Shown here piece by piece: positions 1 to 64,000 of a stretch of 64,000 nucleotides of DNA (position 1 is the first letter of the stretch; each line of letters starts with the position of its first letter). Below the pieces are notes generated by a model. It was not told the DNA's origin, ran no database searches, and saw only the letters and a program-made list of their open reading frames with translations. Source of the DNA: Plantibacter flavus (GTDB lineage Bacteria > Actinomycetota > Actinomycetes > Actinomycetales > Microbacteriaceae); the NCBI RefSeq assembly GCF_900177615.1, contig NZ_FXAP01000001.1:626825-690824 (forward strand), read 5' to 3'. A program made the position numbers and the translations under genes.

Positions 1-409
1 CGTCGGCGAGGTCCGGGAGGCGGAGAGCCTCGATCTCCTGATCGCCCTCAACAGCGGATTGCCCGGGCTCTGCAGTATCCACGCGAACTCCGCGCGCGAC
101 GCGATCGGCAAGCTCTGCACGCTGCCACTGCTGGCTGGCCGGAACATCGACTCGGGGTTCGTGCGCCCGGCCGTCGCATCCTGCGTCGACCTCGTCGTTC
201 ACTGCGAGCTCGACCGGTCCGGACGCCGACGGGTGGCGGAGATCATCGCGGTCGGCGGGAGCGGGGAGTCCCACACGATCGAGGCCTCCACCCTCTTCGC
301 GCAGCGAGACGGAGAGCTCCGCGCCACCGGTCGCTTCCCGCTGAACGACGCGAAGTACCGTGCGGCCGGGATCTCGCTCGCCTCGATCCTCGCCGTCGGC
401 GAGCGATGA
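1..409 (+). CDS. tadA: Tad pilus ATPase TadA/CpaF, C-terminal fragment
   Basis: The reading frame is already open at base 2, so the 5' part lies outside the window; about 135 residues remain. The fragment contains the family's conserved stretch GLCSIHANSARDAIGKL (from about residue 22), which lies near the nucleotide-binding site of secretion ATPases of the GspE/VirB11/CpaF type. In this family the hexameric cytoplasmic ATPase powers assembly of Flp/Tad pili. Its stop overlaps the start of the next gene in an ATGA junction, and the downstream genes encode TadB, TadC and TadE-like proteins, so it belongs to a tad operon. The TTG at base 59 is internal and is not the start. Confidence 0.9.
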   Translation, partial: VGEVREAESLDLLIALNSGLPGLCSIHANSARDAIGKLCTLPLLAGRNIDSGFVRPAVASCVDLVVHCELDRSGRRRVAEIIAVGGSGESHTIEASTLFAQRDGELRATGRFPLNDAKYRAAGISLASILAVGER

Positions 410-1275
410 GTCTCGTCGTCGGAGCGGTCCTCGCCGCTGGCCTCCTCCTCACCGTCGCACCCTGGTGGTGGCCGGACCCTGAGCCGCTGCGCGACACCCT
501 GGAGCGATGGAGGCCGATTGCTGCGCTCCGCGAACTCCTGATCCTGGCCGGTCTGCCCGGTCGGTACTGGGCGGCCGCCATCGTGGTCTCCGTCCTCACC
601 GGTCTCGTCTCCGGCGCGGTGGTCCAGGCGCTCTGCCGGGTCCTGCCGTTGAGCGTCGTCGTCGCCGTCGCCGGACTCGTCGCCCCGGTGATCGTGCTCC
701 GAGCCCGCGCCACCTCGCGACGTCGCCTGCAGCGGGGACTGTGGCCGGATGTCGTGGACCACCTGTTGTCCGCGATCCGGTCCGGGCTCTCGCTCCCGGA
801 TGCGGTGGCCGCGCTCGACACCGTCGGACCCGCACCGCTCCGCCCGGCGTTCGCCGCGTTCAGCGCCGACTACCGGGCTGCCGGCCGCTTCGCCGACGGC
901 ATCGACGACCTGAAGACCGCGCTCGCCGACCCGGTCGCGGACCGCATCCTCGAGACGGTGCGCATGGCCCGCGACGTGGGAGGCACGGAACTGCCGGCGG
1001 TACTCCGAGCGCTGTCCGCGGGGCTGCGCGAGGAGTCGGCTATCCGAGCTGAAGCCGAGGCCCGGCAGTCCTGGGTGGTGAACGCCGCCAGGTTGGGCGT
1101 CGCGGCACCCTGGGCGATCCTCCTGCTCCTGTCGTCCCGGCCGGAGGCCTCGGCCGCCTACAACTCCCGGGAGGGAGCGGTCCTGATCATCGCCGGCGTC
1201 GTGGTCTCCGCTCTCGCCTACCAGGCGATGCTCCGCGTCGGACGGCTCCAGCCCGAACGACGGTGGTTCCGGTGA
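406..1275 (+). CDS. tadB: Tad pilus inner-membrane platform protein TadB-like
   Basis: 289 residues. Hydrophobic segments lie at about residues 1-20 and 55-95, followed by a helical cytoplasmic type II secretion F-type domain (about 115-230) and a C-terminal hydrophobic pair. The stretch around residues 125-135 (LLSAIRSGLSLPDAV) is the typical entry to that domain. TadB and TadC are thought to form the membrane platform on which the ATPase assembles the pilus. It is translationally coupled to its neighbours: ATGA with tadA upstream and a GTGA overlap with tadC downstream. The TadB/TadC assignment rests on gene order; each could simply be called a type II secretion F family protein. Confidence 0.88.
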   Translation: MSLVVGAVLAAGLLLTVAPWWWPDPEPLRDTLERWRPIAALRELLILAGLPGRYWAAAIVVSVLTGLVSGAVVQALCRVLPLSVVVAVAGLVAPVIVLRARATSRRRLQRGLWPDVVDHLLSAIRSGLSLPDAVAALDTVGPAPLRPAFAAFSADYRAAGRFADGIDDLKTALADPVADRILETVRMARDVGGTELPAVLRALSAGLREESAIRAEAEARQSWVVNAARLGVAAPWAILLLLSSRPEASAAYNSREGAVLIIAGVVVSALAYQAMLRVGRLQPERRWFR

Positions 1276-2210
1276 GTGCCGACGGAGCGTGGGCCCTCAG
1301 CCTCGGAGCGATCCTCGGGGTCGGCCTCTGGGCGCTCGCGATGCTCCTGCCGGCACTCGGAAGACCACGGCTCGCGGACCGCATCGCCCCCTACGTCGCC
1401 GACCTCTCCAGCGACGCCCGCTCGCAAGCCGCGCGCCGCTCGACCGACCCGCTACCAGTCCTCGGGACCCTGCTGGTTCCGGTCCTCCGCGCCGTTCGAT
1501 GGTCGCTCGGCCTGGTCGGCGCCGATCAGGAGCTCGTCATCCGTCGATTGGGTCAAGCCGGGGGACCGACGCTCGAGCGGTACCGACTGCTGCAACTCCT
1601 CTGGGGGCTCGGCGGCTTCGCGGTCGCCGCGGCGCTCGCCGTGTTCTCCTTCAGCAACGGTCGGCTCCCGCTCCCGTTCGCCGCACCACTTCCCGCGGTC
1701 GGGGCGGTGGCCGGAATCGTCCTCCGCGACCAACTGCTGGCGCTCGCCGCCAGTCGGCGCCTCGCGCGGATCGAGGAGGAGCTGCCGACGGTGCTCGAGT
1801 TCCTCAGTCTGAGTCTCGCGGCCGGCGAAGCGATCACGGACGCGACGGACCGCGTGGCGCGCATCGGGTCCAGCGGAGAACTCGGCAGGGAGTTCCGCCG
1901 GGTGATGGCGGAGGTCTCCACCGGTATCCCGTTCGCCACCGCACTCCGGCAGTTCGAGGCACGACTCGCGATGCCGATGCTGTCGCGATGCGTCGACCAG
2001 ATCCTCGGTGCGCTCGAACGCGGCACACCGGTCGCAGCCGTGCTCCTCGACCACGCACACGACGGACGCGACACCGCCAAACGCCGTCTCCTCGAATCCG
2101 CCGGGAAGAAAGAGGTCGCGATGCTCGTGCCCCTCGTCTTCCTGATCCTGCCCCTGTCCATCATCATCGCCGTCTTCCCCGGGGTGTTCGTGCTCCGGAC
2201 CGGCTTCTGA
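1272..2210 (+). CDS. tadC: Tad pilus inner-membrane platform protein TadC-like
   Basis: 312 residues from a GTG at 1272 that overlaps the tadB stop (GTGA); another in-frame GTG lies at 1263. The protein has an N-terminal membrane segment, a hydrophobic pair near residues 110-160, a T2SSF-type helical domain (about 165-285; LPTVLEFLSLSLAAGEAI is characteristic) and a C-terminal membrane segment. The C-terminal KKEVAMLVPLVFLILP pattern is typical of TadC. It is the partner of TadB in the pilus platform. It sits in the same transcription unit, 13 bases before the pilin-like gene. Confidence 0.88.
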   Translation: MSADGAWALSLGAILGVGLWALAMLLPALGRPRLADRIAPYVADLSSDARSQAARRSTDPLPVLGTLLVPVLRAVRWSLGLVGADQELVIRRLGQAGGPTLERYRLLQLLWGLGGFAVAAALAVFSFSNGRLPLPFAAPLPAVGAVAGIVLRDQLLALAASRRLARIEEELPTVLEFLSLSLAAGEAITDATDRVARIGSSGELGREFRRVMAEVSTGIPFATALRQFEARLAMPMLSRCVDQILGALERGTPVAAVLLDHAHDGRDTAKRRLLESAGKKEVAMLVPLVFLILPLSIIIAVFPGVFVLRTGF

Positions 2211-2223
2211 CGAAAGGTTCCAC

Positions 2224-2418
2224 ATGTCCTCCCCCTCCTTCCTCGACCGCACGCTCGACCGGAGTCGTTCCCTCCTCACCGAGGAGCGCGGCGACGTCCC
2301 CGGCTGGGTCCTCATCACGCTCATGACGGCCGGGCTCGTCCTCCTCATCTGGGGTGTCGCCGGCCCGGCGCTCACGCAGGTGTTCGAACAGGCCATCGAC
2401 CGTGTCTCCGGCATCTGA
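2224..2418 (+). CDS. Small single-span pilin-like protein of the tad operon
   Basis: 64 residues, with a charged N-terminus of about 25 residues (ending EERGD), one hydrophobic helix (VPGWVLITLMTAGLVLLIW) and a short amphipathic tail. Its position directly after tadC, its size and the single helix preceded by acidic residues fit an Flp-type pilin or pseudopilin precursor. The classical prepilin peptidase site, G followed four residues later by EY, is not obvious; cleavage after the glycine of RGD would be unusual. I therefore call it pilin-like only. A gene of this kind is what a tad operon needs as its structural subunit, but the subunit could also be encoded elsewhere. Confidence 0.6.
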   Translation: MSSPSFLDRTLDRSRSLLTEERGDVPGWVLITLMTAGLVLLIWGVAGPALTQVFEQAIDRVSGI

Positions 2419-2827
2419 GCCCGAGATCGGCGGATGGCGGACGCGACTCGTGCGCGGCGAGGACGGATCAGCCGTCGCCGAGTTCGTGTTCGTCGGAGCG
2501 ATCCTCACCGTCCTGATGATGTCCGTGGTCCAGCTCGCACTGGCCCTGCACGTCCGGAACACGCTCATCGACGCGGCGGCGGAAGGAGCCCGGTTCGGCG
2601 CACTGGCCGACACCGAACTGCTCGACGGCGCCGACCGGGCACGCCAGCTCATCGCCGTCGCCGTGGGCGAGGGCTACACGGGTGACGTCAGCACCACGCT
2701 GGCCGAACGTCGCGGAGCCGGCATCGTCACCGTGACCGTCCGCGCACCGCTTCCGGTCGTGGGCTTGATCGGGCTGCCCGGCGTCTTGGAGGTGGAGGGT
2801 CATGCAGTCCTCGAGACACTCGAGTGA
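2402..2827 (+). CDS. TadE-like pilus protein
   Basis: 141 residues from the GTG at 2402, which overlaps the end of the pilin-like gene. An upstream in-frame start at 2354 would only add residues encoded inside that gene. After a short cytoplasmic part comes EDGSAVAEFVFVGAILTVLMMSVVQLALAL, listed here in pieces: the acidic-Gly-Ser lead EDGSAVAEFV and a single transmembrane helix, the hallmark of TadE-like proteins. The rest (about 100 residues) is extracytoplasmic. TadE-family proteins are minor pilins processed by the tad prepilin peptidase and found at the assembly site. It overlaps the next TadE-like gene by 26 bases. Confidence 0.8.
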   Translation: MSPASEPEIGGWRTRLVRGEDGSAVAEFVFVGAILTVLMMSVVQLALALHVRNTLIDAAAEGARFGALADTELLDGADRARQLIAVAVGEGYTGDVSTTLAERRGAGIVTVTVRAPLPVVGLIGLPGVLEVEGHAVLETLE

Positions 2828-3290
2828 TGAGCTGCGTCGCCGACCGACCGCACTGGACGACGACGGATCGGCCTCCCTCGAGTTCATCACCGTCGGTCTG
2901 GTCCTCCTCGTGCCGATCGTCTATCTCATCGTCGCGCTCGCCGAGGTGCAGGCGGCGGTGCTCGCGGCCGGCGGGGCCGCGGCGCAGGCGGCGAAACTCT
3001 ACGCGCGGGCCGACGACGACGCCACGGGTCGCGACCGCGTCGAGGACTCGCTCGCGCTCGCGCTCGACGACTTCGGGCTCGACCGGTCCCAGTCGTCCGT
3101 CACCCTCGACTGCGCACCAGCCGGTCTCCCGTGCGGGCAGCGCGGCGGTGCCGTCACGGTCACCGTCGACATCCTCGTCGTCCTGCCGCTGATGCCCGAG
3201 ATCGTCGGCGTCCAGGCCGCGGTCCCCGTGACCGGCGCCGCCACGGCACCGATCTCCCGGTTCGACGACCGGTTCAGCGAGGCGGAATGA
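2802..3290 (+). CDS. Second TadE-like pilus protein
   Basis: 162 residues. Residues about 21-50 carry the TadE signature: acidic residues, then GSASLEFITVGLVLLVPIVYL, a prepilin-like membrane helix with Glu at its fifth hydrophobic position. An alanine-rich extracytoplasmic helix follows, then a small domain containing two cysteines (in DCAPAGLPCG) that could form a disulfide. The ATG at 2802 lies inside the previous TadE-like gene and follows a purine-rich GGAGGTGGAGGG stretch, a good ribosome site. The stop overlaps the next start (ATGA at 3287). It is probably a minor pilin like its upstream neighbour. Confidence 0.8.
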   Translation: MQSSRHSSDELRRRPTALDDDGSASLEFITVGLVLLVPIVYLIVALAEVQAAVLAAGGAAAQAAKLYARADDDATGRDRVEDSLALALDDFGLDRSQSSVTLDCAPAGLPCGQRGGAVTVTVDILVVLPLMPEIVGVQAAVPVTGAATAPISRFDDRFSEAE

Positions 3291-3748
3291 GAGTGCCGGG
3301 CGGACGCCGACGTCCGGATGTCAGCGAGGAGGACGGGTCCACCATGCTCCTGACGATCGGATTCGCCGTCGTGGCGCTCGCCGTGGTCCTCGTCGGGAGC
3401 GCTGCCACATCCCTGTACGTGGAGCACAAGCGGCTCCTCGATCTCGCCGACCGACTGGCAGCGACCGCCGCGGAGTCCTTCTCCATCGACGACGTCACGA
3501 TCCAGCCCGACGGAACCTTCCGACCCGTCCTCGACGACGACTCGGTCCGTTCGAGTGCGCGCGACGACCTCGCCACCGGTGGTGCGGGTGCGCTCACCGG
3601 AGTCGAGATCGTCGCGGCGCGGACGCCCGACGGCCGGAGCGCGGAGGTCTCGCTGGCGTCGGACTGGCGGCCGCCGATGCTGACGCTGTTCGTCCCGCAG
3701 GGCCTCCGGATCGAGGCGACGGCGAGCGCGCGCAGTGTTTTCTGGTGA
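3287..3748 (+). CDS. TadG-like pilus assembly protein, short
   Basis: 153 residues from the ATG at 3287 (ATGA overlap with the upstream stop). The pattern is EEDGSTMLLTIGFAVVALAVVLV, a single N-terminal hydrophobic helix after acidic residues, followed by about 110 extracytoplasmic residues with a helical segment (YVEHKRLLDLADRLAATAA). This resembles Rv3654c-type and TadG-like helicase/secretion neighbours of actinobacterial tad operons. It is much shorter than proteobacterial TadG, which carries a von Willebrand A domain; none is present here. It is the last gene of the operon and faces the MFS gene across only 21 bases. Confidence 0.75.
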   Translation: MRVPGGRRRPDVSEEDGSTMLLTIGFAVVALAVVLVGSAATSLYVEHKRLLDLADRLAATAAESFSIDDVTIQPDGTFRPVLDDDSVRSSARDDLATGGAGALTGVEIVAARTPDGRSAEVSLASDWRPPMLTLFVPQGLRIEATASARSVFW

Positions 3749-3769
3749 CGGCGGACGGGCCCCCGACGA

Positions 3770-5038
3770 TCAGGGGAACGGGCGCGTGCCTCGGTCGATG
3801 AAGCGGGGGATGAACCGGAAGAGGAGGAATGCGCCGATGAGCCCGACACCGCCGATGGTGCCGGCGGCGAGGGAGATCGACGCAGCCGCAGTGATCCCGG
3901 ACATCGCCAGTGGAGCGGCGGCGGTGCCCGCGTCACCCAGGAAGCGATAGGCGCCGAGGAACGGCGCGGGACGGTCCGGTGGCGCGAGGTCGGAGCCGAG
4001 GGTCATGAGGATGCCGCTACCGAGCCCGTTGGAGAGTGCCAGCACGAGCGCGACGGCGATGAACCAGACCCGCGCCTCATCGAGGTCGTGCGTGAACGCC
4101 AGGACGATGAACCCGGAGCCCAGCCCGATCATCGAGGGTACGGCGGTCCAGATCCGCCCCCAACGATCCATGACCTGACCGCTGGCGTAGAAGAGGGCGA
4201 ACTCCACCGCGCCGACGACGCCGATGATGAGCGCCGTGTCCGTCTCCGATACGCCGATGCTCACGGCCCACAGGGGGAGCAGGACCGCCCGGCACGAGCG
4301 CAGGGCGCCGACGAGCGCGGCGGTCGTCCCCATCCTGGTGAGGACCGCGCCGTGGGCTCGGATCGAAGCGATCAGGCCACTCGACTCCTCGGACGCGAGC
4401 TCCTCACCCTCGGTCCGCTCCTCGCCGTCGGCGGTGCGCTTCGACGGCGGTCGCCCGAACATCTCCGCAGGGTCGGGGAGGACGAGCAGGGTGACCGCCG
4501 ACCCGGCGCAGCAGATGACCATCACCCAGAACGCCGCCTGCGACGTCCCGGTGAGGTGGATGACGCCCGCCGCCAGGAACGGGCCGATGAACGTGCCGGC
4601 GCGGAAGACGCCGCCGAGCGAGGAGAGCGCCCTCGCCCGGTACCGCATCGGCACGTACGTCGTCATGAAGGCGTGCCGTGCCAGACCGAACACGGCGGTC
4701 GCGAGCCCGATACAGAAGATGCCCACGGCGAGGACGAACGGATTGGGGGAGATGGCCGCCGTGGCGACCCCGACGACCGCGAGCAGCGCCGCCCACATCA
4801 TCGCGAAGCGTTCGCCGATCCGACTGACGATCCACCCGGAGGGGACGTCGCCGACGAGTTCGCCGAGCATGATGAGCGATGAGATGACGCCGGCGACGGC
4901 GAGCGTCGCCCCCAGGTTCCCGGCGACGGCCGGGATGATCGGGATGATGGCGCCTTCACCGATCGAGAACAACAGTGTGGGGAGGAAGACCGAGACGGCC
5001 ACGGAGCGCAGCTGGAACGGGCGTTCGTCGGAAGTCAT
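3770..5038 (-). CDS. MFS transporter (12-helix drug/metabolite exporter type)
   Basis: 422 residues from the ATG at 5038. About twelve hydrophobic helices form two bundles, separated by an acidic cytoplasmic loop near residues 200-230 (rich in E and S). The loop between helices 2 and 3 has an MFS motif A-like pattern (LVGDVPSGWIVSRIGER at about 60-76). Substrate cannot be read from the sequence; the fold class covers drug and metabolite exporters. Longer open frame upstream of 5038 overlaps prfB and is not coding. A -10-like TACGAT (bottom strand, 5046-5051) lies 7 nt before the ATG, supporting this start. The gene is divergent from prfB. Confidence 0.85.
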   Translation of the reverse strand: MTSDERPFQLRSVAVSVFLPTLLFSIGEGAIIPIIPAVAGNLGATLAVAGVISSLIMLGELVGDVPSGWIVSRIGERFAMMWAALLAVVGVATAAISPNPFVLAVGIFCIGLATAVFGLARHAFMTTYVPMRYRARALSSLGGVFRAGTFIGPFLAAGVIHLTGTSQAAFWVMVICCAGSAVTLLVLPDPAEMFGRPPSKRTADGEERTEGEELASEESSGLIASIRAHGAVLTRMGTTAALVGALRSCRAVLLPLWAVSIGVSETDTALIIGVVGAVEFALFYASGQVMDRWGRIWTAVPSMIGLGSGFIVLAFTHDLDEARVWFIAVALVLALSNGLGSGILMTLGSDLAPPDRPAPFLGAYRFLGDAGTAAAPLAMSGITAAASISLAAGTIGGVGLIGAFLLFRFIPRFIDRGTRPFP

Positions 5039-5045
5039 CCCCTCG

Positions 5046-5076
5046 ATCGTACGCCCGCGGCCCTGCGCGGTAGGCT
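5046..5076. promoter_or_regulatory. Divergent leaderless-type promoters for the MFS gene and prfB
   Basis: On the bottom strand TACGAT (5046-5051) ends 7 nt before the MFS start codon at 5038. On the top strand TAGGCT (5071-5076) ends 8 nt before the prfB ATG at 5085. In both cases transcription would begin at or next to the start codon, leaving no room for a ribosome-binding site. I see no convincing -35 elements. Confidence 0.55.
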
Positions 5077-5084
5077 GAAGCCAA

Positions 5085-6194
5085 ATGTTTGACTTGGACC
5101 TCTCCACACAGATCAGTACCCTCCGCTCGACCTTCGACGACATCCGCACCGTCGTCGACGTCGACCGTCTCGAAGCCGAGATCGCGACGCTGAGCGAGCA
5201 GGCGGGTGCCCAGGATCTCTGGGACGACACGACGAACGCGCAGAAGGTGACGAGTGCCCTCAGCCACCGTCAGTCCGAGCTCGCCCGCATCACCAGCATC
5301 GCGAACCGGCTCGACGACCTCGAGGTGCTCATCGAACTCGCGACCGACGCCCAGGACGAGGAGTCGGCCGAAGAGGCCCGCCAGGAGCTCATCAGCCTCC
5401 AGAAGGTGCTCGGCGACCTCGAGGTGCAGACGCTGCTGAGCGGCGAGTACGACCCTCGCCCCGCCGTCGTCACCATCCGCGCCGGTGCCGGCGGTGTGGA
5501 CGCCGCCGACTTCGCCGACATGCTGTTCCGCATGTACCTGCGGTGGGCCGAGCAGCACAAGTACCCGGTCACCGTCATGGACACGAGCTACGCGGAGGAG
5601 GCCGGCATCAAGTCGGCCACCTTCGAGGTCGACGCACCGTACGCCTTCGGCACGTTGAGCGTCGAGGCGGGCACGCACCGCCTGGTGCGCATGAGCCCCT
5701 TCGGTGCCGCCGGCAAGCGGCAGACGAGCTTCGCCGCCGTCGAGGTCATCCCGCTCATGGAGGAGACGGAGATCGTCGAGATCCCCGAGTCGGACATCCG
5801 TGTCGACGTCTTCCGGTCCAGCGGCCCTGGCGGCCAGTCGGTCAACACCACCGACTCCGCCGTTCGCATCACCCACCTGCCGACCGGCACGGTCGTCTCG
5901 ATGCAGAACGAGAAGAGCCAGATCCAGAACCGCGCCGCGGCCATGCGCGTGCTCCAGTCGCGACTCCTCCTCATCCAGAAGGAGCAGGAGGCCGCGACCA
6001 AGAAGGAGCTGGCCGGCACCATCACGGCGAGCTGGGGCGACCAGATGCGCTCCTACGTGCTCGCGCCGTACCAGATGGTCAAGGACCTGCGGACGGAGCA
6101 CGAGCAGGGGAACCCCGCAGCGGTGTTCGACGGCGATCTCGACGGGTTCATCGCCGCGGGCATCCGCTGGCGGTCGATGTCGAAGCCGGAGTAG
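5085..6194 (+). CDS. prfB: Peptide chain release factor 2
   Basis: 369 residues. RF2 recognises UGA/UAA stop codons and triggers peptide release on the ribosome. The tripeptide anticodon SPF is at residues 204-206 and the catalytic GGQ loop at 249-251 ([14 protein letters not shown]); both are intact. An N-terminal coiled helical domain (about 1-110) precedes them. The frame is continuous from the ATG, so the programmed +1 frameshift that autoregulates RF2 in many bacteria is absent here. The start is supported by a TAGGCT box 8 nt upstream. It heads the conserved actinobacterial series prfB-ftsE-ftsX-smpB-ssrA. Confidence 0.97.
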
Positions 6195-6293
6195 CGTACC
6201 GCGGCATAGTGTTCGCCCAGCCCTCGTACAGGGTACGGATCGCGGGCGTGTCCTGCCCGTAATCGGCAGGTCGCTCCATAAGCTCAAGGAGCC

Positions 6294-7604
6294 ATGATTC
6301 GGTTTGATCACATCTCCAAGAAGTATCCGGGAACCTCGCGTCCCGCGCTCAACGACGTCGATTTCGAGATCCTCCGGGGAGAGTTCATCTTCCTCGTCGG
6401 TGCCTCGGGGTCGGGGAAGTCGAGCTGCCTCCGCCTGATGCTCAAGGAGGACAAGCCGAGCAAGGGCAAGATCCATGTGCTCGGCCACGACCTCGGTTCC
6501 ATCTCGAACCGCAAGGTGCCGTACTTCCGGCGCAGCCTCGGGGTCGTGTTCCAGGACTTCCGACTGCTGCCGAGCAAGACGGTCTACCAGAACGTCGCCT
6601 TCACCCTCCAGGTGATCGGCAAGTCGCGCGGCTTCGTCCAGGAGGCCGTCCCCGACGTCCTCAAGATGGTCGGACTCGACGGCAAGGCGCAGCGCCTGCC
6701 GCACGAGCTGTCCGGTGGTGAGCAGCAGCGCGTCGCCATCGCCCGGGCGATCGTCAACAAGCCGCAGATCCTGCTCGCCGACGAACCGACCGGTAACCTC
6801 GACCCCGCCACCAGCGCCGGCATCATGCAGTTGCTGGAGCGCATCAACGCGGGTGGGACGACGGTCGTCATGGCCACGCACGAGGCCGGCTTCGTCGATC
6901 AGATGCAGCGCCGGGTGATCGAGCTGCAGGACGGTCAGATCGTCCGTGACGAACGCCACGGTGGATACGGCACGACCGCGGCCATCCCGGGTCTCGTCAG
7001 AGGATCCTCCAAGGCTGCCGGCCCGTCGGCACAGACCGCTCCCGCAACGGCCTCGACCCCGGTCACACCCGCCGTCGAGACCTCGTCGGTTCCGGTGACG
7101 ACCACGACCTCGTCCGTCGCTGCCAGCTCCGAGCCCACGACGAGTGCCGTTGCCGCAGCCGCGGTCGCCGCCACCGCGGCCACGCCGACCGCTCCAGTCG
7201 AACCGACCGCGCCCGCCGCGGTCTTGCGCGAGACCCCGCCACAGGCCGACACCGACGAGGTCGTCACCCGGGTGTCCAGCTCGACGCCGATCCAGGAGCC
7301 GGCCGCAGCGCCCGTCGCCGAGCCTGAGACCCCCGCGACGCGAGCCGAGGAGTCGACACCGGAAGCGCCCGAGGCCGAGCCGACGACGCCGAAAGCGGAG
7401 CCCGCCGTGCCACCGGCGGCTGCGGTCCCGGAGGTCGCGCCTCCGCAACGCCTGAGCAACGCCACGGGCCCCATCGGGCTCCCGGCACGCAACGAGATCG
7501 ACCCGATCGAGGTCGAACACCTGTCGCTCGCCGAGCGACTCGGCCTGCGTGCCGCGGCGCGCGGCACTGAAGACGGAGAGCAGAACGTGGGGCCGACCAA
7601 GTGA
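6294..7604 (+). CDS. ftsE: Cell-division ATP-binding protein FtsE with long disordered tail
   Basis: 436 residues, about twice the usual length of roughly 230. Residues 1-228 form a complete ABC ATPase: Walker A GASGSGKS at 36-43, Q-loop near 87, signature LSGGEQQR at 139-146, Walker B ending LLADEP at 160-165, switch His near 196. FtsE works with FtsX at the divisome to activate peptidoglycan hydrolases from the cytoplasm. Residues from about 229 on are an Ala/Pro/Thr/Val/Glu-rich, probably disordered tail that ends in a more ordered 35-residue segment ([20 protein letters not shown]). AAGGAGcc precedes the ATG closely. The stop overlaps ftsX (GTGA). Confidence 0.95.
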
Positions 7605-8515
7605 GACTCGCACTGATCTGGTCCGAGGTCTGGAACGGCCTGCGTCGCAACGTCTCGATGGTCGTCTCCGTCGTGCTCGTGACGTTCATCTCGCTCACCT
7701 TCGTCGGTACGGCCGTCCTGCTGCAGATGCAGATCGGCCAGATGAAGAACTACTGGTACGACCGCGCGCAGGTCGCGATCTACCTCTGCACCGCCGACAG
7801 CGCGGGCGACACCTGCGCCGCCGGCGCCGCGACCGAGGAGCAGCGCGCCGCGGTCCAGAGCGCCCTGGAGTCGTCGACCCTCGCCCCCTTCGTCGACAAG
7901 TTCTACTTCGAGGACCAGACGCAGGCGTTCACGAACTTCCAAGAGCAGTTCAAGGGCAACGACATCGCACAGTTCGTCACGGCGGACCAGCTGCCCGAGA
8001 CCTTCTGGGTGAACATGAAGGACGCCTCGCAGTCCGACGTGCTCGTCGAGGCGTTCTCCGGCGTCGCGGGCGTGGAGCAGGTGACGGATCAACGCCAGTA
8101 CCTCGACCAGATCTTCTCGGTCCTGAACATCGCCAGTTACACGGCGATCGGGATCGCAGCGCTCATGCTGGTCGCCGCAGCCCTGCTGATCGCGACGACC
8201 ATCCGATTGTCGGCGTACTCGAGACGCCGGGAACTCGGCATCATGCGGTTGGTCGGTGCATCGAACCGGTTCATCCAGACACCGTTCATCCTCGAGGGTG
8301 TGTTCGCCGCGCTCATCGGCTCCATCCTCGCGGCCGGGGCGGTGATCACCATCGTCCAGGTGTTCGTCCAGGGATACCTGGCGGACCGCATGCGGTACGT
8401 CAACTTCGTCGATCTCGGTGACGCCTTCGTGGTCCTCCCGATCCTGCTGCTCGTCGGCGTGCTGTTGGCGGCGATCTCGGCCAACTTCGCGATCTCGCGG
8501 TACCTCAAGGTCTAA
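7601..8515 (+). CDS. ftsX: Cell-division permease-like protein FtsX
   Basis: 304 residues from a GTG that overlaps the ftsE stop. It has one N-terminal transmembrane helix (about 22-45), an extracytoplasmic domain (about 46-175) and three further helices (about 180-300), the FtsX topology. The extracytoplasmic domain, which in actinobacteria contacts a peptidoglycan hydrolase or its adaptor, contains a Cys pair (in YLCTADSAGDTCAAG) that could form a disulfide. The second and third helices flank a conserved SAYSRRRELGIMRLVGAS loop that couples to FtsE. It is followed by a strong hairpin at 8521-8545. Confidence 0.96.
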   Translation: MRLALIWSEVWNGLRRNVSMVVSVVLVTFISLTFVGTAVLLQMQIGQMKNYWYDRAQVAIYLCTADSAGDTCAAGAATEEQRAAVQSALESSTLAPFVDKFYFEDQTQAFTNFQEQFKGNDIAQFVTADQLPETFWVNMKDASQSDVLVEAFSGVAGVEQVTDQRQYLDQIFSVLNIASYTAIGIAALMLVAAALLIATTIRLSAYSRRRELGIMRLVGASNRFIQTPFILEGVFAALIGSILAAGAVITIVQVFVQGYLADRMRYVNFVDLGDAFVVLPILLLVGVLLAAISANFAISRYLKV

Positions 8516-8520
8516 CGGGG

Positions 8521-8545
8521 GAGCGGTGCGGCCACCGCACCGCTC
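8521..8545 (+). terminator. Hairpin terminator after ftsX
   Basis: GAGCGGTGCGG (8521-8531), loop cca, then CCGCACCGCTC (8535-8545): an uninterrupted 11-bp GC-rich stem six bases after the ftsX stop. There is no long T-run, as is usual in high-GC actinobacteria. It separates prfB-ftsEX from smpB, which has its own TAGACT -10-like box at 8555-8560. Confidence 0.65.
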
Positions 8546-8626
8546 GCTCTGCGTTAGACTGACAGGCTGCCGCGATCGCGGCCGGTCCGTTCCGATGGAT
8601 CCGAACCAGAACGTCAGGAGTACACC

Positions 8627-9103
8627 GTGCCGAGGGAACGGGGCGAGAACGTCGTGGCCACGAACCGCAAGGCCCGCCACGACTACACGATCGAGGACAC
8701 CTACGAGGCCGGCATGGTCTTGACGGGTACCGAGGTGAAGTCGCTGCGAGCCGGGCGGGCGTCGCTCGTCGACGGGTACGCCTTCATCGACCGCCGTGAG
8801 GCGTGGCTCGACGCGGTGCACATCCCCGAGTACGGTCAGGGCACGTGGACGAACCACCCGCCGCGGCGGAAGCGCAAGCTGCTGCTGCACCGTGAGCAGA
8901 TCGACAAGATCGCCCACAAGATCGCCCCCGGAGGTTTCACCCTCGTGCCGTTGAAGATCTACTTCAAGGACGGCAAGGCCAAGGTGGAGATCGCCGTGGC
9001 GAAGGGTAAAAAGGAATACGACAAGCGGCATGCCCTGCGCGAGAAGCAGGACACCCGTGAGGCCGCGCGCGCGATGGCCACCAGGAACCGGCTCGGCGAA
9101 TAG
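8627..9103 (+). CDS. smpB: SsrA-binding protein SmpB
   Basis: 158 residues from a GTG at 8627. SmpB binds tmRNA and mimics the missing anticodon arm during rescue of stalled ribosomes (trans-translation). The fold is recognisable from [33 protein letters not shown] and the C-terminal basic tail ([23 protein letters not shown]), which enters the decoding channel. Length matches the family. A -10-like TAGACT (8555-8560) after the ftsX terminator implies its own transcript with a leader of about 60 nt. Its RNA partner ssrA begins 136 bases downstream. Confidence 0.97.
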
Positions 9104-9239
9104 GTGACAGTGCCCCTCGGGCGCGGTACACTTGAAAGCTGCACCGCAAGGTGCTCGTCCACCGTTCGCGGTGGATTGACAACTCGACAGCGTGTGACAA
9201 CGACCCTCTTCGCCTCGTTCTCCGAGGCGCTGAGTCCAT

Positions 9240-9605
9240 GGGGATGATCGGTTTCGACATTGCCTGCGAAACTGCGAGAAGCGGGTCGAGGATGCAGGGT
9301 TATCTCGTCAACGATCTCTGCAAAACAACAAGTGCCAACTCTAAGCGCACTGACTTCGCCCTCGCTGCTTAAGCGAGCCCGATAGTCCGTCAGACCGAGC
9401 GTGTCCCCGTCTCGGATCCTGGCGTCATCTAGGGGACTTGCTGGATGACGGAGCCGCGACGTCATCCGGGACTTTTCTTCGGCTGGGCCCGTCGACCAAG
9501 ATGCCCTTGTCAATGGTCGGGGCCGAGTAGAACGCATTAAGGGATACGCCCGTAGAAGGCGCAGAATCACAGCAGTGGACGGGGGTTCAATTCCCCCCAT
9601 CTCCA
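9240..9605 (+). ncRNA. ssrA: Transfer-messenger RNA (tmRNA)
   Basis: One-piece tmRNA of about 366 nt. The 5' end GGGGATGATCGGTTTCGAC pairs its first seven bases (9240-9246) with CATCTCC (9598-9604), one pair being G-U; A9605 is the discriminator. The T arm GGGGGTTCAATTCCCCCC and the D-like segment GGTTTCGAC are typical. The tag reading frame runs from GCC at 9334 to TAA at 9372 and encodes ANSKRTDFALAA, whose ALAA end is the protease signal. CCA is not encoded (CTC follows). It acts with SmpB, encoded just upstream. Confidence 0.95.
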
Positions 9606-9633
9606 CTCCGGACGTTGTCACACGCTGCCGAGT

Positions 9634-9671
9634 CGACGACAGGCCCTCGCTCTTGTGGGGGCCTGTCGTCG
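9634..9671 (+). terminator. Terminator after ssrA
   Basis: A 13-bp perfect stem, CGACGACAGGCCC (9634-9646) and GGGCCTGTCGTCG (9659-9671), with a 12-base loop, 28 bases after the tmRNA 3' end. It separates ssrA from the Mrp operon, whose TAACCT -10-like box follows at 9704-9709. Confidence 0.7.
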
Positions 9672-9745
9672 TTCCTGGGGTCGGAGGGGTACCGACGGGC
9701 TGCTAACCTGGGAGTCCAGAGGCCGCCACCACCCGGGAGACCTGC

Positions 9746-12676
9746 ATGGCGACAATCCTGCTTGTTTTTGCTGCGATCGCCGTCGCCACGCCCACACTCA
9801 CTCGAGTGCTGTCGACGAAGGTCTTCTACGTCATCGCGTGTATGCCCGCGGCGGCATTCGTCTGGACGCTCTTCCAGACCGGCACGGTCACGGCCGGCGG
9901 CACGGTCGTCGAGACGATCGAGTGGATCCCGCAACTGAGCATCGCGCTCTCGTTCCGGATGGACACGCTCGCCTGGCTGCTGTCCCTCGTCGTGACCGGC
10001 GTCGGTGCCCTGGTGCTGCTCTACTGCGGCCGCTACTTCTCCTCGACCGAGCCCGGCCTCGGTCGCTTCGCCGCGCTCCTCTTCGCCTTCGCCGGCACGA
10101 TGTTCGGCCTCGTGACCGCCGACGACATCATCGTCATGTTCATGTTCTGGGAGATCACGAGTGTGCTCTCCTACCTGCTGATCGGGCACTACACCGATCG
10201 CAAGGAGAGTCGCGGTGCCGCGCTCCAGGCGCTCCTGGTGACGACCTTCGGCGGGCTCGTCATGCTCGTCGGCGTCATCATGATCTCCGTGCAGGCGGAG
10301 AGCACCTCGCTCGCCTCGATCGTCGAGCAGGGCCTGACCAGCCCCGCGACCACCGTCGCCATCCTCCTCATCCTCGTCGGCGCGATCTCGAAGTCGGCGC
10401 TCGTCCCGTTCCACTTCTGGCTGCCCGCCGCGATGGCCGCACCGACGCCCGTGAGCGCCTATCTGCACGCTGCGGCGATGGTGAAGGCCGGTATCTACCT
10501 CGTCGCGAGACTCGCTCCCGGTTACGCCGACACCCCGGGTTGGGACGCGATGCTCGTCGGTCTGGGCGTCCTCACCATGGTCGCCGGCGCCTGGCGGTCG
10601 CTGCGTCAGTACGACCTCAAGCTGGTCCTGGCTTACGGGACGGTGAGCCAGCTCGGATTCCTGATGGTCATCTCGGGATACGGCACCCGCGATTCGGCTC
10701 TGGCCGCCGTCGCGCTCCTGCTCGCCCACGCCATCTACAAGGCGGCGCTCTTCCTCGTGGTCGGCATCATCGACCACCGTGCCGGGACGCGTGACTGGCG
10801 GCACCTCTCCGGCCTGGGGCGTCAGACGCCGGTGCTCGCCGTCATCGCGGCGATCGCGGTCGCCTCGATGGCCGGCATCCCACCGCTCTTCGGGTTCGTC
10901 GCGAAGGAGGCCGTCTTCACCTCACTGCTGGAAGGCGCGCTCGAGGGCGACGTGTGGGGTTGGGTCGCGATCATCGGGACCGCCGTCGGGTCCGTGCTGA
11001 CCGTCGCGTACAGCGCCCGGTTCCTCTGGGGCGCCTTCGGAGACCGGCGCGGCGCCGCGCCGACCGAACTGCATGCCGAATCCGGAACGATCATGATCGC
11101 GCCGGGCATCCTCGCCGTCGCGACCATCGCTCTCGGCTTCGCGACGAAGCCCATCGACACGGTGCTCGCGCCCTACGCGGACTCCGTGGGGGAGGGCGAC
11201 TACCACCTCGCGCTCTGGCACGGCCTCGAGCCGGCGCTCGGCATCTCGGCCGTCGTCGTGCTGCTCGGTCTGCTGCTCTTCCGCTGGAGGCTCCCGGTCG
11301 CGCGTCTGCAGGACCGCCTGCCACCCCTCATCGACTCCTCGAAGGGGTACTGGGCGGCCACCCAGGGCATCGACCGGCTCTCCGCGAAGGTCACCCTGTT
11401 CGCCCAGCGCGGCGGGCTCGTCCAGTACCTGTCCACCATCCTCGTGGTCTTCGTCCTGACCCTCGGCACGATCGCCCTCCTCGGGCGCGCCTGGCCGAGT
11501 GAGATCCGGCTGTGGGACTACCCCGCCCAGGTGGCCATCGCCTTCATCATGGCGACCGCGGCGATCGCGGCCGCCCGGGCGAAGCAGCGCATGGCCGCCG
11601 TGCTGCTCGTCGGCGTCACCGGGTTCGGGCTCGTCGCGCTGTTCGCCCTGCACGGCGCTCCCGACCTCGCGCTCACCCAGGCCCTCGTCGAGACGATCAC
11701 GATCGTGGTGTTCGTCCTCGTGCTCCGCCGACTCCCGGCCAAGATCGCCCAGCGCAACGCTCCGGTCCACCGCGTCCGTCGGGTCGTCATCGGGACGTTC
11801 ACCGGCCTGGTCATGGGACTCATCGGAGTCATCGCCCTGGGCGCCCGACAGGCCGAGAGCATCGCGACCGAGCTGCCACGGCTCGCCGTCGAGGAGGGCC
11901 ACGGCAAGAACATCGTCAACGTGATGCTCGTCGACATCCGGGCCTGGGACACCATGGGCGAGATCTCCGTGCTCGTCGTGGTGGCCACCGGTATCGCGAG
12001 CCTGCTCTTCGTCTCACAGCGGGGCGCCGAGGTCCCGCGCCTCAGCGGTGCGCGGCGTCGACGGATCCCGGGCCTCCGATCCCAGGTCGTGTCGGACCCC
12101 CACCTCGCGGACAGCGAGATGGAGGCGCCCCGCGACGCTGTAGGACGGCACTCATGGCTCATCGGTGGCCGGGCGATCGCCGAGGCGAACCGTTCGATCC
12201 TCCTCGAGGTCCTCGTGCGGCTCCTCTTCCACCCGGCGATCGTCGTCTCCGTCTTCCTCCTCTTCGTCGGCCACAACGAGCCGGGCGGTGGCTTCGCCGG
12301 CGGTCTGCTCGCGGGCCTCGCGCTCGTGATGCGGTATCTCGCCGGCGGACGCTACGAGCTCGGCGAAGCCGTGCCGATCGACGCGGGCAAGGTGCTCGGC
12401 ATCGGTCTGCTGCTGGCGGTGGGGACGGCGGTCGGGTCCCTGTTCTTCGGCGGTGAGGCGCTCCAGTCCGCGTACTTCTCGGCCGACGTCCCGATCCTCG
12501 GACACCTCTCGTTCGGCACGTCCAGCATCTTCGACATCGGCGTCTACCTCGTCGTCGTCGGACTGGCGCTCGACATCCTGCGCAGTCTCGGGGCCGAAGT
12601 CGACCGTCAACAGGAGGAAGCCGACATCGACGAGCAGAGTACGGACGAGTTCTCGGCGAGTGAGGCCGAGCAATGA
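9746..12676 (+). CDS. mrpA: Mrp Na+/H+ antiporter subunit A (fused A+B)
   Basis: 976 residues. MrpA is the large, complex-I NuoL-like subunit of the cation/proton antiporter in the cytoplasmic membrane. Residues about 1-500 form the proton-conducting NuoL-like core (PFHFWLPAAMAAPTPVSAYLHAA is its signature). Helices with MrpB-type features occupy the C-terminal part (about 810-955; VGHNEPGGGFAGGLLAGL), so mrpB is fused here and no separate mrpB follows. The start follows a TAACCT box at 9704-9709. It is the first of six overlapping genes mrpA-C-D-E-F-G. The complex exports Na+ and supports alkali and salt tolerance. Confidence 0.95.
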   Translation: MATILLVFAAIAVATPTLTRVLSTKVFYVIACMPAAAFVWTLFQTGTVTAGGTVVETIEWIPQLSIALSFRMDTLAWLLSLVVTGVGALVLLYCGRYFSSTEPGLGRFAALLFAFAGTMFGLVTADDIIVMFMFWEITSVLSYLLIGHYTDRKESRGAALQALLVTTFGGLVMLVGVIMISVQAESTSLASIVEQGLTSPATTVAILLILVGAISKSALVPFHFWLPAAMAAPTPVSAYLHAAAMVKAGIYLVARLAPGYADTPGWDAMLVGLGVLTMVAGAWRSLRQYDLKLVLAYGTVSQLGFLMVISGYGTRDSALAAVALLLAHAIYKAALFLVVGIIDHRAGTRDWRHLSGLGRQTPVLAVIAAIAVASMAGIPPLFGFVAKEAVFTSLLEGALEGDVWGWVAIIGTAVGSVLTVAYSARFLWGAFGDRRGAAPTELHAESGTIMIAPGILAVATIALGFATKPIDTVLAPYADSVGEGDYHLALWHGLEPALGISAVVVLLGLLLFRWRLPVARLQDRLPPLIDSSKGYWAATQGIDRLSAKVTLFAQRGGLVQYLSTILVVFVLTLGTIALLGRAWPSEIRLWDYPAQVAIAFIMATAAIAAARAKQRMAAVLLVGVTGFGLVALFALHGAPDLALTQALVETITIVVFVLVLRRLPAKIAQRNAPVHRVRRVVIGTFTGLVMGLIGVIALGARQAESIATELPRLAVEEGHGKNIVNVMLVDIRAWDTMGEISVLVVVATGIASLLFVSQRGAEVPRLSGARRRRIPGLRSQVVSDPHLADSEMEAPRDAVGRHSWLIGGRAIAEANRSILLEVLVRLLFHPAIVVSVFLLFVGHNEPGGGFAGGLLAGLALVMRYLAGGRYELGEAVPIDAGKVLGIGLLLAVGTAVGSLFFGGEALQSAYFSADVPILGHLSFGTSSIFDIGVYLVVVGLALDILRSLGAEVDRQQEEADIDEQSTDEFSASEAEQ

Positions 12677-13152
12677 GCGCCTCACTGACCCTCGTCGTCC
12701 TGATGGCCGTCATGTACGGCACCGGGGTGTACGTCATGCTCGAGCGGAGCCTCACCAGGTTCCTCATCGGATTCGTGCTCGTCGGTAATGCGACGAACCT
12801 CCTCATCCTGATCATGAGCGGCCCGAGCGGCACCGCACCGCTCGTCACGGGCACCGCCTCCGACGACCGCATGGTCGATCCGGTGCCGCAGGTGCTCATG
12901 CTCACGGCCATCGTCATCAACTTCGGTGTGACCGCCTTCATCCTGGCCCTCATCTACCGGACCTGGTGGTTGGCACAGCTCGGCGACGAGGGCGACACCC
13001 TCAGCGACGAGCACGCCGACGACACGGAGGCGGCGACGGAGGCGGTCTTCAACCAGGTCGACCTGGACGACGAGGCCATCCAACGGGTCCTCGACGAGAG
13101 CAACGAGCACGGCGACGACAGTCACACGACCAGGAAGGGGGCAGGCGAATGA
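12673..13152 (+). CDS. mrpC: Mrp antiporter subunit C with acidic tail
   Basis: 159 residues. Three hydrophobic helices in residues 1-110 match NuoK-like MrpC (GVYVMLERSLTRFLIGFVLVGNATNLLILI; PVPQVLMLTAIVINFGVTAF, given here as recognisable blocks). The family is usually about 115 residues long; the extra 45 are a strongly acidic cytoplasmic tail rich in Asp and Glu with a few Thr/His. It is translationally coupled at both ends: ATGA with mrpA and ATGA with mrpD. Function of the tail is unknown; it could sense cations or pH, but that is speculation. Confidence 0.93.
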   Translation: MSASLTLVVLMAVMYGTGVYVMLERSLTRFLIGFVLVGNATNLLILIMSGPSGTAPLVTGTASDDRMVDPVPQVLMLTAIVINFGVTAFILALIYRTWWLAQLGDEGDTLSDEHADDTEAATEAVFNQVDLDDEAIQRVLDESNEHGDDSHTTRKGAGE

Positions 13153-14717
13153 ACGCACTCGTCCCACTCGTGGTCATGATCCCGCTGATCGGCTCGGCGA
13201 TCGCGCTCATGTTCCGCAACCGCCGCAAGACGCAGGTGGCGATCAGCGTCGTCGCGCTCACCGCGGTGACCGTGATCAGCGCGATCCTGCTCGCTGCCGT
13301 CGACCAGAGCGGCACGATCGTCGTCGAGCTGGGCGGCTGGTCCCCGCCGTGGGGGATCGTGCTCGTCGTCGATCGGCTGTCCGCGATCATGCTGCTCGTC
13401 GCCGCCTTGATGCTGCTGGGCGTCCTCATCTTCGCCATCGGTCAGGGCATCGTCGACGGCGACCGCGAGACGCCGGTGTCGATCTTCCACCCGACCTACC
13501 TGGTGCTGGCGGCCGGGCTGTTCGACGCCTTCGTCGCGGGCGACCTCTTCAACATGTACGTCGGCTTCGAGATGCTCCTCGCCTCCAGCTACGTCCTCCT
13601 CACCCTGGGCGGCACCGGAGCGCGGATCCGCGCCGGCGTCACGTACATCGTCATCAGCCTCATGTCGTCACTGCTCTTCGTCGCCGCGATCGCCCTCATC
13701 TACGGCGCGACGGGCACGGTGACGATCGCCCTCGTGGCGGACCGCGTGCGCGACCTGCCGATGGAGGTGCAGGCGATCCTCTGCGCCGCACTGCTGCTCG
13801 GCTTCGCGGTGAAGGCGGCGGTGTTCCCGCTGTCGTTCTGGCTGCCCGACTCCTACCCGACCGCGCCGGCGCCGGTCACGGCGGTGTTCGCGGGCCTGCT
13901 GACGAAGGTGGGTGTGTACGCGATCATCCGGACCGACACACTCATCTTCAAGGACGTGCCGCTGGCGACACCGTTGATGGTCATCGCCTTCCTGACCTTG
14001 CTCATCGGCATCTTCGGCGCGGTCGCCCAGGCCGACATCAAACGACTGTTGTCGTTCACCCTGGTAAGCCATATCGGTTACATGATCTTCGGCATCGCCG
14101 TCGGCGGGGTCGCCGGGACCGCCGCGACGATCTACTACATCGTCCACCACATCGTCGTCCAGACCACGCTGTTCCTCACCACCGGTCTCGTCGAGCGGAT
14201 CGGTGGGACGACCTCCATCTCCCGGCTCGGCGGGATCCTGAAGGCCTCGCCGATCGTCGGCGTGCTGTTCTTCATCGGAGCGATGAACCTCGGCGGCATC
14301 CCGCCGTTCTCGGGCTTCCTCGGCAAGATCGGGCTGTTCCAGGCGGGTGTCGCCCTGGGCGACCCGCTGTCGTACATCCTCATCGCCGCCGGAGCCGCGA
14401 CCTCGCTCCTGACCCTGTACGCGTTGGCGCGCGTGTGGAACATGGGCTTCTGGCGTGGGAAGGACGAGGTCGCCGGATACTCGTCGCCGTTGCTCGACCA
14501 GCTCGCGGAGAGCCCCGAGGACTCGGGCTCGGTCGACACCAAGACCATCTCGCGCCCGATGATCGGTGCCACGACCGGCATGGTCGCGTTGACCCTCGCC
14601 CTGACGGTCTTCGCGGGGCCGCTCTTCGGACTGGCCACGCGGGCGGCTGAGAACATCGAGGACCCGGACAACTACATCACCGCGGTCTTCCCCGACGGAA
14701 CGGAGCACCTGAAGTAA
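13149..14717 (+). CDS. mrpD: Mrp antiporter subunit D
   Basis: 522 residues from the ATG at 13149 that overlaps the mrpC stop. It is a NuoM/NuoN-like proton-translocating subunit with about 14 helices. The conserved segment AVFPLSFWLPDSYPTAPAPVTAVFAGLLTKVGVYA (about residues 220-254, quoted as a landmark in pieces: PLSFWLPDSYPTAP and AGLLTKVGVYA) carries the lysine and proline residues of the proton channel. The SHIGYMIFGIAVGG stretch is also typical. It works with MrpA in the same membrane complex. The stop and the mrpE start share a base (TAATG). Confidence 0.95.
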   Translation: MNALVPLVVMIPLIGSAIALMFRNRRKTQVAISVVALTAVTVISAILLAAVDQSGTIVVELGGWSPPWGIVLVVDRLSAIMLLVAALMLLGVLIFAIGQGIVDGDRETPVSIFHPTYLVLAAGLFDAFVAGDLFNMYVGFEMLLASSYVLLTLGGTGARIRAGVTYIVISLMSSLLFVAAIALIYGATGTVTIALVADRVRDLPMEVQAILCAALLLGFAVKAAVFPLSFWLPDSYPTAPAPVTAVFAGLLTKVGVYAIIRTDTLIFKDVPLATPLMVIAFLTLLIGIFGAVAQADIKRLLSFTLVSHIGYMIFGIAVGGVAGTAATIYYIVHHIVVQTTLFLTTGLVERIGGTTSISRLGGILKASPIVGVLFFIGAMNLGGIPPFSGFLGKIGLFQAGVALGDPLSYILIAAGAATSLLTLYALARVWNMGFWRGKDEVAGYSSPLLDQLAESPEDSGSVDTKTISRPMIGATTGMVALTLALTVFAGPLFGLATRAAENIEDPDNYITAVFPDGTEHLK

Positions 14718-15286
14718 TGCAACCGTCACGTCGTCGCGCACTGTTCAGCCAGGCCCTCCTGCTGGCCGGACTCATCCTGCTCTGGTGTCTCCTGTGGGGG
14801 ATGTTCGACCTGCTCACCCTCGTCACCGGCCTCGGGGTCGCGTTGCTGGTGTCGTTCCTGTTCTACCTGCCGGCCGTCGAGCTGAGCGGCCGCATCAACC
14901 TCTGGCGGACCGCGATCTTCCTGGGCAAGCTCCTCGTCGACATCGTGCGGGCGAGTGCGGAGATCGCGTGGCTCGTCCTCAAACCGAGGTTCCGCTCCAG
15001 TAACGCGGTGATCGCGGTCCGTCTGCGGACGACCTCCGACCTCATCATGAGCTGGACGGCCGAGGCGGTCTCGATCGTCCCAGGCTCGATCGTGGTCGAC
15101 CTCGACCGCACGGCCTCGACGCTCTACCTGCACGCGTTGAACGTGCACGACGACGCCGACATCGACGAGGTCGTCGCCGAGGTCCTCGGAACGGAGCGAC
15201 GGCTCATCCTCGCGATCGGATCCCGCGCCGAGGCGGACGCCCTCCGCCACGACCATGACCACGTCTCGATCGGAAGGGGGCAGTGA
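14717..15286 (+). CDS. mrpE: Mrp antiporter subunit E
   Basis: 189 residues. Two N-terminal hydrophobic helices (about 15-60) precede a soluble domain with the family's pattern (NAVIAVRLRTTSDLIMSW, SIVPGSIVVDLD, LYLHALNVHD). MrpE is needed for assembly or full activity of the antiporter; its separate biochemical role is not established in the family. It starts at the last base of the mrpD stop codon and ends overlapping mrpF. Confidence 0.93.
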   Translation: MQPSRRRALFSQALLLAGLILLWCLLWGMFDLLTLVTGLGVALLVSFLFYLPAVELSGRINLWRTAIFLGKLLVDIVRASAEIAWLVLKPRFRSSNAVIAVRLRTTSDLIMSWTAEAVSIVPGSIVVDLDRTASTLYLHALNVHDDADIDEVVAEVLGTERRLILAIGSRAEADALRHDHDHVSIGRGQ

Positions 15287-15549
15287 TGCTCGTCGTGATC
15301 ATCATCGTCGCCGTGCTGTTCGGTGCCGCGGCTCTCGCAGCGGTCTACCGGATCATCCGCGGGCCGAGCCTCCTCGACCGCGTGATCGCCTCCGACGTGC
15401 TCGTCGCCACCGTCATGTGCGCGATCGGGGCCGAGATGGCGATCAACCGTCACACGGACGGCCTGCCGGTCCTCCTGGCGCTCGCGATGTTCGCGATCGT
15501 CGGCTCGGTCAGCGTCGCCCGCTTCATGTCGAAGCAGGACGACGCATGA
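15286..15549 (+). CDS. mrpF: Mrp antiporter subunit F
   Basis: 87 residues from the ATG at 15286, which overlaps the mrpE stop (TGATG); a GTG one codon earlier (15283) is an alternative. Three hydrophobic helices, with the conserved RIIRGPSLLDRVIASDVL in the first loop, identify MrpF. It is a small membrane subunit of the Mrp complex. The stop overlaps mrpG (ATGA). Confidence 0.93.
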   Translation: MLVVIIIVAVLFGAAALAAVYRIIRGPSLLDRVIASDVLVATVMCAIGAEMAINRHTDGLPVLLALAMFAIVGSVSVARFMSKQDDA

Positions 15550-15923
15550 CCGGCGAGCTGATCCGCGACATCGTCACCGGCGCCCTCGTGCTCGTCGGGG
15601 CGATCATGTGCTTCGCCGCCGGCGTCGGCCTCCTGCGCTTCCCCGACGTGCTGTCCCGCCTGCACGCGGCCACCAAGCCGCAGATCCTCGGGCTCATCGC
15701 GATCATGGCCGATGTCGCCGTCTCGAGCCCGACGGTCGGGACCATCACGATCGCGATCGCGATCATCGTGTTCCAGAGCCTCACCGCGCCGATCTCCGCG
15801 CACATGGTCGCCCGGGCGGCGTACCGGAGCGGCAACTTCGACGCGGCCGTCCTCGTCCGCGACGAGCTCGCGGGACGCGAAGAACTCGGCGAGGAACGAC
15901 ATCCCGGCCACACGCCCGAATAG
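15546..15923 (+). CDS. mrpG: Mrp antiporter subunit G
   Basis: 125 residues from the ATG at 15546. Three helices with the family landmarks GVGLLRFPDVLSRLHAATKPQ and SLTAPISAHMVARAAYRSG identify MrpG. It is the last gene of the Mrp operon. The C-terminal 25 residues are charged and hydrophilic, a little longer than average. No clear terminator follows before the next gene at 15939. Confidence 0.93.
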   Translation: MTGELIRDIVTGALVLVGAIMCFAAGVGLLRFPDVLSRLHAATKPQILGLIAIMADVAVSSPTVGTITIAIAIIVFQSLTAPISAHMVARAAYRSGNFDAAVLVRDELAGREELGEERHPGHTPE

Positions 15924-15926
15924 CGG

Positions 15927-15932
15927 CACAAT
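15927..15932 (+). promoter_or_regulatory. -10-like box for the 15939 gene
   Basis: CACAAT ends 6 nt before the ATG at 15939, the spacing seen at many starts in this window, and suggests a leaderless transcript independent of the Mrp operon. Confidence 0.4.
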
Positions 15933-15938
15933 GTCCCC

Positions 15939-16307
15939 ATGGGAATGCTCATCTACGGGTCCGGCGACGAGTACGAGATCGAAGACCGCGCGCTCGCGCA
16001 CCTGAAGGCCGTCATCGGGGCGAAGCTGCGCCGACAGGAGAGTTTCTTCCTCAGCTGGGCGAACGATCCCGAACACGGTTCGGGACGACGCTCGCTCTGG
16101 TTGTCCCCGAGCATCCCGCTGCAGTTCCGCTTCTTCGGGAGCCGCCCGCCGGAACTCAACCGCGCGTGGCTCGAGGTCCTCTCGGATTCATCGCACACCC
16201 CGCGAGGGCTGCAGCTCATCCCGGAGTCCGAGGTCGAGGGGTATCTCGCGGGGAACGGGGCGTCGCGCGCCGCGGGCACCGAGCCTCACGACCAGGACCA
16301 CGGCTAG
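15939..16307 (+). CDS. Small conserved protein of DUF7882 type (Microbacteriaceae)
   Basis: 122 residues. It begins MGMLIYGSGDEYEIEDRALAHLKAVI and continues with KLRRQESFFLSWANDPEHGSGRRSLWLSPSIPLQFRFFG; a C-terminal stretch RGLQLIPESE follows. I recognise this as a small protein widespread in Microbacteriaceae, now grouped as DUF7882 and often mislabelled as an ATP-dependent DNA ligase; it has no ligase motif (no KxDG) and is far too short. Function is unknown. The pattern of a beta-rich core with aromatic and basic residues could suit nucleic-acid or small-ligand binding. The stop region overlaps the 3' end of the convergent topoisomerase gene by 4 bases. Confidence 0.7.
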   Translation: MGMLIYGSGDEYEIEDRALAHLKAVIGAKLRRQESFFLSWANDPEHGSGRRSLWLSPSIPLQFRFFGSRPPELNRAWLEVLSDSSHTPRGLQLIPESEVEGYLAGNGASRAAGTEPHDQDHG

Positions 16308-17287
16308 GACGGGTCGTCCGTCCCGACGAGCAGGACGCGGAGCGCTGTCTCCGGTGAGCCGCGACCGTCCGGTGGGATCGTCTCGCCGTGCGTGTAGCGA
16401 TCGACGACCCGCGGGTCGACGTAGCTGGACTTCGCAATCGCCGGGGTGTTGCCGAGGACCGCAGCCGCGTCGCGCATGGCCTGTGCGAGGACCTTCGAGC
16501 GCGCTGTCTTGCTCTGCACGGGTCCGGCCTTCGCCAGGCTCTCCGCGGCCGCGACGGTGCCGTGCAGCGTCCGGAAGTCCTTCGCGGTGAACTCGCCGTT
16601 CGTCTGCGCCCGGACGTAGTCGTTGATCTGGCTCGCCTGGAGGTGGCGCCACCGGTTCCCGTCCTTCCAGGCCAGGAGGCGGGCGTGCGGTCCACGGCGC
16701 TTCAAGGATCGGATGAGCGAGGCCAGGTCGGCGTCGACGATGTCGGACTCCCAGGGCTGTCCACTCTTCGCCGGGAACTTCAGCGCGACGGTGTCGCCGC
16801 TCACGCGAGCGTGTGCACCCTCGAGGGTCGACAGGCCATGACTGCCGTTCGCCTCCGCGTACTGCTCGCCGCCCACGCGCAGGGAGCCGGTGTCGAGCAT
16901 GCGGAATGCGCCGGCTGACACCCGTGCCAGTGGGTACCCCTCGAGCCGGAGGTCCCGCGTGACCCGACCTCGCGCGGCAGGAAGGGCCTCGGCGAGGGCC
17001 AGGGCGCGGTCGAACTTGCTCCGGTCCTGACGCTCGCGCCACGACGGGTGATAGAGGTACTGCCGTCGCCCGGCCGCATCGATCCCGGTCGCCTGGATGT
17101 GCCCGTTCGCGTAGGGGGTGATCCAGACCTCGTTCCACGCGGGAGGCACCACGAGGCCTTCGATCCGGGCTCGGATCTCCTGATCGTCGAGGAGCGAGCC
17201 GTCCGGCAACCGGTAGCTGAAACCGCGCCCGGATCGAACCCGTCGGATGCCCTGTCCGTTCACGTCGCTGCGCCTCAGTCGTACCAT
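16304..17287 (-). CDS. DNA topoisomerase IB (poxvirus type)
   Basis: 327 residues. Type IB enzymes nick one DNA strand through a 3'-phosphotyrosine and relax supercoils without ATP. The catalytic set is visible: R137 (LRVGGEQYAE), K174 (FPAKSG), R239 (AKDFRTLHGT) and Tyr289 (AKSSYVDPRVVDRY). An N-terminal beta domain (about 1-105) contains the VPPAWNEVWITP motif. Length fits bacterial members. A TACGCT box (bottom strand, 17294-17299) ends 6 nt before the ATG. It lies downstream of the HisN-type gene on the same strand, 63 bases away, but appears to have its own promoter. Confidence 0.93.
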   Translation of the reverse strand: MVRLRRSDVNGQGIRRVRSGRGFSYRLPDGSLLDDQEIRARIEGLVVPPAWNEVWITPYANGHIQATGIDAAGRRQYLYHPSWRERQDRSKFDRALALAEALPAARGRVTRDLRLEGYPLARVSAGAFRMLDTGSLRVGGEQYAEANGSHGLSTLEGAHARVSGDTVALKFPAKSGQPWESDIVDADLASLIRSLKRRGPHARLLAWKDGNRWRHLQASQINDYVRAQTNGEFTAKDFRTLHGTVAAAESLAKAGPVQSKTARSKVLAQAMRDAAAVLGNTPAIAKSSYVDPRVVDRYTHGETIPPDGRGSPETALRVLLVGTDDPS

Positions 17288-17293
17288 CCGCCC

Positions 17294-17299
17294 AGCGTA
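17294..17299 (-). promoter_or_regulatory. -10 box of the topoisomerase IB gene
   Basis: TACGCT on the bottom strand ends 6 nt before the start codon at 17287, predicting a leaderless mRNA. No clear -35 element is visible. Confidence 0.5.
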
Positions 17300-17350
17300 C
17301 GACGCGGCCGGATCCCGCTCGGCGGGCTTGCGCGGTGCCGTGCGCTCGTG

Positions 17351-18154
17351 TCAGCCGACGGGTGGCAGCTCGGCGAGGAAGGCGTCGTGCAGGCGCCCGT
17401 TCGTCGCGAGGGAGCTCCGCGTGGAGATGGTCTCGATGCCGTCGATGTCCGTGAAGCGACCGCCGGCCTCGAGGACGATCGGCACGTGGGCGCCCAGGTC
17501 GTACTCCTGCACGCCGAATTCGGCCACAGCGTCGATCGAGCCCTCTGCGAGGAGCATGTAGGGCCACATGTCACCGATGGCCCGATCGCGCCACAGGGAG
17601 CCGCACAGGGCCAGTAGCTGGGGGATCCGCCCGACCGAGGCCCACTGCGCGATGCTCTGGAAGCTGAAGGACGCGTCGGCGAGGTCGGAGACCCCCGAGA
17701 CGGACAGCCGGCGCGGGGTGGTCTCGCCGAACCGGACGCCCCACGCACCGTGCCCGATGGCACCCCACCAGCGGGCGTGCATGGCGGGTGCGCTCACGAC
17801 GCCGACGACAGGCACGCCGTCGACGGCGAGGGAGATGAGCGTCGCCCAGTTCGAGACACCGCGGAGGAAGTTCGCCGTCCCGTCGATCGGGTCGATGATC
17901 CACTGGCGATCCGTCGGGCCCTGCGCGCCGTACTCCTCGCCGAACACGCCGTCGTCCGGGCGCTCGGTCTCGAGGATGCCACGGATGGCGCGTTCGACGG
18001 CGAGGTCGGCGTCCGTGACGTGCGAGCGGTCCGGCTTGGTGGAGACTTCGAGGTCGCGGGCCTCGAAGCGGTCCATCGCGATGCGGTCGGCCGCGTCGGC
18101 GAGCCGGAGCGCGAGATCGAGGTCGGCGGGGGAGACGGTCACGGGTTCGGTCAC
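17351..18154 (-). CDS. hisN: Inositol-monophosphatase-family phosphatase, histidinol-phosphatase (HisN) type
   Basis: 267 residues from a GTG at 18154. The Mg-dependent phosphatase motifs are intact: EE at 73-74 and WIIDPIDGTANF at 85-96 with metal ligands D88 and D91; the second motif is QEYDLGAHVPIVLEAGGRFTD near 220-240. The sequence pattern (FLRGVSNWATLISLAVDG, GDMWPYMLLAEGSIDA) resembles the actinobacterial HisN branch, which dephosphorylates histidinol phosphate in histidine synthesis. An inositol- or fructose-phosphatase role cannot be excluded. A TATCCT box (18161-18166) ends 6 nt upstream of the GTG and fixes the start. Confidence 0.82.
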   Translation of the reverse strand: MTEPVTVSPADLDLALRLADAADRIAMDRFEARDLEVSTKPDRSHVTDADLAVERAIRGILETERPDDGVFGEEYGAQGPTDRQWIIDPIDGTANFLRGVSNWATLISLAVDGVPVVGVVSAPAMHARWWGAIGHGAWGVRFGETTPRRLSVSGVSDLADASFSFQSIAQWASVGRIPQLLALCGSLWRDRAIGDMWPYMLLAEGSIDAVAEFGVQEYDLGAHVPIVLEAGGRFTDIDGIETISTRSSLATNGRLHDAFLAELPPVG

Positions 18155-18160
18155 CTCTCC

Positions 18161-18166
18161 AGGATA
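18161..18166 (-). promoter_or_regulatory. -10 box of the hisN-type gene
   Basis: TATCCT on the bottom strand ends 6 nt before the GTG at 18154. The six intervening bases GGAGAG would be cut off or be the entire leader. Confidence 0.5.
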
Positions 18167-18301
18167 GGGTCGCGCGGGCCTGATCGAACGACGCTCGAGG
18201 GGCCGGCGACGTGCCTCCGCGACACGCCGACCGACTCGATTTCGCACCCGGGCCAGTTGGGTGCTAGTGTCATATCTCGGTTCGGAACACTCCGAAACCA
18301 C

Positions 18302-18377
<76 letters not shown>

Positions 18378-18385
18378 CGCCAGCA

Positions 18386-18411
18386 ACGGCCTCGTCTTCG
18401 GACGGGGCCGT
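18386..18411 (+). terminator. Terminator after tRNA-Lys
   Basis: ACGGCCTCGTC (18386-18396), TTCG tetraloop, then GACGGGGCCGT (18401-18411): an 11-position stem with one T-G pair, starting eight bases after the CCA end. Confidence 0.7.
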
Positions 18412-18648
18412 TCTGCGTTTCGGCTCGACTCGTGTTCGAGCCTGCGGCCCGACGAAACGCTCCGGTGACGTTTCGCGACAGCTCCCGTCCGATTCGCGTC
18501 ATCGGGCCGGAGTCGGGCCGAGGCATGAGACCCTGGAAGGGTCGGCAGCATGGCGGGATCGGGTCCTGCCCTTGCCGACGAAAGCCTCCGCGTGGTCACC
18601 CCACCGTGCGGAGCAGAGCGACGGTCGGGCATTCGTGCCCACCAGCGC

Positions 18649-18687
18649 CGTGACGCCTCATCGATTCGGGTTCGATGAGGCGTCATG
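18649..18687. other. Perfect 14-bp inverted repeat, function unknown
   Basis: TGACGCCTCATCGA (18651-18664), loop TTCGGGT, and TCGATGAGGCGTCA (18672-18685) pair perfectly; G-U and C-G pairs at the base extend the stem to 16. No T-run follows on either strand. It lies 28 bases from the terminator of the bottom-strand gene and could be a second terminator or a structured RNA or protein-binding site. Confidence 0.6.
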
Positions 18688-18713
18688 CCCGCTCAACGGC
18701 CCGGTACGACGAA

Positions 18714-18741
18714 ACGGCCGCCCACCGGAGTGGACGGCCGT
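18714..18741 (-). terminator. Terminator after the 18761-19330 gene
   Basis: ACGGCCG-c-CCAC (18714-18724), loop CGGA, and GTGG-a-CGGCCGT (to 18741): a GC-rich stem with one internal mismatch pair, 20 bases beyond the stop of the bottom-strand gene. Confidence 0.6.
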
Positions 18742-18760
18742 TGTCGACGTGCGTCGCCGG

Positions 18761-19330
18761 TCAGGCGACCGAGCTGCGGCGCGCCGGCACCGGGTTGACG
18801 AGGCTCGCGTCGATGAACTCGGGTTCGGCCCACACGGTGATGGGGTAGTGCTGCGGCTCGAGGAGGGTCCGCTCGACGAGCGTCGGCTCAGTGTCGTCAG
18901 CCGCCGCCTCGGGGTGGTCGTCATCGGCCTTCACCTCGGACAGCGCGTCGATCGTCTCGGTGATGGCGGCAGGTTCCTCGGCGGCAGCCGGCTCGATGAC
19001 CTCGACGGTCTCGACCTCGTCAGCGACATCGACCGCGGCTTCTTCCTGGCCACGAGACCACAACCGCCATCCGCGCGCCGGAGCGGCCTCGGCACGGACC
19101 GTCACCGCAGCCTGCTCGAGGTCGATGTCCGTCGCGATGTCGTGGGCGAGCTGCTGGGCGTAGACCTCGTGGAAGATCTCGTCGCCGGAACTCGGGGTAC
19201 GGCGCGACAGCACCCAGGCGCCGTTGGCACCGAGCTCACTCGCCAGTCGAGCGTGGACGAGGTCGAACAGCTGCTTCTCGGTCAGCTTCGATGCGGAGAC
19301 TGGTGCTGCGTGGCGTCGGCGACCGAACAT
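18761..19330 (-). CDS. Hypothetical acidic protein with small N-terminal domain
   Basis: 189 residues; I do not recognise a named family. Residues 1-85 form a compact, helix-rich region (KLTEKQLFDLVHARLASELG, RTPSSGDEIFHEVYAQQLAHDIA) preceded by a basic start (MFGRRRHAAP). Residues about 95-150 are acidic, Ala/Glu/Asp-rich and probably disordered. A short C-terminal segment (QHYPITVWAEPEFIDASL) looks ordered. No signal peptide or membrane helix is visible, so it is probably cytoplasmic. Codon use matches its neighbours, it ends in its own terminator, and there is no operon partner on the downstream side. Confidence 0.75.
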   Translation of the reverse strand: MFGRRRHAAPVSASKLTEKQLFDLVHARLASELGANGAWVLSRRTPSSGDEIFHEVYAQQLAHDIATDIDLEQAAVTVRAEAAPARGWRLWSRGQEEAAVDVADEVETVEVIEPAAAEEPAAITETIDALSEVKADDDHPEAAADDTEPTLVERTLLEPQHYPITVWAEPEFIDASLVNPVPARRSSVA

Positions 19331-19478
19331 GGCGGGCCCTTCATCGAAAGCGGATCATCCGTGAGGCTGGACTGCCTTCATTGTCGATCACCAGGCGCGG
19401 AACGACGCGGAGACACGCGGGTGAGCGTCCCAATTCTCGGGTTTTCCGGGCGGTCGTGGTAGCGCGGGCGGCGCGACC

Positions 19479-19667
19479 TCAGCGGCCGATCTCCGCCTGC
19501 TTGCTGTCGTCGAGCACCGAGCTGATCGCGAGGGCGAGCGAGATGCCCCAGCTCACCCAGAGGAGGGCGAGCTTCCAGTCCCGCGGTCCCTGTCGGGTCG
19601 CCTGGAGAGCGGAGATCCCGCCGAAGACCGTGGAGATCATGCTGCCGTTGAAGAGGAATTTGCGCAT
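19479..19667 (-). CDS. Small two-helix membrane protein, function unknown
   Basis: 62 residues: MRKFLFNGSMISTVFGGISALQ, a short basic linker with RQGPRDWK, a second hydrophobic helix (LALLWVSWGISLALAISSVL) and a polar end. Neither a known domain nor a typical toxin pattern is recognisable. The bottom-strand TAGCGT (19674-19679) ends 6 nt before its ATG and overlaps the stop region of the upstream isomerase-like gene, supporting a separate leaderless transcript. Confidence 0.65.
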   Translation of the reverse strand: MRKFLFNGSMISTVFGGISALQATRQGPRDWKLALLWVSWGISLALAISSVLDDSKQAEIGR

Positions 19668-19671
19668 GACT

Positions 19672-20532
19672 TCACGCTAGCCGGTAGGGGAGGCCCCCCG
19701 CATCCGGGCTTTCCTTCGGGTTCTCGCCTGTGCTAGCGAAAGCACGCTTCGCGAAGGCCAGTGAGGCCCGCAGCTGGGCGAGGCGGAGCGCGTCGCCGCC
19801 GGTCGCGGGCAGGTGCACCTCCGCGACGATGCTTCCCGACCAGTCCGCCGCGCGCAGCAGCTCGAGGACCTCGGCGACCGGCTGCTCACCGTCGCCCGGG
19901 AGGAGGTGCTCGTCGAGGAAGGCACCACGCGGCGATGGAGCGGTCCCGTCGCACAGGTGCACGTGTCGGAGGCGGCCGGCGTAGCGGGTCGCGATCTCGA
20001 GCGAGTCCTCACCCGCGAGGGCCGCGTGGGAGAAGTCGAGCGTCAGGGCGGCGCAGGCGAGTGGGGCCGGGTCGTAGCCGAAGGCGAACGGCTGCACCCG
20101 GAGCCCGCGGCTCTGGAAGCACGCCATGTTCTCGACGGCCAGCTCGAGTCCGTGCGTCTCGGTCAATTCCGCGACGAGGTCGACGAAGGCGTGCGCGTAG
20201 CGCCGCTGCCACCGGAACGGCGGGTGGACGACGACGGTCGACGCCCCGACGGCGACGGCCAGCTCAGCCGAGCGGCGGAGCTTCTCCCGATGGTCGCGGC
20301 CCCAGACGAACGCGGTCCGGGTCAGGACCGGCGCGTGGATCGAGAGGATGTCGAGCCCGGACTCGGCGGCGAGGGCGCGGAGGGCGTCGGCGTCCTGCGT
20401 CACGCGGTCCTGGGTGACCATGACCTCGACGCCGTCGTAGCCGGCTTCGACGGCCAACTCGAACGCGCGCCGGGTTCCCAGCGGGTAGACGCAGGAGGTG
20501 CTCATGCCATGGCGGATCATCAGCGCAAGCAT
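19672..20532 (-). CDS. Sugar-phosphate isomerase/epimerase family TIM-barrel protein
   Basis: 286 residues from 20532, or 281/277 from internal ATGs at 20520 and 20505. The pattern matches the xylose-isomerase-like TIM barrel (IolE/endonuclease IV superfamily): a strand-helix start TRRAFELAVEAGYDGVEVMV, metal-ligand candidates in TLDFSHAAL, HVHLCDG (near 205-211) and the late E in SIVAEVHLPA. These enzymes interconvert ketoses or inosose-type substrates using a divalent metal. The substrate cannot be inferred. It is divergent from otsA with 30 bases between start codons. A role in polyol or sugar-acid metabolism is only a guess. Confidence 0.78.
   Translation of the reverse strand: MLALMIRHGMSTSCVYPLGTRRAFELAVEAGYDGVEVMVTQDRVTQDADALRALAAESGLDILSIHAPVLTRTAFVWGRDHREKLRRSAELAVAVGASTVVVHPPFRWQRRYAHAFVDLVAELTETHGLELAVENMACFQSRGLRVQPFAFGYDPAPLACAALTLDFSHAALAGEDSLEIATRYAGRLRHVHLCDGTAPSPRGAFLDEHLLPGDGEQPVAEVLELLRAADWSGSIVAEVHLPATGGDALRLAQLRASLAFAKRAFASTGENPKESPDAGGLPYRLA
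19674..19679 (-). promoter_or_regulatory. -10 box of the small membrane protein gene
   Basis: TAGCGT on the bottom strand ends 6 nt before the ATG at 19667 and lies across the last codons of the upstream gene. Confidence 0.4.
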
Positions 20533-20562
20533 ATGCTCGCCGTCTGAACACGCGGTTTCGCC

Positions 20563-22146
20563 ATGCGGAACGCTGCTAGCCTGAACAGCGAACCCGAGTA
20601 CCCCGGGAGGGCCATCATCACCAGATATTCCGCGCCTGACGGCGGATCAGCGTCGACCTTCGACTTCATCGTGGTATCCAACCGGCTGCCGGTCGACCGC
20701 GTCGTCGATGCAGACGGTGCCGAGAGCTGGCGGACCTCACCCGGTGGACTCGTGACCGCCCTCGAACCCGTCATGCGCGGTGCGGACGGCGCATGGATCG
20801 GATGGGCCGGCTCCGCCGACCTCGAGATCGAGCCGTTCGACAACGACGACATGTGGATCATCCCCGTCCCGCTGTCCGAGGACGAGATCGCCCGCTACTA
20901 CGAGGGCTTCTCGAACGACACCATCTGGCCGCTCTACCACGACGTCATCGCTCCGCCGAGCTACCACCGCGAGTGGTGGGACTCCTACGTCGCCGTGAAC
21001 CGACGGTTCGCGGAGGCGGCCGCAGCGGCCGCGTCCGACGGCGCGACGGTCTGGGTGCAGGACTACCAGCTGCAGCTCGTTCCGAAGATCCTGCGTGAGC
21101 TGCGACCCGATCTCACGATCGGCTTCTTCAACCACATCCCGTTCCCGGCCTACGGCATCTACTCGCAGCTCCCATGGCGACGCCAGATCATCGAGGGACT
21201 GCTCGGCGCCGACGTCATCGGCTTCCAGCGCGTCGCGGACGCGGGCAACTTCTCCCGGGCGGTCCGCCGCCTGTTCGGGTACGAGACGAAGGGGGCCGCG
21301 ATCCAGGTCCCGCTCGATGCGGCACTCGTGTCGGTCACGACGGATGCGGCACCCGTCGCCTCGAAGCGTGGCGCCCCGTACCGCACGGTGATCGCCCGGC
21401 ACTTCCCGATCTCGATCGACAGCAAGGGGTACCAGGCCCTCGCGCAGCGCCCCGAGATCATCGCCCGTGCCAAGCAGATCCGCGAGGAGCTCGGCAACCC
21501 GGAGACGATCATGCTCGGCGTCGACCGCCTCGACTACACGAAGGGCATCGGACACCGACTCAAGGCCTTCGGCGAACTCCTCGCACAGGGCAAGCTCGCG
21601 GTCGAGGACGTCACGCTCGTCCAGGTCGCCAGCCCCAGCCGCGAACGCGTCGAGACGTACCGTCAGCTCCGCGACGACATCGAGCAGACGGTCGGCCGGA
21701 TCAACGGCGACTTCGGCACCATCGGCCACACCGCGATCCAGTACCTGCACCACGGGTACCCCCGCGAGGAGATGGCTGCCCTCTACCTCGCCGCCGACGT
21801 CATGCTCGTCACGGCACTGCGCGACGGCATGAACCTCGTCGCGAAGGAGTACGTCGCCGCTCGCTACGACAACGACGGCGTCCTCGTGCTGAGCGAGTTC
21901 GCCGGCGCGTCCGACGAGCTGAAGCAGGCCCTCAAGATCAACCCGCACGACATCGAGGGGATGAAGTCGGCGATCCTCCAGGCCGTGCACATGACGAAGG
22001 CCGAGCGTGGTCGTCGCATGCGGGCGCTGCGCAAGCGCGTCATGGAGTACGACGTCGCGCGGTGGTCGGCGTCGTTCCTCGACGAGTTGCAGCGTGTGCG
22101 CGACCAGTCACCGACCATCGAGCAGGGGAGCACCACCCAGTCATGA
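20563..22146 (+). CDS. otsA: Alpha,alpha-trehalose-phosphate synthase (UDP-forming)
   Basis: Up to 527 residues. This GT20 enzyme joins UDP-glucose and glucose-6-phosphate to trehalose-6-phosphate in the cytoplasm. Landmarks: FIVVSNRLPVDRV, GWAG, WVQDYQLQLVPKILRE, GFFNHIPFPAYGIYSQLPWR, GVDRLDYTKGI and ALRDGMNLVAKEYVA. The start is uncertain: a TAGCCT promoter-like box (20577-20582) and a GGGAGG ribosome site (20605-20610) both lie downstream of the ATG at 20563, yet no ATG/GTG/TTG follows at a proper distance; the family core begins near residue 33. It is coupled to otsB by an ATGA overlap. Confidence 0.95.
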   Translation: MRNAASLNSEPEYPGRAIITRYSAPDGGSASTFDFIVVSNRLPVDRVVDADGAESWRTSPGGLVTALEPVMRGADGAWIGWAGSADLEIEPFDNDDMWIIPVPLSEDEIARYYEGFSNDTIWPLYHDVIAPPSYHREWWDSYVAVNRRFAEAAAAAASDGATVWVQDYQLQLVPKILRELRPDLTIGFFNHIPFPAYGIYSQLPWRRQIIEGLLGADVIGFQRVADAGNFSRAVRRLFGYETKGAAIQVPLDAALVSVTTDAAPVASKRGAPYRTVIARHFPISIDSKGYQALAQRPEIIARAKQIREELGNPETIMLGVDRLDYTKGIGHRLKAFGELLAQGKLAVEDVTLVQVASPSRERVETYRQLRDDIEQTVGRINGDFGTIGHTAIQYLHHGYPREEMAALYLAADVMLVTALRDGMNLVAKEYVAARYDNDGVLVLSEFAGASDELKQALKINPHDIEGMKSAILQAVHMTKAERGRRMRALRKRVMEYDVARWSASFLDELQRVRDQSPTIEQGSTTQS

Positions 22147-22964
22147 GCACCACCGACGAGCCCACCGACACCCTCGGGGGGCTTCCCCTCGGACTGCGTG
22201 CGGAACTCCGCCGCCTGGCCGACGTCCCGAAGCTCCTGGTGGCCCTGGACTTCGACGGAACGCTGGCCCCAGAGGTCGACGACCCGGATCAGGCGCGCGC
22301 GCTGCCCGCGGCCCGCAAGGCCGTGTTAGCGCTGATGGACCTGCCAGGGACGCGCGTCGCACTCGTGTCCGGGCGCGCGATCGACAGTCTCGTGGCGGTG
22401 GCCGAGCTGCCCGACCACGCCCTGTTCGCCGGCTCGCACGGCGTCGAGATCCGCCTCGACAACCCCGACGACGCCCTCGCCCTCGACGATGAGGAACGCG
22501 AACAGCGGGAGACCCTCCAACGGATCCTCCAGGACGTCGCGGAGGGTTACGATAATGTCTGGATCGAGCGGAAGCCGGCAGGGTTCGCCCTGCACACGAG
22601 GCTCGCCAGTGAAGAAGACTCCAGGATCGCCCACCTCGAAGCACTCGCCCACACCAAGGACGAGTTCGGCGCCCTGACGGTTCGAGAGGGCAAGAACGTC
22701 CTCGAGTTCTCGCTCAGGAGCGCGACCAAGGGCGAAGCCGTCGAACACCTCCGGCGGTACACCAAAGCAGATGCCGTGTTCTACGCGGGCGACGACGTCA
22801 CGGACGAGGACGCGTTCGGCGCACTCGGCCCCGGCGACCTCGGGGTGAAGAGCGGCACCGGCGTGACCGCCGCCGACTTCAGGGTCGAAGGACCCTCCGA
22901 GATCGCGCGCGTCCTCGGCATGCTCGCGGAATATCGAAGCAACAAGGAAGCCGTAGACTCTTAA
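22143..22964 (+). CDS. otsB: Trehalose-6-phosphate phosphatase
   Basis: 273 residues from the ATG at 22143 that overlaps the otsA stop. It removes phosphate from trehalose-6-phosphate to give trehalose, a stress protectant and cell-envelope sugar. HAD motif I is LDFDGTLAP (D36 and D38 as nucleophile and acid), motif II contains VSGRA near 79, and the C-terminal [10 protein letters not shown] (about 222-231) binds Mg. The longer frame that opens upstream is out of context inside otsA. The ilvD promoter is embedded in its last codons. Confidence 0.95.
22954..22959 (+). promoter_or_regulatory. -10 box of ilvD within the end of otsB
   Basis: TAGACT ends 6 nt before the ilvD ATG at 22966 and lies in the last codons of otsB. 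It predicts that the ilv genes have their own leaderless transcript and are not only read through from otsAB. Confidence 0.5.
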
Positions 22965-22965
22965 A

Positions 22966-24660
22966 ATGCCAGAGATCGACATCAAACCACGCAGTCGTGC
23001 CGTCACCGACGGGATCGAGGCGACCACTTCGCGCGGCATGCTCCGCGCCGTCGGCATGGGCGACGAGGACTGGGACAAGCCCCAGATCGGCATCGCGAGC
23101 TCGTGGAACGAGATCACGCCCTGCAACCTCTCGCTCGACCGCCTCGCACAGGGTGCCAAGGAGGGCGTGCACTCGGGTGGGGGATACCCGCTGCAGTTCG
23201 GCACCATCTCCGTCTCCGACGGCATCTCCATGGGCCACGAGGGCATGCACTTCTCGCTCGTCTCGCGCGAGGTCATCGCCGACAGCGTCGAGACCGTGGT
23301 CATGGCCGAGCGCCTCGACGGCACGGTCCTGCTCGCCGGCTGCGACAAGTCGCTGCCGGGCATGCTCATGGCCGCCGCGCGTCTCGACCTCTCCTCGGTC
23401 TTCCTCTACGCCGGATCGATCGCGCCGGGTTGGGTCAAGCTCTCCGACGGCACCGAGAAGGAGGTCACGATCATCGACTCCTTCGAGGCGGTCGGGGCCT
23501 GCAAGGCCGGCAACATGAGCGAAGAGGACCTGAAGCGCATCGAGTGCGCGATCGCCCCGGGCGAGGGTGCCTGCGGCGGGATGTACACGGCCAACACGAT
23601 GGCGTCGGTCGCCGAGGCGCTCGGCATGAGCCTCCCGGGTTCGGCATCGCCGCCCTCGGCCGACCGCCGTCGCGACTACTTCGCGCACCGCTCGGGCGAA
23701 GCCGTGGTCAACATGCTCCGACTGGGCATCACCGCGCGCGACATCCTGACGAAGGAGGCGTTCGAGAACGCCATCGCCGTCGCGATGGCATTCGGCGGAT
23801 CGACGAACGTGGTCCTGCACCTGCTCGCGATCGCCCGCGAGGCCGAGGTCGACCTCACGCTCGACGACTTCAACCGCATCGGCGACAAGGTGCCGCACAT
23901 CGGCGACCTGAAGCCGTTCGGCCAGTACGTCATGAACGACGTCGACCGTCACGGCGGCGTCCCCGTGGTCATGAAGGCGCTGCTCGACGCCGGTCTGCTG
24001 CACGGCGACTGCCTCACGGTCACCGGCAAGACGGTCGCCGAGAACCTCGCCGACATCAACCCCGACCCGATCGACGGCACGGTCATCCGCACGCTCGACA
24101 ACCCGATCCACGCGACCGGCGGCATCACGATCCTCAAGGGGTCGTTCGCGCCCGAAGGCGCCGTCGTGAAGACGGCCGGTTTCGACGCCGAGGTCTTCGA
24201 AGGACCCGCGCGGGTCTTCGAACGTGAACGCGGAGCCATGGACGCGCTCACCGAAGGCAAGATCAACAAGGGCGACGTCGTCATCATCCGCTACGAGGGC
24301 CCGAAGGGTGGGCCGGGGATGCGCGAGATGCTCGCGATCACGGCCGCCATCAAGGGCGCCGGACTCGGCAAGGATGTACTACTGTTGACGGACGGTCGAT
24401 TCTCAGGCGGCACAACCGGACTGTGCATCGGCCACATAGCACCCGAAGCGGTGGACGCAGGTCCAATCGCCTTCGTGCGCGATGGTGATCTGATACGGGT
24501 CGATATCGCTGGCCGCTCGCTCGACCTACTCGTCGACGAAGCAGAGCTGGAAGCCCGCCGCGACGGCTGGGCGCCTCTTCCCCCGCGCTATACCCGTGGC
24601 GTTCTCGCAAAGTACTCTCGTCTCGTGCACTCCGCAGCGGAGGGCGCGATCACGGGATAA
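22966..24660 (+). CDS. ilvD: Dihydroxy-acid dehydratase
   Basis: 564 residues. The enzyme makes 2-oxoisovalerate and 2-oxo-3-methylvalerate in valine, leucine and isoleucine synthesis, using an Fe-S cluster and Mg. Cluster cysteine candidates are C53 (EITPCNLS), C126 ([10 protein letters not shown]) and C203 ([13 protein letters not shown]). The C-terminal active-site block [16 protein letters not shown] is intact. The last 99 codons (24361-24657) differ sharply in codon use: 35 end in A or T against 10 of the previous 100, although the protein stays canonical. It is followed after 42 bases by ilvB. Confidence 0.96.
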
Positions 24661-24702
24661 CCGAGCATCTCGTTCGTGCATCTCATCGCTGAAGGAATCA
24701 TC

Positions 24703-26508
24703 ATGCCCACGGAATCCCAACCCGTGCCTCATCCCAGAACACCTGCGGCCCCGGCCGCACCGGAGATCCTGACGGGAGCCCAGGCGATCGTCCGATCGCT
24801 CGAGCTCCTCGGGGTCACCGACATCTTCGGTCTGCCCGGCGGAGCGATCCTGCCGACCTACGACCCGCTGATGGACTCGACGAAGCTCCGTCACATCCTG
24901 GTCCGACACGAGCAGGGCGCCGGCCACGCGGCCGAAGGATACGCCGCCGCCGGTGGCGGGATCGGCGTGTGCATCGCGACGTCCGGCCCCGGCGCGACGA
25001 ACCTCGTCACCGCCATCGCCGACGCCTACATGGACTCGGTGCCGATGGTCGCGATCACCGGTCAGGTGTTCTCGACCCTCATGGGCACTGACGCGTTCCA
25101 GGAGGCGGACATCGTCGGCATCACCATGCCGATCACGAAGCACTCCTTCCTCGTCAAGACCCCGGAGGAGGTCCCGGCGGCCATCGCCGCGGCCTACGAG
25201 ATCGCGGGTACCGGCCGTCCCGGACCGGTTCTGGTCGACATCACCAAGGACGCCCAGCAGGCCGAGGCGCCGTTCATCTGGCCGCCGAAGGTCGACCTGC
25301 CCGGCTACCGCCCGGTGACGAAGGCGCACGGCAAGCAGATCCAGGCCGCTGCGCAGCTGCTCGTCAACGCCAAGAAGCCGGTGCTGTACGTCGGCGGCGG
25401 CGTGATCCGCTCCAAGGCCTCCGAGGAACTGCTCGCGCTGGCCGAGGCGACCGGGGCTCCGGTCGTGACGACGCTCATGGCTCGCGGGGCGTTCCCCGAC
25501 TCGCACACGCAGCACCTCGGCATGCCCGGCATGCACGGCACCGTCCCGGCGGTGCTCGCGCTGCAGGAGGCCGACCTGCTCGTGTCGCTCGGTGCCCGGT
25601 TCGACGACCGCGTGACCGGCAAGGCCTCGCTCTTCGCGCCGAACGCCAAGGTCGTCCACGTGGACGTCGACCCGGCCGAGATCTCGAAGATCCGCATCGC
25701 GGACGTCCCCATCGTGGGCGACGCTAAGGACGTCATCGTCGACCTCCAGTCGGCGTTCGAGGCAGCCGCCCGCGAGGTCACCCCCGACATCGCCGAGTGG
25801 TGGTCCTACCTCGACGGTCTCCGCGAGGAGTTCCCGCTGGGCTACGCCGAGCCGACCGACGGTCTGCTCTCGCCACAGCACGTGATCTCCCGCATCGGCG
25901 AGATCACCGGTCCGGAGGGCGTCTTCGCGTCGGGCGTCGGCCAGCACCAGATGTGGGCGGCGCAGTTCATCAAGTACGAGCGTCCGAACTCCTGGCTGAA
26001 CTCCGGTGGTGCCGGGACCATGGGCTACTCGGTTCCCGCGGCCATGGGTGCCAAGGTGGCCCAGCCCGATCGCCACGTGTGGGCGATCGACGGCGACGGC
26101 TGCTTCCAGATGACCAACCAGGAACTCGCGACCTGCACGATCAACAACATCCCGATCAAGGTCGCGATCATCAACAACTCCTCACTGGGCATGGTCCGCC
26201 AGTGGCAGACGCTCTTCTACGACGGTCGGTACTCGAACACCGACCTGAACACCGGGCACGACACCATCCGCATCCCCGACTTCGTCAAGCTGGCCGAGGC
26301 CTACGGTTGCCTCGCGATCCGCGTGACGAAGGAGGAGGAGGTCGACGCCGCCATCAAGCTCGCCCTGGAGACGAACGACCGTCCGGTCGTCATCGACTTC
26401 GTCGTGAGTGCCGACGCGATGGTGTGGCCGATGGTGCCGCAGGGTGTCAGCAACAGCTACGTCCAGTACGCCAAGGACCACAGTCCGTCGTTCGATGAGG
26501 AGGCCTGA
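24703..26508 (+). CDS. ilvB: Acetolactate synthase large subunit
   Basis: 601 residues from the ATG at 24703, preceded by GAAGGAA; an in-frame GTG at 24676 is less likely. It is a thiamine-diphosphate enzyme that condenses pyruvate with pyruvate or 2-oxobutyrate, the first common step for branched-chain amino acids. The catalytic Glu lies in [17 protein letters not shown]-binding regions in the middle, and the ThDP/Mg motif [15 protein letters not shown] (about 464-478) near the end. The regulatory subunit gene ilvN follows after 2 bases. Confidence 0.97.
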
Positions 26509-26510
26509 GC

Positions 26511-27020
26511 ATGAGCAGCCACGTCCTGAGCCTCCTCGTCGAGGACAAGCCCGGTCTGCTGACCCGCGTCGCCGGGTTGTTCGCCCGTCGGGGCTTCAAC
26601 ATCGAGAGCCTCGCGGTCGGCCACAGCGAGATCGAGGGCCTGTCCCGGATCACGGTCGTCGTCGACGTCGAGGAGCTTCCGCTCGAGCAGGTGACGAAGC
26701 AGCTGAACAAGCTCATCAACGTCATCAAGATCGTCGAGCTGGATCCGGCGCAGTCCGTCCAGCGTGAGCACCTGCTCATCAAGGTCCGCGTCGACAACTC
26801 CACCCGTTCCCAGGTGCTGGAAGCCGTCAACCTGTTCCGGGCCCGCGTCGTCGACGTGGCGACCGACGCCCTCGTGATCGAGGTCACGGGCGACTCCGGG
26901 AAGACGACCGCGCTCCTCAAGGTGCTCGAGCCCTACGGCATCAAGGAGATCGCCCAATCGGGTCTCCTCGCCATCGGGCGCGGCTCGAAGTCCATCACCG
27001 AACGCGTCTTCAAGAACTAG
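26511..27020 (+). CDS. ilvN: Acetolactate synthase small (regulatory) subunit
   Basis: 169 residues. The N-terminal ACT domain (SLLVEDKPGLLTRVAGLFARRGFNIESLAVG) binds valine and confers feedback inhibition on IlvB; a C-terminal domain (about 80-165) follows with the SLLAIGRGSKSI end typical of the family. It is tightly linked to ilvB and precedes ilvC by 48 bases. Confidence 0.96.
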   Translation: MSSHVLSLLVEDKPGLLTRVAGLFARRGFNIESLAVGHSEIEGLSRITVVVDVEELPLEQVTKQLNKLINVIKIVELDPAQSVQREHLLIKVRVDNSTRSQVLEAVNLFRARVVDVATDALVIEVTGDSGKTTALLKVLEPYGIKEIAQSGLLAIGRGSKSITERVFKN

Positions 27021-28097
<1,077 letters not shown>

Positions 28098-28134
28098 TCT
28101 CCGCTCGTCCTGCCGCCCAGCGGCACCGAGCCAG

Positions 28135-28166
28135 AACGCCCGCCCCGATCCGTCGGGGCGGGCGTT
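28135..28166. terminator. Bidirectional terminator between ilvC and the fucosidase gene
   Basis: AACGCCCGCCCCGA (28135-28148), TCCG loop, TCGGGGCGGGCGTT (28153-28166): a perfect 14-bp stem between two convergent genes. Confidence 0.8.
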
Positions 28167-28185
28167 CCGTCGTCTGCGGGAGCCC

Positions 28186-29508
28186 TCAGGCGGTCGCTGC
28201 TCCGGTCGTGCCCGGCTCGAGGAAGATCTCGATGACCGGGATCGGGGTGTCGGGTTCACCGATCGGCAGGTGCAGGGTCACCGTGTCGGGACCGAGTCCC
28301 TTCGGTTGGGTGTGCTGGTTCGGCAGATCGTGCTCCGGGCGATGCACCTGGAACGGCACCTCGGAGCCGTCCGACAACAGCTGCGCGTAGCGCACCCGGC
28401 CGCCGAGACCGGGCAGGTGCAGGTGCACGAACGGCCAGGCGAAGACGTGCACGTACAGCCGGTCGCCGCGTTGCGTGTATCGGACGTCGGTCGGACTGCT
28501 GAACTCCGACGGTCCGCATCCTCGGATCGCGCGCTCGTGGAGCGCGAACCAGTCGGCGAGGACCTCGAGTCGTTCGATCGCGCGAGGATCGATCGTCCCG
28601 CGCGCGGTCGGTCCGATGTTCAGCAGCATGTTGCCGTTCTTCGAGACCGAATCGATGAGCATCCGCAGGAGCAGCTCCGGCGACTTGTAGTCGAGGTTGT
28701 CGCGGTCGTACCCCCAGCTGCCGTTCAGGGTCTGGCAGGCCTCCCACCGGAGGGGGTGGCCGTCGGGACCGACCGGTGTCACCACGGGCTGGTACTGCTC
28801 CGGGGTGGTGACGTCGCCCGGGAGTTCGAGGCGGTCGTTGATGAGGATCTCCGGCTGCAGCCCGCGGATCATCTCGACGAGTTCCTCGGAGCCCCAGTCG
28901 GCGGCGCCCTTCCCCGGCAGACCTTCGATGCCCTGCGAGTAGCTGAAGTCGAAGAAGAGGTAGTCGATCGGGCCGTAGCCGGTGAGCAGCTCGCGCACCT
29001 GGCCGTGCAGGTAGTCCCGGTAGCGGGACCAGTCCCGGTCGGCGTTCGCTGCGAGCGCCTCGGGGTCGTCGCGTCGCGGGTGGATGCCGTCGACCGTGAA
29101 GTCGGGGTGATGCCAGTCGATGAGCGAGTGGTAGAAGCCGATTCGGAGCCCCTCGGCGCGGAAGGCCTCCACGAACTCCGCCACGAGGTCACGGCCGGCG
29201 GGCGTGTGCATGGACGTGAAGTCGGTGAGCGCCGAGTCCCACAGGCAGAACCCGTCGTGGTGCTTCGTCGTGAGGACCGCGTACCGGAAGCCGGCCGCCT
29301 TGGCCTGCTTGGCCCAGGCGCGGGGGTCGAACCGGTCGGGGTCGAAGTGCTCGCGGTAGCGCTCGTAGTGTTCGGCCGAGAGGTGTTCCCGCGTCTGCAC
29401 CCACTCATGGCGTGCTGGGAGGGCGTAGAGGCCCCAGTGCAGGAACAATCCGAATCTCGCCTCGTTGAACCAGGCGGTGTCGGGTCGGGGGATGGTGGTC
29501 TCGGTCAC
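28186..29508 (-). CDS. Cytoplasmic alpha-L-fucosidase (GH29)
   Basis: 440 residues from the GTG at 29508. The GH29 barrel is clear: RFGLFLHWGLYALP, YAVLTTKHHDGFCLWDS and the region YLFFDFSYSQG, where D187 is the expected nucleophile; LQPEILINDRL and a GD.TTPEQY stretch follow. A C-terminal beta domain (about 330-430) completes the protein. There is no signal peptide or membrane segment, so it should act inside the cell on imported fucosides. Many GH29 enzymes have G where this one has F after the nucleophile. It is the last gene of a bottom-strand set with the oxidoreductase and the kinase. An exported variant is excluded by the N-terminus. Confidence 0.88.
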   Translation of the reverse strand: MTETTIPRPDTAWFNEARFGLFLHWGLYALPARHEWVQTREHLSAEHYERYREHFDPDRFDPRAWAKQAKAAGFRYAVLTTKHHDGFCLWDSALTDFTSMHTPAGRDLVAEFVEAFRAEGLRIGFYHSLIDWHHPDFTVDGIHPRRDDPEALAANADRDWSRYRDYLHGQVRELLTGYGPIDYLFFDFSYSQGIEGLPGKGAADWGSEELVEMIRGLQPEILINDRLELPGDVTTPEQYQPVVTPVGPDGHPLRWEACQTLNGSWGYDRDNLDYKSPELLLRMLIDSVSKNGNMLLNIGPTARGTIDPRAIERLEVLADWFALHERAIRGCGPSEFSSPTDVRYTQRGDRLYVHVFAWPFVHLHLPGLGGRVRYAQLLSDGSEVPFQVHRPEHDLPNQHTQPKGLGPDTVTLHLPIGEPDTPIPVIEIFLEPGTTGAATA

Positions 29509-29632
29509 GGCGGCCCTTCGATCGTCGAGTGGGTTCACGGCGGTGCGGGGGCAGGCTAACACGAAAGGTCGGATGTCTGCTGTCCGGTGGGCCGGCGTGG
29601 TCAGGACGTCGGACCGGCTGCGCGTCGACGGT

Positions 29633-30634
29633 TCAGGCGTCGTGCGGTTCGACGACCTGCACGGGCACGCCGGTGTCCAGCGATGTCTTCGCCGCCAACG
29701 CGACCGTCAGGGCCGCGAGGGCACTCCGGCCGGTCACTCGGAACGGTTGGACGTCTCGCTCCACGCAGTCGAGGAAGGAGGCCATCTGTCGTCGGTAGGG
29801 ATCGGTCTCGTCGAGGTCGTAGGGGCCGTGCGCGGCGGCCGACCCGAGCGCGTCGACCGAGAGCGGCGGTGTGTGGGTCGGGGATCCGCCGACGAATCGG
29901 TGGGCGAGGAGCCCGGTGCTGCCGAGCACCTCGATGGCCGAGCTGAATCCGAAGGCCGGCGGGAGCTCCATGGAGGTGAGGACGCGCCCGATCCCGCCGT
30001 CGGCGTAGTCGACCGTCGTCTCGATCGGGCGACCGGTACCGGTGCGTCGTGCTGACACGGATCGCGGCTGACCGAGGAGCTGGTTCAGCTGGTCGAAGTC
30101 GTGGATCGCGAAGTCGACGAGGGGGCCGCCGGAGCGTCGCTCGTCCTGCCACCACGGTGACGGGGCGGCGGGGGAGCTCAGCCGTTCGGCCGTGACGGCG
30201 AGGGGTGTGCCGACAGCCTCGTCCCGCACCGCGTCGTCGATCGCCTCGTACCCGCCGAAGAACCTGACGACATGCGCGACCATGAACGTCCGGCTGGACT
30301 CGTCGGCGGTGCGCAGGATCGTGTGGGCGTCGGCGAGCGTCAGGGCGATCGGTTTCTCCAGCAGGACGTGCTTGCCGGCACGGAGCGCCCTGACGGCGAG
30401 ATCCCGATGGGTGTCGGTCGGCGTGCAGATGACGACGATCCCCACGGAGGCATCCCGGAGCACCTCGTCGACCGAGGTGGTGAGTCGTGCGGCCGGCGCC
30501 TCCGGCATGGCTCTCGGCGACCGGGCCGAGCACAGGTAGGCGATCCTGTCCGCTGCACCGAGTCCGGCGAGCGCGCGGACGTGTGCCAGCCCCATGGCAC
30601 CGGTGCCGATGACGGCGATCCGGTCCGCCGTCAC
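29633..30634 (-). CDS. Gfo/Idh/MocA-family NAD(P)-dependent sugar oxidoreductase
   Basis: 333 residues. An N-terminal Rossmann domain (IAVIGTGAMGLAHVRAL at 6-22) is followed by the family's EKPIALTLADA (about 96-106) and a C-terminal alpha/beta domain (about 125-325) with DFAIHDFDQL near 175. Members oxidise or reduce cyclic sugars, inositols or sugar derivatives. Its start overlaps the end of the kinase gene, so the two are coupled. Within this island a fucose- or amino-sugar dehydrogenase role is plausible, but the substrate cannot be read from sequence. A 124-base gap precedes the fucosidase. Confidence 0.85.
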   Translation of the reverse strand: MTADRIAVIGTGAMGLAHVRALAGLGAADRIAYLCSARSPRAMPEAPAARLTTSVDEVLRDASVGIVVICTPTDTHRDLAVRALRAGKHVLLEKPIALTLADAHTILRTADESSRTFMVAHVVRFFGGYEAIDDAVRDEAVGTPLAVTAERLSSPAAPSPWWQDERRSGGPLVDFAIHDFDQLNQLLGQPRSVSARRTGTGRPIETTVDYADGGIGRVLTSMELPPAFGFSSAIEVLGSTGLLAHRFVGGSPTHTPPLSVDALGSAAAHGPYDLDETDPYRRQMASFLDCVERDVQPFRVTGRSALAALTVALAAKTSLDTGVPVQVVEPHDA

Positions 30635-31656
30635 CGCGTCGCCCCAGCAGCCAGGTCCTCGCGCAAGCGGCTGAGGGTCGCGTCGTCGACGTCCCCGCCC
30701 AGCATCCTGATGCCCAGGGCGGCGGCTCCGACGAGGCCGTCGGCGACCGGGACGAGTCTGGCCCCGGCGGCAGCCGATGTCAGGCGCTCCGCGGCTGAGG
30801 GGACGGACGGGAGGAGTCCGTCGACGAGCACACTGCCGCCGACGACGAGGGTGCTCTCTCCGTGGTCGGAATCCGGAGCCAGCACCCGTTCCACGAGGAC
30901 CGCCAAGCGGTCGACGGCAGCGTCGAGGATGGACCGCGCGACGTCGTCGTCCGCGGCTTGGAAGGCGAGCGGCGCCAGGCGGGCGATGGCGATGGGGGGA
31001 CCGTCGTTCACCGACCGGATGAGTGTGTCGAGTACCGGGGACCGGCGGTGGTCCGCGTCACCGGGTGAAGACGGGTCCGGAGTGAACCCGACCGCCTGGG
31101 AGAGCAGCGGGGTGAGCCCCGTGCGGGGTCCGATGCCGTCGAGGTCGGCGGCGACCGCGCGGATCACGCGTCGGGCGATCCAGAACCCGGAGCCGCCGTC
31201 ACCGAGGAGCCAGCCGGCGCCGCCGACCTCCCGGACGACGAGACGGTCCCTGATCCGTCCCGCGACGCTCCCGGTCCCCGCGACGAGCACGACGCCGTCC
31301 GGCGACGCCGAGCCGGAGCCGTACATGCCGAGCAGATCCGGCTCGATCACGACCGGTCCGAGTCCGAGCGGTACGAGGTGCGCGTCCAATGCGCGGCGGT
31401 AGGCGTCGGACACCTGCCCCGCCTGCGTGATCACCACGGGCGACCCGGACGGGAGGGGCGGTATGGACGAGGTCGTCCTGGCCTGGTCGAGGGCTGCACG
31501 AGCCGCGAGCGCGATCTGCGTGGCAGCGCTGTCCACGCCGGACGACGTCGGATTCCCGCCGCCCGCGCGCCCGGAACCGAGGCGACGTCCGGAGGCGTCA
31601 ACGAGCACCGCGCGGGACGAGGTGCCGCCGGCGTCGACCGCCAGAGTTGTTTTCAT
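30631..31656 (-). CDS. N-acetylglucosamine-kinase-like protein (BadF/BadG family)
   Basis: 341 residues from an ATG at 31656 (another ATG directly before it). ASKHA-fold ATPase: phosphate-1 motif LAVDAGGTSSRAVLVD, phosphate-2 block VVLVAGTGSVAG (about 120), and the GGAGWLLGDGGSGFWIAR stretch (about 142-159) typical of GlcNAc kinases of this family. These phosphorylate N-acetylglucosamine or a related amino sugar after uptake. It is divergent from the MurR/RpiR regulator gene, and ends overlapping the oxidoreductase. A glucosamine or N-acetylmuramic acid substrate is also possible. Confidence 0.83.
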   Translation of the reverse strand: MKTTLAVDAGGTSSRAVLVDASGRRLGSGRAGGGNPTSSGVDSAATQIALAARAALDQARTTSSIPPLPSGSPVVITQAGQVSDAYRRALDAHLVPLGLGPVVIEPDLLGMYGSGSASPDGVVLVAGTGSVAGRIRDRLVVREVGGAGWLLGDGGSGFWIARRVIRAVAADLDGIGPRTGLTPLLSQAVGFTPDPSSPGDADHRRSPVLDTLIRSVNDGPPIAIARLAPLAFQAADDDVARSILDAAVDRLAVLVERVLAPDSDHGESTLVVGGSVLVDGLLPSVPSAAERLTSAAAGARLVPVADGLVGAAALGIRMLGGDVDDATLSRLREDLAAGATR

Positions 31657-31678
31657 CATCGTCATCATCTCGAAACAT

Positions 31679-31708
31679 GTTGCCGTGGGCCACAACGTAC
31701 TGTAAGAA
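31679..31708. promoter_or_regulatory. Divergent promoter and candidate operator between kinase and MurR/RpiR genes
   Basis: On the top strand TTGCCG (31680-31685) and TAAGAA (31703-31708) are 17 bases apart, a good sigma-70-type promoter for the regulator. An imperfect palindrome GTTG-N10-CAAC (31679-31696), with an inner GTGGGCCAC, covers the -35 box and is a candidate operator for the regulator itself. The palindrome is weak evidence. Confidence 0.4.
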
Positions 31709-31749
31709 TCAGTTTCGCGTCACTCCAACGAAGGAGAAAAGGAATTTCC

Positions 31750-32697
31750 ATGACTGTTTCCATCCGCACCGACCCACCGGTCGAGCACGCCACCGGCGTG
31801 ACCAACCGGATTCGGTCGCGGATGCCGGAGATGTCCGGGGTCATGCTGCGTATCGCGGACTACCTGTTGGAGAACCCCGACGCGCCCCTCACCCTCACGA
31901 TCGGTGAGCTCGCAGCCGATTCGGGCGTCTCAGCGGCGACCATCACCCGCTTCTGCCGGATCATCGGATACACCGGCTACGCGCCGTTCCGGGTCGACCT
32001 CGCCAAGGACTTCGGTCGCAGCACCGCACGCGACTCCTGGCAGACCGACATCGGCCGGGCGTTCGGCCCCGACGACTCGGCTCCGGACGTCCTGAGCACG
32101 CTGCTCAACGCGCACACCCGGACGCTGCGCGAGACCGCCGACGTGATCGACCTCGAGGTCATGCTCGAGATCGCCGCAGCCATCGCGCGCAGTCGGAACG
32201 TCGACATCTACGGTGTCGGCGGCAGCGCGATGCTCGCCGACGAGATGCAGGCCAGGCTGTACCGGATCGGCATCAGCACGCACGCCTGGTCGGAGGTCCA
32301 CGCGGGCCTCACCAGCGCGGCGATCCAGGGACCGGACTCCGTCGCCCTGGGGATCAGCAACACCGGGCGCACCGAGGAGACCATCCAGATGCTCCGCCAG
32401 GCGGGTCGCGCTGGCGCGCTCACCGTGGCGATCAGCAACAACCCGGACTCCCCGCTCGTCGCCGCGTCGACGCTGGCCATCATCACCTCGGCCCACGAAC
32501 GATTCCTGCAGCCCGACGACCTCTCCGCCAAGCACGGTCAGCTGTTCGTCCTGGATCTGTTGTACCTGTTCGTCGCGCAGCAGAACTTCGAGCGCACGAC
32601 CAAGCGCCTCGCGGCCTCCGCCCTCGCGGTCGCCCCGCACCGCCGACCGACCAAGGCCGGAGCCCTGTCCGAGACCGCCTCGCCCGTGGGCGTCTGA
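31750..32697 (+). CDS. MurR/RpiR-family transcriptional regulator
   Basis: 315 residues from the ATG at 31750, with AAGGAG 13 bases upstream. Residues about 20-100 form the RpiR helix-turn-helix (GELAADSGVSAATITRFCRIIGYTGYAPFRVDLA), and about 135-260 a SIS domain that binds a phosphosugar effector (YGVGGSAMLADEMQARLYRIG, GISNTGRTEETIQ). Such regulators usually control genes for the sugar they sense, here probably an amino-sugar phosphate. Its stop lies 10 bases before the SIS-protein gene, so it appears to head the operon with the transporter. Confidence 0.9.
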   Translation: MTVSIRTDPPVEHATGVTNRIRSRMPEMSGVMLRIADYLLENPDAPLTLTIGELAADSGVSAATITRFCRIIGYTGYAPFRVDLAKDFGRSTARDSWQTDIGRAFGPDDSAPDVLSTLLNAHTRTLRETADVIDLEVMLEIAAAIARSRNVDIYGVGGSAMLADEMQARLYRIGISTHAWSEVHAGLTSAAIQGPDSVALGISNTGRTEETIQMLRQAGRAGALTVAISNNPDSPLVAASTLAIITSAHERFLQPDDLSAKHGQLFVLDLLYLFVAQQNFERTTKRLAASALAVAPHRRPTKAGALSETASPVGV

Positions 32698-32707
32698 GAG
32701 GAACCGA

Positions 32708-33487
32708 ATGAGCACCACATCCACCAGCACCTGGACCGATCACGTCGATCGCTACACCGACGAGGTCACCTCGCGTCTCGCGGACATCACCCAGGCGGCA
32801 CGGTCCGGCGAACTCGATCCGGCGATCGACCTGCTGGTCGCGGCCCTCGAGCGCGGAGCGGTCATCCAGGCGTTCGGCACCGGCCACTCGGAGGCGTTCG
32901 CAATGGAGATCGCCGGCCGCGCCGGTGGACTGATCCCGACGAACAAGATCGCCCTGCGGGACGTCGTCCTCCGCGGCGAACGGTCCGTCGACGACCTCGG
33001 TGGTGCCGCGCTGGAGCGCAGCGGCGACGTCGCGGCGGAGCTCTTCGCGATCTCACCGGTGGGGGAGGGCGACGTGTTCATCATCGCGTCGAACTCCGGC
33101 GTCAACGGGTCGATCGTGGGACTCGCCCTGATCGCCAAGGAGCACGGCCACCCCGTCATCGCCGTGACCTCGCTCGAGCACACCTCGCGCGTCGAGCCGA
33201 AGCACCCGAGTGGGCTGCGGCTCTCCGAGGTGGCCGACGTGGTGCTCGACAACCGTGCTCCGTTCGGCGACGCGACCATCGAGGTCCAGGACGGTGTCCC
33301 GGTCGGCGCGGTGTCCTCGATCACGGCGGCCTACCTCGCGCAGCTCCTCACCATCGGCGTCGCGGCGAGGATCGCGGCGACCGGCGAGACCCCACCGCTC
33401 TACATCTCGGCCAACATCCCGGGCGGCGACGAGCACAACAGTGTGCTCGAGGACCGCTACCGAGGCCGGATCAGACGTGACGCCTGA
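32708..33487 (+). CDS. SIS-domain sugar-phosphate-binding protein
   Basis: 259 residues. A single SIS domain is clear: VIQAFGTGHSEAFAMEIAGRAGGLIP and IIASNSGVNGSIVGLALIAKEHGHPVIAVTS with GTGHSE and SNSGxNGS as the phosphosugar loops. It resembles the group once called UPF0309. Related proteins are isomerases or etherases, but the deaminase (NagB) signature is absent. In this island it could isomerise or hold GlcNAc-6-phosphate or a similar phosphosugar. It is followed after 95 bases by the substrate-binding protein gene. Confidence 0.83.
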   Translation: MSTTSTSTWTDHVDRYTDEVTSRLADITQAARSGELDPAIDLLVAALERGAVIQAFGTGHSEAFAMEIAGRAGGLIPTNKIALRDVVLRGERSVDDLGGAALERSGDVAAELFAISPVGEGDVFIIASNSGVNGSIVGLALIAKEHGHPVIAVTSLEHTSRVEPKHPSGLRLSEVADVVLDNRAPFGDATIEVQDGVPVGAVSSITAAYLAQLLTIGVAARIAATGETPPLYISANIPGGDEHNSVLEDRYRGRIRRDA

Positions 33488-33500
33488 ACCCGAGGCGTCG

Positions 33501-33550
33501 CACCACCCGCACCACACACCCGACACCACCACCCCGACAGCACCACACCC
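33501..33550 (+). promoter_or_regulatory. C/A-rich, T-free leader tract, possible Rho-utilisation site
   Basis: This 50-base stretch in the leader of the solute-binding-protein gene contains 31 C, 15 A, 4 G and no T on the coding strand. C-rich, G-poor and unstructured RNA is the known binding preference of Rho, so it could be a Rho-utilisation site between the SIS gene and the transporter. A chance composition run is also possible. Confidence 0.35.
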
Positions 33551-33582
33551 GGGCAACACTCGAATCACTGGAAGGTAGACCG

Positions 33583-34989
33583 ATGGACAAGCAGCCAGCA
33601 ACGCTCCAACGCCGCGATTTCCTGCGAGGAGCACTCGCGACCGCGATCCTCCTCCCGCTGGGCGGGACGCTCGCGTCCTGTGTCGGCGGCGGAGGCGGGG
33701 CCACCACCACCGGCGGACCGGTCTCGGCCGACAACCCGTTCGGCATGGCCGCCAACTCGACGGTCGACGCCGTCATCTTCAAGGGCGGGTACGGCATCGA
33801 GTACACCGAGTTCGCCGGGAAGCTCGTCGAGAAGCAGCAGGCGGGCTCGACCGTCAAGGTCACGGCCGCGACGAACATCGCGCAGACCCTCCAGCCGCGG
33901 TTCGTCGCCGGCAACCCGCCGGACGTCATCGACAACAGCGGCGCCGGCCTCATCGGCATCAACACCATCCGCGAGCAGCTCGCCGACCTGACGGACGTCA
34001 TCGAAGCGAAGAACTACGAGGGCAAGGTCATCAAGGACACCCTCTACCCGGGTGTCGTCGAGCCGGGCACCTTCGACGGCAAGTTCGTCCAGCTGAACTA
34101 CGTGCTGACGGTCTACGCGGTCTGGTACTCGGCGGCGCTCTTCGAGGCGAACGGCTGGACGCCCCCGAAGACCTGGGCCGAGGCACTCGACCTCGGTGCG
34201 AAGGCCAAGGCGCAGGGCAAGTATCTGTTCGGCTGGGGTACCGAGGCGGCCACCTACTACCTGACGATGGCGATCGCGTCCGCGATCAAGGAGGGTGGCG
34301 ACGAGGTCCGTCTGGCGCTCGAGAACCTCGAGGCGGACTGCTGGTCGAAGCCGGCCGTCCAGGACGTGCTCAAGGGTCTCAAGGCGATCATCGACGCCGG
34401 GTACGTCAAGCCCGGTGGCGCCGGAACGCAGTTCACGGCTGCGCAGGCGCAGTGGAGCAACTCGGAGGACTTCATCCTCTACCCCTCGGGTGGCTGGATC
34501 GAGAACGAGATGAAGACCCAGACGAAGGACGGCTTCAAGATGACCGGCGCGCCCGAGCCGACGGTCTCCGCCGACTCCGCCCTGCCGTACTCGGCGCTCC
34601 ACAGCACCGCGGGTGAAGGGTTCATCGTCCCGTCGCAGGGCAAGAACGTCGGCGGTGGCAAGGAGTTCCTGCGGGCCATGTTGTCGAACGACGCCGCGGT
34701 GAACTTCGCCAAGACGACCTTCTCGTCGACGATCGTCAAGGACACGATCCCCGAGGACGGCTTCGGTTCGACGGCGCTCGTGTCCCAGGTGAAGATGTTG
34801 AACGACGCGGGCACCGACGTGTTCTCGTGGAGCTTCATCGACCTGTACGGACTCAACACGGACCTCCTCGTCCTCTGGAACACGTTCCTGCAGGGCGGTT
34901 CCGACGTCGCCACGCTCACCAAGGGCATGCAGGACATCTCCGACAAGGTCCGTAACGACGACTCCGTGGACAAGGTCACCGTCAAATGA
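33583..34989 (+). CDS. ngcE: GlcNAc/chitobiose ABC transporter substrate-binding lipoprotein, NgcE-like
   Basis: 468 residues. The N-terminus has a twin-arginine signal (QRRDFLRG) and a lipobox ending in LASC near residue 30, so it should be a Tat-exported lipoprotein. The mature part is a type 2 solute-binding fold with VIFKGGYGIEYTEFAGKLVEKQQ, a start typical of the NgcE (N-acetylglucosamine/diacetylchitobiose) branch. It binds saccharide outside the membrane and feeds NgcF and NgcG. The permease gene overlaps its stop (ATGA). Substrate assignment to GlcNAc-containing saccharides is by family resemblance. Confidence 0.82.
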   Translation: MDKQPATLQRRDFLRGALATAILLPLGGTLASCVGGGGGATTTGGPVSADNPFGMAANSTVDAVIFKGGYGIEYTEFAGKLVEKQQAGSTVKVTAATNIAQTLQPRFVAGNPPDVIDNSGAGLIGINTIREQLADLTDVIEAKNYEGKVIKDTLYPGVVEPGTFDGKFVQLNYVLTVYAVWYSAALFEANGWTPPKTWAEALDLGAKAKAQGKYLFGWGTEAATYYLTMAIASAIKEGGDEVRLALENLEADCWSKPAVQDVLKGLKAIIDAGYVKPGGAGTQFTAAQAQWSNSEDFILYPSGGWIENEMKTQTKDGFKMTGAPEPTVSADSALPYSALHSTAGEGFIVPSQGKNVGGGKEFLRAMLSNDAAVNFAKTTFSSTIVKDTIPEDGFGSTALVSQVKMLNDAGTDVFSWSFIDLYGLNTDLLVLWNTFLQGGSDVATLTKGMQDISDKVRNDDSVDKVTVK

Positions 34990-35990
34990 CGGCGGTCGGC
35001 ACGCCGATCGGGAAGGTGGGAGGGGCTACCCCTCCCGCCGCCCGGCGGTTGCGCCGCCGGGACTTCACGTTCGACCGGGTCTCGTTCTTCCTGGTCTTCC
35101 TGATCGTGCCGGTGGTGGGGTACGTCGTCTTCGTGGTCTCGCCGTTCGCGCAGGCGGCGTACTACTCGTTGACGAACTGGTCCGGGTTCTCCCCGGGCAT
35201 GGACTTCGTCGGGTTCTCGAACTACACGAAGCTCTTCCAGGACCAGACCTTCCTCCAGTCCATGGGCAACAGCGTCGCGCTCGCGATCGTCCTGCCGCTC
35301 GTGACCCTCGGGATCGCGTTCCTCTTCGCCTCCCTCATCACGATCGGCGGGCCGAGCAACGGTCCGATCCGCGGCCTCCGCAACTCGAGCGTGTACCGCG
35401 TGATCACCTTCTTCCCGTATGTCGTGCCGGCCATCGTCATCGGCCTCATCTGGAAGCAGATCTACGACCCGTCGTCCGGTCTGCTGAACGGCTTCCTGAC
35501 CGGTATCGGGCTCGACCAGTTCACCTCCTTCGCCTGGCTCGGTTCGCCGGACACGGCGATGATCGCGACCATGTTCGTCATCGTCTGGGGACTCATCGGG
35601 TTCTACACGGTGCTCTTCATCGCGGCGATCAAGGGCGTGCCGGCCGAGGTGTACGAGGCGGCACGGATCGACGGCGCGGGTCGCCTGCGGACCGCGCTCA
35701 CGATCACGATCCCGCTGATCCGCGACAACATCCAGACGGCGTACATCTACATGGGCATCCTCGCCCTCGACGCGTTCGTGTACATGGCCGCGTTGAATCC
35801 CGGCGGCGGCCCGTCCAACACGACGCTCGTGATGTCGCAGCAGCTGTTCACGACGGCGTTCACCAAGGGCCAGTTCGGCTACGCCTGCGCCATGGGGGTC
35901 GTGCTCGCGCTCGTCACCCTGATGTTCGCGGGCGTCGTCTTCCTGGTCAGCCGACTCACCGGCGGCAACGATGAAGGGGTGGCGGAATGA
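34986..35990 (+). CDS. ngcF: Sugar ABC transporter permease, NgcF-like
   Basis: 334 residues. Six membrane helices follow a basic, mostly cytoplasmic N-terminus; the loop YEAARIDGAGRLRTALTITIPLI (EAA motif, about residues 222-244) couples to the ATPase. The pattern fits the MalF-like permease of carbohydrate importers. It overlaps both ngcE and ngcG by four bases. No ATP-binding gene is present in the cluster. Confidence 0.88.
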   Translation: MTAVGTPIGKVGGATPPAARRLRRRDFTFDRVSFFLVFLIVPVVGYVVFVVSPFAQAAYYSLTNWSGFSPGMDFVGFSNYTKLFQDQTFLQSMGNSVALAIVLPLVTLGIAFLFASLITIGGPSNGPIRGLRNSSVYRVITFFPYVVPAIVIGLIWKQIYDPSSGLLNGFLTGIGLDQFTSFAWLGSPDTAMIATMFVIVWGLIGFYTVLFIAAIKGVPAEVYEAARIDGAGRLRTALTITIPLIRDNIQTAYIYMGILALDAFVYMAALNPGGGPSNTTLVMSQQLFTTAFTKGQFGYACAMGVVLALVTLMFAGVVFLVSRLTGGNDEGVAE

Positions 35991-36898
35991 CCGTCCAGAC
36001 CACGGCGACGACCGCGAACCCGGCGGTCGTCGGAACCGGCACGCGCACACCGGCCAGCCGCAAGCCGACCACGGGCGACCGCGTCGTCGGGACGGCATCG
36101 CACACGGTGCTCATCATCTGGTCGATCGTGGTCGTCGTCCCGTTGCTCTGGACGGTCATGTCGTCGTTCAAGACGAGCTCCGAGATCTTCGCCTCGCCGT
36201 TCTCGCTGCCATCGAAGTGGAGCTTCGACAACTACGTGAACGCGTGGACGACGGCCGGGATCGGGAGCTTCTTCCTGAACTCGATCGTGGTGGTGTTCGG
36301 CGCCCTCATCGTGACCATGCTGTTCGGCTCGATGTGTGCGTACGTGCTGGCGCGGTTCCGCTTCTTCGGGAGCCGGGCGATCTACTACCTGATGCTCGCT
36401 GGCCTCACGTTCCCCGTGTTCCTCGCGATCGTGCCGTTGTTCTTCGTGCTGCAGAGCCTCGGGTTGCTCAACTCGCTCCCGGGACTCATCCTCACGTACG
36501 CGGCGTTCGCCTTCCCGTTCACGGTGTTCTTCCTGTTCTCGTTCTTCAAGTCGCTGCCGGTCTCCATCGCGGAGGCGGCCGCGATCGACGGAGCAGGGGA
36601 GTGGCGGACCTTCTTCCAGGTGATGCTGCCCATGGCGAGGCCGGGGCTCGCGACCGTCGCGATCCTCAACTTCGTGGGGCTGTGGAACCAGTTCCTCCTG
36701 CCGGTGGCACTCAACTCGAACCCGCAGAACTACGTATTGACGCAGGGGATGGCGTCGTTCGCCGCCCAGGCCGGGTACTCGGTGGACTTCGGTGCGCTCT
36801 TCGCAGCGTCCGTGATCACCGTGGTCCCCGTGCTCATCGTGTACCTGATCTTCCAGCGCCAGCTGCAGGGTTCGGTGTCGCAGGGCACGGACAAGTAG
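35987..36898 (+). CDS. ngcG: Sugar ABC transporter permease, NgcG-like
   Basis: 303 residues. About six membrane helices with the MalG-type EAA loop AEAAAIDGAGEWRTFFQVMLPMARPG (about 195-220). It pairs with NgcF to form the membrane channel. The N-terminal 35 residues are polar and Thr/Ala-rich. The stop lies 53 bases before the CutC gene. As with NgcF, an ATPase of the shared MsiK type encoded elsewhere would be needed. Confidence 0.88.
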   Translation: MTVQTTATTANPAVVGTGTRTPASRKPTTGDRVVGTASHTVLIIWSIVVVVPLLWTVMSSFKTSSEIFASPFSLPSKWSFDNYVNAWTTAGIGSFFLNSIVVVFGALIVTMLFGSMCAYVLARFRFFGSRAIYYLMLAGLTFPVFLAIVPLFFVLQSLGLLNSLPGLILTYAAFAFPFTVFFLFSFFKSLPVSIAEAAAIDGAGEWRTFFQVMLPMARPGLATVAILNFVGLWNQFLLPVALNSNPQNYVLTQGMASFAAQAGYSVDFGALFAASVITVVPVLIVYLIFQRQLQGSVSQGTDK

Positions 36899-36938
36899 CG
36901 CAGCGGCGTGCGCGTCCTCGGCCCGAGCGGATCACTGG

Positions 36939-36944
36939 AACAAT
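36939..36944 (+). promoter_or_regulatory. -10-like box before the CutC gene
   Basis: AACAAT ends 7 nt before the ATG at 36952 and overlaps the alternative ATG at 36943, which argues for the downstream start. It suggests an extra, leaderless transcript for this gene. Confidence 0.35.
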
Positions 36945-36951
36945 GGGTCCA

Positions 36952-37707
36952 ATGAGCCTCCAGTCGCCAATCGCCGTCGAGATCGCCGTCCAGGACGTGG
37001 AGGGGGTCCGCATCGCCATCCGCGAGGGAGCCCAGCGGGTCGAGCTGTGCCAGGCCCTCGGCACCGGTGGGCTCACCCCCTCCATCGGACTGGTCATGGC
37101 GGCGGTCCGTGCTGCGGACGAAGCCGGGCTCAGCGATTTCGTGCACGTCCTCGTGCGTCCGCGAGAGGGCGGTTTCGTCTACTCGCCCGCGGAGATCGAC
37201 GTCATGTCCGGCGACATCCTCGCGCTCGAGGCCGCAGGCGCTGCGGGCATCGTGGTCGGCGCCCTCCGGTCCGATCGCACGATCGACCTGGAGGCGCTGG
37301 CTCAGCTGCGTCAGGCTGCGGGCTCGCTCGCGGTGACCTTCCATCGGGCCGTCGACGCGACGACCGACCCCGTCCGGTCCGCCGACCAGCTGCGTGACGC
37401 CGGTGTGGACCGTCTGCTGACGTCCGGCGGCGCGCGGGCGAGCATCGACGGTGCCGAGAAGCTCGCGCAGATGGCTTCGAGGGGCGACAGCTCGATGCAG
37501 ATCATGGCCGGTGGCGGCGTCACGATCGATGCGATCCCCGCCCTCGCACGGGCAGGTGTCGACGCGGTGCACCTCTCCGCCCGGCGTCGAGCCGGCCGGG
37601 TCACCGAGACCGGCCCCGGCGGAGGGTCGCCGAGCTACGACATCACGGACGCGACGACCGTCGCTCGCGCGGTGGCCGCGGCCAGGCGCGCTGCCGTCGC
37701 CGTCTGA
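36952..37707 (+). CDS. CutC-family TIM-barrel protein
   Basis: 251 residues from the ATG at 36952 (254 from 36943). The whole protein matches the CutC fold: VEIAVQDVEGVRIAIREGAQRVELCQALGTGGLTPS at the start, VHVLVRPREGGFVY, the DGAVVGAL-like IVVGALRSDRTID and VTFHRAVDATTDP, RLLTSGGA and IMAGGGVT as barrel loops. CutC is annotated as copper homeostasis protein, but a copper role is doubtful for many members; genes of this family are often found beside sugar-use genes. Here it follows the ngc permeases, hinting at an enzyme of amino-sugar or fucoside metabolism. The start of the frame upstream of 36943 is a shadow. Confidence 0.88.
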   Translation: MSLQSPIAVEIAVQDVEGVRIAIREGAQRVELCQALGTGGLTPSIGLVMAAVRAADEAGLSDFVHVLVRPREGGFVYSPAEIDVMSGDILALEAAGAAGIVVGALRSDRTIDLEALAQLRQAAGSLAVTFHRAVDATTDPVRSADQLRDAGVDRLLTSGGARASIDGAEKLAQMASRGDSSMQIMAGGGVTIDAIPALARAGVDAVHLSARRRAGRVTETGPGGGSPSYDITDATTVARAVAAARRAAVAV

Positions 37708-37710
37708 GAT

Positions 37711-37726
37711 CCGTCGGCACCGACGG
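37711..37726. terminator. Short hairpin between convergent CutC and DoxX genes
   Basis: CCGTCG (37711-37716), loop GCAC, CGACGG (37721-37726), 3 bases after the CutC stop. The stem is only 6 bp, so the call is tentative. Confidence 0.4.
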
Positions 37727-37752
37727 GATCGTCGACAGGTCCCGTCGAGCGA

Positions 37753-38139
37753 TCAGAGCGCCACGATGACGAGGGCGATGATCAGCACGAGCTGACCGAT
37801 GAGCCGTGGGACGAACGGCACGGCGAGGCGACCGAACCGCTCGGGCTGGCGCGCTGCTGCGGCGTTCGCCGGGAACACCGCGACGAGGAACACGATCAGG
37901 CAGACCACTGCGGCGAGCCTGGTGGGTGGGACGAGCAGGCCGATGCCGCCCGCGATCTCGCACACACCGGTGAAGGCGACGAGCGTCCTCGGTGTGATGG
38001 TGCTGTAACGGAAGGGTGCCGGGATCATCGCGGCCATGGTCCTCGCCGGTCCCGGGAGGAAGTGGAGGACCCCCATGCCGATGAACATGATCGCGAGGAC
38101 GACGGTCAGGACGGACTGCAGGAGCGGGAACGGGTTCAC
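37753..38139 (-). CDS. DoxX-family membrane protein
   Basis: 128 residues from the GTG at 38139. Four hydrophobic helices; IMFIGMGVLHFLPGPARTMAAMIP, TPRTLVAFTGVCEIAGGIGLL and a closing PFVPRLIGQLVLIIALVIVAL are typical of DoxX proteins. The family includes membrane components of oxidative-stress or quinone-linked systems, but the role here is unknown. The start is supported by a CAGAAT box (bottom strand, 38146-38151) 6 nt upstream. It is divergent from the gene at 38211. Confidence 0.8.
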   Translation of the reverse strand: MNPFPLLQSVLTVVLAIMFIGMGVLHFLPGPARTMAAMIPAPFRYSTITPRTLVAFTGVCEIAGGIGLLVPPTRLAAVVCLIVFLVAVFPANAAAARQPERFGRLAVPFVPRLIGQLVLIIALVIVAL

Positions 38140-38145
38140 CAGGCA

Positions 38146-38204
38146 ATTCTGCTCCGTCGAGTCCGGATCGCCGCGCTCGGTGGTCGGCCCGGCGGCGATA
38201 GGCT
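38146..38204. promoter_or_regulatory. Divergent leaderless-type promoters for DoxX and the 38211 gene
   Basis: Bottom-strand CAGAAT (38146-38151) ends 6 nt before the DoxX GTG; top-strand TAGGCT (38199-38204) ends 6 nt before the ATG at 38211. Both predict transcription starting at the start codon. Confidence 0.5.
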
Positions 38205-38210
38205 GGCGGT

Positions 38211-38759
38211 ATGACTGAGCCGCGGGACGAAGACGCGCTGAGCTGGGCGGGCGACGACGATCCGACGCTCGATGCCTCGGCTTCCGGCGACCGGACCACG
38301 CTCGAGCCCGCATCGCAGGAGCCGATCACGCGTGGTCGGGCGACCGCGGCGGTCCCGTCGGCCGCGGAGTCGGCCGGTCAGGTCGAAGAACCGCTGGCCC
38401 CTCCTGTCGAGGTCGACGTCGCGAAGCCCACCGACCGGGTCACGGACGAGGCCGCCGCCGGGGAGCGCGAGCAGATGAGTTCGGTCATGCTCGTCACGCT
38501 CGGCATCTTCGGCGGGGTCTTCCTGCTGTACAGCGTCGGTTGGCTGATCTCTGCGTTCCGTCCTGACGCCGCCGTCCCGAGCGATGCGGTCGGGCGGTTC
38601 ATGTTCGATCTCGGGCAGGGACTCGCGGTCGCCGCGGGACCCGTGTGGATGGCCGCGACGCTCTGGTTGACGCGTGGCGGCAGACCCGTCGTCAGGATCG
38701 CGATGCTCCTGCTCGGTGTCGTGCTCATCCTGCCCTGGCCGTTCCTCCGAGGAGTGTGA
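38211..38759 (+). CDS. Hypothetical membrane protein with acidic N-terminal region
   Basis: 182 residues; family not recognised. Residues 1-85 are acidic and probably disordered (rich in D, E, A, P, T). Three hydrophobic helices follow (about 92-113, 128-150 and 158-178), so the disordered part is probably cytoplasmic. The TAGGCT box 6 nt before the ATG fixes the start. The next gene begins 5 bases after the stop; both sit before serA and may form one unit with each other. Confidence 0.7.
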   Translation: MTEPRDEDALSWAGDDDPTLDASASGDRTTLEPASQEPITRGRATAAVPSAAESAGQVEEPLAPPVEVDVAKPTDRVTDEAAAGEREQMSSVMLVTLGIFGGVFLLYSVGWLISAFRPDAAVPSDAVGRFMFDLGQGLAVAAGPVWMAATLWLTRGGRPVVRIAMLLLGVVLILPWPFLRGV

Positions 38760-38764
38760 CCCTG

Positions 38765-39136
38765 ATGCCCTCCACCACCGCGGACCCCGTGTCGAAACCC
38801 GCCGCCGAGCGACCCGGCTGGCTCAGCTGGTCCATCGCCGTCCTGTTCGGCCTGTTCTTCGCCTATGACGTCTTCGAAGCCGTCGGCAACCTCGTCGGCA
38901 TCGTCGGGACGGCGAACGGCCTCGCCGTGCCGGTCCTGCCGCTCGGGTGGGTCGTCCTCATCGGCGGCCTGCTCCTGCCGATCGTGGCCTTCGCGATCGC
39001 CTTCTGGACCGGTCGCGACCGGTCGCTCGGCGAGCAGGCCGTGCGCTACCTCGTCGCCCTGTGCGTCGTCGCGGCGATCTCGCTGTCGGTCCTCGCGATG
39101 TTCGGCGCGCAGCAGCTGATCGACCTCTCCGTCTGA
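38765..39136 (+). CDS. Hypothetical four-helix membrane protein
   Basis: 123 residues from the ATG at 38765. A polar start of 20 residues is followed by hydrophobic helices at about 22-50, 56-82 and 93-118. No motif suggests function. It sits 5 bases after the previous membrane-protein gene and is likely translated from the same mRNA. It ends 115 bases before serA. Confidence 0.68.
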   Translation: MPSTTADPVSKPAAERPGWLSWSIAVLFGLFFAYDVFEAVGNLVGIVGTANGLAVPVLPLGWVVLIGGLLLPIVAFAIAFWTGRDRSLGEQAVRYLVALCVVAAISLSVLAMFGAQQLIDLSV

Positions 39137-39251
39137 CCCGGCCGTCGCCTCGTCACACGACGAACCGCCCGGTGCGCCTCCGATAGGCTTGCTATGGCCG
39201 CCGGACACCGACGCGCTGCCCACCCCACTGCTACTGCGAAGGAACCGTTCC

Positions 39252-40844
39252 GTGTCGAAACCGGTCGTACTGATCGCCGAAGAACTCTCACCAGCAACCG
39301 TCGACGCCCTCGGGCCCGACTTCGACGTGCGTTCCGTCGACGGGACGGACCGCCCGGCTCTGCTCGCGGCGATCGCCGACGCCGACGCCATCCTGGTCCG
39401 ATCCGCGACCAAGGTCGACGAGGAGGCCATCCAGGCGTCCACCCGGTTGAAGGTCGTCGCGCGCGCGGGTGTCGGTCTCGACAACGTCGACATCAAGGCG
39501 GCGACGACGGCCGGGGTCATGGTCGTCAACGCGCCCACGTCGAACATCATCTCCGCGGCCGAGCTCACCGTCGGGCACATCCTGAGCCTCGCCCGCCACA
39601 TCCCGGCCGCGCACGCCGCGCTCGCCCAGGGGCAGTGGAAGCGGTCCAAGTACACGGGTACCGAGCTGTACGAGAAGACCATCGGCATCATCGGCCTCGG
39701 CCGTATCGGTGCCCTCATCACTGCTCGTCTGCAGGCGTTCGGCACGAACGTCATCGCGTACGACCCCTACATCACGTCCGCTCGTGCGCAGCAGCTCGGG
39801 GTGCAGCTGGTCACGCTCGACGAGCTGCTGGCGCAGTCCGACTTCATCACCATCCACATGCCGAAGACACCGGAGACGACGGGCATGATCGCCGGCCCGC
39901 AGTTCGCGCTCATGAAGCCGACGGCCTACGTCGTCAACGTCGCCCGCGGTGGCCTGATCGACGAGGACGCGCTGTACGAGGCGCTGTCCAACCACGTCAT
40001 CGCCGGTGCCGGCCTCGACGTCTTCGTCAGCGAGCCGCCCACCGACACGAAGCTGCTCGGGCTCGAGAACGTCATCGTGACGCCGCACCTCGGTGCATCC
40101 ACGGATGAGGCACAGGAGAAGGCCGGCGTCTCGGTCGCCAAGTCCGTGCGCCTCGCGCTCGGCGGCGAACTCGTCCCGGACGCGGTCAACGTCGCCGGCG
40201 GCGTGATCGACCCCTACGTCCGTCCCGGCATCCCGCTCGTCGAGAAGCTCGGGCAGGTGTTCGCCGCGCTGTCGACCTCGTCGCTCACGAGCGTCGACGT
40301 CGAGGTCCACGGTGAGCTGAGCGGGTACGACGTCAGCGTGCTGAAGCTGGCCGCGCTCAAGGGGATCTTCACCAACATCGTCAGCGAGACGGTCTCGTAC
40401 GTGAACGCCCCGCTGCTCGCCGAGCAGCGCGGTGTCGTCACGCGCCTGCTCACCGACGAGGTGAGCGAGGAGTACCGCAACGTCATCACGTTGCGCGGAG
40501 CCCTCAGCGACGGATCGCAGATCTCGGTGTCGGGCACGCTGACGGGAACGAAGCAGACCGAGAAGATCGTCGAGATCAACGGCTACGACGTCGAGGTGCC
40601 GTTCGCGAAGCACCACATCGTGATGGTCTACACCGACCGGCCCGGCATCGTGGCCGTCTACGGTCAGCGGTTCGGCGAGGCGGGCATCAACATCGCCGGG
40701 ATGCAGATCGCCCGTCACGAGGCCGGCGGCCCGGCGCTCAGCGTGCTGACGGTCGATTCACCGGTCGCCGACGACGTCCTCGAGGTCATCCGCGAGACGA
40801 TCGACGCGACGCTGCTCCGCGAGATCGACATCACCGAGCAGTAG
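39252..40844 (+). CDS. serA: D-3-phosphoglycerate dehydrogenase
   Basis: 530 residues from the GTG at 39252, preceded by GAAGGAA. It catalyses the first step of serine synthesis, oxidising 3-phosphoglycerate with NAD. The NAD-binding domain has the GLGRIGALITARLQAFG motif (about 150-166); catalytic residues lie in NVARGGLIDEDAL and the conserved His in TPHLGAST. The middle allosteric substrate-binding domain and a C-terminal ACT domain (about 455-530; HHIVMVYTDRPGIVAVYGQRFGEAGINIA) make this the long form found in mycobacteria, which serine inhibits. A TAGGCT box lies at 39184-39189. The next structure is a terminator. Confidence 0.96.
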   Translation: MSKPVVLIAEELSPATVDALGPDFDVRSVDGTDRPALLAAIADADAILVRSATKVDEEAIQASTRLKVVARAGVGLDNVDIKAATTAGVMVVNAPTSNIISAAELTVGHILSLARHIPAAHAALAQGQWKRSKYTGTELYEKTIGIIGLGRIGALITARLQAFGTNVIAYDPYITSARAQQLGVQLVTLDELLAQSDFITIHMPKTPETTGMIAGPQFALMKPTAYVVNVARGGLIDEDALYEALSNHVIAGAGLDVFVSEPPTDTKLLGLENVIVTPHLGASTDEAQEKAGVSVAKSVRLALGGELVPDAVNVAGGVIDPYVRPGIPLVEKLGQVFAALSTSSLTSVDVEVHGELSGYDVSVLKLAALKGIFTNIVSETVSYVNAPLLAEQRGVVTRLLTDEVSEEYRNVITLRGALSDGSQISVSGTLTGTKQTEKIVEINGYDVEVPFAKHHIVMVYTDRPGIVAVYGQRFGEAGINIAGMQIARHEAGGPALSVLTVDSPVADDVLEVIRETIDATLLREIDITEQ

Positions 40845-40863
40845 CCCGACCGCTGCTCCGACC

Positions 40864-40895
40864 CGATGCCCCGCGCCGACCGGTGCGGGGCATCG
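40864..40895. terminator. Terminator between convergent serA and tetR genes
   Basis: CGATGCCCCGC (40864-40874), 10-base loop, GCGGGGCATCG (40885-40895): an 11-bp perfect stem 20 bases after serA. Confidence 0.7.
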
Positions 40896-40951
40896 TCGTC
40901 CGTAGGCCGAGGCGCTGACGCCGTTCCGGTGCGCCCAGCGGGCGTCGCGGC

Positions 40952-41509
40952 TCAGCGCCCGCCGGCGGGAAGCAGCCGCGCGATGACGGCCAGGAGCCGC
41001 TCGATCGACTCGTCGCTGCCCTCGTCGGGGTCGCTGACGCCCATGCCGAGCTGCGCGGTGTTGGCGTAGAGGCCGTCGGACATCAACACGATGGCACGAG
41101 CGGTGTCGGGGTCGCCGACGGCGTCCTCCACCGTGCGCAACCAGCTCCGGCGGATGTCCGCCATCGCGTCGCTCGCCTGGGCGTGCTGTCCCTGCGCCAG
41201 CCGCGCGACGGCGATGATCGTCCGGTCGAACGGGGTGCCGCAGTCGACGGAGGTGCGCACGAAGTACTCGACGACGCCCTCCGGGGCCGCGAGCATCCGC
41301 GCCGTGTCGGCCTCGCTCATGTCCGAGAGTCGCTCGATGAGGCCGTCGACGAGGGCCTCCTTGCTGCCGAAGTGGTAGAGCAGTCCGCCTTTGGAGACGC
41401 CGGCCGCCGCGGCGACGGCGTCGAGGGTGGCGGCGCGTTCGCCCTGCTCGATGAGGAGTTCGGCGAAGGCGTCGAGGACGCGTTCTCGGGCTGCGGTCTG
41501 CTTCGCCAT
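40952..41509 (-). CDS. TetR-family transcriptional repressor
   Basis: 185 residues from the ATG at 41509. The N-terminal helix-turn-helix (about 8-55; RERVLDAFAELLIEQGERAATLDAVAAAAGVSKGGLLYHFGSKEALVDGL as recognisable pieces) is typical TetR. The ligand-binding part (60-185) has a TetR_C-type helical pattern. It is divergent from an MFS exporter gene, and a 24-bp palindrome over the exporter promoter (41547-41570) is the likely operator. The inducer is probably the exported compound. Confidence 0.92.
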   Translation of the reverse strand: MAKQTAARERVLDAFAELLIEQGERAATLDAVAAAAGVSKGGLLYHFGSKEALVDGLIERLSDMSEADTARMLAAPEGVVEYFVRTSVDCGTPFDRTIIAVARLAQGQHAQASDAMADIRRSWLRTVEDAVGDPDTARAIVLMSDGLYANTAQLGMGVSDPDEGSDESIERLLAVIARLLPAGGR

Positions 41510-41541
41510 GGCTCCATCGTATTCGGCTCGTCGGATTCGGA

Positions 41542-41570
41542 TTGATACTATACCGGCTGGACGGTATAGT
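41542..41570 (+). promoter_or_regulatory. MFS promoter with embedded TetR operator
   Basis: TTGATA (41542-41547) and TATAGT (41565-41570) are exactly 17 bases apart, the best sigma-70 promoter in the window. ACTATACCG (41547-41555), 6-base spacer, CGGTATAGT (41562-41570) is a perfect inverted repeat covering spacer and -10. Repressor binding would block RNA polymerase; the tetR start at 41509 lies 37 bases on the other side. Confidence 0.85.
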
Positions 41571-41623
41571 CGAGCGGGCGGTGCCCGACCGGCGCCGTTC
41601 TCCACGCTTTGAAAGAGGTCACC

Positions 41624-43147
41624 GTGTCCACCGCCACCGAACCCACCGCCGTCACAGCCCCCCGTGCCGGTCGGCGAGCCTGGTTCGCGCTCGCCGTCCT
41701 CATGCTCCCCGTCCTGCTGGTGTCGGTCGACAACACGGTCCTCAACTTCGCGTTGCCCGCGATCTCGAGCGCGCTCACCCCGTCCGGGACGCAGCTGCTC
41801 TGGATCGTCGACATCTACCCGCTGGTCCTCGCCGGCCTGCTGGTGTCGATGGGCAGCCTCGGCGACCGCATCGGTCGTCGTCGCCTCCTGCTCATCGGCT
41901 CCATCGGATTCGGTGTCGTCTCCGTCGCCGCGGCGTTCGCGCCCAGTGCCGAGCTCCTGATCGCGGCTCGGGCGGCGCTCGGGTTCTTCGGAGCGATGCT
42001 CATGCCGTCGACGCTCTCGCTGCTGCGGAACATCTTCCTCGACCGCGACCAGCGACGGTTCGCCATCGCCGTCTGGGCCAGCGGGTTCGCCGCCGGCAGT
42101 GCGCTCGGGCCGATCGTCGGTGGAATCATCCTCGAACACTTCGCCTGGGGTGCGGTGTTCCTGCTTGCCGTCCCGGTCCTCCTGCCGCTCGTCGTCCTCG
42201 CGCCCTTCCTCATCCCGGAGTCGAAGGACCCGAACCCCGGACGCATCGACGTCCCGAGCATCCTGCTCATCCTCCTGACGATGACGCCGCTCGTGTTCAG
42301 CATCAAGCACCTGGCGGAAGCCGGCTTCGACGTCCTCACGGTCGTCTCGATGATCGTCGGCGTGGTCAGTGGCATCCTGTTCATCCGCCGTCAGCTCCGC
42401 CTCGAGCACCCGCTGCTCGACCTGAGCCTGTTCCGGCGCGCCTCGTTCAGCGGCGCCGTGGTCATCAACCTGCTGAGCGTGACGGCGCTCGTCGGTGGGC
42501 TGTTCTTCGTGTCGCAGCATCTGCAGCTGGTGCTGGGCCTGCAGCCGCTCGACGCCGGGCTCGTCCTGCTCCCCGGGCTCATCGTGATGATCATCGCCGG
42601 CCTCGTGATCGTGCCCATCTCCAAGCGGGTCCGTCCGGGCATCGTGGTCCCGATCGCACTCGTCGTCTCCGCCGTCGGCTACGCCTCCATCGCGATCACC
42701 GGGGGAGACGTGTCGGCCCTCGGGATCGGTCTCGCGTTCGTCGCCCTCGGGCTCGGCATCGGCTCCGCCGAGACGGTGTCGAACGAGCTCGTGATCGCCA
42801 GTGCGCCGCCGGAGAAGGCCGGTGCGGCGTCCGGTGTCTCCGAGACCGCCTACGAGCTGGGCGCGGTGCTCGGCACGGCGACGCTCGGCACCGTGCTCAC
42901 CGCGTCCTACCGCTCGTCGGTCGTCCTGCCGGACGGACTGACCGCCGCCCAGCAGCAGGCGGCGGGGGAGACCCTGGGTGGTGCGGCGAACGTCGCCGAG
43001 CAGCTGCCCGGCGACCTCGCGGGTGCGCTCATGGACTCCGCGCGGCATGCCTTCGACAGCGGAGTCGGTGTCGCAGCGTGGATCGGCGTCGGCCTCATCG
43101 TGGCCGCCATGCTCGTCGCGGCGATCGGTCTGCGCCGGGTCCGGTAG
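41624..43147 (+). CDS. 14-helix MFS drug exporter (EmrB/QacA-type)
   Basis: 507 residues from the GTG at 41624, which follows GAAAGAGG. The family motif [15 protein letters not shown] lies in helix 1 and [14 protein letters not shown] after helix 2; 14 hydrophobic helices are visible. The pattern LDVTVVNVALP is changed to [10 protein letters not shown], as in QacA-like antiporters. A role in proton-coupled export of cationic or amphipathic compounds is likely, controlled by the neighbouring TetR protein. The upstream ATG at 41609 would be read poorly because the ribosome site lies after it. A terminator follows at 43157. Confidence 0.9.
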
Positions 43148-43156
43148 GGCTCCGTC

Positions 43157-43188
43157 GATCGTGCCACCCGGAGACGGGTGGCACGATC
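43157..43188 (+). terminator. Terminator after the MFS exporter gene
   Basis: GATCGTGCCACCCG (43157-43170), GAGA loop, CGGGTGGCACGATC (43175-43188): a perfect 14-bp stem. A TAAGCT -10-like box for leuB follows at 43208-43213. Confidence 0.8.
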
Positions 43189-43247
43189 CGCCCGAGGTCG
43201 GAGGCGTTAAGCTGGGCGCACACCGTCGTCGCATCCTCAGGAGTCGC

Positions 43248-44303
43248 ATGTCCCGCACCGTCAAGCTCGCAGTCATCCCCGGCGACGGGATCGGTCCCGA
43301 GGTCGTCGGCGAGGCGCTCAAGGTCCTCGATGCGGCGGTGCAGGGTGGCGACGTCCGCTTCGAGCAGACGCCCTTCTCACTCGGCGCGGCGCGGTTCCTC
43401 GAGACCGGTGACGTGCTGACCGACGCGGACCTCGCCGCGATCGCCTCGCACGACGCCATCCTCCTCGGAGCGGTCGGCGGCGTGCCCGGCGACCCCCGCC
43501 TCGCGAACGCGAACATCGAGCGTGGGCTGCTCCTCAAGCTCCGGTTCAGCCTCGACCACTACGTCAACCTGCGCCCGACCGTGGTGTACCCGGGCGTCCC
43601 GAGCCCGCTGAGCGAGCCCGGCGACGTGAACTTCGTCGTCGTCCGTGAGGGCACGGAGGGGCCGTACGTCGGCAACGGCGGAGCGATCCGCCAGGGCACG
43701 CCGCACGAGATCGCGAACGAGGTGTCGGTCAACACCGCCTACGGGGTGGAACGAGTGGTGCGCTACGCGTTCGCCGCCGCCGCCGCGCGTCAGGGGAAGC
43801 TGACCCTCGTCCACAAGACCAACGTCCTCGTGTTCGCCGGGTCGCTCTGGAAGCGCGTCGTCGACGCGGTGTCCGCGGAGTTCCCCGACGTCGCGGTCGA
43901 CTACCTGCACGTCGACGCGGCCACCATCTTCCTCGTCACGGATCCTGCTAGATTTGACGTCATCGTCACGGACAACCTCTTCGGCGACATCCTCACCGAT
44001 CTGGCCGGCGCGATCAGCGGCGGCATCGGACTCGCGGCCTCGGGAAACATCAACCCGGACGGCACGTACCCGAGCATGTTCGAGCCCGTCCACGGATCGG
44101 CGCCCGACATCGCCGGGAAGCAGCTGGCCGACCCGACCGCCGCCATCCTCTCCGTCTCCCTGATGCTGTCGCATCTCGGCCTCGAGACGGAGGCTGCGCG
44201 AGTCGCCACTGCCGTCACCGCCGACATCGCCGCCCGCACCGGCGCAGCGCGCACGACGACCGAGGTCGGCGATGCGATCGCGGCCCTCGCGGCGAACCGG
44301 TAG
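43248..44303 (+). CDS. leuB: 3-isopropylmalate dehydrogenase
   Basis: 351 residues from the ATG at 43248 with CAGGAG upstream. It oxidises and decarboxylates 3-isopropylmalate in leucine synthesis, using NAD and Mg/Mn. The pattern [51 protein letters not shown], the conserved [15 protein letters not shown] metal-binding block and [20 protein letters not shown] are all intact. It appears to share an operon with ilvE, 40 bases downstream. The frame upstream of 43248 is a shadow of the MFS gene. Confidence 0.96.
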
Positions 44304-44343
44304 ACGCCCACCAGACACGCAGATCACGACGGAAGACACCATC

Positions 44344-45459
44344 ATGACGATCAACCTCCCCATGGCTCAGCGCGAACTCGCCTTCACCGTGACCCCCAAC
44401 GAGCAGCCCGTCCCCGCCGCAGAGCGCGACGCGATCCTCGCCGATCCGGGCTTCGGGCAGCACTTCACCGACCACATGGTCGACATCTGCTGGTCCGAGC
44501 GCGGTGGATGGCACCGCCCACGGGTCCAGGCGTACGGTCCGATCTCGCTCGACCCGGCCGCCGCCGTCCTCCACTACGCCCAGGAGATCTTCGAAGGACT
44601 GAAGGCGTACCGTCACGCCGACGGCTCCATCTGGTCGTTCCGCCCCGACGCCAACGGCCGCCGCCTGCAGCGCTCGGCCAAGCGGCTCGCGCTGCCGGAG
44701 CTCCCGGTCGAGTACTTCGTCGAGTCGATCAAGCAGCTCATCGCCGTCGACGGCTCCTGGGTGCCGTCCGCGCCGGAGACCAGCCTGTACCTGCGGCCCT
44801 TCATGTTCGCCAAGGAGGCCTTCCTCGGCGTCCGCCCGGCGAAGAAGGTCAACTACTATGTCATCGCCAGCCCCGCCGGCGCGTACTTCACCGGCGGCGT
44901 CACCCCCGTGTCCATCTGGCTGTCCACCGACTACAGCCGTGCAGGCAAGGGTGGCACTGGGGCGGCGAAGACCGGCGGGAACTACGCGTCCTCCCTGCTC
45001 CCGCAGGCCGAGGCGTACGAGCACGGGTGCGCCCAGGTGCTCTTCCTGGACGCACAGGAGGCGACCTACATCGAAGAGCTCGGCGGAATGAACGTCGTCC
45101 TCGTCAAGCGCGACGGCACGCTCGTCACGCCGGAGTCGGACTCGATCCTCGAGGGCATCACGAGAGACAGCATCCTGCAGCTCGCGGAGGACCGCGGACA
45201 CCGGGTGGAGCGCCGCCGGGTCACGATCGACGAGTGGCGCGAGGGCGTCGAGAGCGGCGACATCGTCGAGGTGTTCGCGTGCGGGACGGCTGCGGTCGTC
45301 ACGCCGATCGCGCAGCTGAAGGCCAAGGACTTCACCGTGGGCGACGCCGACGCTCCGGCGGGCGAACTCACGATGTCGCTGCGTCAGGAGCTGACCGACA
45401 TCCAGTACGGCCGCCTGCCCGACCGTCACGGGTGGATGACGCGTCTCGACGCCGAGTAG
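44344..45459 (+). CDS. ilvE: Branched-chain amino-acid aminotransferase
   Basis: 371 residues. This PLP enzyme of fold type IV transfers amino groups in the last step of leucine, isoleucine and valine synthesis. Landmarks: HYAQEIFEGLKAYR, LYLRPFMFA, the PLP-lysine region GTGAAKTGGNYA and the closing EVFACGTAAVVTP. Length fits the long BCAT_II form. It follows leuB and ends in a perfect hairpin (45477-45501). Confidence 0.96.
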   Translation: MTINLPMAQRELAFTVTPNEQPVPAAERDAILADPGFGQHFTDHMVDICWSERGGWHRPRVQAYGPISLDPAAAVLHYAQEIFEGLKAYRHADGSIWSFRPDANGRRLQRSAKRLALPELPVEYFVESIKQLIAVDGSWVPSAPETSLYLRPFMFAKEAFLGVRPAKKVNYYVIASPAGAYFTGGVTPVSIWLSTDYSRAGKGGTGAAKTGGNYASSLLPQAEAYEHGCAQVLFLDAQEATYIEELGGMNVVLVKRDGTLVTPESDSILEGITRDSILQLAEDRGHRVERRRVTIDEWREGVESGDIVEVFACGTAAVVTPIAQLKAKDFTVGDADAPAGELTMSLRQELTDIQYGRLPDRHGWMTRLDAE

Positions 45460-45476
45460 CCTCCGAGCAGCCTGGG

Positions 45477-45501
45477 AAGCCCCGCACCTCGTGCGGGGCT
45501 T
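45477..45501 (+). terminator. Terminator after ilvE
   Basis: AAGCCCCGCAC (45477-45487), loop CTC, GTGCGGGGCTT (45491-45501): a perfect 11-bp stem 18 bases after the stop, followed by TCCGTGT. Confidence 0.8.
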
Positions 45502-45525
45502 CCGTGTCGCCGCCGCACCTCGGGA

Positions 45526-45531
45526 TAGGCT
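45526..45531 (+). promoter_or_regulatory. -10 box of the FAH-family gene
   Basis: TAGGCT ends 6 nt before the GTG at 45538, predicting a leaderless mRNA. Confidence 0.5.
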
Positions 45532-45537
45532 GGCCTG

Positions 45538-46302
45538 GTGAAAATCGCTCGCTTCAGTCACGATCAGGCCATCCGCTACGGCATCATCGACGATGCGGAT
45601 CTCGTCGTCCTCGACGGCGATCCGCTCTACTCGGGCTTCGAACCGACGGGGGAGCGCGTCCCGCTCGCGGATGCGGTCCTGCTCGCGCCGGTCATCCCTC
45701 GTTCCAAGGTCGTCGCCGTCGGCAAGAACTACCGCGACCACGCCGCCGAGATGGGTGGGGAGGCTCCCACCGAGCCGCTGCTCTTCCTCAAGCCCAACAC
45801 CTCCGTGGTCGGGCCGGGGGACGCCGTCGTCTTCCCGAAGCAGTCCGAGCGCATCGACTTCGAGGGCGAACTCGCCATCGTGATCGGCGGCGTCGCCAAG
45901 AACGTCAGCGCGGAGCGTGCCGACGAGGTCATCTTCGGCTACACGATCGCCAACGACGTCACCGCTCGCGACCTCCAGGAGTCCGACGGCCAGTGGGCCC
46001 GCGCGAAGGGCTTCGACACGTTCTGCCCGCTCGGTCCCTACATCGAGACGGAGTTCTCCTTCGACGGCGCGACGATCGAGACCCGCGTCGACGGCGAGGT
46101 CCGCCAGCACGCCCCGCTCTCCGACATGGTGCACTCCATCGGCGCGATCGTCGAGTACGCGTCCGCCGTCTGGACGCTCCTCCCGGGCGACGTCATCCTG
46201 ACCGGGACGCCGGCCGGCGTCGGACCCTTCACCGACGGCCAGGTCGTCGAGGTCGAGGTCTCGGGCATCGGCATCCTCCGGAACACCGGCCGCCGACCCT
46301 GA
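45538..46302 (+). CDS. Fumarylacetoacetate-hydrolase-family protein
   Basis: 254 residues from a GTG. The fold is evident from VGKNYRDHAAEMG, the metal ligands E109 and E111 (FEGELAIVIG) and D140 (ANDVTARDLQ), and the C-terminal DVILTGTPAGVGPF. Bacterial members act as fumarylpyruvate or acylpyruvate hydrolases, oxaloacetate decarboxylases/tautomerases or 2-hydroxyhepta-2,4-dienedioate isomerases. The exact substrate is not predictable here; close relatives in actinobacteria near gltX are conserved and probably do housekeeping. It converges on the class V aminotransferase gene with a 6-base gap. Confidence 0.9.
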   Translation: MKIARFSHDQAIRYGIIDDADLVVLDGDPLYSGFEPTGERVPLADAVLLAPVIPRSKVVAVGKNYRDHAAEMGGEAPTEPLLFLKPNTSVVGPGDAVVFPKQSERIDFEGELAIVIGGVAKNVSAERADEVIFGYTIANDVTARDLQESDGQWARAKGFDTFCPLGPYIETEFSFDGATIETRVDGEVRQHAPLSDMVHSIGAIVEYASAVWTLLPGDVILTGTPAGVGPFTDGQVVEVEVSGIGILRNTGRRP

Positions 46303-46308
46303 CCCGCG

Positions 46309-47382
46309 TCAGCTGTGCTGACCGAGAGCGGTCAGCGTAGCTGCGACGTCGTCGTCGGTGTTCCAGAGGTGGAACGCGACCCTCGCCCGGCCGGCGCGAC
46401 CCGATGCCGTGATCCCGGCCGACTGCAGTGCCCGGAGGTCGTGTCCATCGGGATCCGTCCACGTCACGATGGCCGAGGCCGTCCCGGTGAGGAGCGACCG
46501 GCTCTCGCCGATGCCCGCCCGAAGCGCCGCGGCGAGCCGGGTGTCGTGCTCGTACACGGCGACGGCGTCGACCGCCGCGAAGAGGGCGATTGCGGGCTCG
46601 GCGCCGACCCAGGCCTGCCAGGCGGGGGAGACGTCGAACCGTCGTGCGCTCTCGGCGAGATGCAACGACGGGCCGTAACAGGACGACCAGACGTCGTCAC
46701 CCGAGTACCAACCGGCCTGGCTCGGCCGGAGGCGGTCCATCACCTCGTCGCGCACCGTCATGAACGCCACGCCTCGTGGAGCGCAGAGCCACTTGTAGGC
46801 GTGGCAAACGGTGATGTCGTCGGCCGAGGCGTCGACGGGGAGCCACCCGGCCGCCTGCGTGAGGTCGTTGAGCGTCATCGTGCCGTGGACGGCCGCCGCC
46901 TCACGGATCGCGACCACGTCGGCGACCGCGCCGGTCGCGGACTGCACCGCGGAGTAGGCGACGAGCCAGGTCGAGGCGTCGATGTGGGCGGCGAGTTCGG
47001 TGAGCGGTGCGTGGCGGACACGCACGCCGCGGTGCGCCTGCATGAGGAACGGGGCGACGAGTGAGCTGAAGTCGCCCTCGACGCAGAGGACCTCTGCGCC
47101 GTCCGGCACCGACGCCGCGACCATGGCGACCATGGCGGAGGTCTGGGATCCGATCGCCACCGAGCGGACCGGTACGTGGACCAGCTCGGCGAAGGAGCCG
47201 CGCACCCGCTCGACGACGGCGCCGTAGGCGGCTGCATCGGTTCGAGCCGCCTGCCATGCGGAGAGGTCGGCCATGATGGCGTGCGTCGTGCCGATCGTCG
47301 GCAGTCCCAGTGTGCAGGCGGCCAGGTAGCCGGGTGCGGATGGGAAGGATCCGCTGGCTTCCTGGAGGCTGAGGGTGCTCAT
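46309..47382 (-). CDS. Class V-fold PLP-dependent aminotransferase/lyase
   Basis: 357 residues. The PLP lysine lies in CHAYKWLCAPRGVAF (about 200-214), and the family core includes GSQTSAMVAMVAASVPDG and TLNDLTQAAGWLPVD. Class V enzymes include cysteine desulfurases, kynureninases and various lyases; this one lacks the mobile cysteine loop of IscS/SufS and resembles a kynureninase-like or isopenicillin-epimerase-like branch. It is divergent from a LysR regulator, with a LysR-type box between them, so it is the likely target. The substrate is unknown. Confidence 0.8.
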   Translation of the reverse strand: MSTLSLQEASGSFPSAPGYLAACTLGLPTIGTTHAIMADLSAWQAARTDAAAYGAVVERVRGSFAELVHVPVRSVAIGSQTSAMVAMVAASVPDGAEVLCVEGDFSSLVAPFLMQAHRGVRVRHAPLTELAAHIDASTWLVAYSAVQSATGAVADVVAIREAAAVHGTMTLNDLTQAAGWLPVDASADDITVCHAYKWLCAPRGVAFMTVRDEVMDRLRPSQAGWYSGDDVWSSCYGPSLHLAESARRFDVSPAWQAWVGAEPAIALFAAVDAVAVYEHDTRLAAALRAGIGESRSLLTGTASAIVTWTDPDGHDLRALQSAGITASGRAGRARVAFHLWNTDDDVAATLTALGQHS

Positions 47383-47438
47383 GCATCCAGTCTCTTCGCC
47401 GTGTATCCATGCGACAAGGACCGGCTCTCGATGAGAAC

Positions 47439-47455
47439 CATAACGAGGGATTATG
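47439..47455. promoter_or_regulatory. Candidate LysR-type operator
   Basis: CATAA (47439-47443), 7-base spacer, TTATG (47451-47455): a perfect dyad that fits the T-N11-A LysR box (ATAA-N7-TTAT). It lies 56 bases upstream of the aminotransferase start and 8 bases before the LysR GTG, as expected for a divergent autoregulated pair. Confidence 0.6.
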
Positions 47456-47463
47456 CTTCGAGG

Positions 47464-48426
47464 GTGTCCACCCTTTCACCGCAACCCTCGTCATCGGCCC
47501 TCGACGCCGGTTCCCTCCTCGTCGTCGGCGCCATCGCCTCGACCGGGTCGATCACGGCCGCCGCGCACGCGCTCGGCTCGAGTCAACCGGCGGTGAGCCA
47601 GCATCTCCGCCGGCTCGAGCGTCGGCTCGGCATGCCGGTCGTCGAGCGCGTCGGTCGCGGCGTCCGCCTCACCGAGGCCGGTGCGATCCTCGCCGGACAC
47701 GCGGTGGCGGTGGACCGAGCGGTCCGCGCGGCCTCCGAGGAGGTCGCGGCACTTGCGGGGTTGCGGAGTGGGCGGGTGCGTCTCGTCGCCTTCCCTTCGG
47801 CGTCGTCCATGCTCGTGCCGCAGCTCCTCGCTCGCCTGGCCGACGAGCATCCGGGGATCGGGGTCTCCTTCGTCGAGGCTGAACCGCCGGAGGCCGTCGC
47901 CGCGGTCCGTGCCGGCGAAGCCGACGTCGCGATCACCTTCAGCTATCCGGACGATCCCGATGACCCGCATCGGGAGAGCGCGGCCGGACTCCGCGTGCGC
48001 CGGTTCGGAACCGACCCGATGCGTCTCGTGCTTCCGGTCGGCCACGCTCGAGCCGATGATCGACAGGTCGACCTCGCGGCCCTCGCCGGTGAGCGTTGGA
48101 TCGCGGGTTGTCCGCGTTGCCGAGGTCATCTCCTCGGTCTCTGCCGGTCGAGCGGCTTCGAGCCCGTCATCGCGCACGAGACCGACAATGCGATCGCGGT
48201 CACCGCCCTGGTGGCGGCCGGGCTCGGCGTCGCCCTACTGCCCACCCTCGCGCTCGCGGCCGCACAGCTGCCGACCGAGGTGGTCGTGCTGCCGACGCGC
48301 AACGACGACGACCGGGCGCTCCACCTCGTCAGCGCCGAGCACGCGGACCGTATCCCCGCCGTCGCTGCACTCCTACGGATCGCCGCGTCCGTGGGCGGCG
48401 CGACTAAGATGACAGGCGATGTCTGA
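47464..48426 (+). CDS. LysR-family transcriptional regulator
   Basis: 320 residues from the GTG at 47464; an ATG at 47431 is possible but would place the LysR box inside the gene. The N-terminal helix-turn-helix (about 18-77; [28 protein letters not shown]) is typical. The effector domain contains a cysteine cluster C216, C219 and C227 ([13 protein letters not shown]), which could bind metal or sense thiols or oxidants. It is divergent from the class V aminotransferase gene, and its end overlaps gltX by 8 bases. Confidence 0.88.
48405..48410 (+). promoter_or_regulatory. -10 box of gltX
   Basis: TAAGAT ends 8 nt before the gltX ATG at 48419, inside the end of the LysR gene, predicting an independent, leaderless gltX transcript. 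Confidence 0.45.
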
Positions 48427-49939
48427 CACGATTACGCACCCCTTCTCCACGGCTTCCGGCACCGACGTCCGCGTCCGGTTCTGCCCGTCGCCGACCGGTA
48501 CACCGCACGTCGGTCTCGTCCGCACGGCGCTGTTCAACTGGGCGTACGCCCGGCACACGGGCGGCAAGCTCGTCTTCCGGATCGAGGACACCGATGCCGC
48601 TCGCGACAGCGAGGAGAGCTACGAGCAGCTCGTCGACGCGCTCACGTGGCTGCGGCTCGACTGGGACGAGGGCGTCGGCGTCGGCGGACCCCACGCGCCG
48701 TACCGGCAGTCCGAGCGGAGCGACATCTATGCCGACGTGATCGCGCGGCTGACGGCTGCCGGGCACCTCTACGAGAGCTTCTCGAACGCCGACGAGATCG
48801 ACGCGCGCAACGAGGCGGCCGGCCGACCGAAGCAGTTCGGCTACGACAACTTCGACCGCGACCTCACCGACGAGCAGCGCGCCGCGTTCCGTGCCGAAGG
48901 CCGTGAGCCGGCGCTCCGCCTGCGGGTCCCGGACGACGACCTCAGCTTCGACGACCTCGTTCGCGGTGAGATCACCTTCCCCGCCGGGTCGTTCACGGAC
49001 TTCGTCCTCGTGCGCCCGAACGGCAAGCCGCTCTACACGCTCGTGAACCCCGTCGACGACGCCATCATGCAGATCACCCACGTCCTCCGCGGCGAGGACC
49101 TGCTGCCGTCGACGCCGCGGCAGATCGCGCTGTATCACGCGCTCATCGACATCGGCCTCACGACCTTCGTCCCGCGGTTCGGTCACCTGCCGTACGTCAT
49201 GGGCGAGGGCAACAAGAAGCTCTCCAAGCGCGACCCGGAGGCGAACCTCTTCCACCACCGCGACCGCGGCTTCGTGCCGGAGGGGCTCATCAACTACCTC
49301 GCGCTGCTCGGATGGTCGCTGAGCGGCGACCGCGACGTCTTCTCGATCGAGGAGATGATCGCCGCGTTCGACGTCGTCGACGTCAATCCGAACCCGGCGC
49401 GCTTCGACCTCAAGAAGGCGGAGTCGATCAACGGCGACCACATCCGACTGCTGGAGCCGGCCGACTTCCTCGGCCGCATCACGCCGTACCTCGTCGAGGC
49501 CGGTGTGGTGAGCGAGCCCGTCACCGAGGCGGAGCAGGCCGTGCTCGGGCAGGCCGCCCCGCTCGTTCAGGAGCGCATCGCGCTGCTCGGCGAGGTCCCC
49601 GCGCTCCTCGGCTTCCTGTTCCGCGGTGCCGCGGAGCTCGAGTACCAGGAGGACGCGCTCAAGGGTCTTCCGGCGAACGCCGGCGAGGTGCTCGCCGCGT
49701 CCATCGGCGCGCTCGAGCTCGTCCCCGAGCCGGAGTGGACGGCCGGATCGATCCAGGACGCGCTCGCCGGTGCGCTCATCGAGGGCCTCGGACTGAAGCC
49801 GCGTATCGCCTACGGCCCACTCCGTGTCGCCGCTTCCGGGCGTCGGATCTCCCCGCCGCTGTTCGAGTCGCTCGAGATCCTCGGGAAGACGGAATCGATC
49901 ACGCGACTCGATCGGCTCTCCGCGCACCTCGCGTCATGA
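48419..49939 (+). CDS. gltX: Glutamyl-tRNA synthetase
   Basis: 506 residues. This class I synthetase charges tRNA-Glu (and in organisms without GlnRS also tRNA-Gln, which is then amidated). The HIGH-like motif [10 protein letters not shown] is at about 24-33 and the KMSKS-like KKLSKR near 262-267. A helical anticodon-binding part (about 330-506) follows. The start overlaps the LysR gene and its own TAAGAT box lies just upstream. A tRNA-Gln gene lies 1 kb downstream. It overlaps the next start (ATGA). Confidence 0.96.
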
Positions 49940-50856
49940 GCGACTCGTACGACGTCGTCGTCGTCGGCGCGGGACCCGCGGGACTCTCGGCCGCGCTGAA
50001 CCTGGCGCGCGCGCGTCGGCGCATCCTCGTGCTCGACGGCAATCGCCCACGGCACGCTGCGACGTTGCGCTCGCACGGCTTCCTCACCCGCGACGGCATC
50101 GCTCCGCTGGATCTCCGGCGAATGGGGCGCGAGGAGGTGGCCGCGTACGAGAACGCGGAGGTCCAGTTCGCGTCCGTGCAGTCGATCGAGGCGACGACTG
50201 ACGGCTTCCACGTCGTCGCCCAGGGGGTCCGCGGCGAGCCGGATCGCGATGTCGTGACCCGAACGGTCATCGTCGCCAGTGGTCTCACGGAGACGTTGCC
50301 GAAGGTCGCGAACTTGCGGGCCTTCTACGGAACGGACCTGCACAGCTGCGTCGAGTGCGACGGGTACGAGAAGGCCGACGCGCCGCTCGCGCTCATCGGC
50401 GAGACGACGGACCTGGCGGAATGGGCGATCCTCATCGCACAGTGGTCGTCGGACCTCATCGTCTTCACGAACGGCACCGACACCGTCACCGGCCCCGAGG
50501 AGGCCGCGCTCGCCTCCGCGGGCATCCAGGTCGAGCGCGGTGCGATCGCGGAGCTCGAGGGTGGCCGCGACGGCTTCACGGGTGTCCGCCTCGCCGACGG
50601 TGCGCTCATCCCGCGCTCCGGGGGCTTCGTCCGGCCGCAGTGGGCCGCACCCCTCGGATATCTGGGACAGCTCGCCCTCGATCGCGACACGGACGGGTAC
50701 GTCGTGGTCGATGCCTGGGGTCGCACGTCCGTGCCGGGCCTGTACGCCGCCGGCGACATCACGCCTCCCGGCCCGCAACAACTCATCGTGGCGGCCGGGA
50801 ACGGCGCCCGGGTGTCCAGAGCACTCAACCGGGACCTCGCGGGTGTCCCCAGCTGA
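49936..50856 (+). CDS. Thioredoxin-reductase-like FAD/NAD(P) oxidoreductase
   Basis: 306 residues. The FAD motif [22 protein letters not shown] is at 7-28, a redox pair CVEC at 138-141 ([10 protein letters not shown]) replaces the CATC of thioredoxin reductase, and the C-terminal FAD motif is [12 protein letters not shown]. The second nucleotide site, usually GGGxSA, is degenerate ([12 protein letters not shown] at about 153-164). The enzyme is therefore probably an atypical flavin disulfide reductase rather than TrxB. It is translationally coupled to gltX (ATGA), an unexpected pairing. The partner and electron donor are unknown. Confidence 0.83.
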
Positions 50857-50887
50857 GTGATCCGCGACGCGCCCGGGACGCTTCGAT

Positions 50888-50916
50888 TTGAGACGGCCGC
50901 CTCCGTAGGCTAGTGT
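50888..50916 (+). promoter_or_regulatory. Promoter of tRNA-Gln
   Basis: TTGAGA (50888-50893) and TAGTGT (50911-50916) with a 17-base spacer. The start of transcription should fall near 50923, about 25 bases before the mature tRNA. Confidence 0.6.
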
Positions 50917-50947
50917 TGTTCTTCGGTCGGGGCTTCGGTTCTGACAA

Positions 50948-51022
50948 TGGGGTATGGTGTAATTGGCAACACGACTGATTCTGGTTCAGTTGTTCTTGGT
51001 TCGAGTCCAGGTACCCCAGCCA
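50948..51022 (+). tRNA. tRNA-Gln (CTG)
   Basis: Acceptor TGGGGTA pairs with TACCCCA (51012-51018). Anticodon stem ACTGA/TCAGT encloses loop TTCTGGT, anticodon CTG for the codon CAG. The T arm contains GTTCGAG. Discriminator G51019 is followed by an encoded CCA (51020-51022). The first pair U-A is typical of glutamine tRNA. Confidence 0.96.
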
Positions 51023-51037
51023 GACGGCAACATCACG

Positions 51038-51070
51038 ACGAAGGCCCGCGTTCACCTCGCGGGCCTTCGT
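51038..51070. terminator. Terminator between tRNA-Gln and the convergent phosphatase gene
   Basis: ACGAAGGCCCGCG (51038-51050), 7-base loop, CGCGGGCCTTCGT (51058-51070): a perfect 13-bp stem. Confidence 0.8.
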
Positions 51071-51129
51071 CGTTTGCGGCGTGCTCGGCCCGTCCGTGAG
51101 CCGGTGGACGCCGAGGCACACCGACGTCC

Positions 51130-51741
51130 TCATCGCAGCCCCGGATCCTCCTCGACGGCAGTGCGCTCGAATGCGATGATGCGCTCGAGCGCCGGGACGA
51201 TCTGCGACTCCATCTGACGGAAGACCTCCGGGCCCTGACCGAACGGGTCGACGACGTCGTCCTGGGCCGGGTCCTGGAGTCGTGCGCTCGTCCGGTTGGC
51301 CGCCAGTTCGGGGGCAAGACGCATCCAGCGCGCTGCTCGCGTGCGGGGGAGTCGTCCCGAGTCGACGGTGTCGAGGAGCCGCGCGAACTCACGCAGGGAG
51401 AAGGTCCGACGCAGTGCCTCCGGGCACGATCTGAGGACGGCGCTGCGATGCTCCCGCGTCATGGTCAGGACGACGTCCTGTCGACCGACAAGGCCGGCGG
51501 TGAGCTGCGTTGCGGCGAACCCTGCGGCCGTCACGGCGAGTGGACCGAGCAACGCCGCGCTCGAGGCGTCGATCGGGTGTCCGCGCAGCGCGCCCGTCCC
51601 GGCGCTCCGCACCTCGAAGCCGGACGCGTCGACCTCCGCCAGCCCGCCGCCGAGGAGGAACTCGGCGTACGGCGATCGACAGATGTTGCCGGTGCAGACG
51701 ATCAGGATCCGGGTCGGAGGCGGACCGGCCGGGATGTTCAT
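51130..51741 (-). CDS. Low-molecular-weight protein-tyrosine phosphatase
   Basis: 203 residues. The P-loop CTGNICRSP begins at C16 (nucleophile) with R22; the general-acid Asp lies in VVDPFGQ near 163. Such phosphatases remove phosphate from BY-type tyrosine kinases and their targets. The start overlaps the end of the kinase gene (ATGA), so kinase and phosphatase are made together. The protein is about 50 residues longer than the classical 150, with extra segments in the middle. An arsenate-reductase role is less likely given the kinase partner. Confidence 0.9.
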   Translation of the reverse strand: MNIPAGPPPTRILIVCTGNICRSPYAEFLLGGGLAEVDASGFEVRSAGTGALRGHPIDASSAALLGPLAVTAAGFAATQLTAGLVGRQDVVLTMTREHRSAVLRSCPEALRRTFSLREFARLLDTVDSGRLPRTRAARWMRLAPELAANRTSARLQDPAQDDVVDPFGQGPEVFRQMESQIVPALERIIAFERTAVEEDPGLR

Positions 51742-53144
51742 GCCGTGGTCCGCCGTGGTCGACGCGTCGGGGCGGTCCGGTGGTAGTACGCGTAGGACGA
51801 CGACTGCTCCCCTCGAGCCACTTCGACGCGGTTGAGGACGACCCCGAGGAGCTTCGCCTGGACGAAGCTGAGGTTCTCGAGGGATTGCCGGAGCTGGTCG
51901 CGGTGCAGTCGGCCGTCGGCCGACGCCACGAGCAGGACGCCGCTCGCAAGGGTCGACAGTGCTGTCGGGTCCGAGACGTTGATGAGCGGAGGCGTGTCGA
52001 TGACCACCACGTCGTACGCGCGTTCCATCTCTGAGAGTGCGCGCTCCATCGCCGCTGATCCGAGCAGTTCGCTCGGGTTCGGCGGCAGCTCGCCGGAGGT
52101 GAGGACTGCGAGACGCCCCGCCCCGTTGACCGCTTGCACGGCATCGCCGAGGCTGATCCTGCCGGTGAGCACGGTCGTGAGCCCGACCGCATCCTCGAGA
52201 CCGAACATCTCGTGCTGGCGAGGTCGGCGCAGGTCGGCATCGACGAGGAGGACGGAGTTCCCCGCTTCCGCGAGGACGAGCGCGAGGTTCGCCGAGGTGG
52301 TGCTCTTCCCCTCGCCCGGGACCGAGGACGTGACCATGACGCTGCGGAGTCCGCCGTCGATGGAGGCGAACTGGAGGTGTGTCCGAAGCTGCCGGAAGCT
52401 CTCGGCGCGCCGGCTGTAGCTCTCCGTCGATCCGAGGATGAGTTGGGCCGCGTCGGCGGGTTCCGTGTGGAAGGCGCCGAGGATGCTCGTGTCCGTGAGC
52501 TTCTCGATCGCCGAGCGACCGCGGAGTCGGGTGTCGAGGACCTCGATGAGCAGTGTGATCCCGACGCCCAGGGCGAGGCCGGTGAAGACGCCCACCGCGA
52601 GGTTCTGCAGCACGTTCGGCGCGATGGGGGACCGGGGTGGAGACGCCTGTTCCACGATCGTCAGCCCGACCGGGGTCGGATCGCCCAGCGCACCGGGGGA
52701 GTCCACCTCGTTGGCGCTCTCGACGTCGTCGACGAGGTCGACGAGCACCTGGGCTGCGGTGTTCGCGATGCGGGCCGCCGCAACCGGATCACTGTCGACG
52801 GCGGAGATGTCGATCAGGACCGACTGCGCGGGATTGGACGCTGAGATGGTCCCGATGAGCGATGCGGGGTCGAGGTCGAGGCGGTCCGCCACCGTGGACC
52901 GCACGGTCGAACCGGTGGCGAGGATCACGTACGAGGCGACGCGGCTCTGGGCGAAGGCGTTGCCCTGATTGAGGTCGCCGACGGAGTCGCCGCCGGTGAC
53001 GGCGACGAAGAGCTGGCCAGTCGACTGGTACACGGGCTGGGTGATGAGGGTGTACCCGTGGGCGAGCGCCGCGGTTCCCGCGGTGATCGCGACGATGAGC
53101 AGCCAGCGATGGCGGAGGATGCGCAGGTAGTCCTTCAGGTCCAT
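51738..53144 (-). CDS. Polysaccharide co-polymerase/tyrosine autokinase (Wzz + BY-kinase)
   Basis: 468 residues. The N-terminal Wzz domain has two membrane helices (about 13-35 and 180-202) with an outside loop between them. A cytoplasmic BY-kinase domain follows: Walker A VPGEGKSTTSAN (274-285), Walker A' VLLVDADLRRPR (298-309), Walker B VVVIDTPPL. The tail carries a tyrosine cluster (Y451, Y453, Y454) as autophosphorylation sites. Such proteins regulate chain length in exopolysaccharide or capsule export. The phosphatase gene overlaps its stop. No glycosyltransferase genes are adjacent. Confidence 0.92.
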   Translation of the reverse strand: MDLKDYLRILRHRWLLIVAITAGTAALAHGYTLITQPVYQSTGQLFVAVTGGDSVGDLNQGNAFAQSRVASYVILATGSTVRSTVADRLDLDPASLIGTISASNPAQSVLIDISAVDSDPVAAARIANTAAQVLVDLVDDVESANEVDSPGALGDPTPVGLTIVEQASPPRSPIAPNVLQNLAVGVFTGLALGVGITLLIEVLDTRLRGRSAIEKLTDTSILGAFHTEPADAAQLILGSTESYSRRAESFRQLRTHLQFASIDGGLRSVMVTSSVPGEGKSTTSANLALVLAEAGNSVLLVDADLRRPRQHEMFGLEDAVGLTTVLTGRISLGDAVQAVNGAGRLAVLTSGELPPNPSELLGSAAMERALSEMERAYDVVVIDTPPLINVSDPTALSTLASGVLLVASADGRLHRDQLRQSLENLSFVQAKLLGVVLNRVEVARGEQSSSYAYYHRTAPTRRPRRTTA

Positions 53145-53193
53145 CCTGATATGTTAGTCGTCTGACATGCGTGTCGCGTCCGGCGGAAACGAC

Positions 53194-53225
53194 GCAGAGC
53201 CCGGACTCTCGAGTCCGGGCCCTGC
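53194..53225 (-). terminator. Terminator after the hexapeptide-repeat gene
   Basis: GCAG-a-GCCCGGACTC (53194-53208), loop TC, GAGTCCGGGC-c-CTGC (53211-53225): a 14-bp stem with one mismatch, 27 bases beyond the stop of the bottom-strand gene and before the kinase start. Confidence 0.75.
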
Positions 53226-53251
53226 GTGACGGTGGTGGGGTGGTCCGCCGG

Positions 53252-53728
53252 TCAGGCGGCCTTCCCGAACCGGTCGGTGCCGTTCGCACGAGGTCGGCGC
53301 GGGGCGCGGTTCGTCTGACGGACCGTCGGTTCGGTCATGACCGGGCGTTCACTGCCGACGACGGTCCGGTCTGCGACTCGGGCATCACGATCGACGCTCG
53401 CGCCGTGGGCGACCTGAACGTCGGCCCCGAGACGGGCGTCGCTTCCGACCCGCGCACCGCGTCCGATGACGCAGCGTTCCCCGATGTGGACGTTCGCGCC
53501 GATGAAAGCGCCTTCGCCGATCACCGCGGACCGGTCGATCCAGGTTCCGGCACCGATCCAGGCGTTGGCACGGATGTCCGCGTCAGCCTCCACGAACGTG
53601 GTGCGTTCGATGAACGCCGACGGATCGATCAGTGCACGAGCTGCGACCATGCCCTTGCCGTTCGGGTGGTGACGATACCGTTCCACCTCGCCGGCCCGGC
53701 CTTCGATCTCTTCGTACACTCTCGCCAT
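53252..53728 (-). CDS. Hexapeptide-repeat (left-handed beta-helix) protein
   Basis: 158 residues from 53728, with AAGGGGG close upstream. About 14 imperfect hexapeptide turns in residues 30-125 (ALIDPSAFIERTTFVEADADIRANAWIG, and so on, in [LIV]-G-x4 pattern) form a left-handed beta helix as in LpxA-like acyl- and nucleotidyl-transferases. Residues about 126-158 are basic and unstructured. The N-terminus has no extra catalytic domain, so it could be an acetyltransferase of sugars or a scaffold. It sits beside the tyrosine kinase, suggesting a role in polysaccharide modification, which is inference. Confidence 0.7.
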   Translation of the reverse strand: MARVYEEIEGRAGEVERYRHHPNGKGMVAARALIDPSAFIERTTFVEADADIRANAWIGAGTWIDRSAVIGEGAFIGANVHIGERCVIGRGARVGSDARLGADVQVAHGASVDRDARVADRTVVGSERPVMTEPTVRQTNRAPRRPRANGTDRFGKAA

Positions 53729-53882
53729 GGGTGACCCCCTTCTGGTCTACTCAACACTGGGGACAACGCCGGGTGGCTCCCGGTCATTCCTTCCCTGGCC
53801 TTGCCTGGGAATCCCATGAGTCTCGTGCTGTGCTGTAGTGGGTGTTCGGAGGAGGAGACCGCCGCGGTTTGGTGGTGAGCGG

Positions 53883-56800
53883 TCACTGGAAGTCGCGAGA
53901 ACGGGTGTTCGCCCCGATCCGGAGCGCCTCCAACCGATCCGCCACCAGATTGACGATGCCTTCCGGTGATCGCTCCAGCATGCCGCGGACCACCATCGCC
54001 GGGGCTTCCCTGGCCACGCGGCGATACCGGTTCCAGACGCCGACGGTGCAGATCACGTTGACGAGTCCCGCTTCGTCCTCGAGGTTCATGAAGGTGATGC
54101 CGCTCGCCGTCGCCGGCCGCTGCCGATGCGTCACGACACCCCCGACCTCCACGCGACGGTCCGTCTGCGCCGTCAGGAGTTCGTCGGACCGCAGCGCACC
54201 TCGTCGCGCGAGTTCTGCACGGACGTGGCGGATGGGGTGGTCGTCGGTCGACATCCCGGTCGACCAGATGTCGGAGATGAGTTGTTCGGCGGCCGTCGGA
54301 ACCGGGAGCAACGGCGGCTGCACAGTCGTGAACGTCCCCTCGAGCTGGTCGGGACGATGCCGACTGGCCTGCGCTGCGCCCCACATCGCCTCACGACGGG
54401 TGAGGCCGAATCCGTCGAACGCGCCTGCCGCCGACAGCGACTCCAGCTGCGAGGAGCTCAGGCCGATCCGCCTGGCCAGGTCGGCCTGGCTGGTGAACAG
54501 CCCTCCGGACTCCCGTTCGGCGACGATCCGCTTCGCGAGCTCCTCACCGATCCCCTGGACGGAGGAGAGTCCCAGCCGGACGGCGAGTGCCCCGTCGCGC
54601 CGGTGTCCTGCCGAATCGTCGGGAAGGAGTGGATCGAAGAGCCCGGTCGGTCCCTGTTCGTGTTCGAGGCAGCGCGTGCGCCCGCCGGGAGTGACCGGGG
54701 CGCCGGGGGTGGCCTCCGGGTCGAGCGCTTCGAGGCCGGCCTGTGCGCCGGAGCGATGCAGATCGGGGCGCAGGACGGAGACGCCGTGTCGGCGGGCGTC
54801 GGCGACGAGCGTCATCGGCGAGTAGAACCCCATGGGCTGCGCCCGGAGCAGCGCCGCGAGGAAGGCCCCTGGGTAGTGCAGGCGCAGCCAGGCGCTCACG
54901 TAGACGAGGAGGGCGAAGCTCAGGGAGTGGCTCTCGGCGAATCCGAAGTTGGCGAAGGCCTGGATCTTGGCGTACACGGCATCGGCGTCCGCACCGACGA
55001 TGCCGTTACCGGCCATGCCGAGGTACAGCGTGTCCTTGAGGCTCTCGATCTTCTCCTCGCCGCGCTTCGATCCCATCGCCCGGCGCAGGAGGTCCGCATC
55101 CTCGGCCGAGCACCCACCCACGGCCATCGCCATCTGCATCAGCTGCTCCTGGAACAACGGCACGCCGAGTGTGCGTTCGAGGACCGGTTCGAGGCTCGGG
55201 TGGAGGTAGGTGATGGGCTCCTGGCCGGTCTTCCGGCGCAGGTAGGGGTGCACCGCGCCGCCCTGGATTGGCCCTGGGCGGATCATGGCGACCTCGATGA
55301 CGAGATCGTAGAACCGGCGGGGGAGCAAGCGTGGCAGCATGCCCATCTGCGCGCGGCTCTCCACCTGGAAGACCCCGATGGTGTCGGCCCGGCAGAGCTG
55401 GTCGTAGACCCCTGCTTCGTCCTTCGGGATGGTCTCGAGGGTCCAGCGCTCTCCGGTGTGCTCGGCCACGAGGTCGAAGCAGTACTGGATGGCCGAGAGC
55501 ATGCCGAGACCCAGGAGGTCGAACTTGACGAGCCCCATCCAGGCGCAGTCGTCCTTGTCCCACTGGAGGACCGTGCGGCCGTCCATGCGCCCGTGCTCGA
55601 TCGGGCAGACCTCGCCGACCGGGCGATCGGTCAGCACCATGCCACCCGAGTGGATGCCCAGGTGCCGGGGCAGGGTGAGCATCTGCTGCGCGAGGCCGAC
55701 GACGCGCTCGGGGATGTCGTGGTCGGTGCTCGACATGACCCCGCCCCAACGCTCGACCTGTTTCGACCAGGCGTCCTGCTGACCGGGGCTGTACCCGAGC
55801 GCCTTGGCGGTGTCGCGGACGGCGAACTTCGGCCGATAGCTGATGATGTTCGCGACCTGAGCGGCGTTGCGGCGTCCGTAGGTCTCGTAGACGTACTGGA
55901 TGGCCTCCTCGCGCCGGTCGGAGTCGAAGTCGACGTCGATGTCGGGCTCCTCCTCCCGCATGCTGGAGAGGAACCGTTCGAACGGCAGCTCGTAGAAGAT
56001 CGAGTCGACGGCGGTGATCCCGAGCAGGTAACAGACGGCGGAGTTCGCGGCGGAACCGCGTCCCTGGCAGAGGATGCCCCGGCCGCGGGCGAAACTGACG
56101 ATGTCGTGCACGATCAGGAAGTACCCGGGGAAGTCCTTCTGCTCGATGACCTCGAGTTCCCGTTCGATGCGTCGGAGGTGTTCGGGAGTGGCGTCGGGGT
56201 ACTTGACGGGGACGGCTTCGAGCACGAGGTGCCGAAGCCAGCTCATGGGCGTGTGGCCCTCCGGGACGCGCTGTCGCGGCAGCTTCGGGCGGACCGCCCG
56301 CAGACTGAAGGCGAGTTCGTCGGCCAGCTCGACGCTCCGTGCCACCGCTCCGGGGTATCTGGCGAACCGGTCCGCCATCTCGGCTCCGCTCCGCAGGTGC
56401 GCGGTTCCGGCCGCGGGAAGCCATCCGTCGAGCTCGTCGAGGCTGCGTCGCGCTCGGACGGCCGCCAGCGCGGTCTGGAGTCGATGCTGCTCGGGCGTGG
56501 CGTAATGGACGTTGCCCGTCGCGACGACGGTGAGGTCGAGCAACGCCGCGATCTCGGCGAGCGCATCGTTCTCCGCCGAGTCCTCCGGGTGCCCGTGGTC
56601 GCTCAACTCGACGACGACGTGCTCCGGACCGAACAGGGCGACGAGTCGGTCGACCGCCGCGGCGGCGGCCTCCAGACCGTGCTCACGGAGCGCGGTGCGG
56701 ACGAACCCCTTGCGGCACCCGGTGAGCACGGTCACGTGGCCGGCGACGGAGGCGGCGAGCCGCTCGAGGTCGTAGACCGGGTGGCCCTTCTCTGCTCCGT

Positions 56801-57305
56801 CGGCGAGTTGTGCGTCCGTGATCGCGCCGGCCAGGCGGTGATACCCCTCTGCTCGACGGGCGAGCAGGAGCAGGTGATGCCCGACGGGGTCGGGGACGCC
56901 GTTCTGCGGCCGGTCCAGGCCGATGGACAGTTCGGCACCGTAGACCGTCCGGAGGTCGGGGAACCGTTCCGCCGCCTCGGCCATCCGTACGACGCCGTAG
57001 AAACCGTCGTGATCGGTGAGCGCGAGCGCGTGCAGGCCGAGTGCCGCAGCCTCCTCGACGAGGCGCTCCGGCGGGCTCGCGCCGTCGAGGAAGCTGAAGC
57101 TCGAGTGCGCGTGGAGTTCCGCATAGGGGACCCGCGTCGTCGGCGGGCGCTGCTCGGGTGGTTCGGGGACGTACGGTTGACGCTTCCGCGACCAGGCCGG
57201 GCTGTCCCCGCCGTCGGCTCCCAGCGGCAGGGTGGCCGGACGGCTCGCGTCGGACAGACGGCGCTCGAACTCCGACCATGAGACCGGGGGGTTGTTCCAT
57301 CCCAT
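53883..57305 (-). CDS. dnaE2: Error-prone DNA polymerase III alpha (DnaE2/ImuC)
   Basis: 1140 residues from the ATG at 57305, chosen because AAGGAG (57312-57317, bottom strand) lies 6 nt upstream; another ATG at 57323 lies before it. N-terminal PHP domain (about 60-240; ELHAHSSFSFLDGASPPE), polymerase core with catalytic acidic block PDIDVDFDSDRREE (about 455-470), helix-hairpin-helix and OB-fold (near 1020-1100). It performs translesion synthesis with ImuA' and ImuB when DNA is damaged. The operon order here is imuA'-imuB-dnaE2. Confidence 0.96.
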   Translation of the reverse strand: MGWNNPPVSWSEFERRLSDASRPATLPLGADGGDSPAWSRKRQPYVPEPPEQRPPTTRVPYAELHAHSSFSFLDGASPPERLVEEAAALGLHALALTDHDGFYGVVRMAEAAERFPDLRTVYGAELSIGLDRPQNGVPDPVGHHLLLLARRAEGYHRLAGAITDAQLADGAEKGHPVYDLERLAASVAGHVTVLTGCRKGFVRTALREHGLEAAAAAVDRLVALFGPEHVVVELSDHGHPEDSAENDALAEIAALLDLTVVATGNVHYATPEQHRLQTALAAVRARRSLDELDGWLPAAGTAHLRSGAEMADRFARYPGAVARSVELADELAFSLRAVRPKLPRQRVPEGHTPMSWLRHLVLEAVPVKYPDATPEHLRRIERELEVIEQKDFPGYFLIVHDIVSFARGRGILCQGRGSAANSAVCYLLGITAVDSIFYELPFERFLSSMREEEPDIDVDFDSDRREEAIQYVYETYGRRNAAQVANIISYRPKFAVRDTAKALGYSPGQQDAWSKQVERWGGVMSSTDHDIPERVVGLAQQMLTLPRHLGIHSGGMVLTDRPVGEVCPIEHGRMDGRTVLQWDKDDCAWMGLVKFDLLGLGMLSAIQYCFDLVAEHTGERWTLETIPKDEAGVYDQLCRADTIGVFQVESRAQMGMLPRLLPRRFYDLVIEVAMIRPGPIQGGAVHPYLRRKTGQEPITYLHPSLEPVLERTLGVPLFQEQLMQMAMAVGGCSAEDADLLRRAMGSKRGEEKIESLKDTLYLGMAGNGIVGADADAVYAKIQAFANFGFAESHSLSFALLVYVSAWLRLHYPGAFLAALLRAQPMGFYSPMTLVADARRHGVSVLRPDLHRSGAQAGLEALDPEATPGAPVTPGGRTRCLEHEQGPTGLFDPLLPDDSAGHRRDGALAVRLGLSSVQGIGEELAKRIVAERESGGLFTSQADLARRIGLSSSQLESLSAAGAFDGFGLTRREAMWGAAQASRHRPDQLEGTFTTVQPPLLPVPTAAEQLISDIWSTGMSTDDHPIRHVRAELARRGALRSDELLTAQTDRRVEVGGVVTHRQRPATASGITFMNLEDEAGLVNVICTVGVWNRYRRVAREAPAMVVRGMLERSPEGIVNLVADRLEALRIGANTRSRDFQ

Positions 57306-57349
57306 GCTGGGCTCCTTCGTCATGCGGTGCGGTGCGGACGTGATGTGGT

Positions 57350-58945
57350 TCAGTCGTAGCGGGCCTCGGCCCTCCAGTGCTGCTCCTCCAACAGGAGCAG
57401 CCAGGCCTCACCCGAGTCGTCGAGGACCTGGAGGCGGTGGACGCGATGGTGGCCGTCGTCGTCCCACCAGCGTTCGTCGATGCTCCAGGGGCCGGCCCAG
57501 CCGTCGATGACGTGCCAGTCCGAGAGGGCGAAGAACCGTGCGGGCGCTGCACTCACGGTGCTGCGCTCGTCGACCGCCACGGTCAGCCCCGTCGCGTCGA
57601 CGACCTCGACCGGCACCGTGGTGTCGAAGACGGTCGACGGAGCCGCTCCCGGGATGGTCCCGGGCCACGGCCGGTTCCGGCGTTCGGCCACGGCCGCCTC
57701 ACCACCCGGTGGGACACTGCCCCAGGGGACGAGGATGCGGCGGTCGAGGAGGAGGCGTCCGCCGGACGGCACCGCGGTCACGACGCCGTCGTGACCGAGC
57801 ATGCTCTGGACGCGGGCGAGTCCGCTGTGGATGCGTTCGTCCGGTCCGCTGCCCCAGAGCCCTTCCTCGTGTTCCGCGGCGTCGTCGAGGGTCTCCGGGA
57901 CGACCTCGACGAGTTCGACGGGGGAGGCGAGTCCGTGATCGATGTTCGACGAGCCCTGCAACTGCCAACGCACGCGATCGAGGACGTCGCCGGCGGTGAA
58001 CCAGCGTGGGTGGAGCCAGGTGCGGGTGGAGCGCTCCCCGCGCTCACTCCGCATGCTGATCGTGATCGCGGTGGTCACGAGGCCGGCCTCCGCCAGGCCG
58101 GTGATGAACCGTTCCGCGGACTGCCGGAACCCGAAGGTCAGCTGGTCGATGCGGTCGAGTGGGGGCTCGAAGGCGATCGACACGGCCAGCTCGGTGGGTG
58201 GCACGCGAGGGACGACGCTTCGGGCGTCCGCGCCGGCTGCGAGGCGGTGCGCTCGGGCGCCGTCGGCTCCGAAGCGGTCGCGGACCTCGGTCGCGGGCAG
58301 TGCGCCGAACGCCCCCAGGGTGCTGATCCCGAGCCGGTGCAGCAGTGAGCTGAGTTCGGGGCGCCCGAGGGTGGACAGGGGGAGTGGGGCCAGGAAGGCG
58401 GGAGAGGCTCCGGAGGGGATGACGAGGATCCGGGAACCGTCCTGCTGGAACGCGGTGGACCTCGCGGCCTGCTCCGCGGCGAAGGGGCCGTCGGCGATGC
58501 CGATCCGTGCATCGGGGACACCGAGCTCGTCGAGACGGGCCAGGAGGACCTCCGCCGCAGCCGACTCGCCGCCGTAGTATCTGCTCGGTCCTCGGGATCG
58601 GATGGCGCAGAGCCCGGCCCGGAACGGTTGGACGCCCGGCATGAGCTCCTCGATGCCGAGGAGGATCGGCTCGAAGGCGCGGGTGTCGACGATCGGATCG
58701 TAGTCGGCGGTCGCCAGTTCCGGACAGCGTGCCTCGGCCTCCCGGACACGGAGTCCTCGCCGCACTCCCGCTCGACGTGCGGGGGCGTCGCAGGCCAGGA
58801 CCTCACCATGCTCGACCAGGGCCAGTGGAGCGTCGGTCGTGTCCTCGGACAGCGTCCCGGAGAGTCGTGCCGCCACGATCGGCCAGTCGGGGCACCACAG
58901 GACCATGGTGCGCTCGACCGGTCCCGCAGGTGGTTCGGTCGTCAT
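57350..58945 (-). CDS. imuB: Y-family polymerase-like ImuB (catalytically inactive)
   Basis: 531 residues from the ATG at 58945, which overlaps the imuA' stop. It is a Y-family DNA polymerase relative: the palm start MVLWCPDWPIVAARL lacks the first catalytic Asp of active enzymes, as in ImuB. An internal helical region and a C-terminal part (from about 330) bind the sliding clamp and DnaE2. It acts as the hub of the mutasome. The frame upstream of 58945 belongs to imuA'. The stop lies 26 bases before dnaE2's first possible start. Confidence 0.93.
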   Translation of the reverse strand: MTTEPPAGPVERTMVLWCPDWPIVAARLSGTLSEDTTDAPLALVEHGEVLACDAPARRAGVRRGLRVREAEARCPELATADYDPIVDTRAFEPILLGIEELMPGVQPFRAGLCAIRSRGPSRYYGGESAAAEVLLARLDELGVPDARIGIADGPFAAEQAARSTAFQQDGSRILVIPSGASPAFLAPLPLSTLGRPELSSLLHRLGISTLGAFGALPATEVRDRFGADGARAHRLAAGADARSVVPRVPPTELAVSIAFEPPLDRIDQLTFGFRQSAERFITGLAEAGLVTTAITISMRSERGERSTRTWLHPRWFTAGDVLDRVRWQLQGSSNIDHGLASPVELVEVVPETLDDAAEHEEGLWGSGPDERIHSGLARVQSMLGHDGVVTAVPSGGRLLLDRRILVPWGSVPPGGEAAVAERRNRPWPGTIPGAAPSTVFDTTVPVEVVDATGLTVAVDERSTVSAAPARFFALSDWHVIDGWAGPWSIDERWWDDDGHHRVHRLQVLDDSGEAWLLLLEEQHWRAEARYD

Positions 58946-59679
58946 CGGTTCACGACCATCGGGAGCCGGACGACCGTGTCGTCGTCGATGAGGCCGGAGC
59001 CGGCGAGCTGCGTGGTGCGATCCTCGGTCGATCCCAGGGGCAGCGTCAGGTGCGCGGTCCTGGGCCGGCCCGCAGCCCCCTGGCCGAGCATCGAGCTGAC
59101 GGTGAGCCGCCGATGCCGGAGATGTCCGTGCCCCGCCCCGAGGCCGCTCCAAGAGCTCTCGGTCACGCGCAACGTCGCATCGCTCTGCGGCCAGGAACCG
59201 AGGACGATCAGTGCGGCCTCGCGCTGCCGGAGGCGAGCCGCGAGTCTGGCGGCGTCGCTCGGGGCGATCCGTCCGGGAGGCGCTGTGATGAGCACGCCGG
59301 CGACGTCGGCCATGGCCGCGGTGACCGTGAGCCAGTCCGGACCGGGCTGGGGGACGAGGACGAGGCGTTCGAGGTCGATGCCCATGGAGGCCGCCGCCTC
59401 CACGCCGAACGACGGGAGACCGATCACGGCGCACCAGGTCCCGGCTGCGGACGGCCCGGCCATGAGCGACATGGCGAGTGCCGTGGAGCCGAGCACGGAG
59501 TAGCTGCCTCCGGCCTGGAGGGCGCCACCGGGCAGGAGCCGGGAGAGCTCAGGAGCGGTCGGCAGGGATCGGGTGTCGAGGCGCGTCCCCTGCATCCGCT
59601 TGATGCGCCCCTGGAGTTCGTGCAGCTCGGTCGCGGTGTCCGCCCTGACGGGGGAGTCGACGAGTGCGCGGAGGGCCAT
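58942..59679 (-). CDS. imuA: RecA-like mutasome protein ImuA'
   Basis: 245 residues. It shares the RecA/SulA-like pattern: LPGGALQAGGSYSVLGSTALAMSLMAG (P-loop replaced) and a core beta structure with ALIVLGSWPQSDATLRV and a closing PLGSTEDRT. ImuA' of actinobacteria lacks a functional Walker A, and here too GKT is missing. It is the first gene of the mutasome operon, under a LexA box at 59690-59705, and predicted to be leaderless. It supports error-prone repair with ImuB and DnaE2. Confidence 0.85.
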   Translation of the reverse strand: MALRALVDSPVRADTATELHELQGRIKRMQGTRLDTRSLPTAPELSRLLPGGALQAGGSYSVLGSTALAMSLMAGPSAAGTWCAVIGLPSFGVEAAASMGIDLERLVLVPQPGPDWLTVTAAMADVAGVLITAPPGRIAPSDAARLAARLRQREAALIVLGSWPQSDATLRVTESSWSGLGAGHGHLRHRRLTVSSMLGQGAAGRPRTAHLTLPLGSTEDRTTQLAGSGLIDDDTVVRLPMVVNR

Positions 59680-59685
59680 GGCTCA

Positions 59686-59714
59686 ATATTCGAACATATC
59701 TTCGAACAAGTCAA
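59686..59714 (-). promoter_or_regulatory. LexA-controlled, leaderless promoter of the mutasome operon
   Basis: On the bottom strand TTGACT (59709-59714) and GAATAT (59686-59691) are 17 bases apart and the start codon begins at 59679, 6 nt after the -10. The SOS box TCGAAGATATGTTCGA (59690-59705) differs at one position from the actinobacterial consensus TCGAAC-N4-GTTCGA and occupies the spacer and part of the -10. LexA binding would block RNA polymerase. Confidence 0.88.
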
Positions 59715-59808
59715 CCGGCTCGATCCGGTCTCGACGACGACTGACGGATGACTCGACCATGGTCCCGCATCCCACCGACACGCGGTCCGCGGTGTCAGCG
59801 GCGCCCGG

Positions 59809-59814
59809 TACGCT
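59809..59814 (+). promoter_or_regulatory. -10 box of the SRAP gene
   Basis: TACGCT ends 6 nt before the ATG at 59821. The LexA box lies about 105 bases upstream, too far for simple repression of this promoter. Confidence 0.5.
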
Positions 59815-59820
59815 GGGCCC

Positions 59821-60522
59821 ATGTGCGGACGTTTCGTCGTGACCGAATCCACCGAGGAACTCATCGAGCTCTTCGACATCGACCACGCGGCTGCCGAGCT
59901 GCCCGGGCCCTCGTACAACGTGCGCCCGACCGAGCAGATCCCGATCATCCTCGACTCGGTGAAGACGGGGCCGGTGGTCCGCCGGCTCGAATCGGCGCGG
60001 TGGTCACTCGTGCCGTCGTTCGCCACCGAGCTGAAGAGTCAGTACCCGACCTTCAACGCTCGCGCGGAGGAGGTCACCACCAAGCCCACGTTCGCGCCAT
60101 CGGTCAAACAGAAGCGCGCGTTGGTGCCTGCCGCCGGGTACTACGAGTGGCACACCGAGGGCGCGACGAAGACCCCGTACTACGTGCAGACCGCTGGTGG
60201 TGAACCGATCGTCTTCGCGGCCCTCTACTCGTGGTGGCGGGACCGCTCGCTACCGGACGACGACCCGCGGCGTTGGGTGCTGAGCGCGACCATCCTCACG
60301 CGGCCGGCGGTCGGTCCCTTGCAGGAGCTGCACCCACGGACGCCCGTGACGCTGCCTCCGGAATGCTGGGACGCCTGGCTCGATCCGCACCACGAGGCCG
60401 ACCAGGACGAGGTCGACGAGATGGTGTCCGCAGCGACCGACGTCGCGGAGCAGCTCGTCTTCCACCGGGTGGCGCCGTTGCAGGGCGATGGGCCGGAGCT
60501 CATCCTCCCCGTCCAGGAGTAG
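59821..60522 (+). CDS. SRAP-family abasic-site protein (YedK/HMCES)
   Basis: 233 residues. C2 (MCGRF) is the catalytic cysteine that forms a thiazolidine with abasic sites in single-stranded DNA. The other conserved residues are present: N33 and R35 in YNVRPT, the NARAEE segment at 79-84, E109 in GYYEWH and H171 in LHPRTPV. Length fits the family. The protein protects abasic sites during replication. It is divergent from the SOS mutasome operon, a sensible repair partnership, but its own promoter is not overlapped by the LexA box. Confidence 0.94.
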   Translation: MCGRFVVTESTEELIELFDIDHAAAELPGPSYNVRPTEQIPIILDSVKTGPVVRRLESARWSLVPSFATELKSQYPTFNARAEEVTTKPTFAPSVKQKRALVPAAGYYEWHTEGATKTPYYVQTAGGEPIVFAALYSWWRDRSLPDDDPRRWVLSATILTRPAVGPLQELHPRTPVTLPPECWDAWLDPHHEADQDEVDEMVSAATDVAEQLVFHRVAPLQGDGPELILPVQE

Positions 60523-60588
60523 CCGCAGGAGAGTCGCCCGGAGGCGCGGAACCGCCCAGAAAACACGAAACCCACCCCGGACACACAG

Positions 60589-60620
60589 AACCGCCCCTGA
60601 CGCGAACGTCAGGGGCGGTT
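60589..60620. terminator. Bidirectional terminator between SRAP and csp genes
   Basis: AACCGCCCCTGACG (60589-60602), CGAA loop, CGTCAGGGGCGGTT (60607-60620): a perfect 14-bp stem between convergent genes. Confidence 0.8.
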
Positions 60621-60689
60621 CTCGGTGTCTCAGACGCGAGGGCTGGAATGACCGGCCGCTCGGATCGTCAGCTCCGACTGATCAGAGAA

Positions 60690-60893
60690 TCAGAGGGGGC
60701 GGATGTTCTCGGCCTGCAGGCCCTTGGGGCCCTGGTTGGTCTCGAACTCGACCTTCTGGTTCTCCTCGAGCGAGCGGTAGCCGCTCGTCGCGATGGCGGA
60801 GAAGTGTGCGAAGACGTCGGCGCTGCCGTCGTCAGGAGTGATGAATCCGAAGCCCTTTTCGGCGTTGAACCACTTCACAGTTCCAGTTGACAT
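60690..60893 (-). CDS. Cold-shock protein (CspA family)
   Basis: 67 residues, a single cold-shock domain. RNP1 KGFGFI is at 13-18 and RNP2 VFAHF at 27-31; the start [14 protein letters not shown] and end [11 protein letters not shown] are standard. The protein binds single-stranded RNA/DNA and melts structures in cold or stationary phase. AAAGAGG lies close before the ATG. A long upstream region (60894 onward) probably contains a structured leader. A fatty-acid desaturase gene is divergent, which fits a cold-adaptation neighbourhood. Confidence 0.95.
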
Positions 60894-61267
60894 GTATTTC
60901 CTCTTTCATGAGTGACCGTTCCCGACTTTCGGGCCCGTTCGTCGCGGTGTTCTTTGCTCGCTCCTCAGAAAAGCAGCGTATCCATCGGTGGAAACGCGGC
61001 TTGAAATACCTGCGCAACACAACAACTTCGATCCACGTTAGCCCATCGCGGCTCGAAACGGCAGCCGAACACGTAACGGATTGGCCAATTCTGCGTCTTT
61101 TCTCGACAACTGGCGGGTGAGTGGCCTGATCTGGGGTCGGATGTCGTGATGTGGGGTGATTCTTCAGACACCGACCGTAGGCTGTGGCCATCTGCAGAGC
61201 TCGCGCTCGACCGAGCATCCGCTCATCGCCCCGGCTGGGAAGTCGACACGATTCCTCCGGAGTGCCC
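60894..61267. other. Long intergenic region between csp and desaturase genes
   Basis: 374 bases with AT content visibly higher than the surroundings, for example around 60995-61110. It should hold both divergent promoters and the csp leader RNA. A small hairpin CCCGA-ctt-TCGGG lies at 60921-60933. The region 61095-61115 has a TTGTCG on the bottom strand that could be a -35 of csp, but I see no matching -10 at 17 bases. Open frames here have no protein-like composition. Confidence 0.45.
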
Positions 61268-62362
61268 ATGTCAACTGAAGCCATCCTCGGCCCGGTTCGT
61301 GCCACGAGCCCCCGCAAGCCCGGCGCTGCGAACGTCACCAGCTCCTACTCGTCGCTGTTGAAGACGGTTCGCGAAGCGGGACTCCTCCGCCGCCACCGCA
61401 CGTTCTACATCCTCACGTTCTCGTTCCTCGTGATCGCGCTCCTCGGCTGCGTCACCGGGTTCGTCCTGCTCCGCGAGTCCTGGTTCCAGCTGCTCATCGC
61501 CGGCGCGCTCGGCATCATCCTCACCCAGTTCGCCTTCCTCGCCCACGAGGCCTCGCACCGCCAGGTCTTCGAGTCGGGCCGGGCGAACGACCGCGCCGGC
61601 CGCTTCCTCGCGGCGGGCATCGTCGGCATCAGCTACTCGTGGTGGATGACGAAGCACACGCGCCACCACGCGAACCCGAACCAGGTCACCAAGGACCCCG
61701 ACATCGAGATCGACACGATCTCCTTCATCGAGGAGGACGCTGCCAAGGCCAAGGGCCTGCAGGCGCTCATCACCCGCAAGCAGGGCTACCTCTTCTTCCC
61801 CCTCCTCATGTTGGAGGGCATCAACCTCCACGCGCTGTCCTTCAAGACCCTCTTCGGTCCGGGCAAGGTCGACGGCCGCGCCGCCGAGATCAGCATGATC
61901 GTCGCCCGCGTCGGTCTGTACCTGGCCGCGATCTTCCTCTTCCTGCCTGTCGGCATGGCGTTCGCGTTCCTCGGCGTCCAGCTCGCGGTCTTCGGCGTCT
62001 ACATGGGTGCGTCCTTCGCGCCGAACCACAAGGGCATGCCGATCATCCCGGCCGACATGAAGCTCGACTTCCTCCGCAAGCAGGTGCTGACCTCGCGCAA
62101 CGTCCGCGGCTTCGGCATGGCCACCTTCATGGGCGGCCTGAATTACCAGATCGAGCACCACCTGTTCCCGAGCATGCCTCGCCCGGCTCTGGCCCGCGCT
62201 CGCGTCATCGTGCGGGAGCACTGCGAGACCCAGCAGGTGCCGTACACCGAGACGACCCTGCTGCAGTCCTACGCCATCGTCATCGAGTACCTCAACCGGG
62301 TCGGCCTCTCAGCACGCGACCCGTTCGACTGCCCGGCGGCGGCGAACTTCCGCCGCCGGTAG
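61268..62362 (+). CDS. Membrane fatty-acid desaturase
   Basis: 364 residues from the ATG at 61268; the upstream in-frame extension to 61184 has shadow composition. Three histidine boxes hold the di-iron site: HEASH (93-97), H130-x-x-HH (HTRHH at 130-134) and QIEHH (294-298). Hydrophobic segments lie at about 47-90, 112-128, 172-190 and 212-250. The QIEHH end marks the front-end/acyl-lipid type rather than simple delta-9 enzymes. It introduces double bases into membrane lipid chains and probably maintains fluidity in the cold. Convergent with the next gene, 10 bases apart. Confidence 0.93.
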   Translation: MSTEAILGPVRATSPRKPGAANVTSSYSSLLKTVREAGLLRRHRTFYILTFSFLVIALLGCVTGFVLLRESWFQLLIAGALGIILTQFAFLAHEASHRQVFESGRANDRAGRFLAAGIVGISYSWWMTKHTRHHANPNQVTKDPDIEIDTISFIEEDAAKAKGLQALITRKQGYLFFPLLMLEGINLHALSFKTLFGPGKVDGRAAEISMIVARVGLYLAAIFLFLPVGMAFAFLGVQLAVFGVYMGASFAPNHKGMPIIPADMKLDFLRKQVLTSRNVRGFGMATFMGGLNYQIEHHLFPSMPRPALARARVIVREHCETQQVPYTETTLLQSYAIVIEYLNRVGLSARDPFDCPAAANFRRR

Positions 62363-62372
62363 TCGACCGGTC

Positions 62373-63011
62373 TCAGACCTCGAGCGTGTCGAGCGGGGCG
62401 AGCGGGTAGTAGGTCCCGCCGCCCTGTTCGGTCGCCCACTGCAGGCGGTCGTGCGACATGCTCTGTCCCGGCCCTGAGAGCACCATCTCGTGCGTCCCGA
62501 ACGCACGCTTCGGCGCGACGGCGGTGACGAAGTCCATGCCCTCGGAGATCTTCATCCACGGTGCACCCGCCGGCGCGGCCAGGAGGTCGACGTCGACCCC
62601 CTCGGGGACGGCGAAGGAATCGCCGGGGTAGTACACGAGGTCGTTGATGAGGACGCCGACGTTGTCGATCACCGGGATCGACGAATGGATGACCGCGTGG
62701 GTCCCGCCGAAGAAGCGGAGCGTGAACGGCCCGGCCTCGACGACGTCTCCCGGGGCGACGACGGTGATGTCGTAGCCATCCGCGGCGGCGGCGACACCGG
62801 CCGGTCCGTAGAGGACTGCCTCCGGGCTCGCGGCGAGGATGCGGTCGAGGTGCTCCGCGGTCCAGTGGTCGGGGTGCAGGTGCGTGATCAGGACCGCCGC
62901 GGTGTGCTCCACATCGGCGATCGGGGACGTGAATGCACCCGGGTCGACGATCAGCTTGGTGCCGTCCGTCTCGAGGAGGAATGCTGCATGTTCGAACTTC
63001 GTGAGTCTCAT
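62373..63011 (-). CDS. MBL-fold metallo-hydrolase (UlaG-like)
   Basis: 212 residues. The metal motif HLHPDH is at 44-49; other ligand regions lie in GGTHAVIH (about 102-109) and the closing THEMVLSGPGQ. Fold: metallo-beta-lactamase, group of small cytoplasmic hydrolases near UlaG and related proteins. Substrates in this group vary (lactones, phosphodiesters, nucleotides), so the reaction is not assigned. TATTCA (bottom strand, 63020-63025) ends 8 nt before its ATG. It is divergent from the lipid-kinase-like gene. Confidence 0.85.
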   Translation of the reverse strand: MRLTKFEHAAFLLETDGTKLIVDPGAFTSPIADVEHTAAVLITHLHPDHWTAEHLDRILAASPEAVLYGPAGVAAAADGYDITVVAPGDVVEAGPFTLRFFGGTHAVIHSSIPVIDNVGVLINDLVYYPGDSFAVPEGVDVDLLAAPAGAPWMKISEGMDFVTAVAPKRAFGTHEMVLSGPGQSMSHDRLQWATEQGGGTYYPLAPLDTLEV

Positions 63012-63019
63012 AGGACGAG

Positions 63020-63088
63020 TGAATACCGTGGGAGCGCCGGGGGCAACCCGGTCGTCCGGGTGTCCACCCGCCGTGGGCCTGTCAGAAT
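63020..63088. promoter_or_regulatory. Divergent leaderless-type promoters for MBL and lipid-kinase genes
   Basis: Bottom-strand TATTCA (63020-63025) ends 8 nt before the MBL ATG at 63011. Top-strand CAGAAT (63083-63088) ends 6 nt before the GTG at 63095. The two calls are weaker than the TANNNT boxes elsewhere. Confidence 0.4.
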
Positions 63089-63094
63089 CGGCAG

Positions 63095-63997
63095 GTGACC
63101 ACGCAGCCCCGACGCATCGGCGTCGCCATCAACCCGACCGCGTCGTTCGGCTCGACCCGAGCCGTGGGCCCGATGGTGCTCGACGCCCTCGAGCAAGCCG
63201 GGCACCGCGCCGTCCGCCTGCAGGAGCAGACCGTCGGGCAGCTCCGGAGTGCGGTGCAGACTGCGATCGAGGCCGGGTTGGACGCGCTCGTCGTCGTCGG
63301 TGGCGACGGCATGGTGAGTCTGGCCGTCGAGGCGGTACGCGACTCGGGCCTGCCGTTCGGCGTGGTCCCGTCCGGTACGGGCAACGACATCGCCAGGGGA
63401 CTCGGTATCCCGCTGGGGGACCCCACAGCCGCGATCGCGTCCCTGCTCCGTGCACTCGAGGGCGAGCCGCGCGTGATCGACGCCGGCACGGTGACGGACG
63501 GCGAGCGGACGACCTGGTTCGTCGGTGCGGTGTCCGCAGGCTTCGACGCCCTCGTCAACGAACGGGCGAACCGCATGCGACGGCCGCGCGGGCGCAGTCG
63601 GTACACGATCGCGATCCTCCGTGAGCTCCTCGCCCTCCGCGCACGTCGATACGAGCTGACCGTGGACGGGGCGCCGGAGACGGTCGACGCCGTCCTCCTC
63701 GCCGTCGCGAACAACACCTCGATCGGTGGCGGCATGCTCATCGCGCCGCAGGCGGACCTCGCCGACGGCCGATTCGACCTCTTCGTCGTCGCACCCGTGT
63801 CACGGTTCCGGTTCCTCCGGCTGTTCCCCAAGGTCTTCTCGGGTGCCCACACGGATCTCGACATCGTGCGACTGTCGCGGGTCCGTTCGGTCTCGATCGC
63901 CGCGGACGGTATCACCGCCTATGCCGACGGGGAGCGGATCGGTCCGCTGCCGGTCACGATCGACGTTGTCCCCGGTGCCCTCCGCGTGCTCGCCTGA
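63095..63997 (+). CDS. Diacylglycerol-kinase-family lipid/sphingosine kinase
   Basis: 300 residues from a GTG. The catalytic-domain motifs are VVVGGDGMVSLAVEA (GGDGM at 69-73) and PSGTGNDIARGLG (92-104), followed by a beta-rich C-terminal domain (about 110-300; VGAVSAGFDALVNERANRMR). These ATP-dependent enzymes phosphorylate diacylglycerol or related lipids at the inner membrane face and recycle or make phosphatidic acid. A YegS/DgkB-type role is likely. The stop lies 3 bases from the window end. It shares the intergenic region with the MBL gene. Confidence 0.92.
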   Translation: MTTQPRRIGVAINPTASFGSTRAVGPMVLDALEQAGHRAVRLQEQTVGQLRSAVQTAIEAGLDALVVVGGDGMVSLAVEAVRDSGLPFGVVPSGTGNDIARGLGIPLGDPTAAIASLLRALEGEPRVIDAGTVTDGERTTWFVGAVSAGFDALVNERANRMRRPRGRSRYTIAILRELLALRARRYELTVDGAPETVDAVLLAVANNTSIGGGMLIAPQADLADGRFDLFVVAPVSRFRFLRLFPKVFSGAHTDLDIVRLSRVRSVSIAADGITAYADGERIGPLPVTIDVVPGALRVLA

Positions 63998-64000
63998 GCC

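What the first reader, a model, noticed from the sequence alone, without database searches (positions are those of the whole stretch)
28186..37707. Possible intracellular fucosyl-GlcNAc utilisation island
Seen: a GH29 fucosidase with no signal peptide, a Gfo/Idh/MocA oxidoreductase, a BadF-type GlcNAc-kinase-like gene, a MurR/RpiR regulator, a SIS protein, an NgcEFG-like importer and CutC, arranged as two divergent sets around 31.7 kb. Known: NgcEFG-type importers take up GlcNAc or chitobiose, and some lactobacilli import fucosyl-GlcNAc and cleave it inside with GH29 enzymes. Inferred: the island imports a fucosylated GlcNAc saccharide (for example from plant or insect N-glycans), releases fucose and GlcNAc in the cytoplasm, phosphorylates GlcNAc, and oxidises fucose with the dehydrogenase. 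No nagA/nagB genes are in the window. I know of no described actinobacterial system with this exact set.
Basis: partly seen in the sequence, partly recalled or inferred. Interest (0 to 1): 0.7.

Follow-up and report, generated by a model that had tools for sequence, protein, structure and literature searches.

The report
Amino-sugar import module beside a fucosidase
A plant-associated bacterium carries a widely shared set of genes that looks built to import and phosphorylate an amino sugar, set between a fucose-cutting enzyme and an unrelated gene that were probably there first, so the proposed single 'fucosyl-sugar island' is only partly borne out.

Summary
The window is from a Plantibacter genome. 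Seven genes (29633-36898) form a module: Gfo-BadF kinase, divergent from RpiR-SIS-NgcEFG. Its six genes from BadF to NgcG recur together in 18 of 18 other Microbacteriaceae genomes with a close SIS relative, and in most of 80 named loci. The binding protein passes the curated NgcE cut-off; its nearest solved relative binds lacto-N-biose, galacto-N-biose and fucosylated forms, and five sugar-contact residues are kept in 77 of 77. The SIS protein is a NagS (UPF0309) relative with the catalytic residues. NagA, NagB and an apparent L-fucose operon lie elsewhere in the genome.

GH29 and CutC do not travel with the module. CutC directly follows ilvC, without the module, in 5 of 30 ilvC loci; a GH29 relic lies at the same place in an Okibacterium genome whose module is on another contig. 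Unrelated GH29 genes do adjoin the module in 6 Microbacterium loci, which keeps a fucose link alive. So: a HexNAc import module is well supported; fucosyl-GlcNAc as its substrate is possible but unproven; CutC and Gfo-as-fucose-dehydrogenase are not supported.

The parts
28186..29508 (-). GH29 alpha-L-fucosidase (440 aa, probably cytoplasmic); neighbour of the module, probably an older resident of the ilvC-serA interval
   Evidence: PF01120 293 bits; nearest solved 6gn6, 428 bits; Asp187, which I take for the nucleophile by position, invariant in 7 aligned proteins; relic at the same place in G002
29633..30634 (-). Gfo/Idh/MocA oxidoreductase, overlaps BadF by 4 bp; part of the module in several Microbacteriaceae
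   Evidence: PF01408; same cluster c11 near BadF in 9 of 80 loci, 3 of them Plantibacter
30631..31662 (-). BadF/BcrAD-type sugar kinase
   Evidence: PF01869 69.7 bits; NagK_SO3507 72.7 bits, below its cut-off 370; best solved relative is a hexokinase (2e2n, 61.7 bits), then NAGK and a MurNAc/GlcNAc kinase
31704..31718 (+). operator/promoter-like element of the divergent BadF/RpiR region (AAGAATCAGTTTCGC)
   Evidence: best match in the window, 17.4 bits, but the weakest of the 27 distinct instances the matrix was built from; weaker sites at 31642 (inside BadF) and 31736; pattern in 53 of 65 related intergenic regions, shuffled mean 0.24
31750..32697 (+). MurR/RpiR-family regulator with SIS domain
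   Evidence: PF01418, PF01380
32708..33487 (+). SIS protein of the UPF0309/PRK02947 family, relative of NagS (SCO4393)
   Evidence: NF002805 270.8 bits, cut-off 135; PDB 9eol 103.9 bits; 78 of 221 aligned residues identical
33583..34989 (+). NgcE-type solute-binding protein
   Evidence: TIGR03851 579.9 bits, cut-off 399.65; nearest solved 9h0n
34986..35990 (+). NgcF-type permease
   Evidence: PF00528; conserved with NgcE
35987..36898 (+). NgcG-type permease
   Evidence: PF00528; conserved with NgcE
36952..37707 (+). CutC-family protein; resident of the ilvC-serA interval, not part of the module
   Evidence: PF03932 192.2 bits; CutC directly after ilvC in 5 of 30 ilvC loci without the module
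22966..28097 (+). ilvD-ilvB-ilvN-ilvC, left flank of the interval
   Evidence: ORFs (names read from the sequence, not scanned); conserved order
39252..40844 (+). serA, right flank (before it DoxX 37753-38139 and two small genes 38211-38759, 38756-39136)
   Evidence: serA named from the sequence; DoxX_2 by Pfam on 37753-38313

Best explanation
The 'island' is composite. Its working unit is a transferable HexNAc-saccharide module, Gfo-BadF | RpiR-SIS-NgcEFG (29633-36898). Shown by sequence: an NgcE-type importer without its own ATPase gene, a kinase of the superfamily that holds GlcNAc and MurNAc kinases, a NagS/MurQ-related SIS enzyme, an RpiR regulator and a conserved element in the divergent promoter. 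Inferred: NgcE captures a small saccharide that presents a HexNAc; a shared MsiK/UgpC-type ATPase (C10:298574) powers uptake; BadF makes the HexNAc 6-phosphate; the SIS enzyme acts on it by NagS/MurQ-type chemistry (ring opening, removal of what is on C3) and the product enters the NagA/NagB route encoded elsewhere; RpiR senses the phosphosugar and controls both divergent transcripts. In Plantibacter this module lies between two older residents of the ilvC-serA interval, GH29 and CutC. GH29 may have been recruited to strip fucose from the imported or another cytoplasmic saccharide, the fucose going to the separate fucose operon; CutC is a bystander.
For: BadF, RpiR, SIS, NgcE, NgcF and NgcG present together in 18 of 18 non-Plantibacter genomes with a close SIS (over 300 bits), 11 genera, with differing flanks. 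Of 80 named loci (best of 477): SIS 80, NgcE 78, BadF 76, NgcF 74, NgcG 74, RpiR 71, some contigs being cut short. NgcE cut-off met. Contact residues G47, Y208, W290, E294, E327 of 9h0n kept in 77 of 77 module binding proteins, window included. NagS-essential H53, R64, E94, D179 conserved in the window and in 14 of 14 aligned SIS proteins. Promoter pattern 53 of 65 against a shuffled mean of 0.24. Nag/Aga-type genes near the module in 11 of 80 loci, clusters named from scanned representatives. nagA and nagB model hits in 21 of 21 module genomes, over the cut-off in 20 and 16. Composite origin: CutC after ilvC in 5 of 30 loci, GH29 relic in G002.
Against: In the NagS paper three non-Streptomycetaceae UPF0309 proteins (26-36% identical to NagS) did not use GlcNAc-6P or did so negligibly, so the SIS reaction here is unknown. 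BadF falls far below the curated NagK cut-off (72.7 of 370) and its best solved relative is a hexokinase. The galactose-specifying residues of 9h0n are not kept, so its ligands cannot simply be carried over. Nine more distant SIS loci (L024-L032, 29-49%) do not show the module in the 3.6-3.7 kb seen, so it belongs to one SIS subfamily only. Six Microbacterium loci have GH29 genes beside the module, so a fucose role may be more than local. The promoter pattern was chosen by eye from the same, related sequences. The own genome already has ROK-NagB-ABC, Aga-type and two MurQ clusters, so the need for a further HexNAc route is not obvious. The order of events (GH29 and CutC first) is inferred from few genomes.
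Confidence: 0.6

Rival explanations
1. One reading: one functional unit that imports fucosyl-GlcNAc (or a fucosylated LNB/GNB-like saccharide), cuts off fucose with cytoplasmic GH29 and phosphorylates the GlcNAc.
For: Nearest solved binding protein binds H1 and Lewis a trisaccharides, and F44, which lines its fucose-methyl pocket, is kept in 77 of 77; unrelated GH29 genes adjoin the module in 6 Microbacterium loci, in 4 of them directly after ngcG on the same strand (Pfam checked on one protein of each type); GH29 present and unbroken in 7 of 7 Plantibacter with dN/dS 0.06-0.11; nag genes and an apparent fucose operon in the genome. I made no formal test of chance adjacency.
Against: GH29 adjacent in 0 of 18 other genomes; GH29 relic at the same site in G002, whose module is on another contig; no operator-like site before GH29; fucose-contact T101 of 9h0n is L in the window and not Thr in any of 77; the GH29 group of the nearest solved enzyme (SSN cluster 3, identity of 6gn6 recalled) is promiscuous, partly xyloglucan-active.
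Confidence: 0.25
2. Plain GlcNAc/chitobiose uptake (classical NgcEFG function) with the SIS protein as a NagS-like regulatory or detoxifying enzyme; GH29 unrelated.
For: NgcE equivalog cut-off met; Streptomyces coelicolor NgcE binds GlcNAc and (GlcNAc)2; NagS catalytic residues kept.
Against: UPF0309 proteins tested outside Streptomycetaceae had no or negligible GlcNAc-6P dehydratase activity; Aga/tagatose-type genes follow BadF on one strand in L128, L133, L148, which points beyond GlcNAc.
Confidence: 0.25
3. A second MurNAc-type system in which the UPF0309 SIS protein replaces MurQ as etherase.
For: Same plan as a cluster in this genome that I read as ABC-NagZ-BadF-MurQ-RpiR (L214; MurQ by model, BadF 34% and RpiR 35% by BLAST, NagZ read from sequence); NagS is related to MurQ.
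Against: The SIS protein has no MurQ-model hit at E<=0.001 whereas 15 of 21 module genomes hold MurQ over the cut-off, this genome two copies.
Confidence: 0.08
4. GH29 serves plant xyloglucan or other fucosides and its nearness to the module is accidental.
For: Nine other family genomes hold GH29 of 55-63% identity, none near the module; L084, L085 and L087 sit with GntR, ABC, aldo/keto reductase or mandelate-racemase-type genes, L089 directly after ilvC; cluster 3 GH29 reported on xyloglucans.
Against: Kept unbroken beside the module in 7 of 7 Plantibacter while decayed in a genome lacking the module there; Microbacterium parallels.
Confidence: 0.35

Closest known systems
NgcEFG of Streptomyces (GlcNAc/diacetylchitobiose importer)
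   Same: Binding protein passes TIGR03851; two permeases, no ATPase gene beside them; MsiK/UgpC-like ATPase elsewhere
   Different: S. coelicolor ngcEFG adjoins rok7B7 and a putative mannosidase gene; here RpiR, SIS and BadF genes
BiGFL-BP (Blon_0883) importer of Bifidobacterium infantis
   Same: Nearest solved binding protein, 95 of 317 aligned residues identical; HexNAc-site residues kept
   Different: Galactose-specifying D210 and Q98 are not kept (L and G in the window; Q/L/R and G across 77)
NagS (SCO4393), GlcNAc-6P dehydratase
   Same: UPF0309 family; H53, S54, R64, E94, S119, S121, D179, N228 conserved
   Different: 35% identity versus 58.7% or more among Streptomycetaceae orthologues; no dmdR1 neighbour; S91 is Ala
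MurNAc utilisation clusters (MurK/MurQ/MurR; plan recalled)
   Same: Kinase of the BadF superfamily, RpiR regulator, SIS enzyme, importer
   Different: SIS is UPF0309, not MurQ
Lactobacillus casei fucosyl-GlcNAc utilisation (AlfB)
   Same: GH29 without signal peptide (table passage); 3FN use depends on AlfB
   Different: AlfB is in SSN cluster 16, the P. thiaminolyticus enzyme in cluster 3; different transporter type (recalled)
GalNAc (Aga)/tagatose-6-phosphate pathway
   Same: SIS (AgaS-like by my reading), ROK, PfkB, class II aldolase and DeoR genes share a strand with BadF in some relatives
   Different: In Plantibacter such genes are in a separate cluster on C8; no Aga-specific model reached its cut-off

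Membership tests
NgcE (TIGR03851) | score over the curated cut-off | tested here: met
   579.9 bits versus 399.65
NgcEFG transporter | two permeases next to NgcE, ATPase (MsiK) supplied in trans | tested here: met
   UgpC/MsiK-type ATPase at C10:298574, 474.2 bits, cut-off 432; that it serves this importer is inference
NgcEFG transporter | binds GlcNAc or (GlcNAc)2 | not testable with these tools
   needs protein; only residue conservation available
NagS | catalytic H53, R64, E94, D179 | tested here: met
   (window H60, R71, E103, D188)
NagS | identity of at least 58.7% and dmdR1 linkage | tested here: not met
   78 of 221 (35%); neighbours are RpiR and NgcE
MurQ etherase | match to MurQ models | tested here: not met
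   no MurQ family listed for the SIS protein at E<=0.001; TIGR00274 does not list its place
NagK (NF046058) | score over the curated cut-off | tested here: not met
   72.7 of 370; superfamily PF01869 met
GH29 fucosidase | PF01120 over its cut-off and an Asp nucleophile | tested here: met
   293 bits, cut-off 25.2; Asp187 invariant, its role assigned by position; acid/base not assigned
Fucosyl-GlcNAc utilisation unit | GH29 and importer co-conserved | tested here: not met
   0 of 18 other genomes; parallels in 6 Microbacterium loci involve unrelated GH29
Fucosyl-GlcNAc utilisation unit | GH29 acts on Fuc-GlcNAc; binding protein takes it | not testable with these tools
   needs purified proteins
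CutC as part of the unit | travels with the module | tested here: not met
   near the module only in Plantibacter (3 of 80 loci; 0 of 18); after ilvC without the module in 5 of 30 loci

The most novel reading that the evidence does not exclude
BadF kinase and the UPF0309 SIS enzyme together split 3-O-substituted HexNAc disaccharides without a glycosidase: the kinase phosphorylates O6 of the reducing HexNAc and the SIS enzyme eliminates the sugar on C3, as MurQ eliminates lactate and NagS eliminates water. The module would then be a phospho-lyase route for LNB/GNB-like or 3-fucosyl-HexNAc sugars, explaining why the six core genes include no glycosidase, why both nag- and aga-type genes join it in different lineages, and why accessory genes vary (GH29, mutarotase-fold DUF5107, none).
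Probability: 0.12. Interest if true: 0.8.

Novelty: new variant of a known kind. Interest (0 to 1): 0.42.

Why it matters
The module gives a recurrent genomic context to UPF0309 SIS proteins outside Streptomyces, whose substrate is open: the NagS paper found the tested ones inactive or nearly so on GlcNAc-6P. Kinase, importer and regulator beside the enzyme narrow the search to a HexNAc 6-phosphate and make it directly assayable. The locus is also a case where two neighbours (fucosidase and CutC) look like members of a cluster but are explained better by where the cluster lies.

Tried and rejected
CutC as part of the sugar system: rejected after the ilvC survey. Gfo as fucose dehydrogenase: disfavoured. 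SIS as MurQ: no model match and two MurQ loci in the genome. RpiR-type site before GH29 or CutC as proof of co-regulation: none found. DUF5107 (accessory gene in relatives, not in the window): predicted fold, mean pLDDT 74.6, is mutarotase-like plus helical repeats, best match 5cd6; this gave no activity. Literature on novelty: three or more of CutC/BadF/RpiR/'SIS domain' gave no paper; CutC with 'ether hydrolase' none; Plantibacter with fucosidase gave 3 papers, seen only as listings; three or more of UPF0309/NgcE/BadF/Microbacteriaceae/RpiR/lacto-N-biose gave one paper on another subject, listing only. So 'I found no description of this module' rests on those searches of open-licence papers only.

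The T205 position of 9h0n aligned to Thr in the pairwise alignment but to Ala in the multiple alignment; I did not count it. My first gene caller missed SIS and CutC in several loci; counts come from tblastn or the second caller. Papers were seen as passages (PMC6167110, PMC5583593, PMC10154630, PMC11189522, PMC13103868, PMC7366668) or abstract, passages and some sections (PMC12680351, PMC12345172); none was read whole.
Full report
OBSERVATION. Pfam/NCBIfam: GH29 PF01120 293 bits; Gfo/Idh/MocA PF01408; BadF PF01869; RpiR PF01418+SIS; SIS_2 with NF002805 (PRK02947) 270.8 bits over its cut-off 135; binding protein TIGR03851 (NgcE) 579.9 bits over 399.65; two BPD_transp_1 permeases; CutC PF03932 192 bits. 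The window is C10:626825-690824 of a 4.3-Mb genome. Its nearest named relatives are Plantibacter, Microbacteriaceae.

CONSERVED MODULE. In 150 family genomes the SIS protein has a match in 39; 21 of these are close (over 300 bits): 3 Plantibacter and 18 others from 11 further genera. In 18 of those 18, BadF, RpiR, SIS, NgcE, NgcF and NgcG lie together, BadF divergent from RpiR in each (stretches of 13-19 kb). The flanking proteins that I scanned, a part of them, differ (SHMT/FolD, sigma factor, enolase, a HisRS-like protein, LacI/DUF993, DUF5107 and others), so the six genes behave as one transferable unit. In the same 18 loci GH29 was found in 0, CutC in 0, and a Gfo of 47-51% identity in 2 (L066, L070), separated from BadF by a DUF5107 gene; L077 has a 31% Gfo on the other side. 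Nine more distant SIS loci (L024-L032, 29-49%) do not show the module in the 3.6-3.7 kb seen. A profile scan of genome contigs found 477 relatives; the best 80 were kept. In these: SIS 80, NgcE 78, BadF 76, NgcF 74, NgcG 74, RpiR 71, several contigs being short. Titles are actinobacterial except one Devosia MAG (L169). Nine loci have Gfo of the same cluster near the module, 3 of them Plantibacter; ten have DUF5107.

PROMOTER. The BadF/RpiR intergenic regions share an element like GAGAATAGTTTTCA: the pattern [AG]AATNNNTTTC is in 53 of 65 regions against a shuffled mean of 0.24 and maximum of 2 in 300 shuffles. It was picked by eye from these same, related sequences, so the contrast is generous. 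The best site in all 64 kb of the window is at 31704, with weaker ones at 31642 and 31736; none precedes GH29 or CutC. The window's site is the weakest of the 27 distinct instances from which the matrix was made, its identical Plantibacter copies among them.

BINDING PROTEIN. The nearest solved relative is 9h0n/9h0o/9h0p (104 bits), which is BiGFL-BP (Blon_0883) of Bifidobacterium infantis; the paper (PMC12345172; abstract, outline, passages and section 6 read) reports binding of LNB, GNB, H1 and Lewis a. In an alignment of 77 module binding proteins (window included) with 9h0n, G47, Y208, W290, E294 and E327, and F44, are the same in 77 of 77; the galactose-specifying D210 is Q in 60, L in 11 (window included), R in 6, Q98 is G in 77, and fucose-contact T101 is S, L, A, Q or K. 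My reading: the HexNAc subsite is kept, the partner sugar differs. The same subsite would fit GlcNAc, chitobiose or Fuc-GlcNAc, and I had no Streptomyces NgcE to compare.

SIS PROTEIN AND KINASE. The SIS protein is 35% identical (78 of 221) to NagS, the GlcNAc-6P dehydratase SCO4393 (PMC12680351; abstract, passages and sections 10, 13, 14 read). NagS residues H53, S54, R64, E94, S119, S121, D179, N228 are conserved, S91 is Ala; the eight are invariant in 14 aligned module SIS proteins. Against a simple transfer of function: of four homologues tested in that paper only the Streptacidiphilus one was significantly active; the Clostridium one was negligible, the Paenibacillus and Acidothermus ones inactive. 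So the chemistry is probably kept and the substrate is another one. BadF is far below the curated NagK cut-off (72.7 of 370); its best solved relative is a hexokinase (61.7 bits), NAGK and a MurNAc/GlcNAc kinase scoring lower. That it phosphorylates a HexNAc is inference from context.

METABOLIC SETTING. NagA and NagB model hits occur in 21 of 21 module genomes (over the cut-off in 20 and 16), MurQ over its cut-off in 15 of 21. In the window's genome I read, from gene order and sequence, with BLAST to representatives for part of the genes: a fucose operon on C7 (aldo/keto reductase 51% and MR_MLE dehydratase 70% identical to those of fucose-type clusters; amidohydrolase, mutarotase-like, FAH and SDR genes by eye), an Aga/tagatose-type cluster on C8, a ROK-NagB-ABC set and NagA on C10, AnmK-MurQ-NagB on C2, and ABC-NagZ-BadF-MurQ-RpiR on C9. 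An UgpC/MsiK-type ATPase is at C10:298574. Eleven of 80 loci (L110-L113, L128, L133, L148, L172-L174, L184) have Aga/Nag-type genes near the module. The clusters were named from representatives: ROK, SIS (AgaS-like by my reading), PfkB hexose kinase and class II ketose-bisphosphate aldolase (the last two over a subfamily cut-off), DeoR, and a NagA-like deacetylase just under its cut-off (221.2 of 225.65); no Aga-specific model reached its cut-off. In L128, L133 and L148 five such genes follow BadF on one strand with short gaps. This supports a HexNAc substrate, GlcNAc and/or GalNAc.

GH29 AND CUTC. GH29 is in 7 of 7 Plantibacter genomes at 93-100%, all seven with the full ilvC-GH29-...-CutC-...-serA order, and its dN/dS against three other Plantibacter is 0.06-0.11. 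Nine other genomes of the 150 hold GH29 of 55-63%, none near the module; L084, L085 and L087 lie in fucose-type clusters, L089 directly after ilvC and L090, same genus, some 5 kb after it. Among the 30 closest ilvC loci of 150 genomes (3 Plantibacter, 27 others; 1.5 kb on each side), CutC (54-58%) follows ilvC directly in 5 (4 genera); none of these five genomes has any SIS match. DoxX and the two small genes before serA also recur there. The simplest reading is that the module entered between GH29 and CutC. CutC exists in 8 of 21 module genomes, beside the module only in the 3 Plantibacter. Telling against 'mere neighbours': in 4 Microbacterium loci (L130, L135, L142, L166) a 427-aa GH29, only 27-31% like the Plantibacter one, directly follows ngcG on the same strand, and in those and two more (L141, L149) a further GH29 (cut by the locus end in three) and a roughly 700-aa gene (the L130 copy without Pfam match) lie close by, in 5 of the 6 also a Gfo-type gene. 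A fucosidase and the module have thus come together at least twice.

JUDGEMENT. The importer-kinase-regulator part is a conserved HexNAc module of unknown exact substrate; GH29 is a plausible but unproven partner; CutC is a bystander; Gfo belongs to the module in this branch rather than to fucose oxidation. Interest lies chiefly in the UPF0309 enzyme now having a kinase, importer and regulator beside it. GH29 specificity cannot be told: the nearest solved enzyme is 6gn6, which I take to be the P. thiaminolyticus enzyme aLfuk1/iso1 (recalled), placed in the promiscuous SSN cluster 3 (PMC11189522, passages only).

Noticed in passing
window 9240-9606, 18302-18377, 50948-51022: tmRNA and tRNA-Lys/tRNA-Gln genes; none borders the module.
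   Followed up: no
L130:15889-18006 and the matching gene in L135, L141, L142, L149, L166: A roughly 700-aa protein (L130 copy without any Pfam match at 1e-5, with a signal-peptide-like start by eye) beside GH29 genes next to the module in Microbacterium.
   Followed up: partly
L109:5023-6921 and relatives: DUF5107 proteins recur near the module in 10 of 80 loci; the predicted fold is mutarotase-like with helical repeats.
   Followed up: partly
L214 (own genome C9:91000-106000): Cluster read as ABC-NagZ-BadF-MurQ-RpiR, the same plan as the module but with MurQ in place of the UPF0309 SIS.
   Followed up: partly
L210 (own genome C7:276000-295000): Complete-looking oxidative L-fucose operon, away from the window.
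   Followed up: partly
L027 (G139:C2:4774-8502): Two UPF0309-type SIS genes in tandem with a BadF-type gene nearby.
   Followed up: no
L094 (own genome C3:337000-355000): A second, distant GH29 match with an ABC importer beside L-arabinose isomerase and an FGGY kinase.
   Followed up: no
window 29633-31662: Gfo and BadF evolve faster than the rest of the module in Plantibacter (dN/dS 0.16-0.30 and 0.17-0.25; the other module genes 0-0.14).
   Followed up: no
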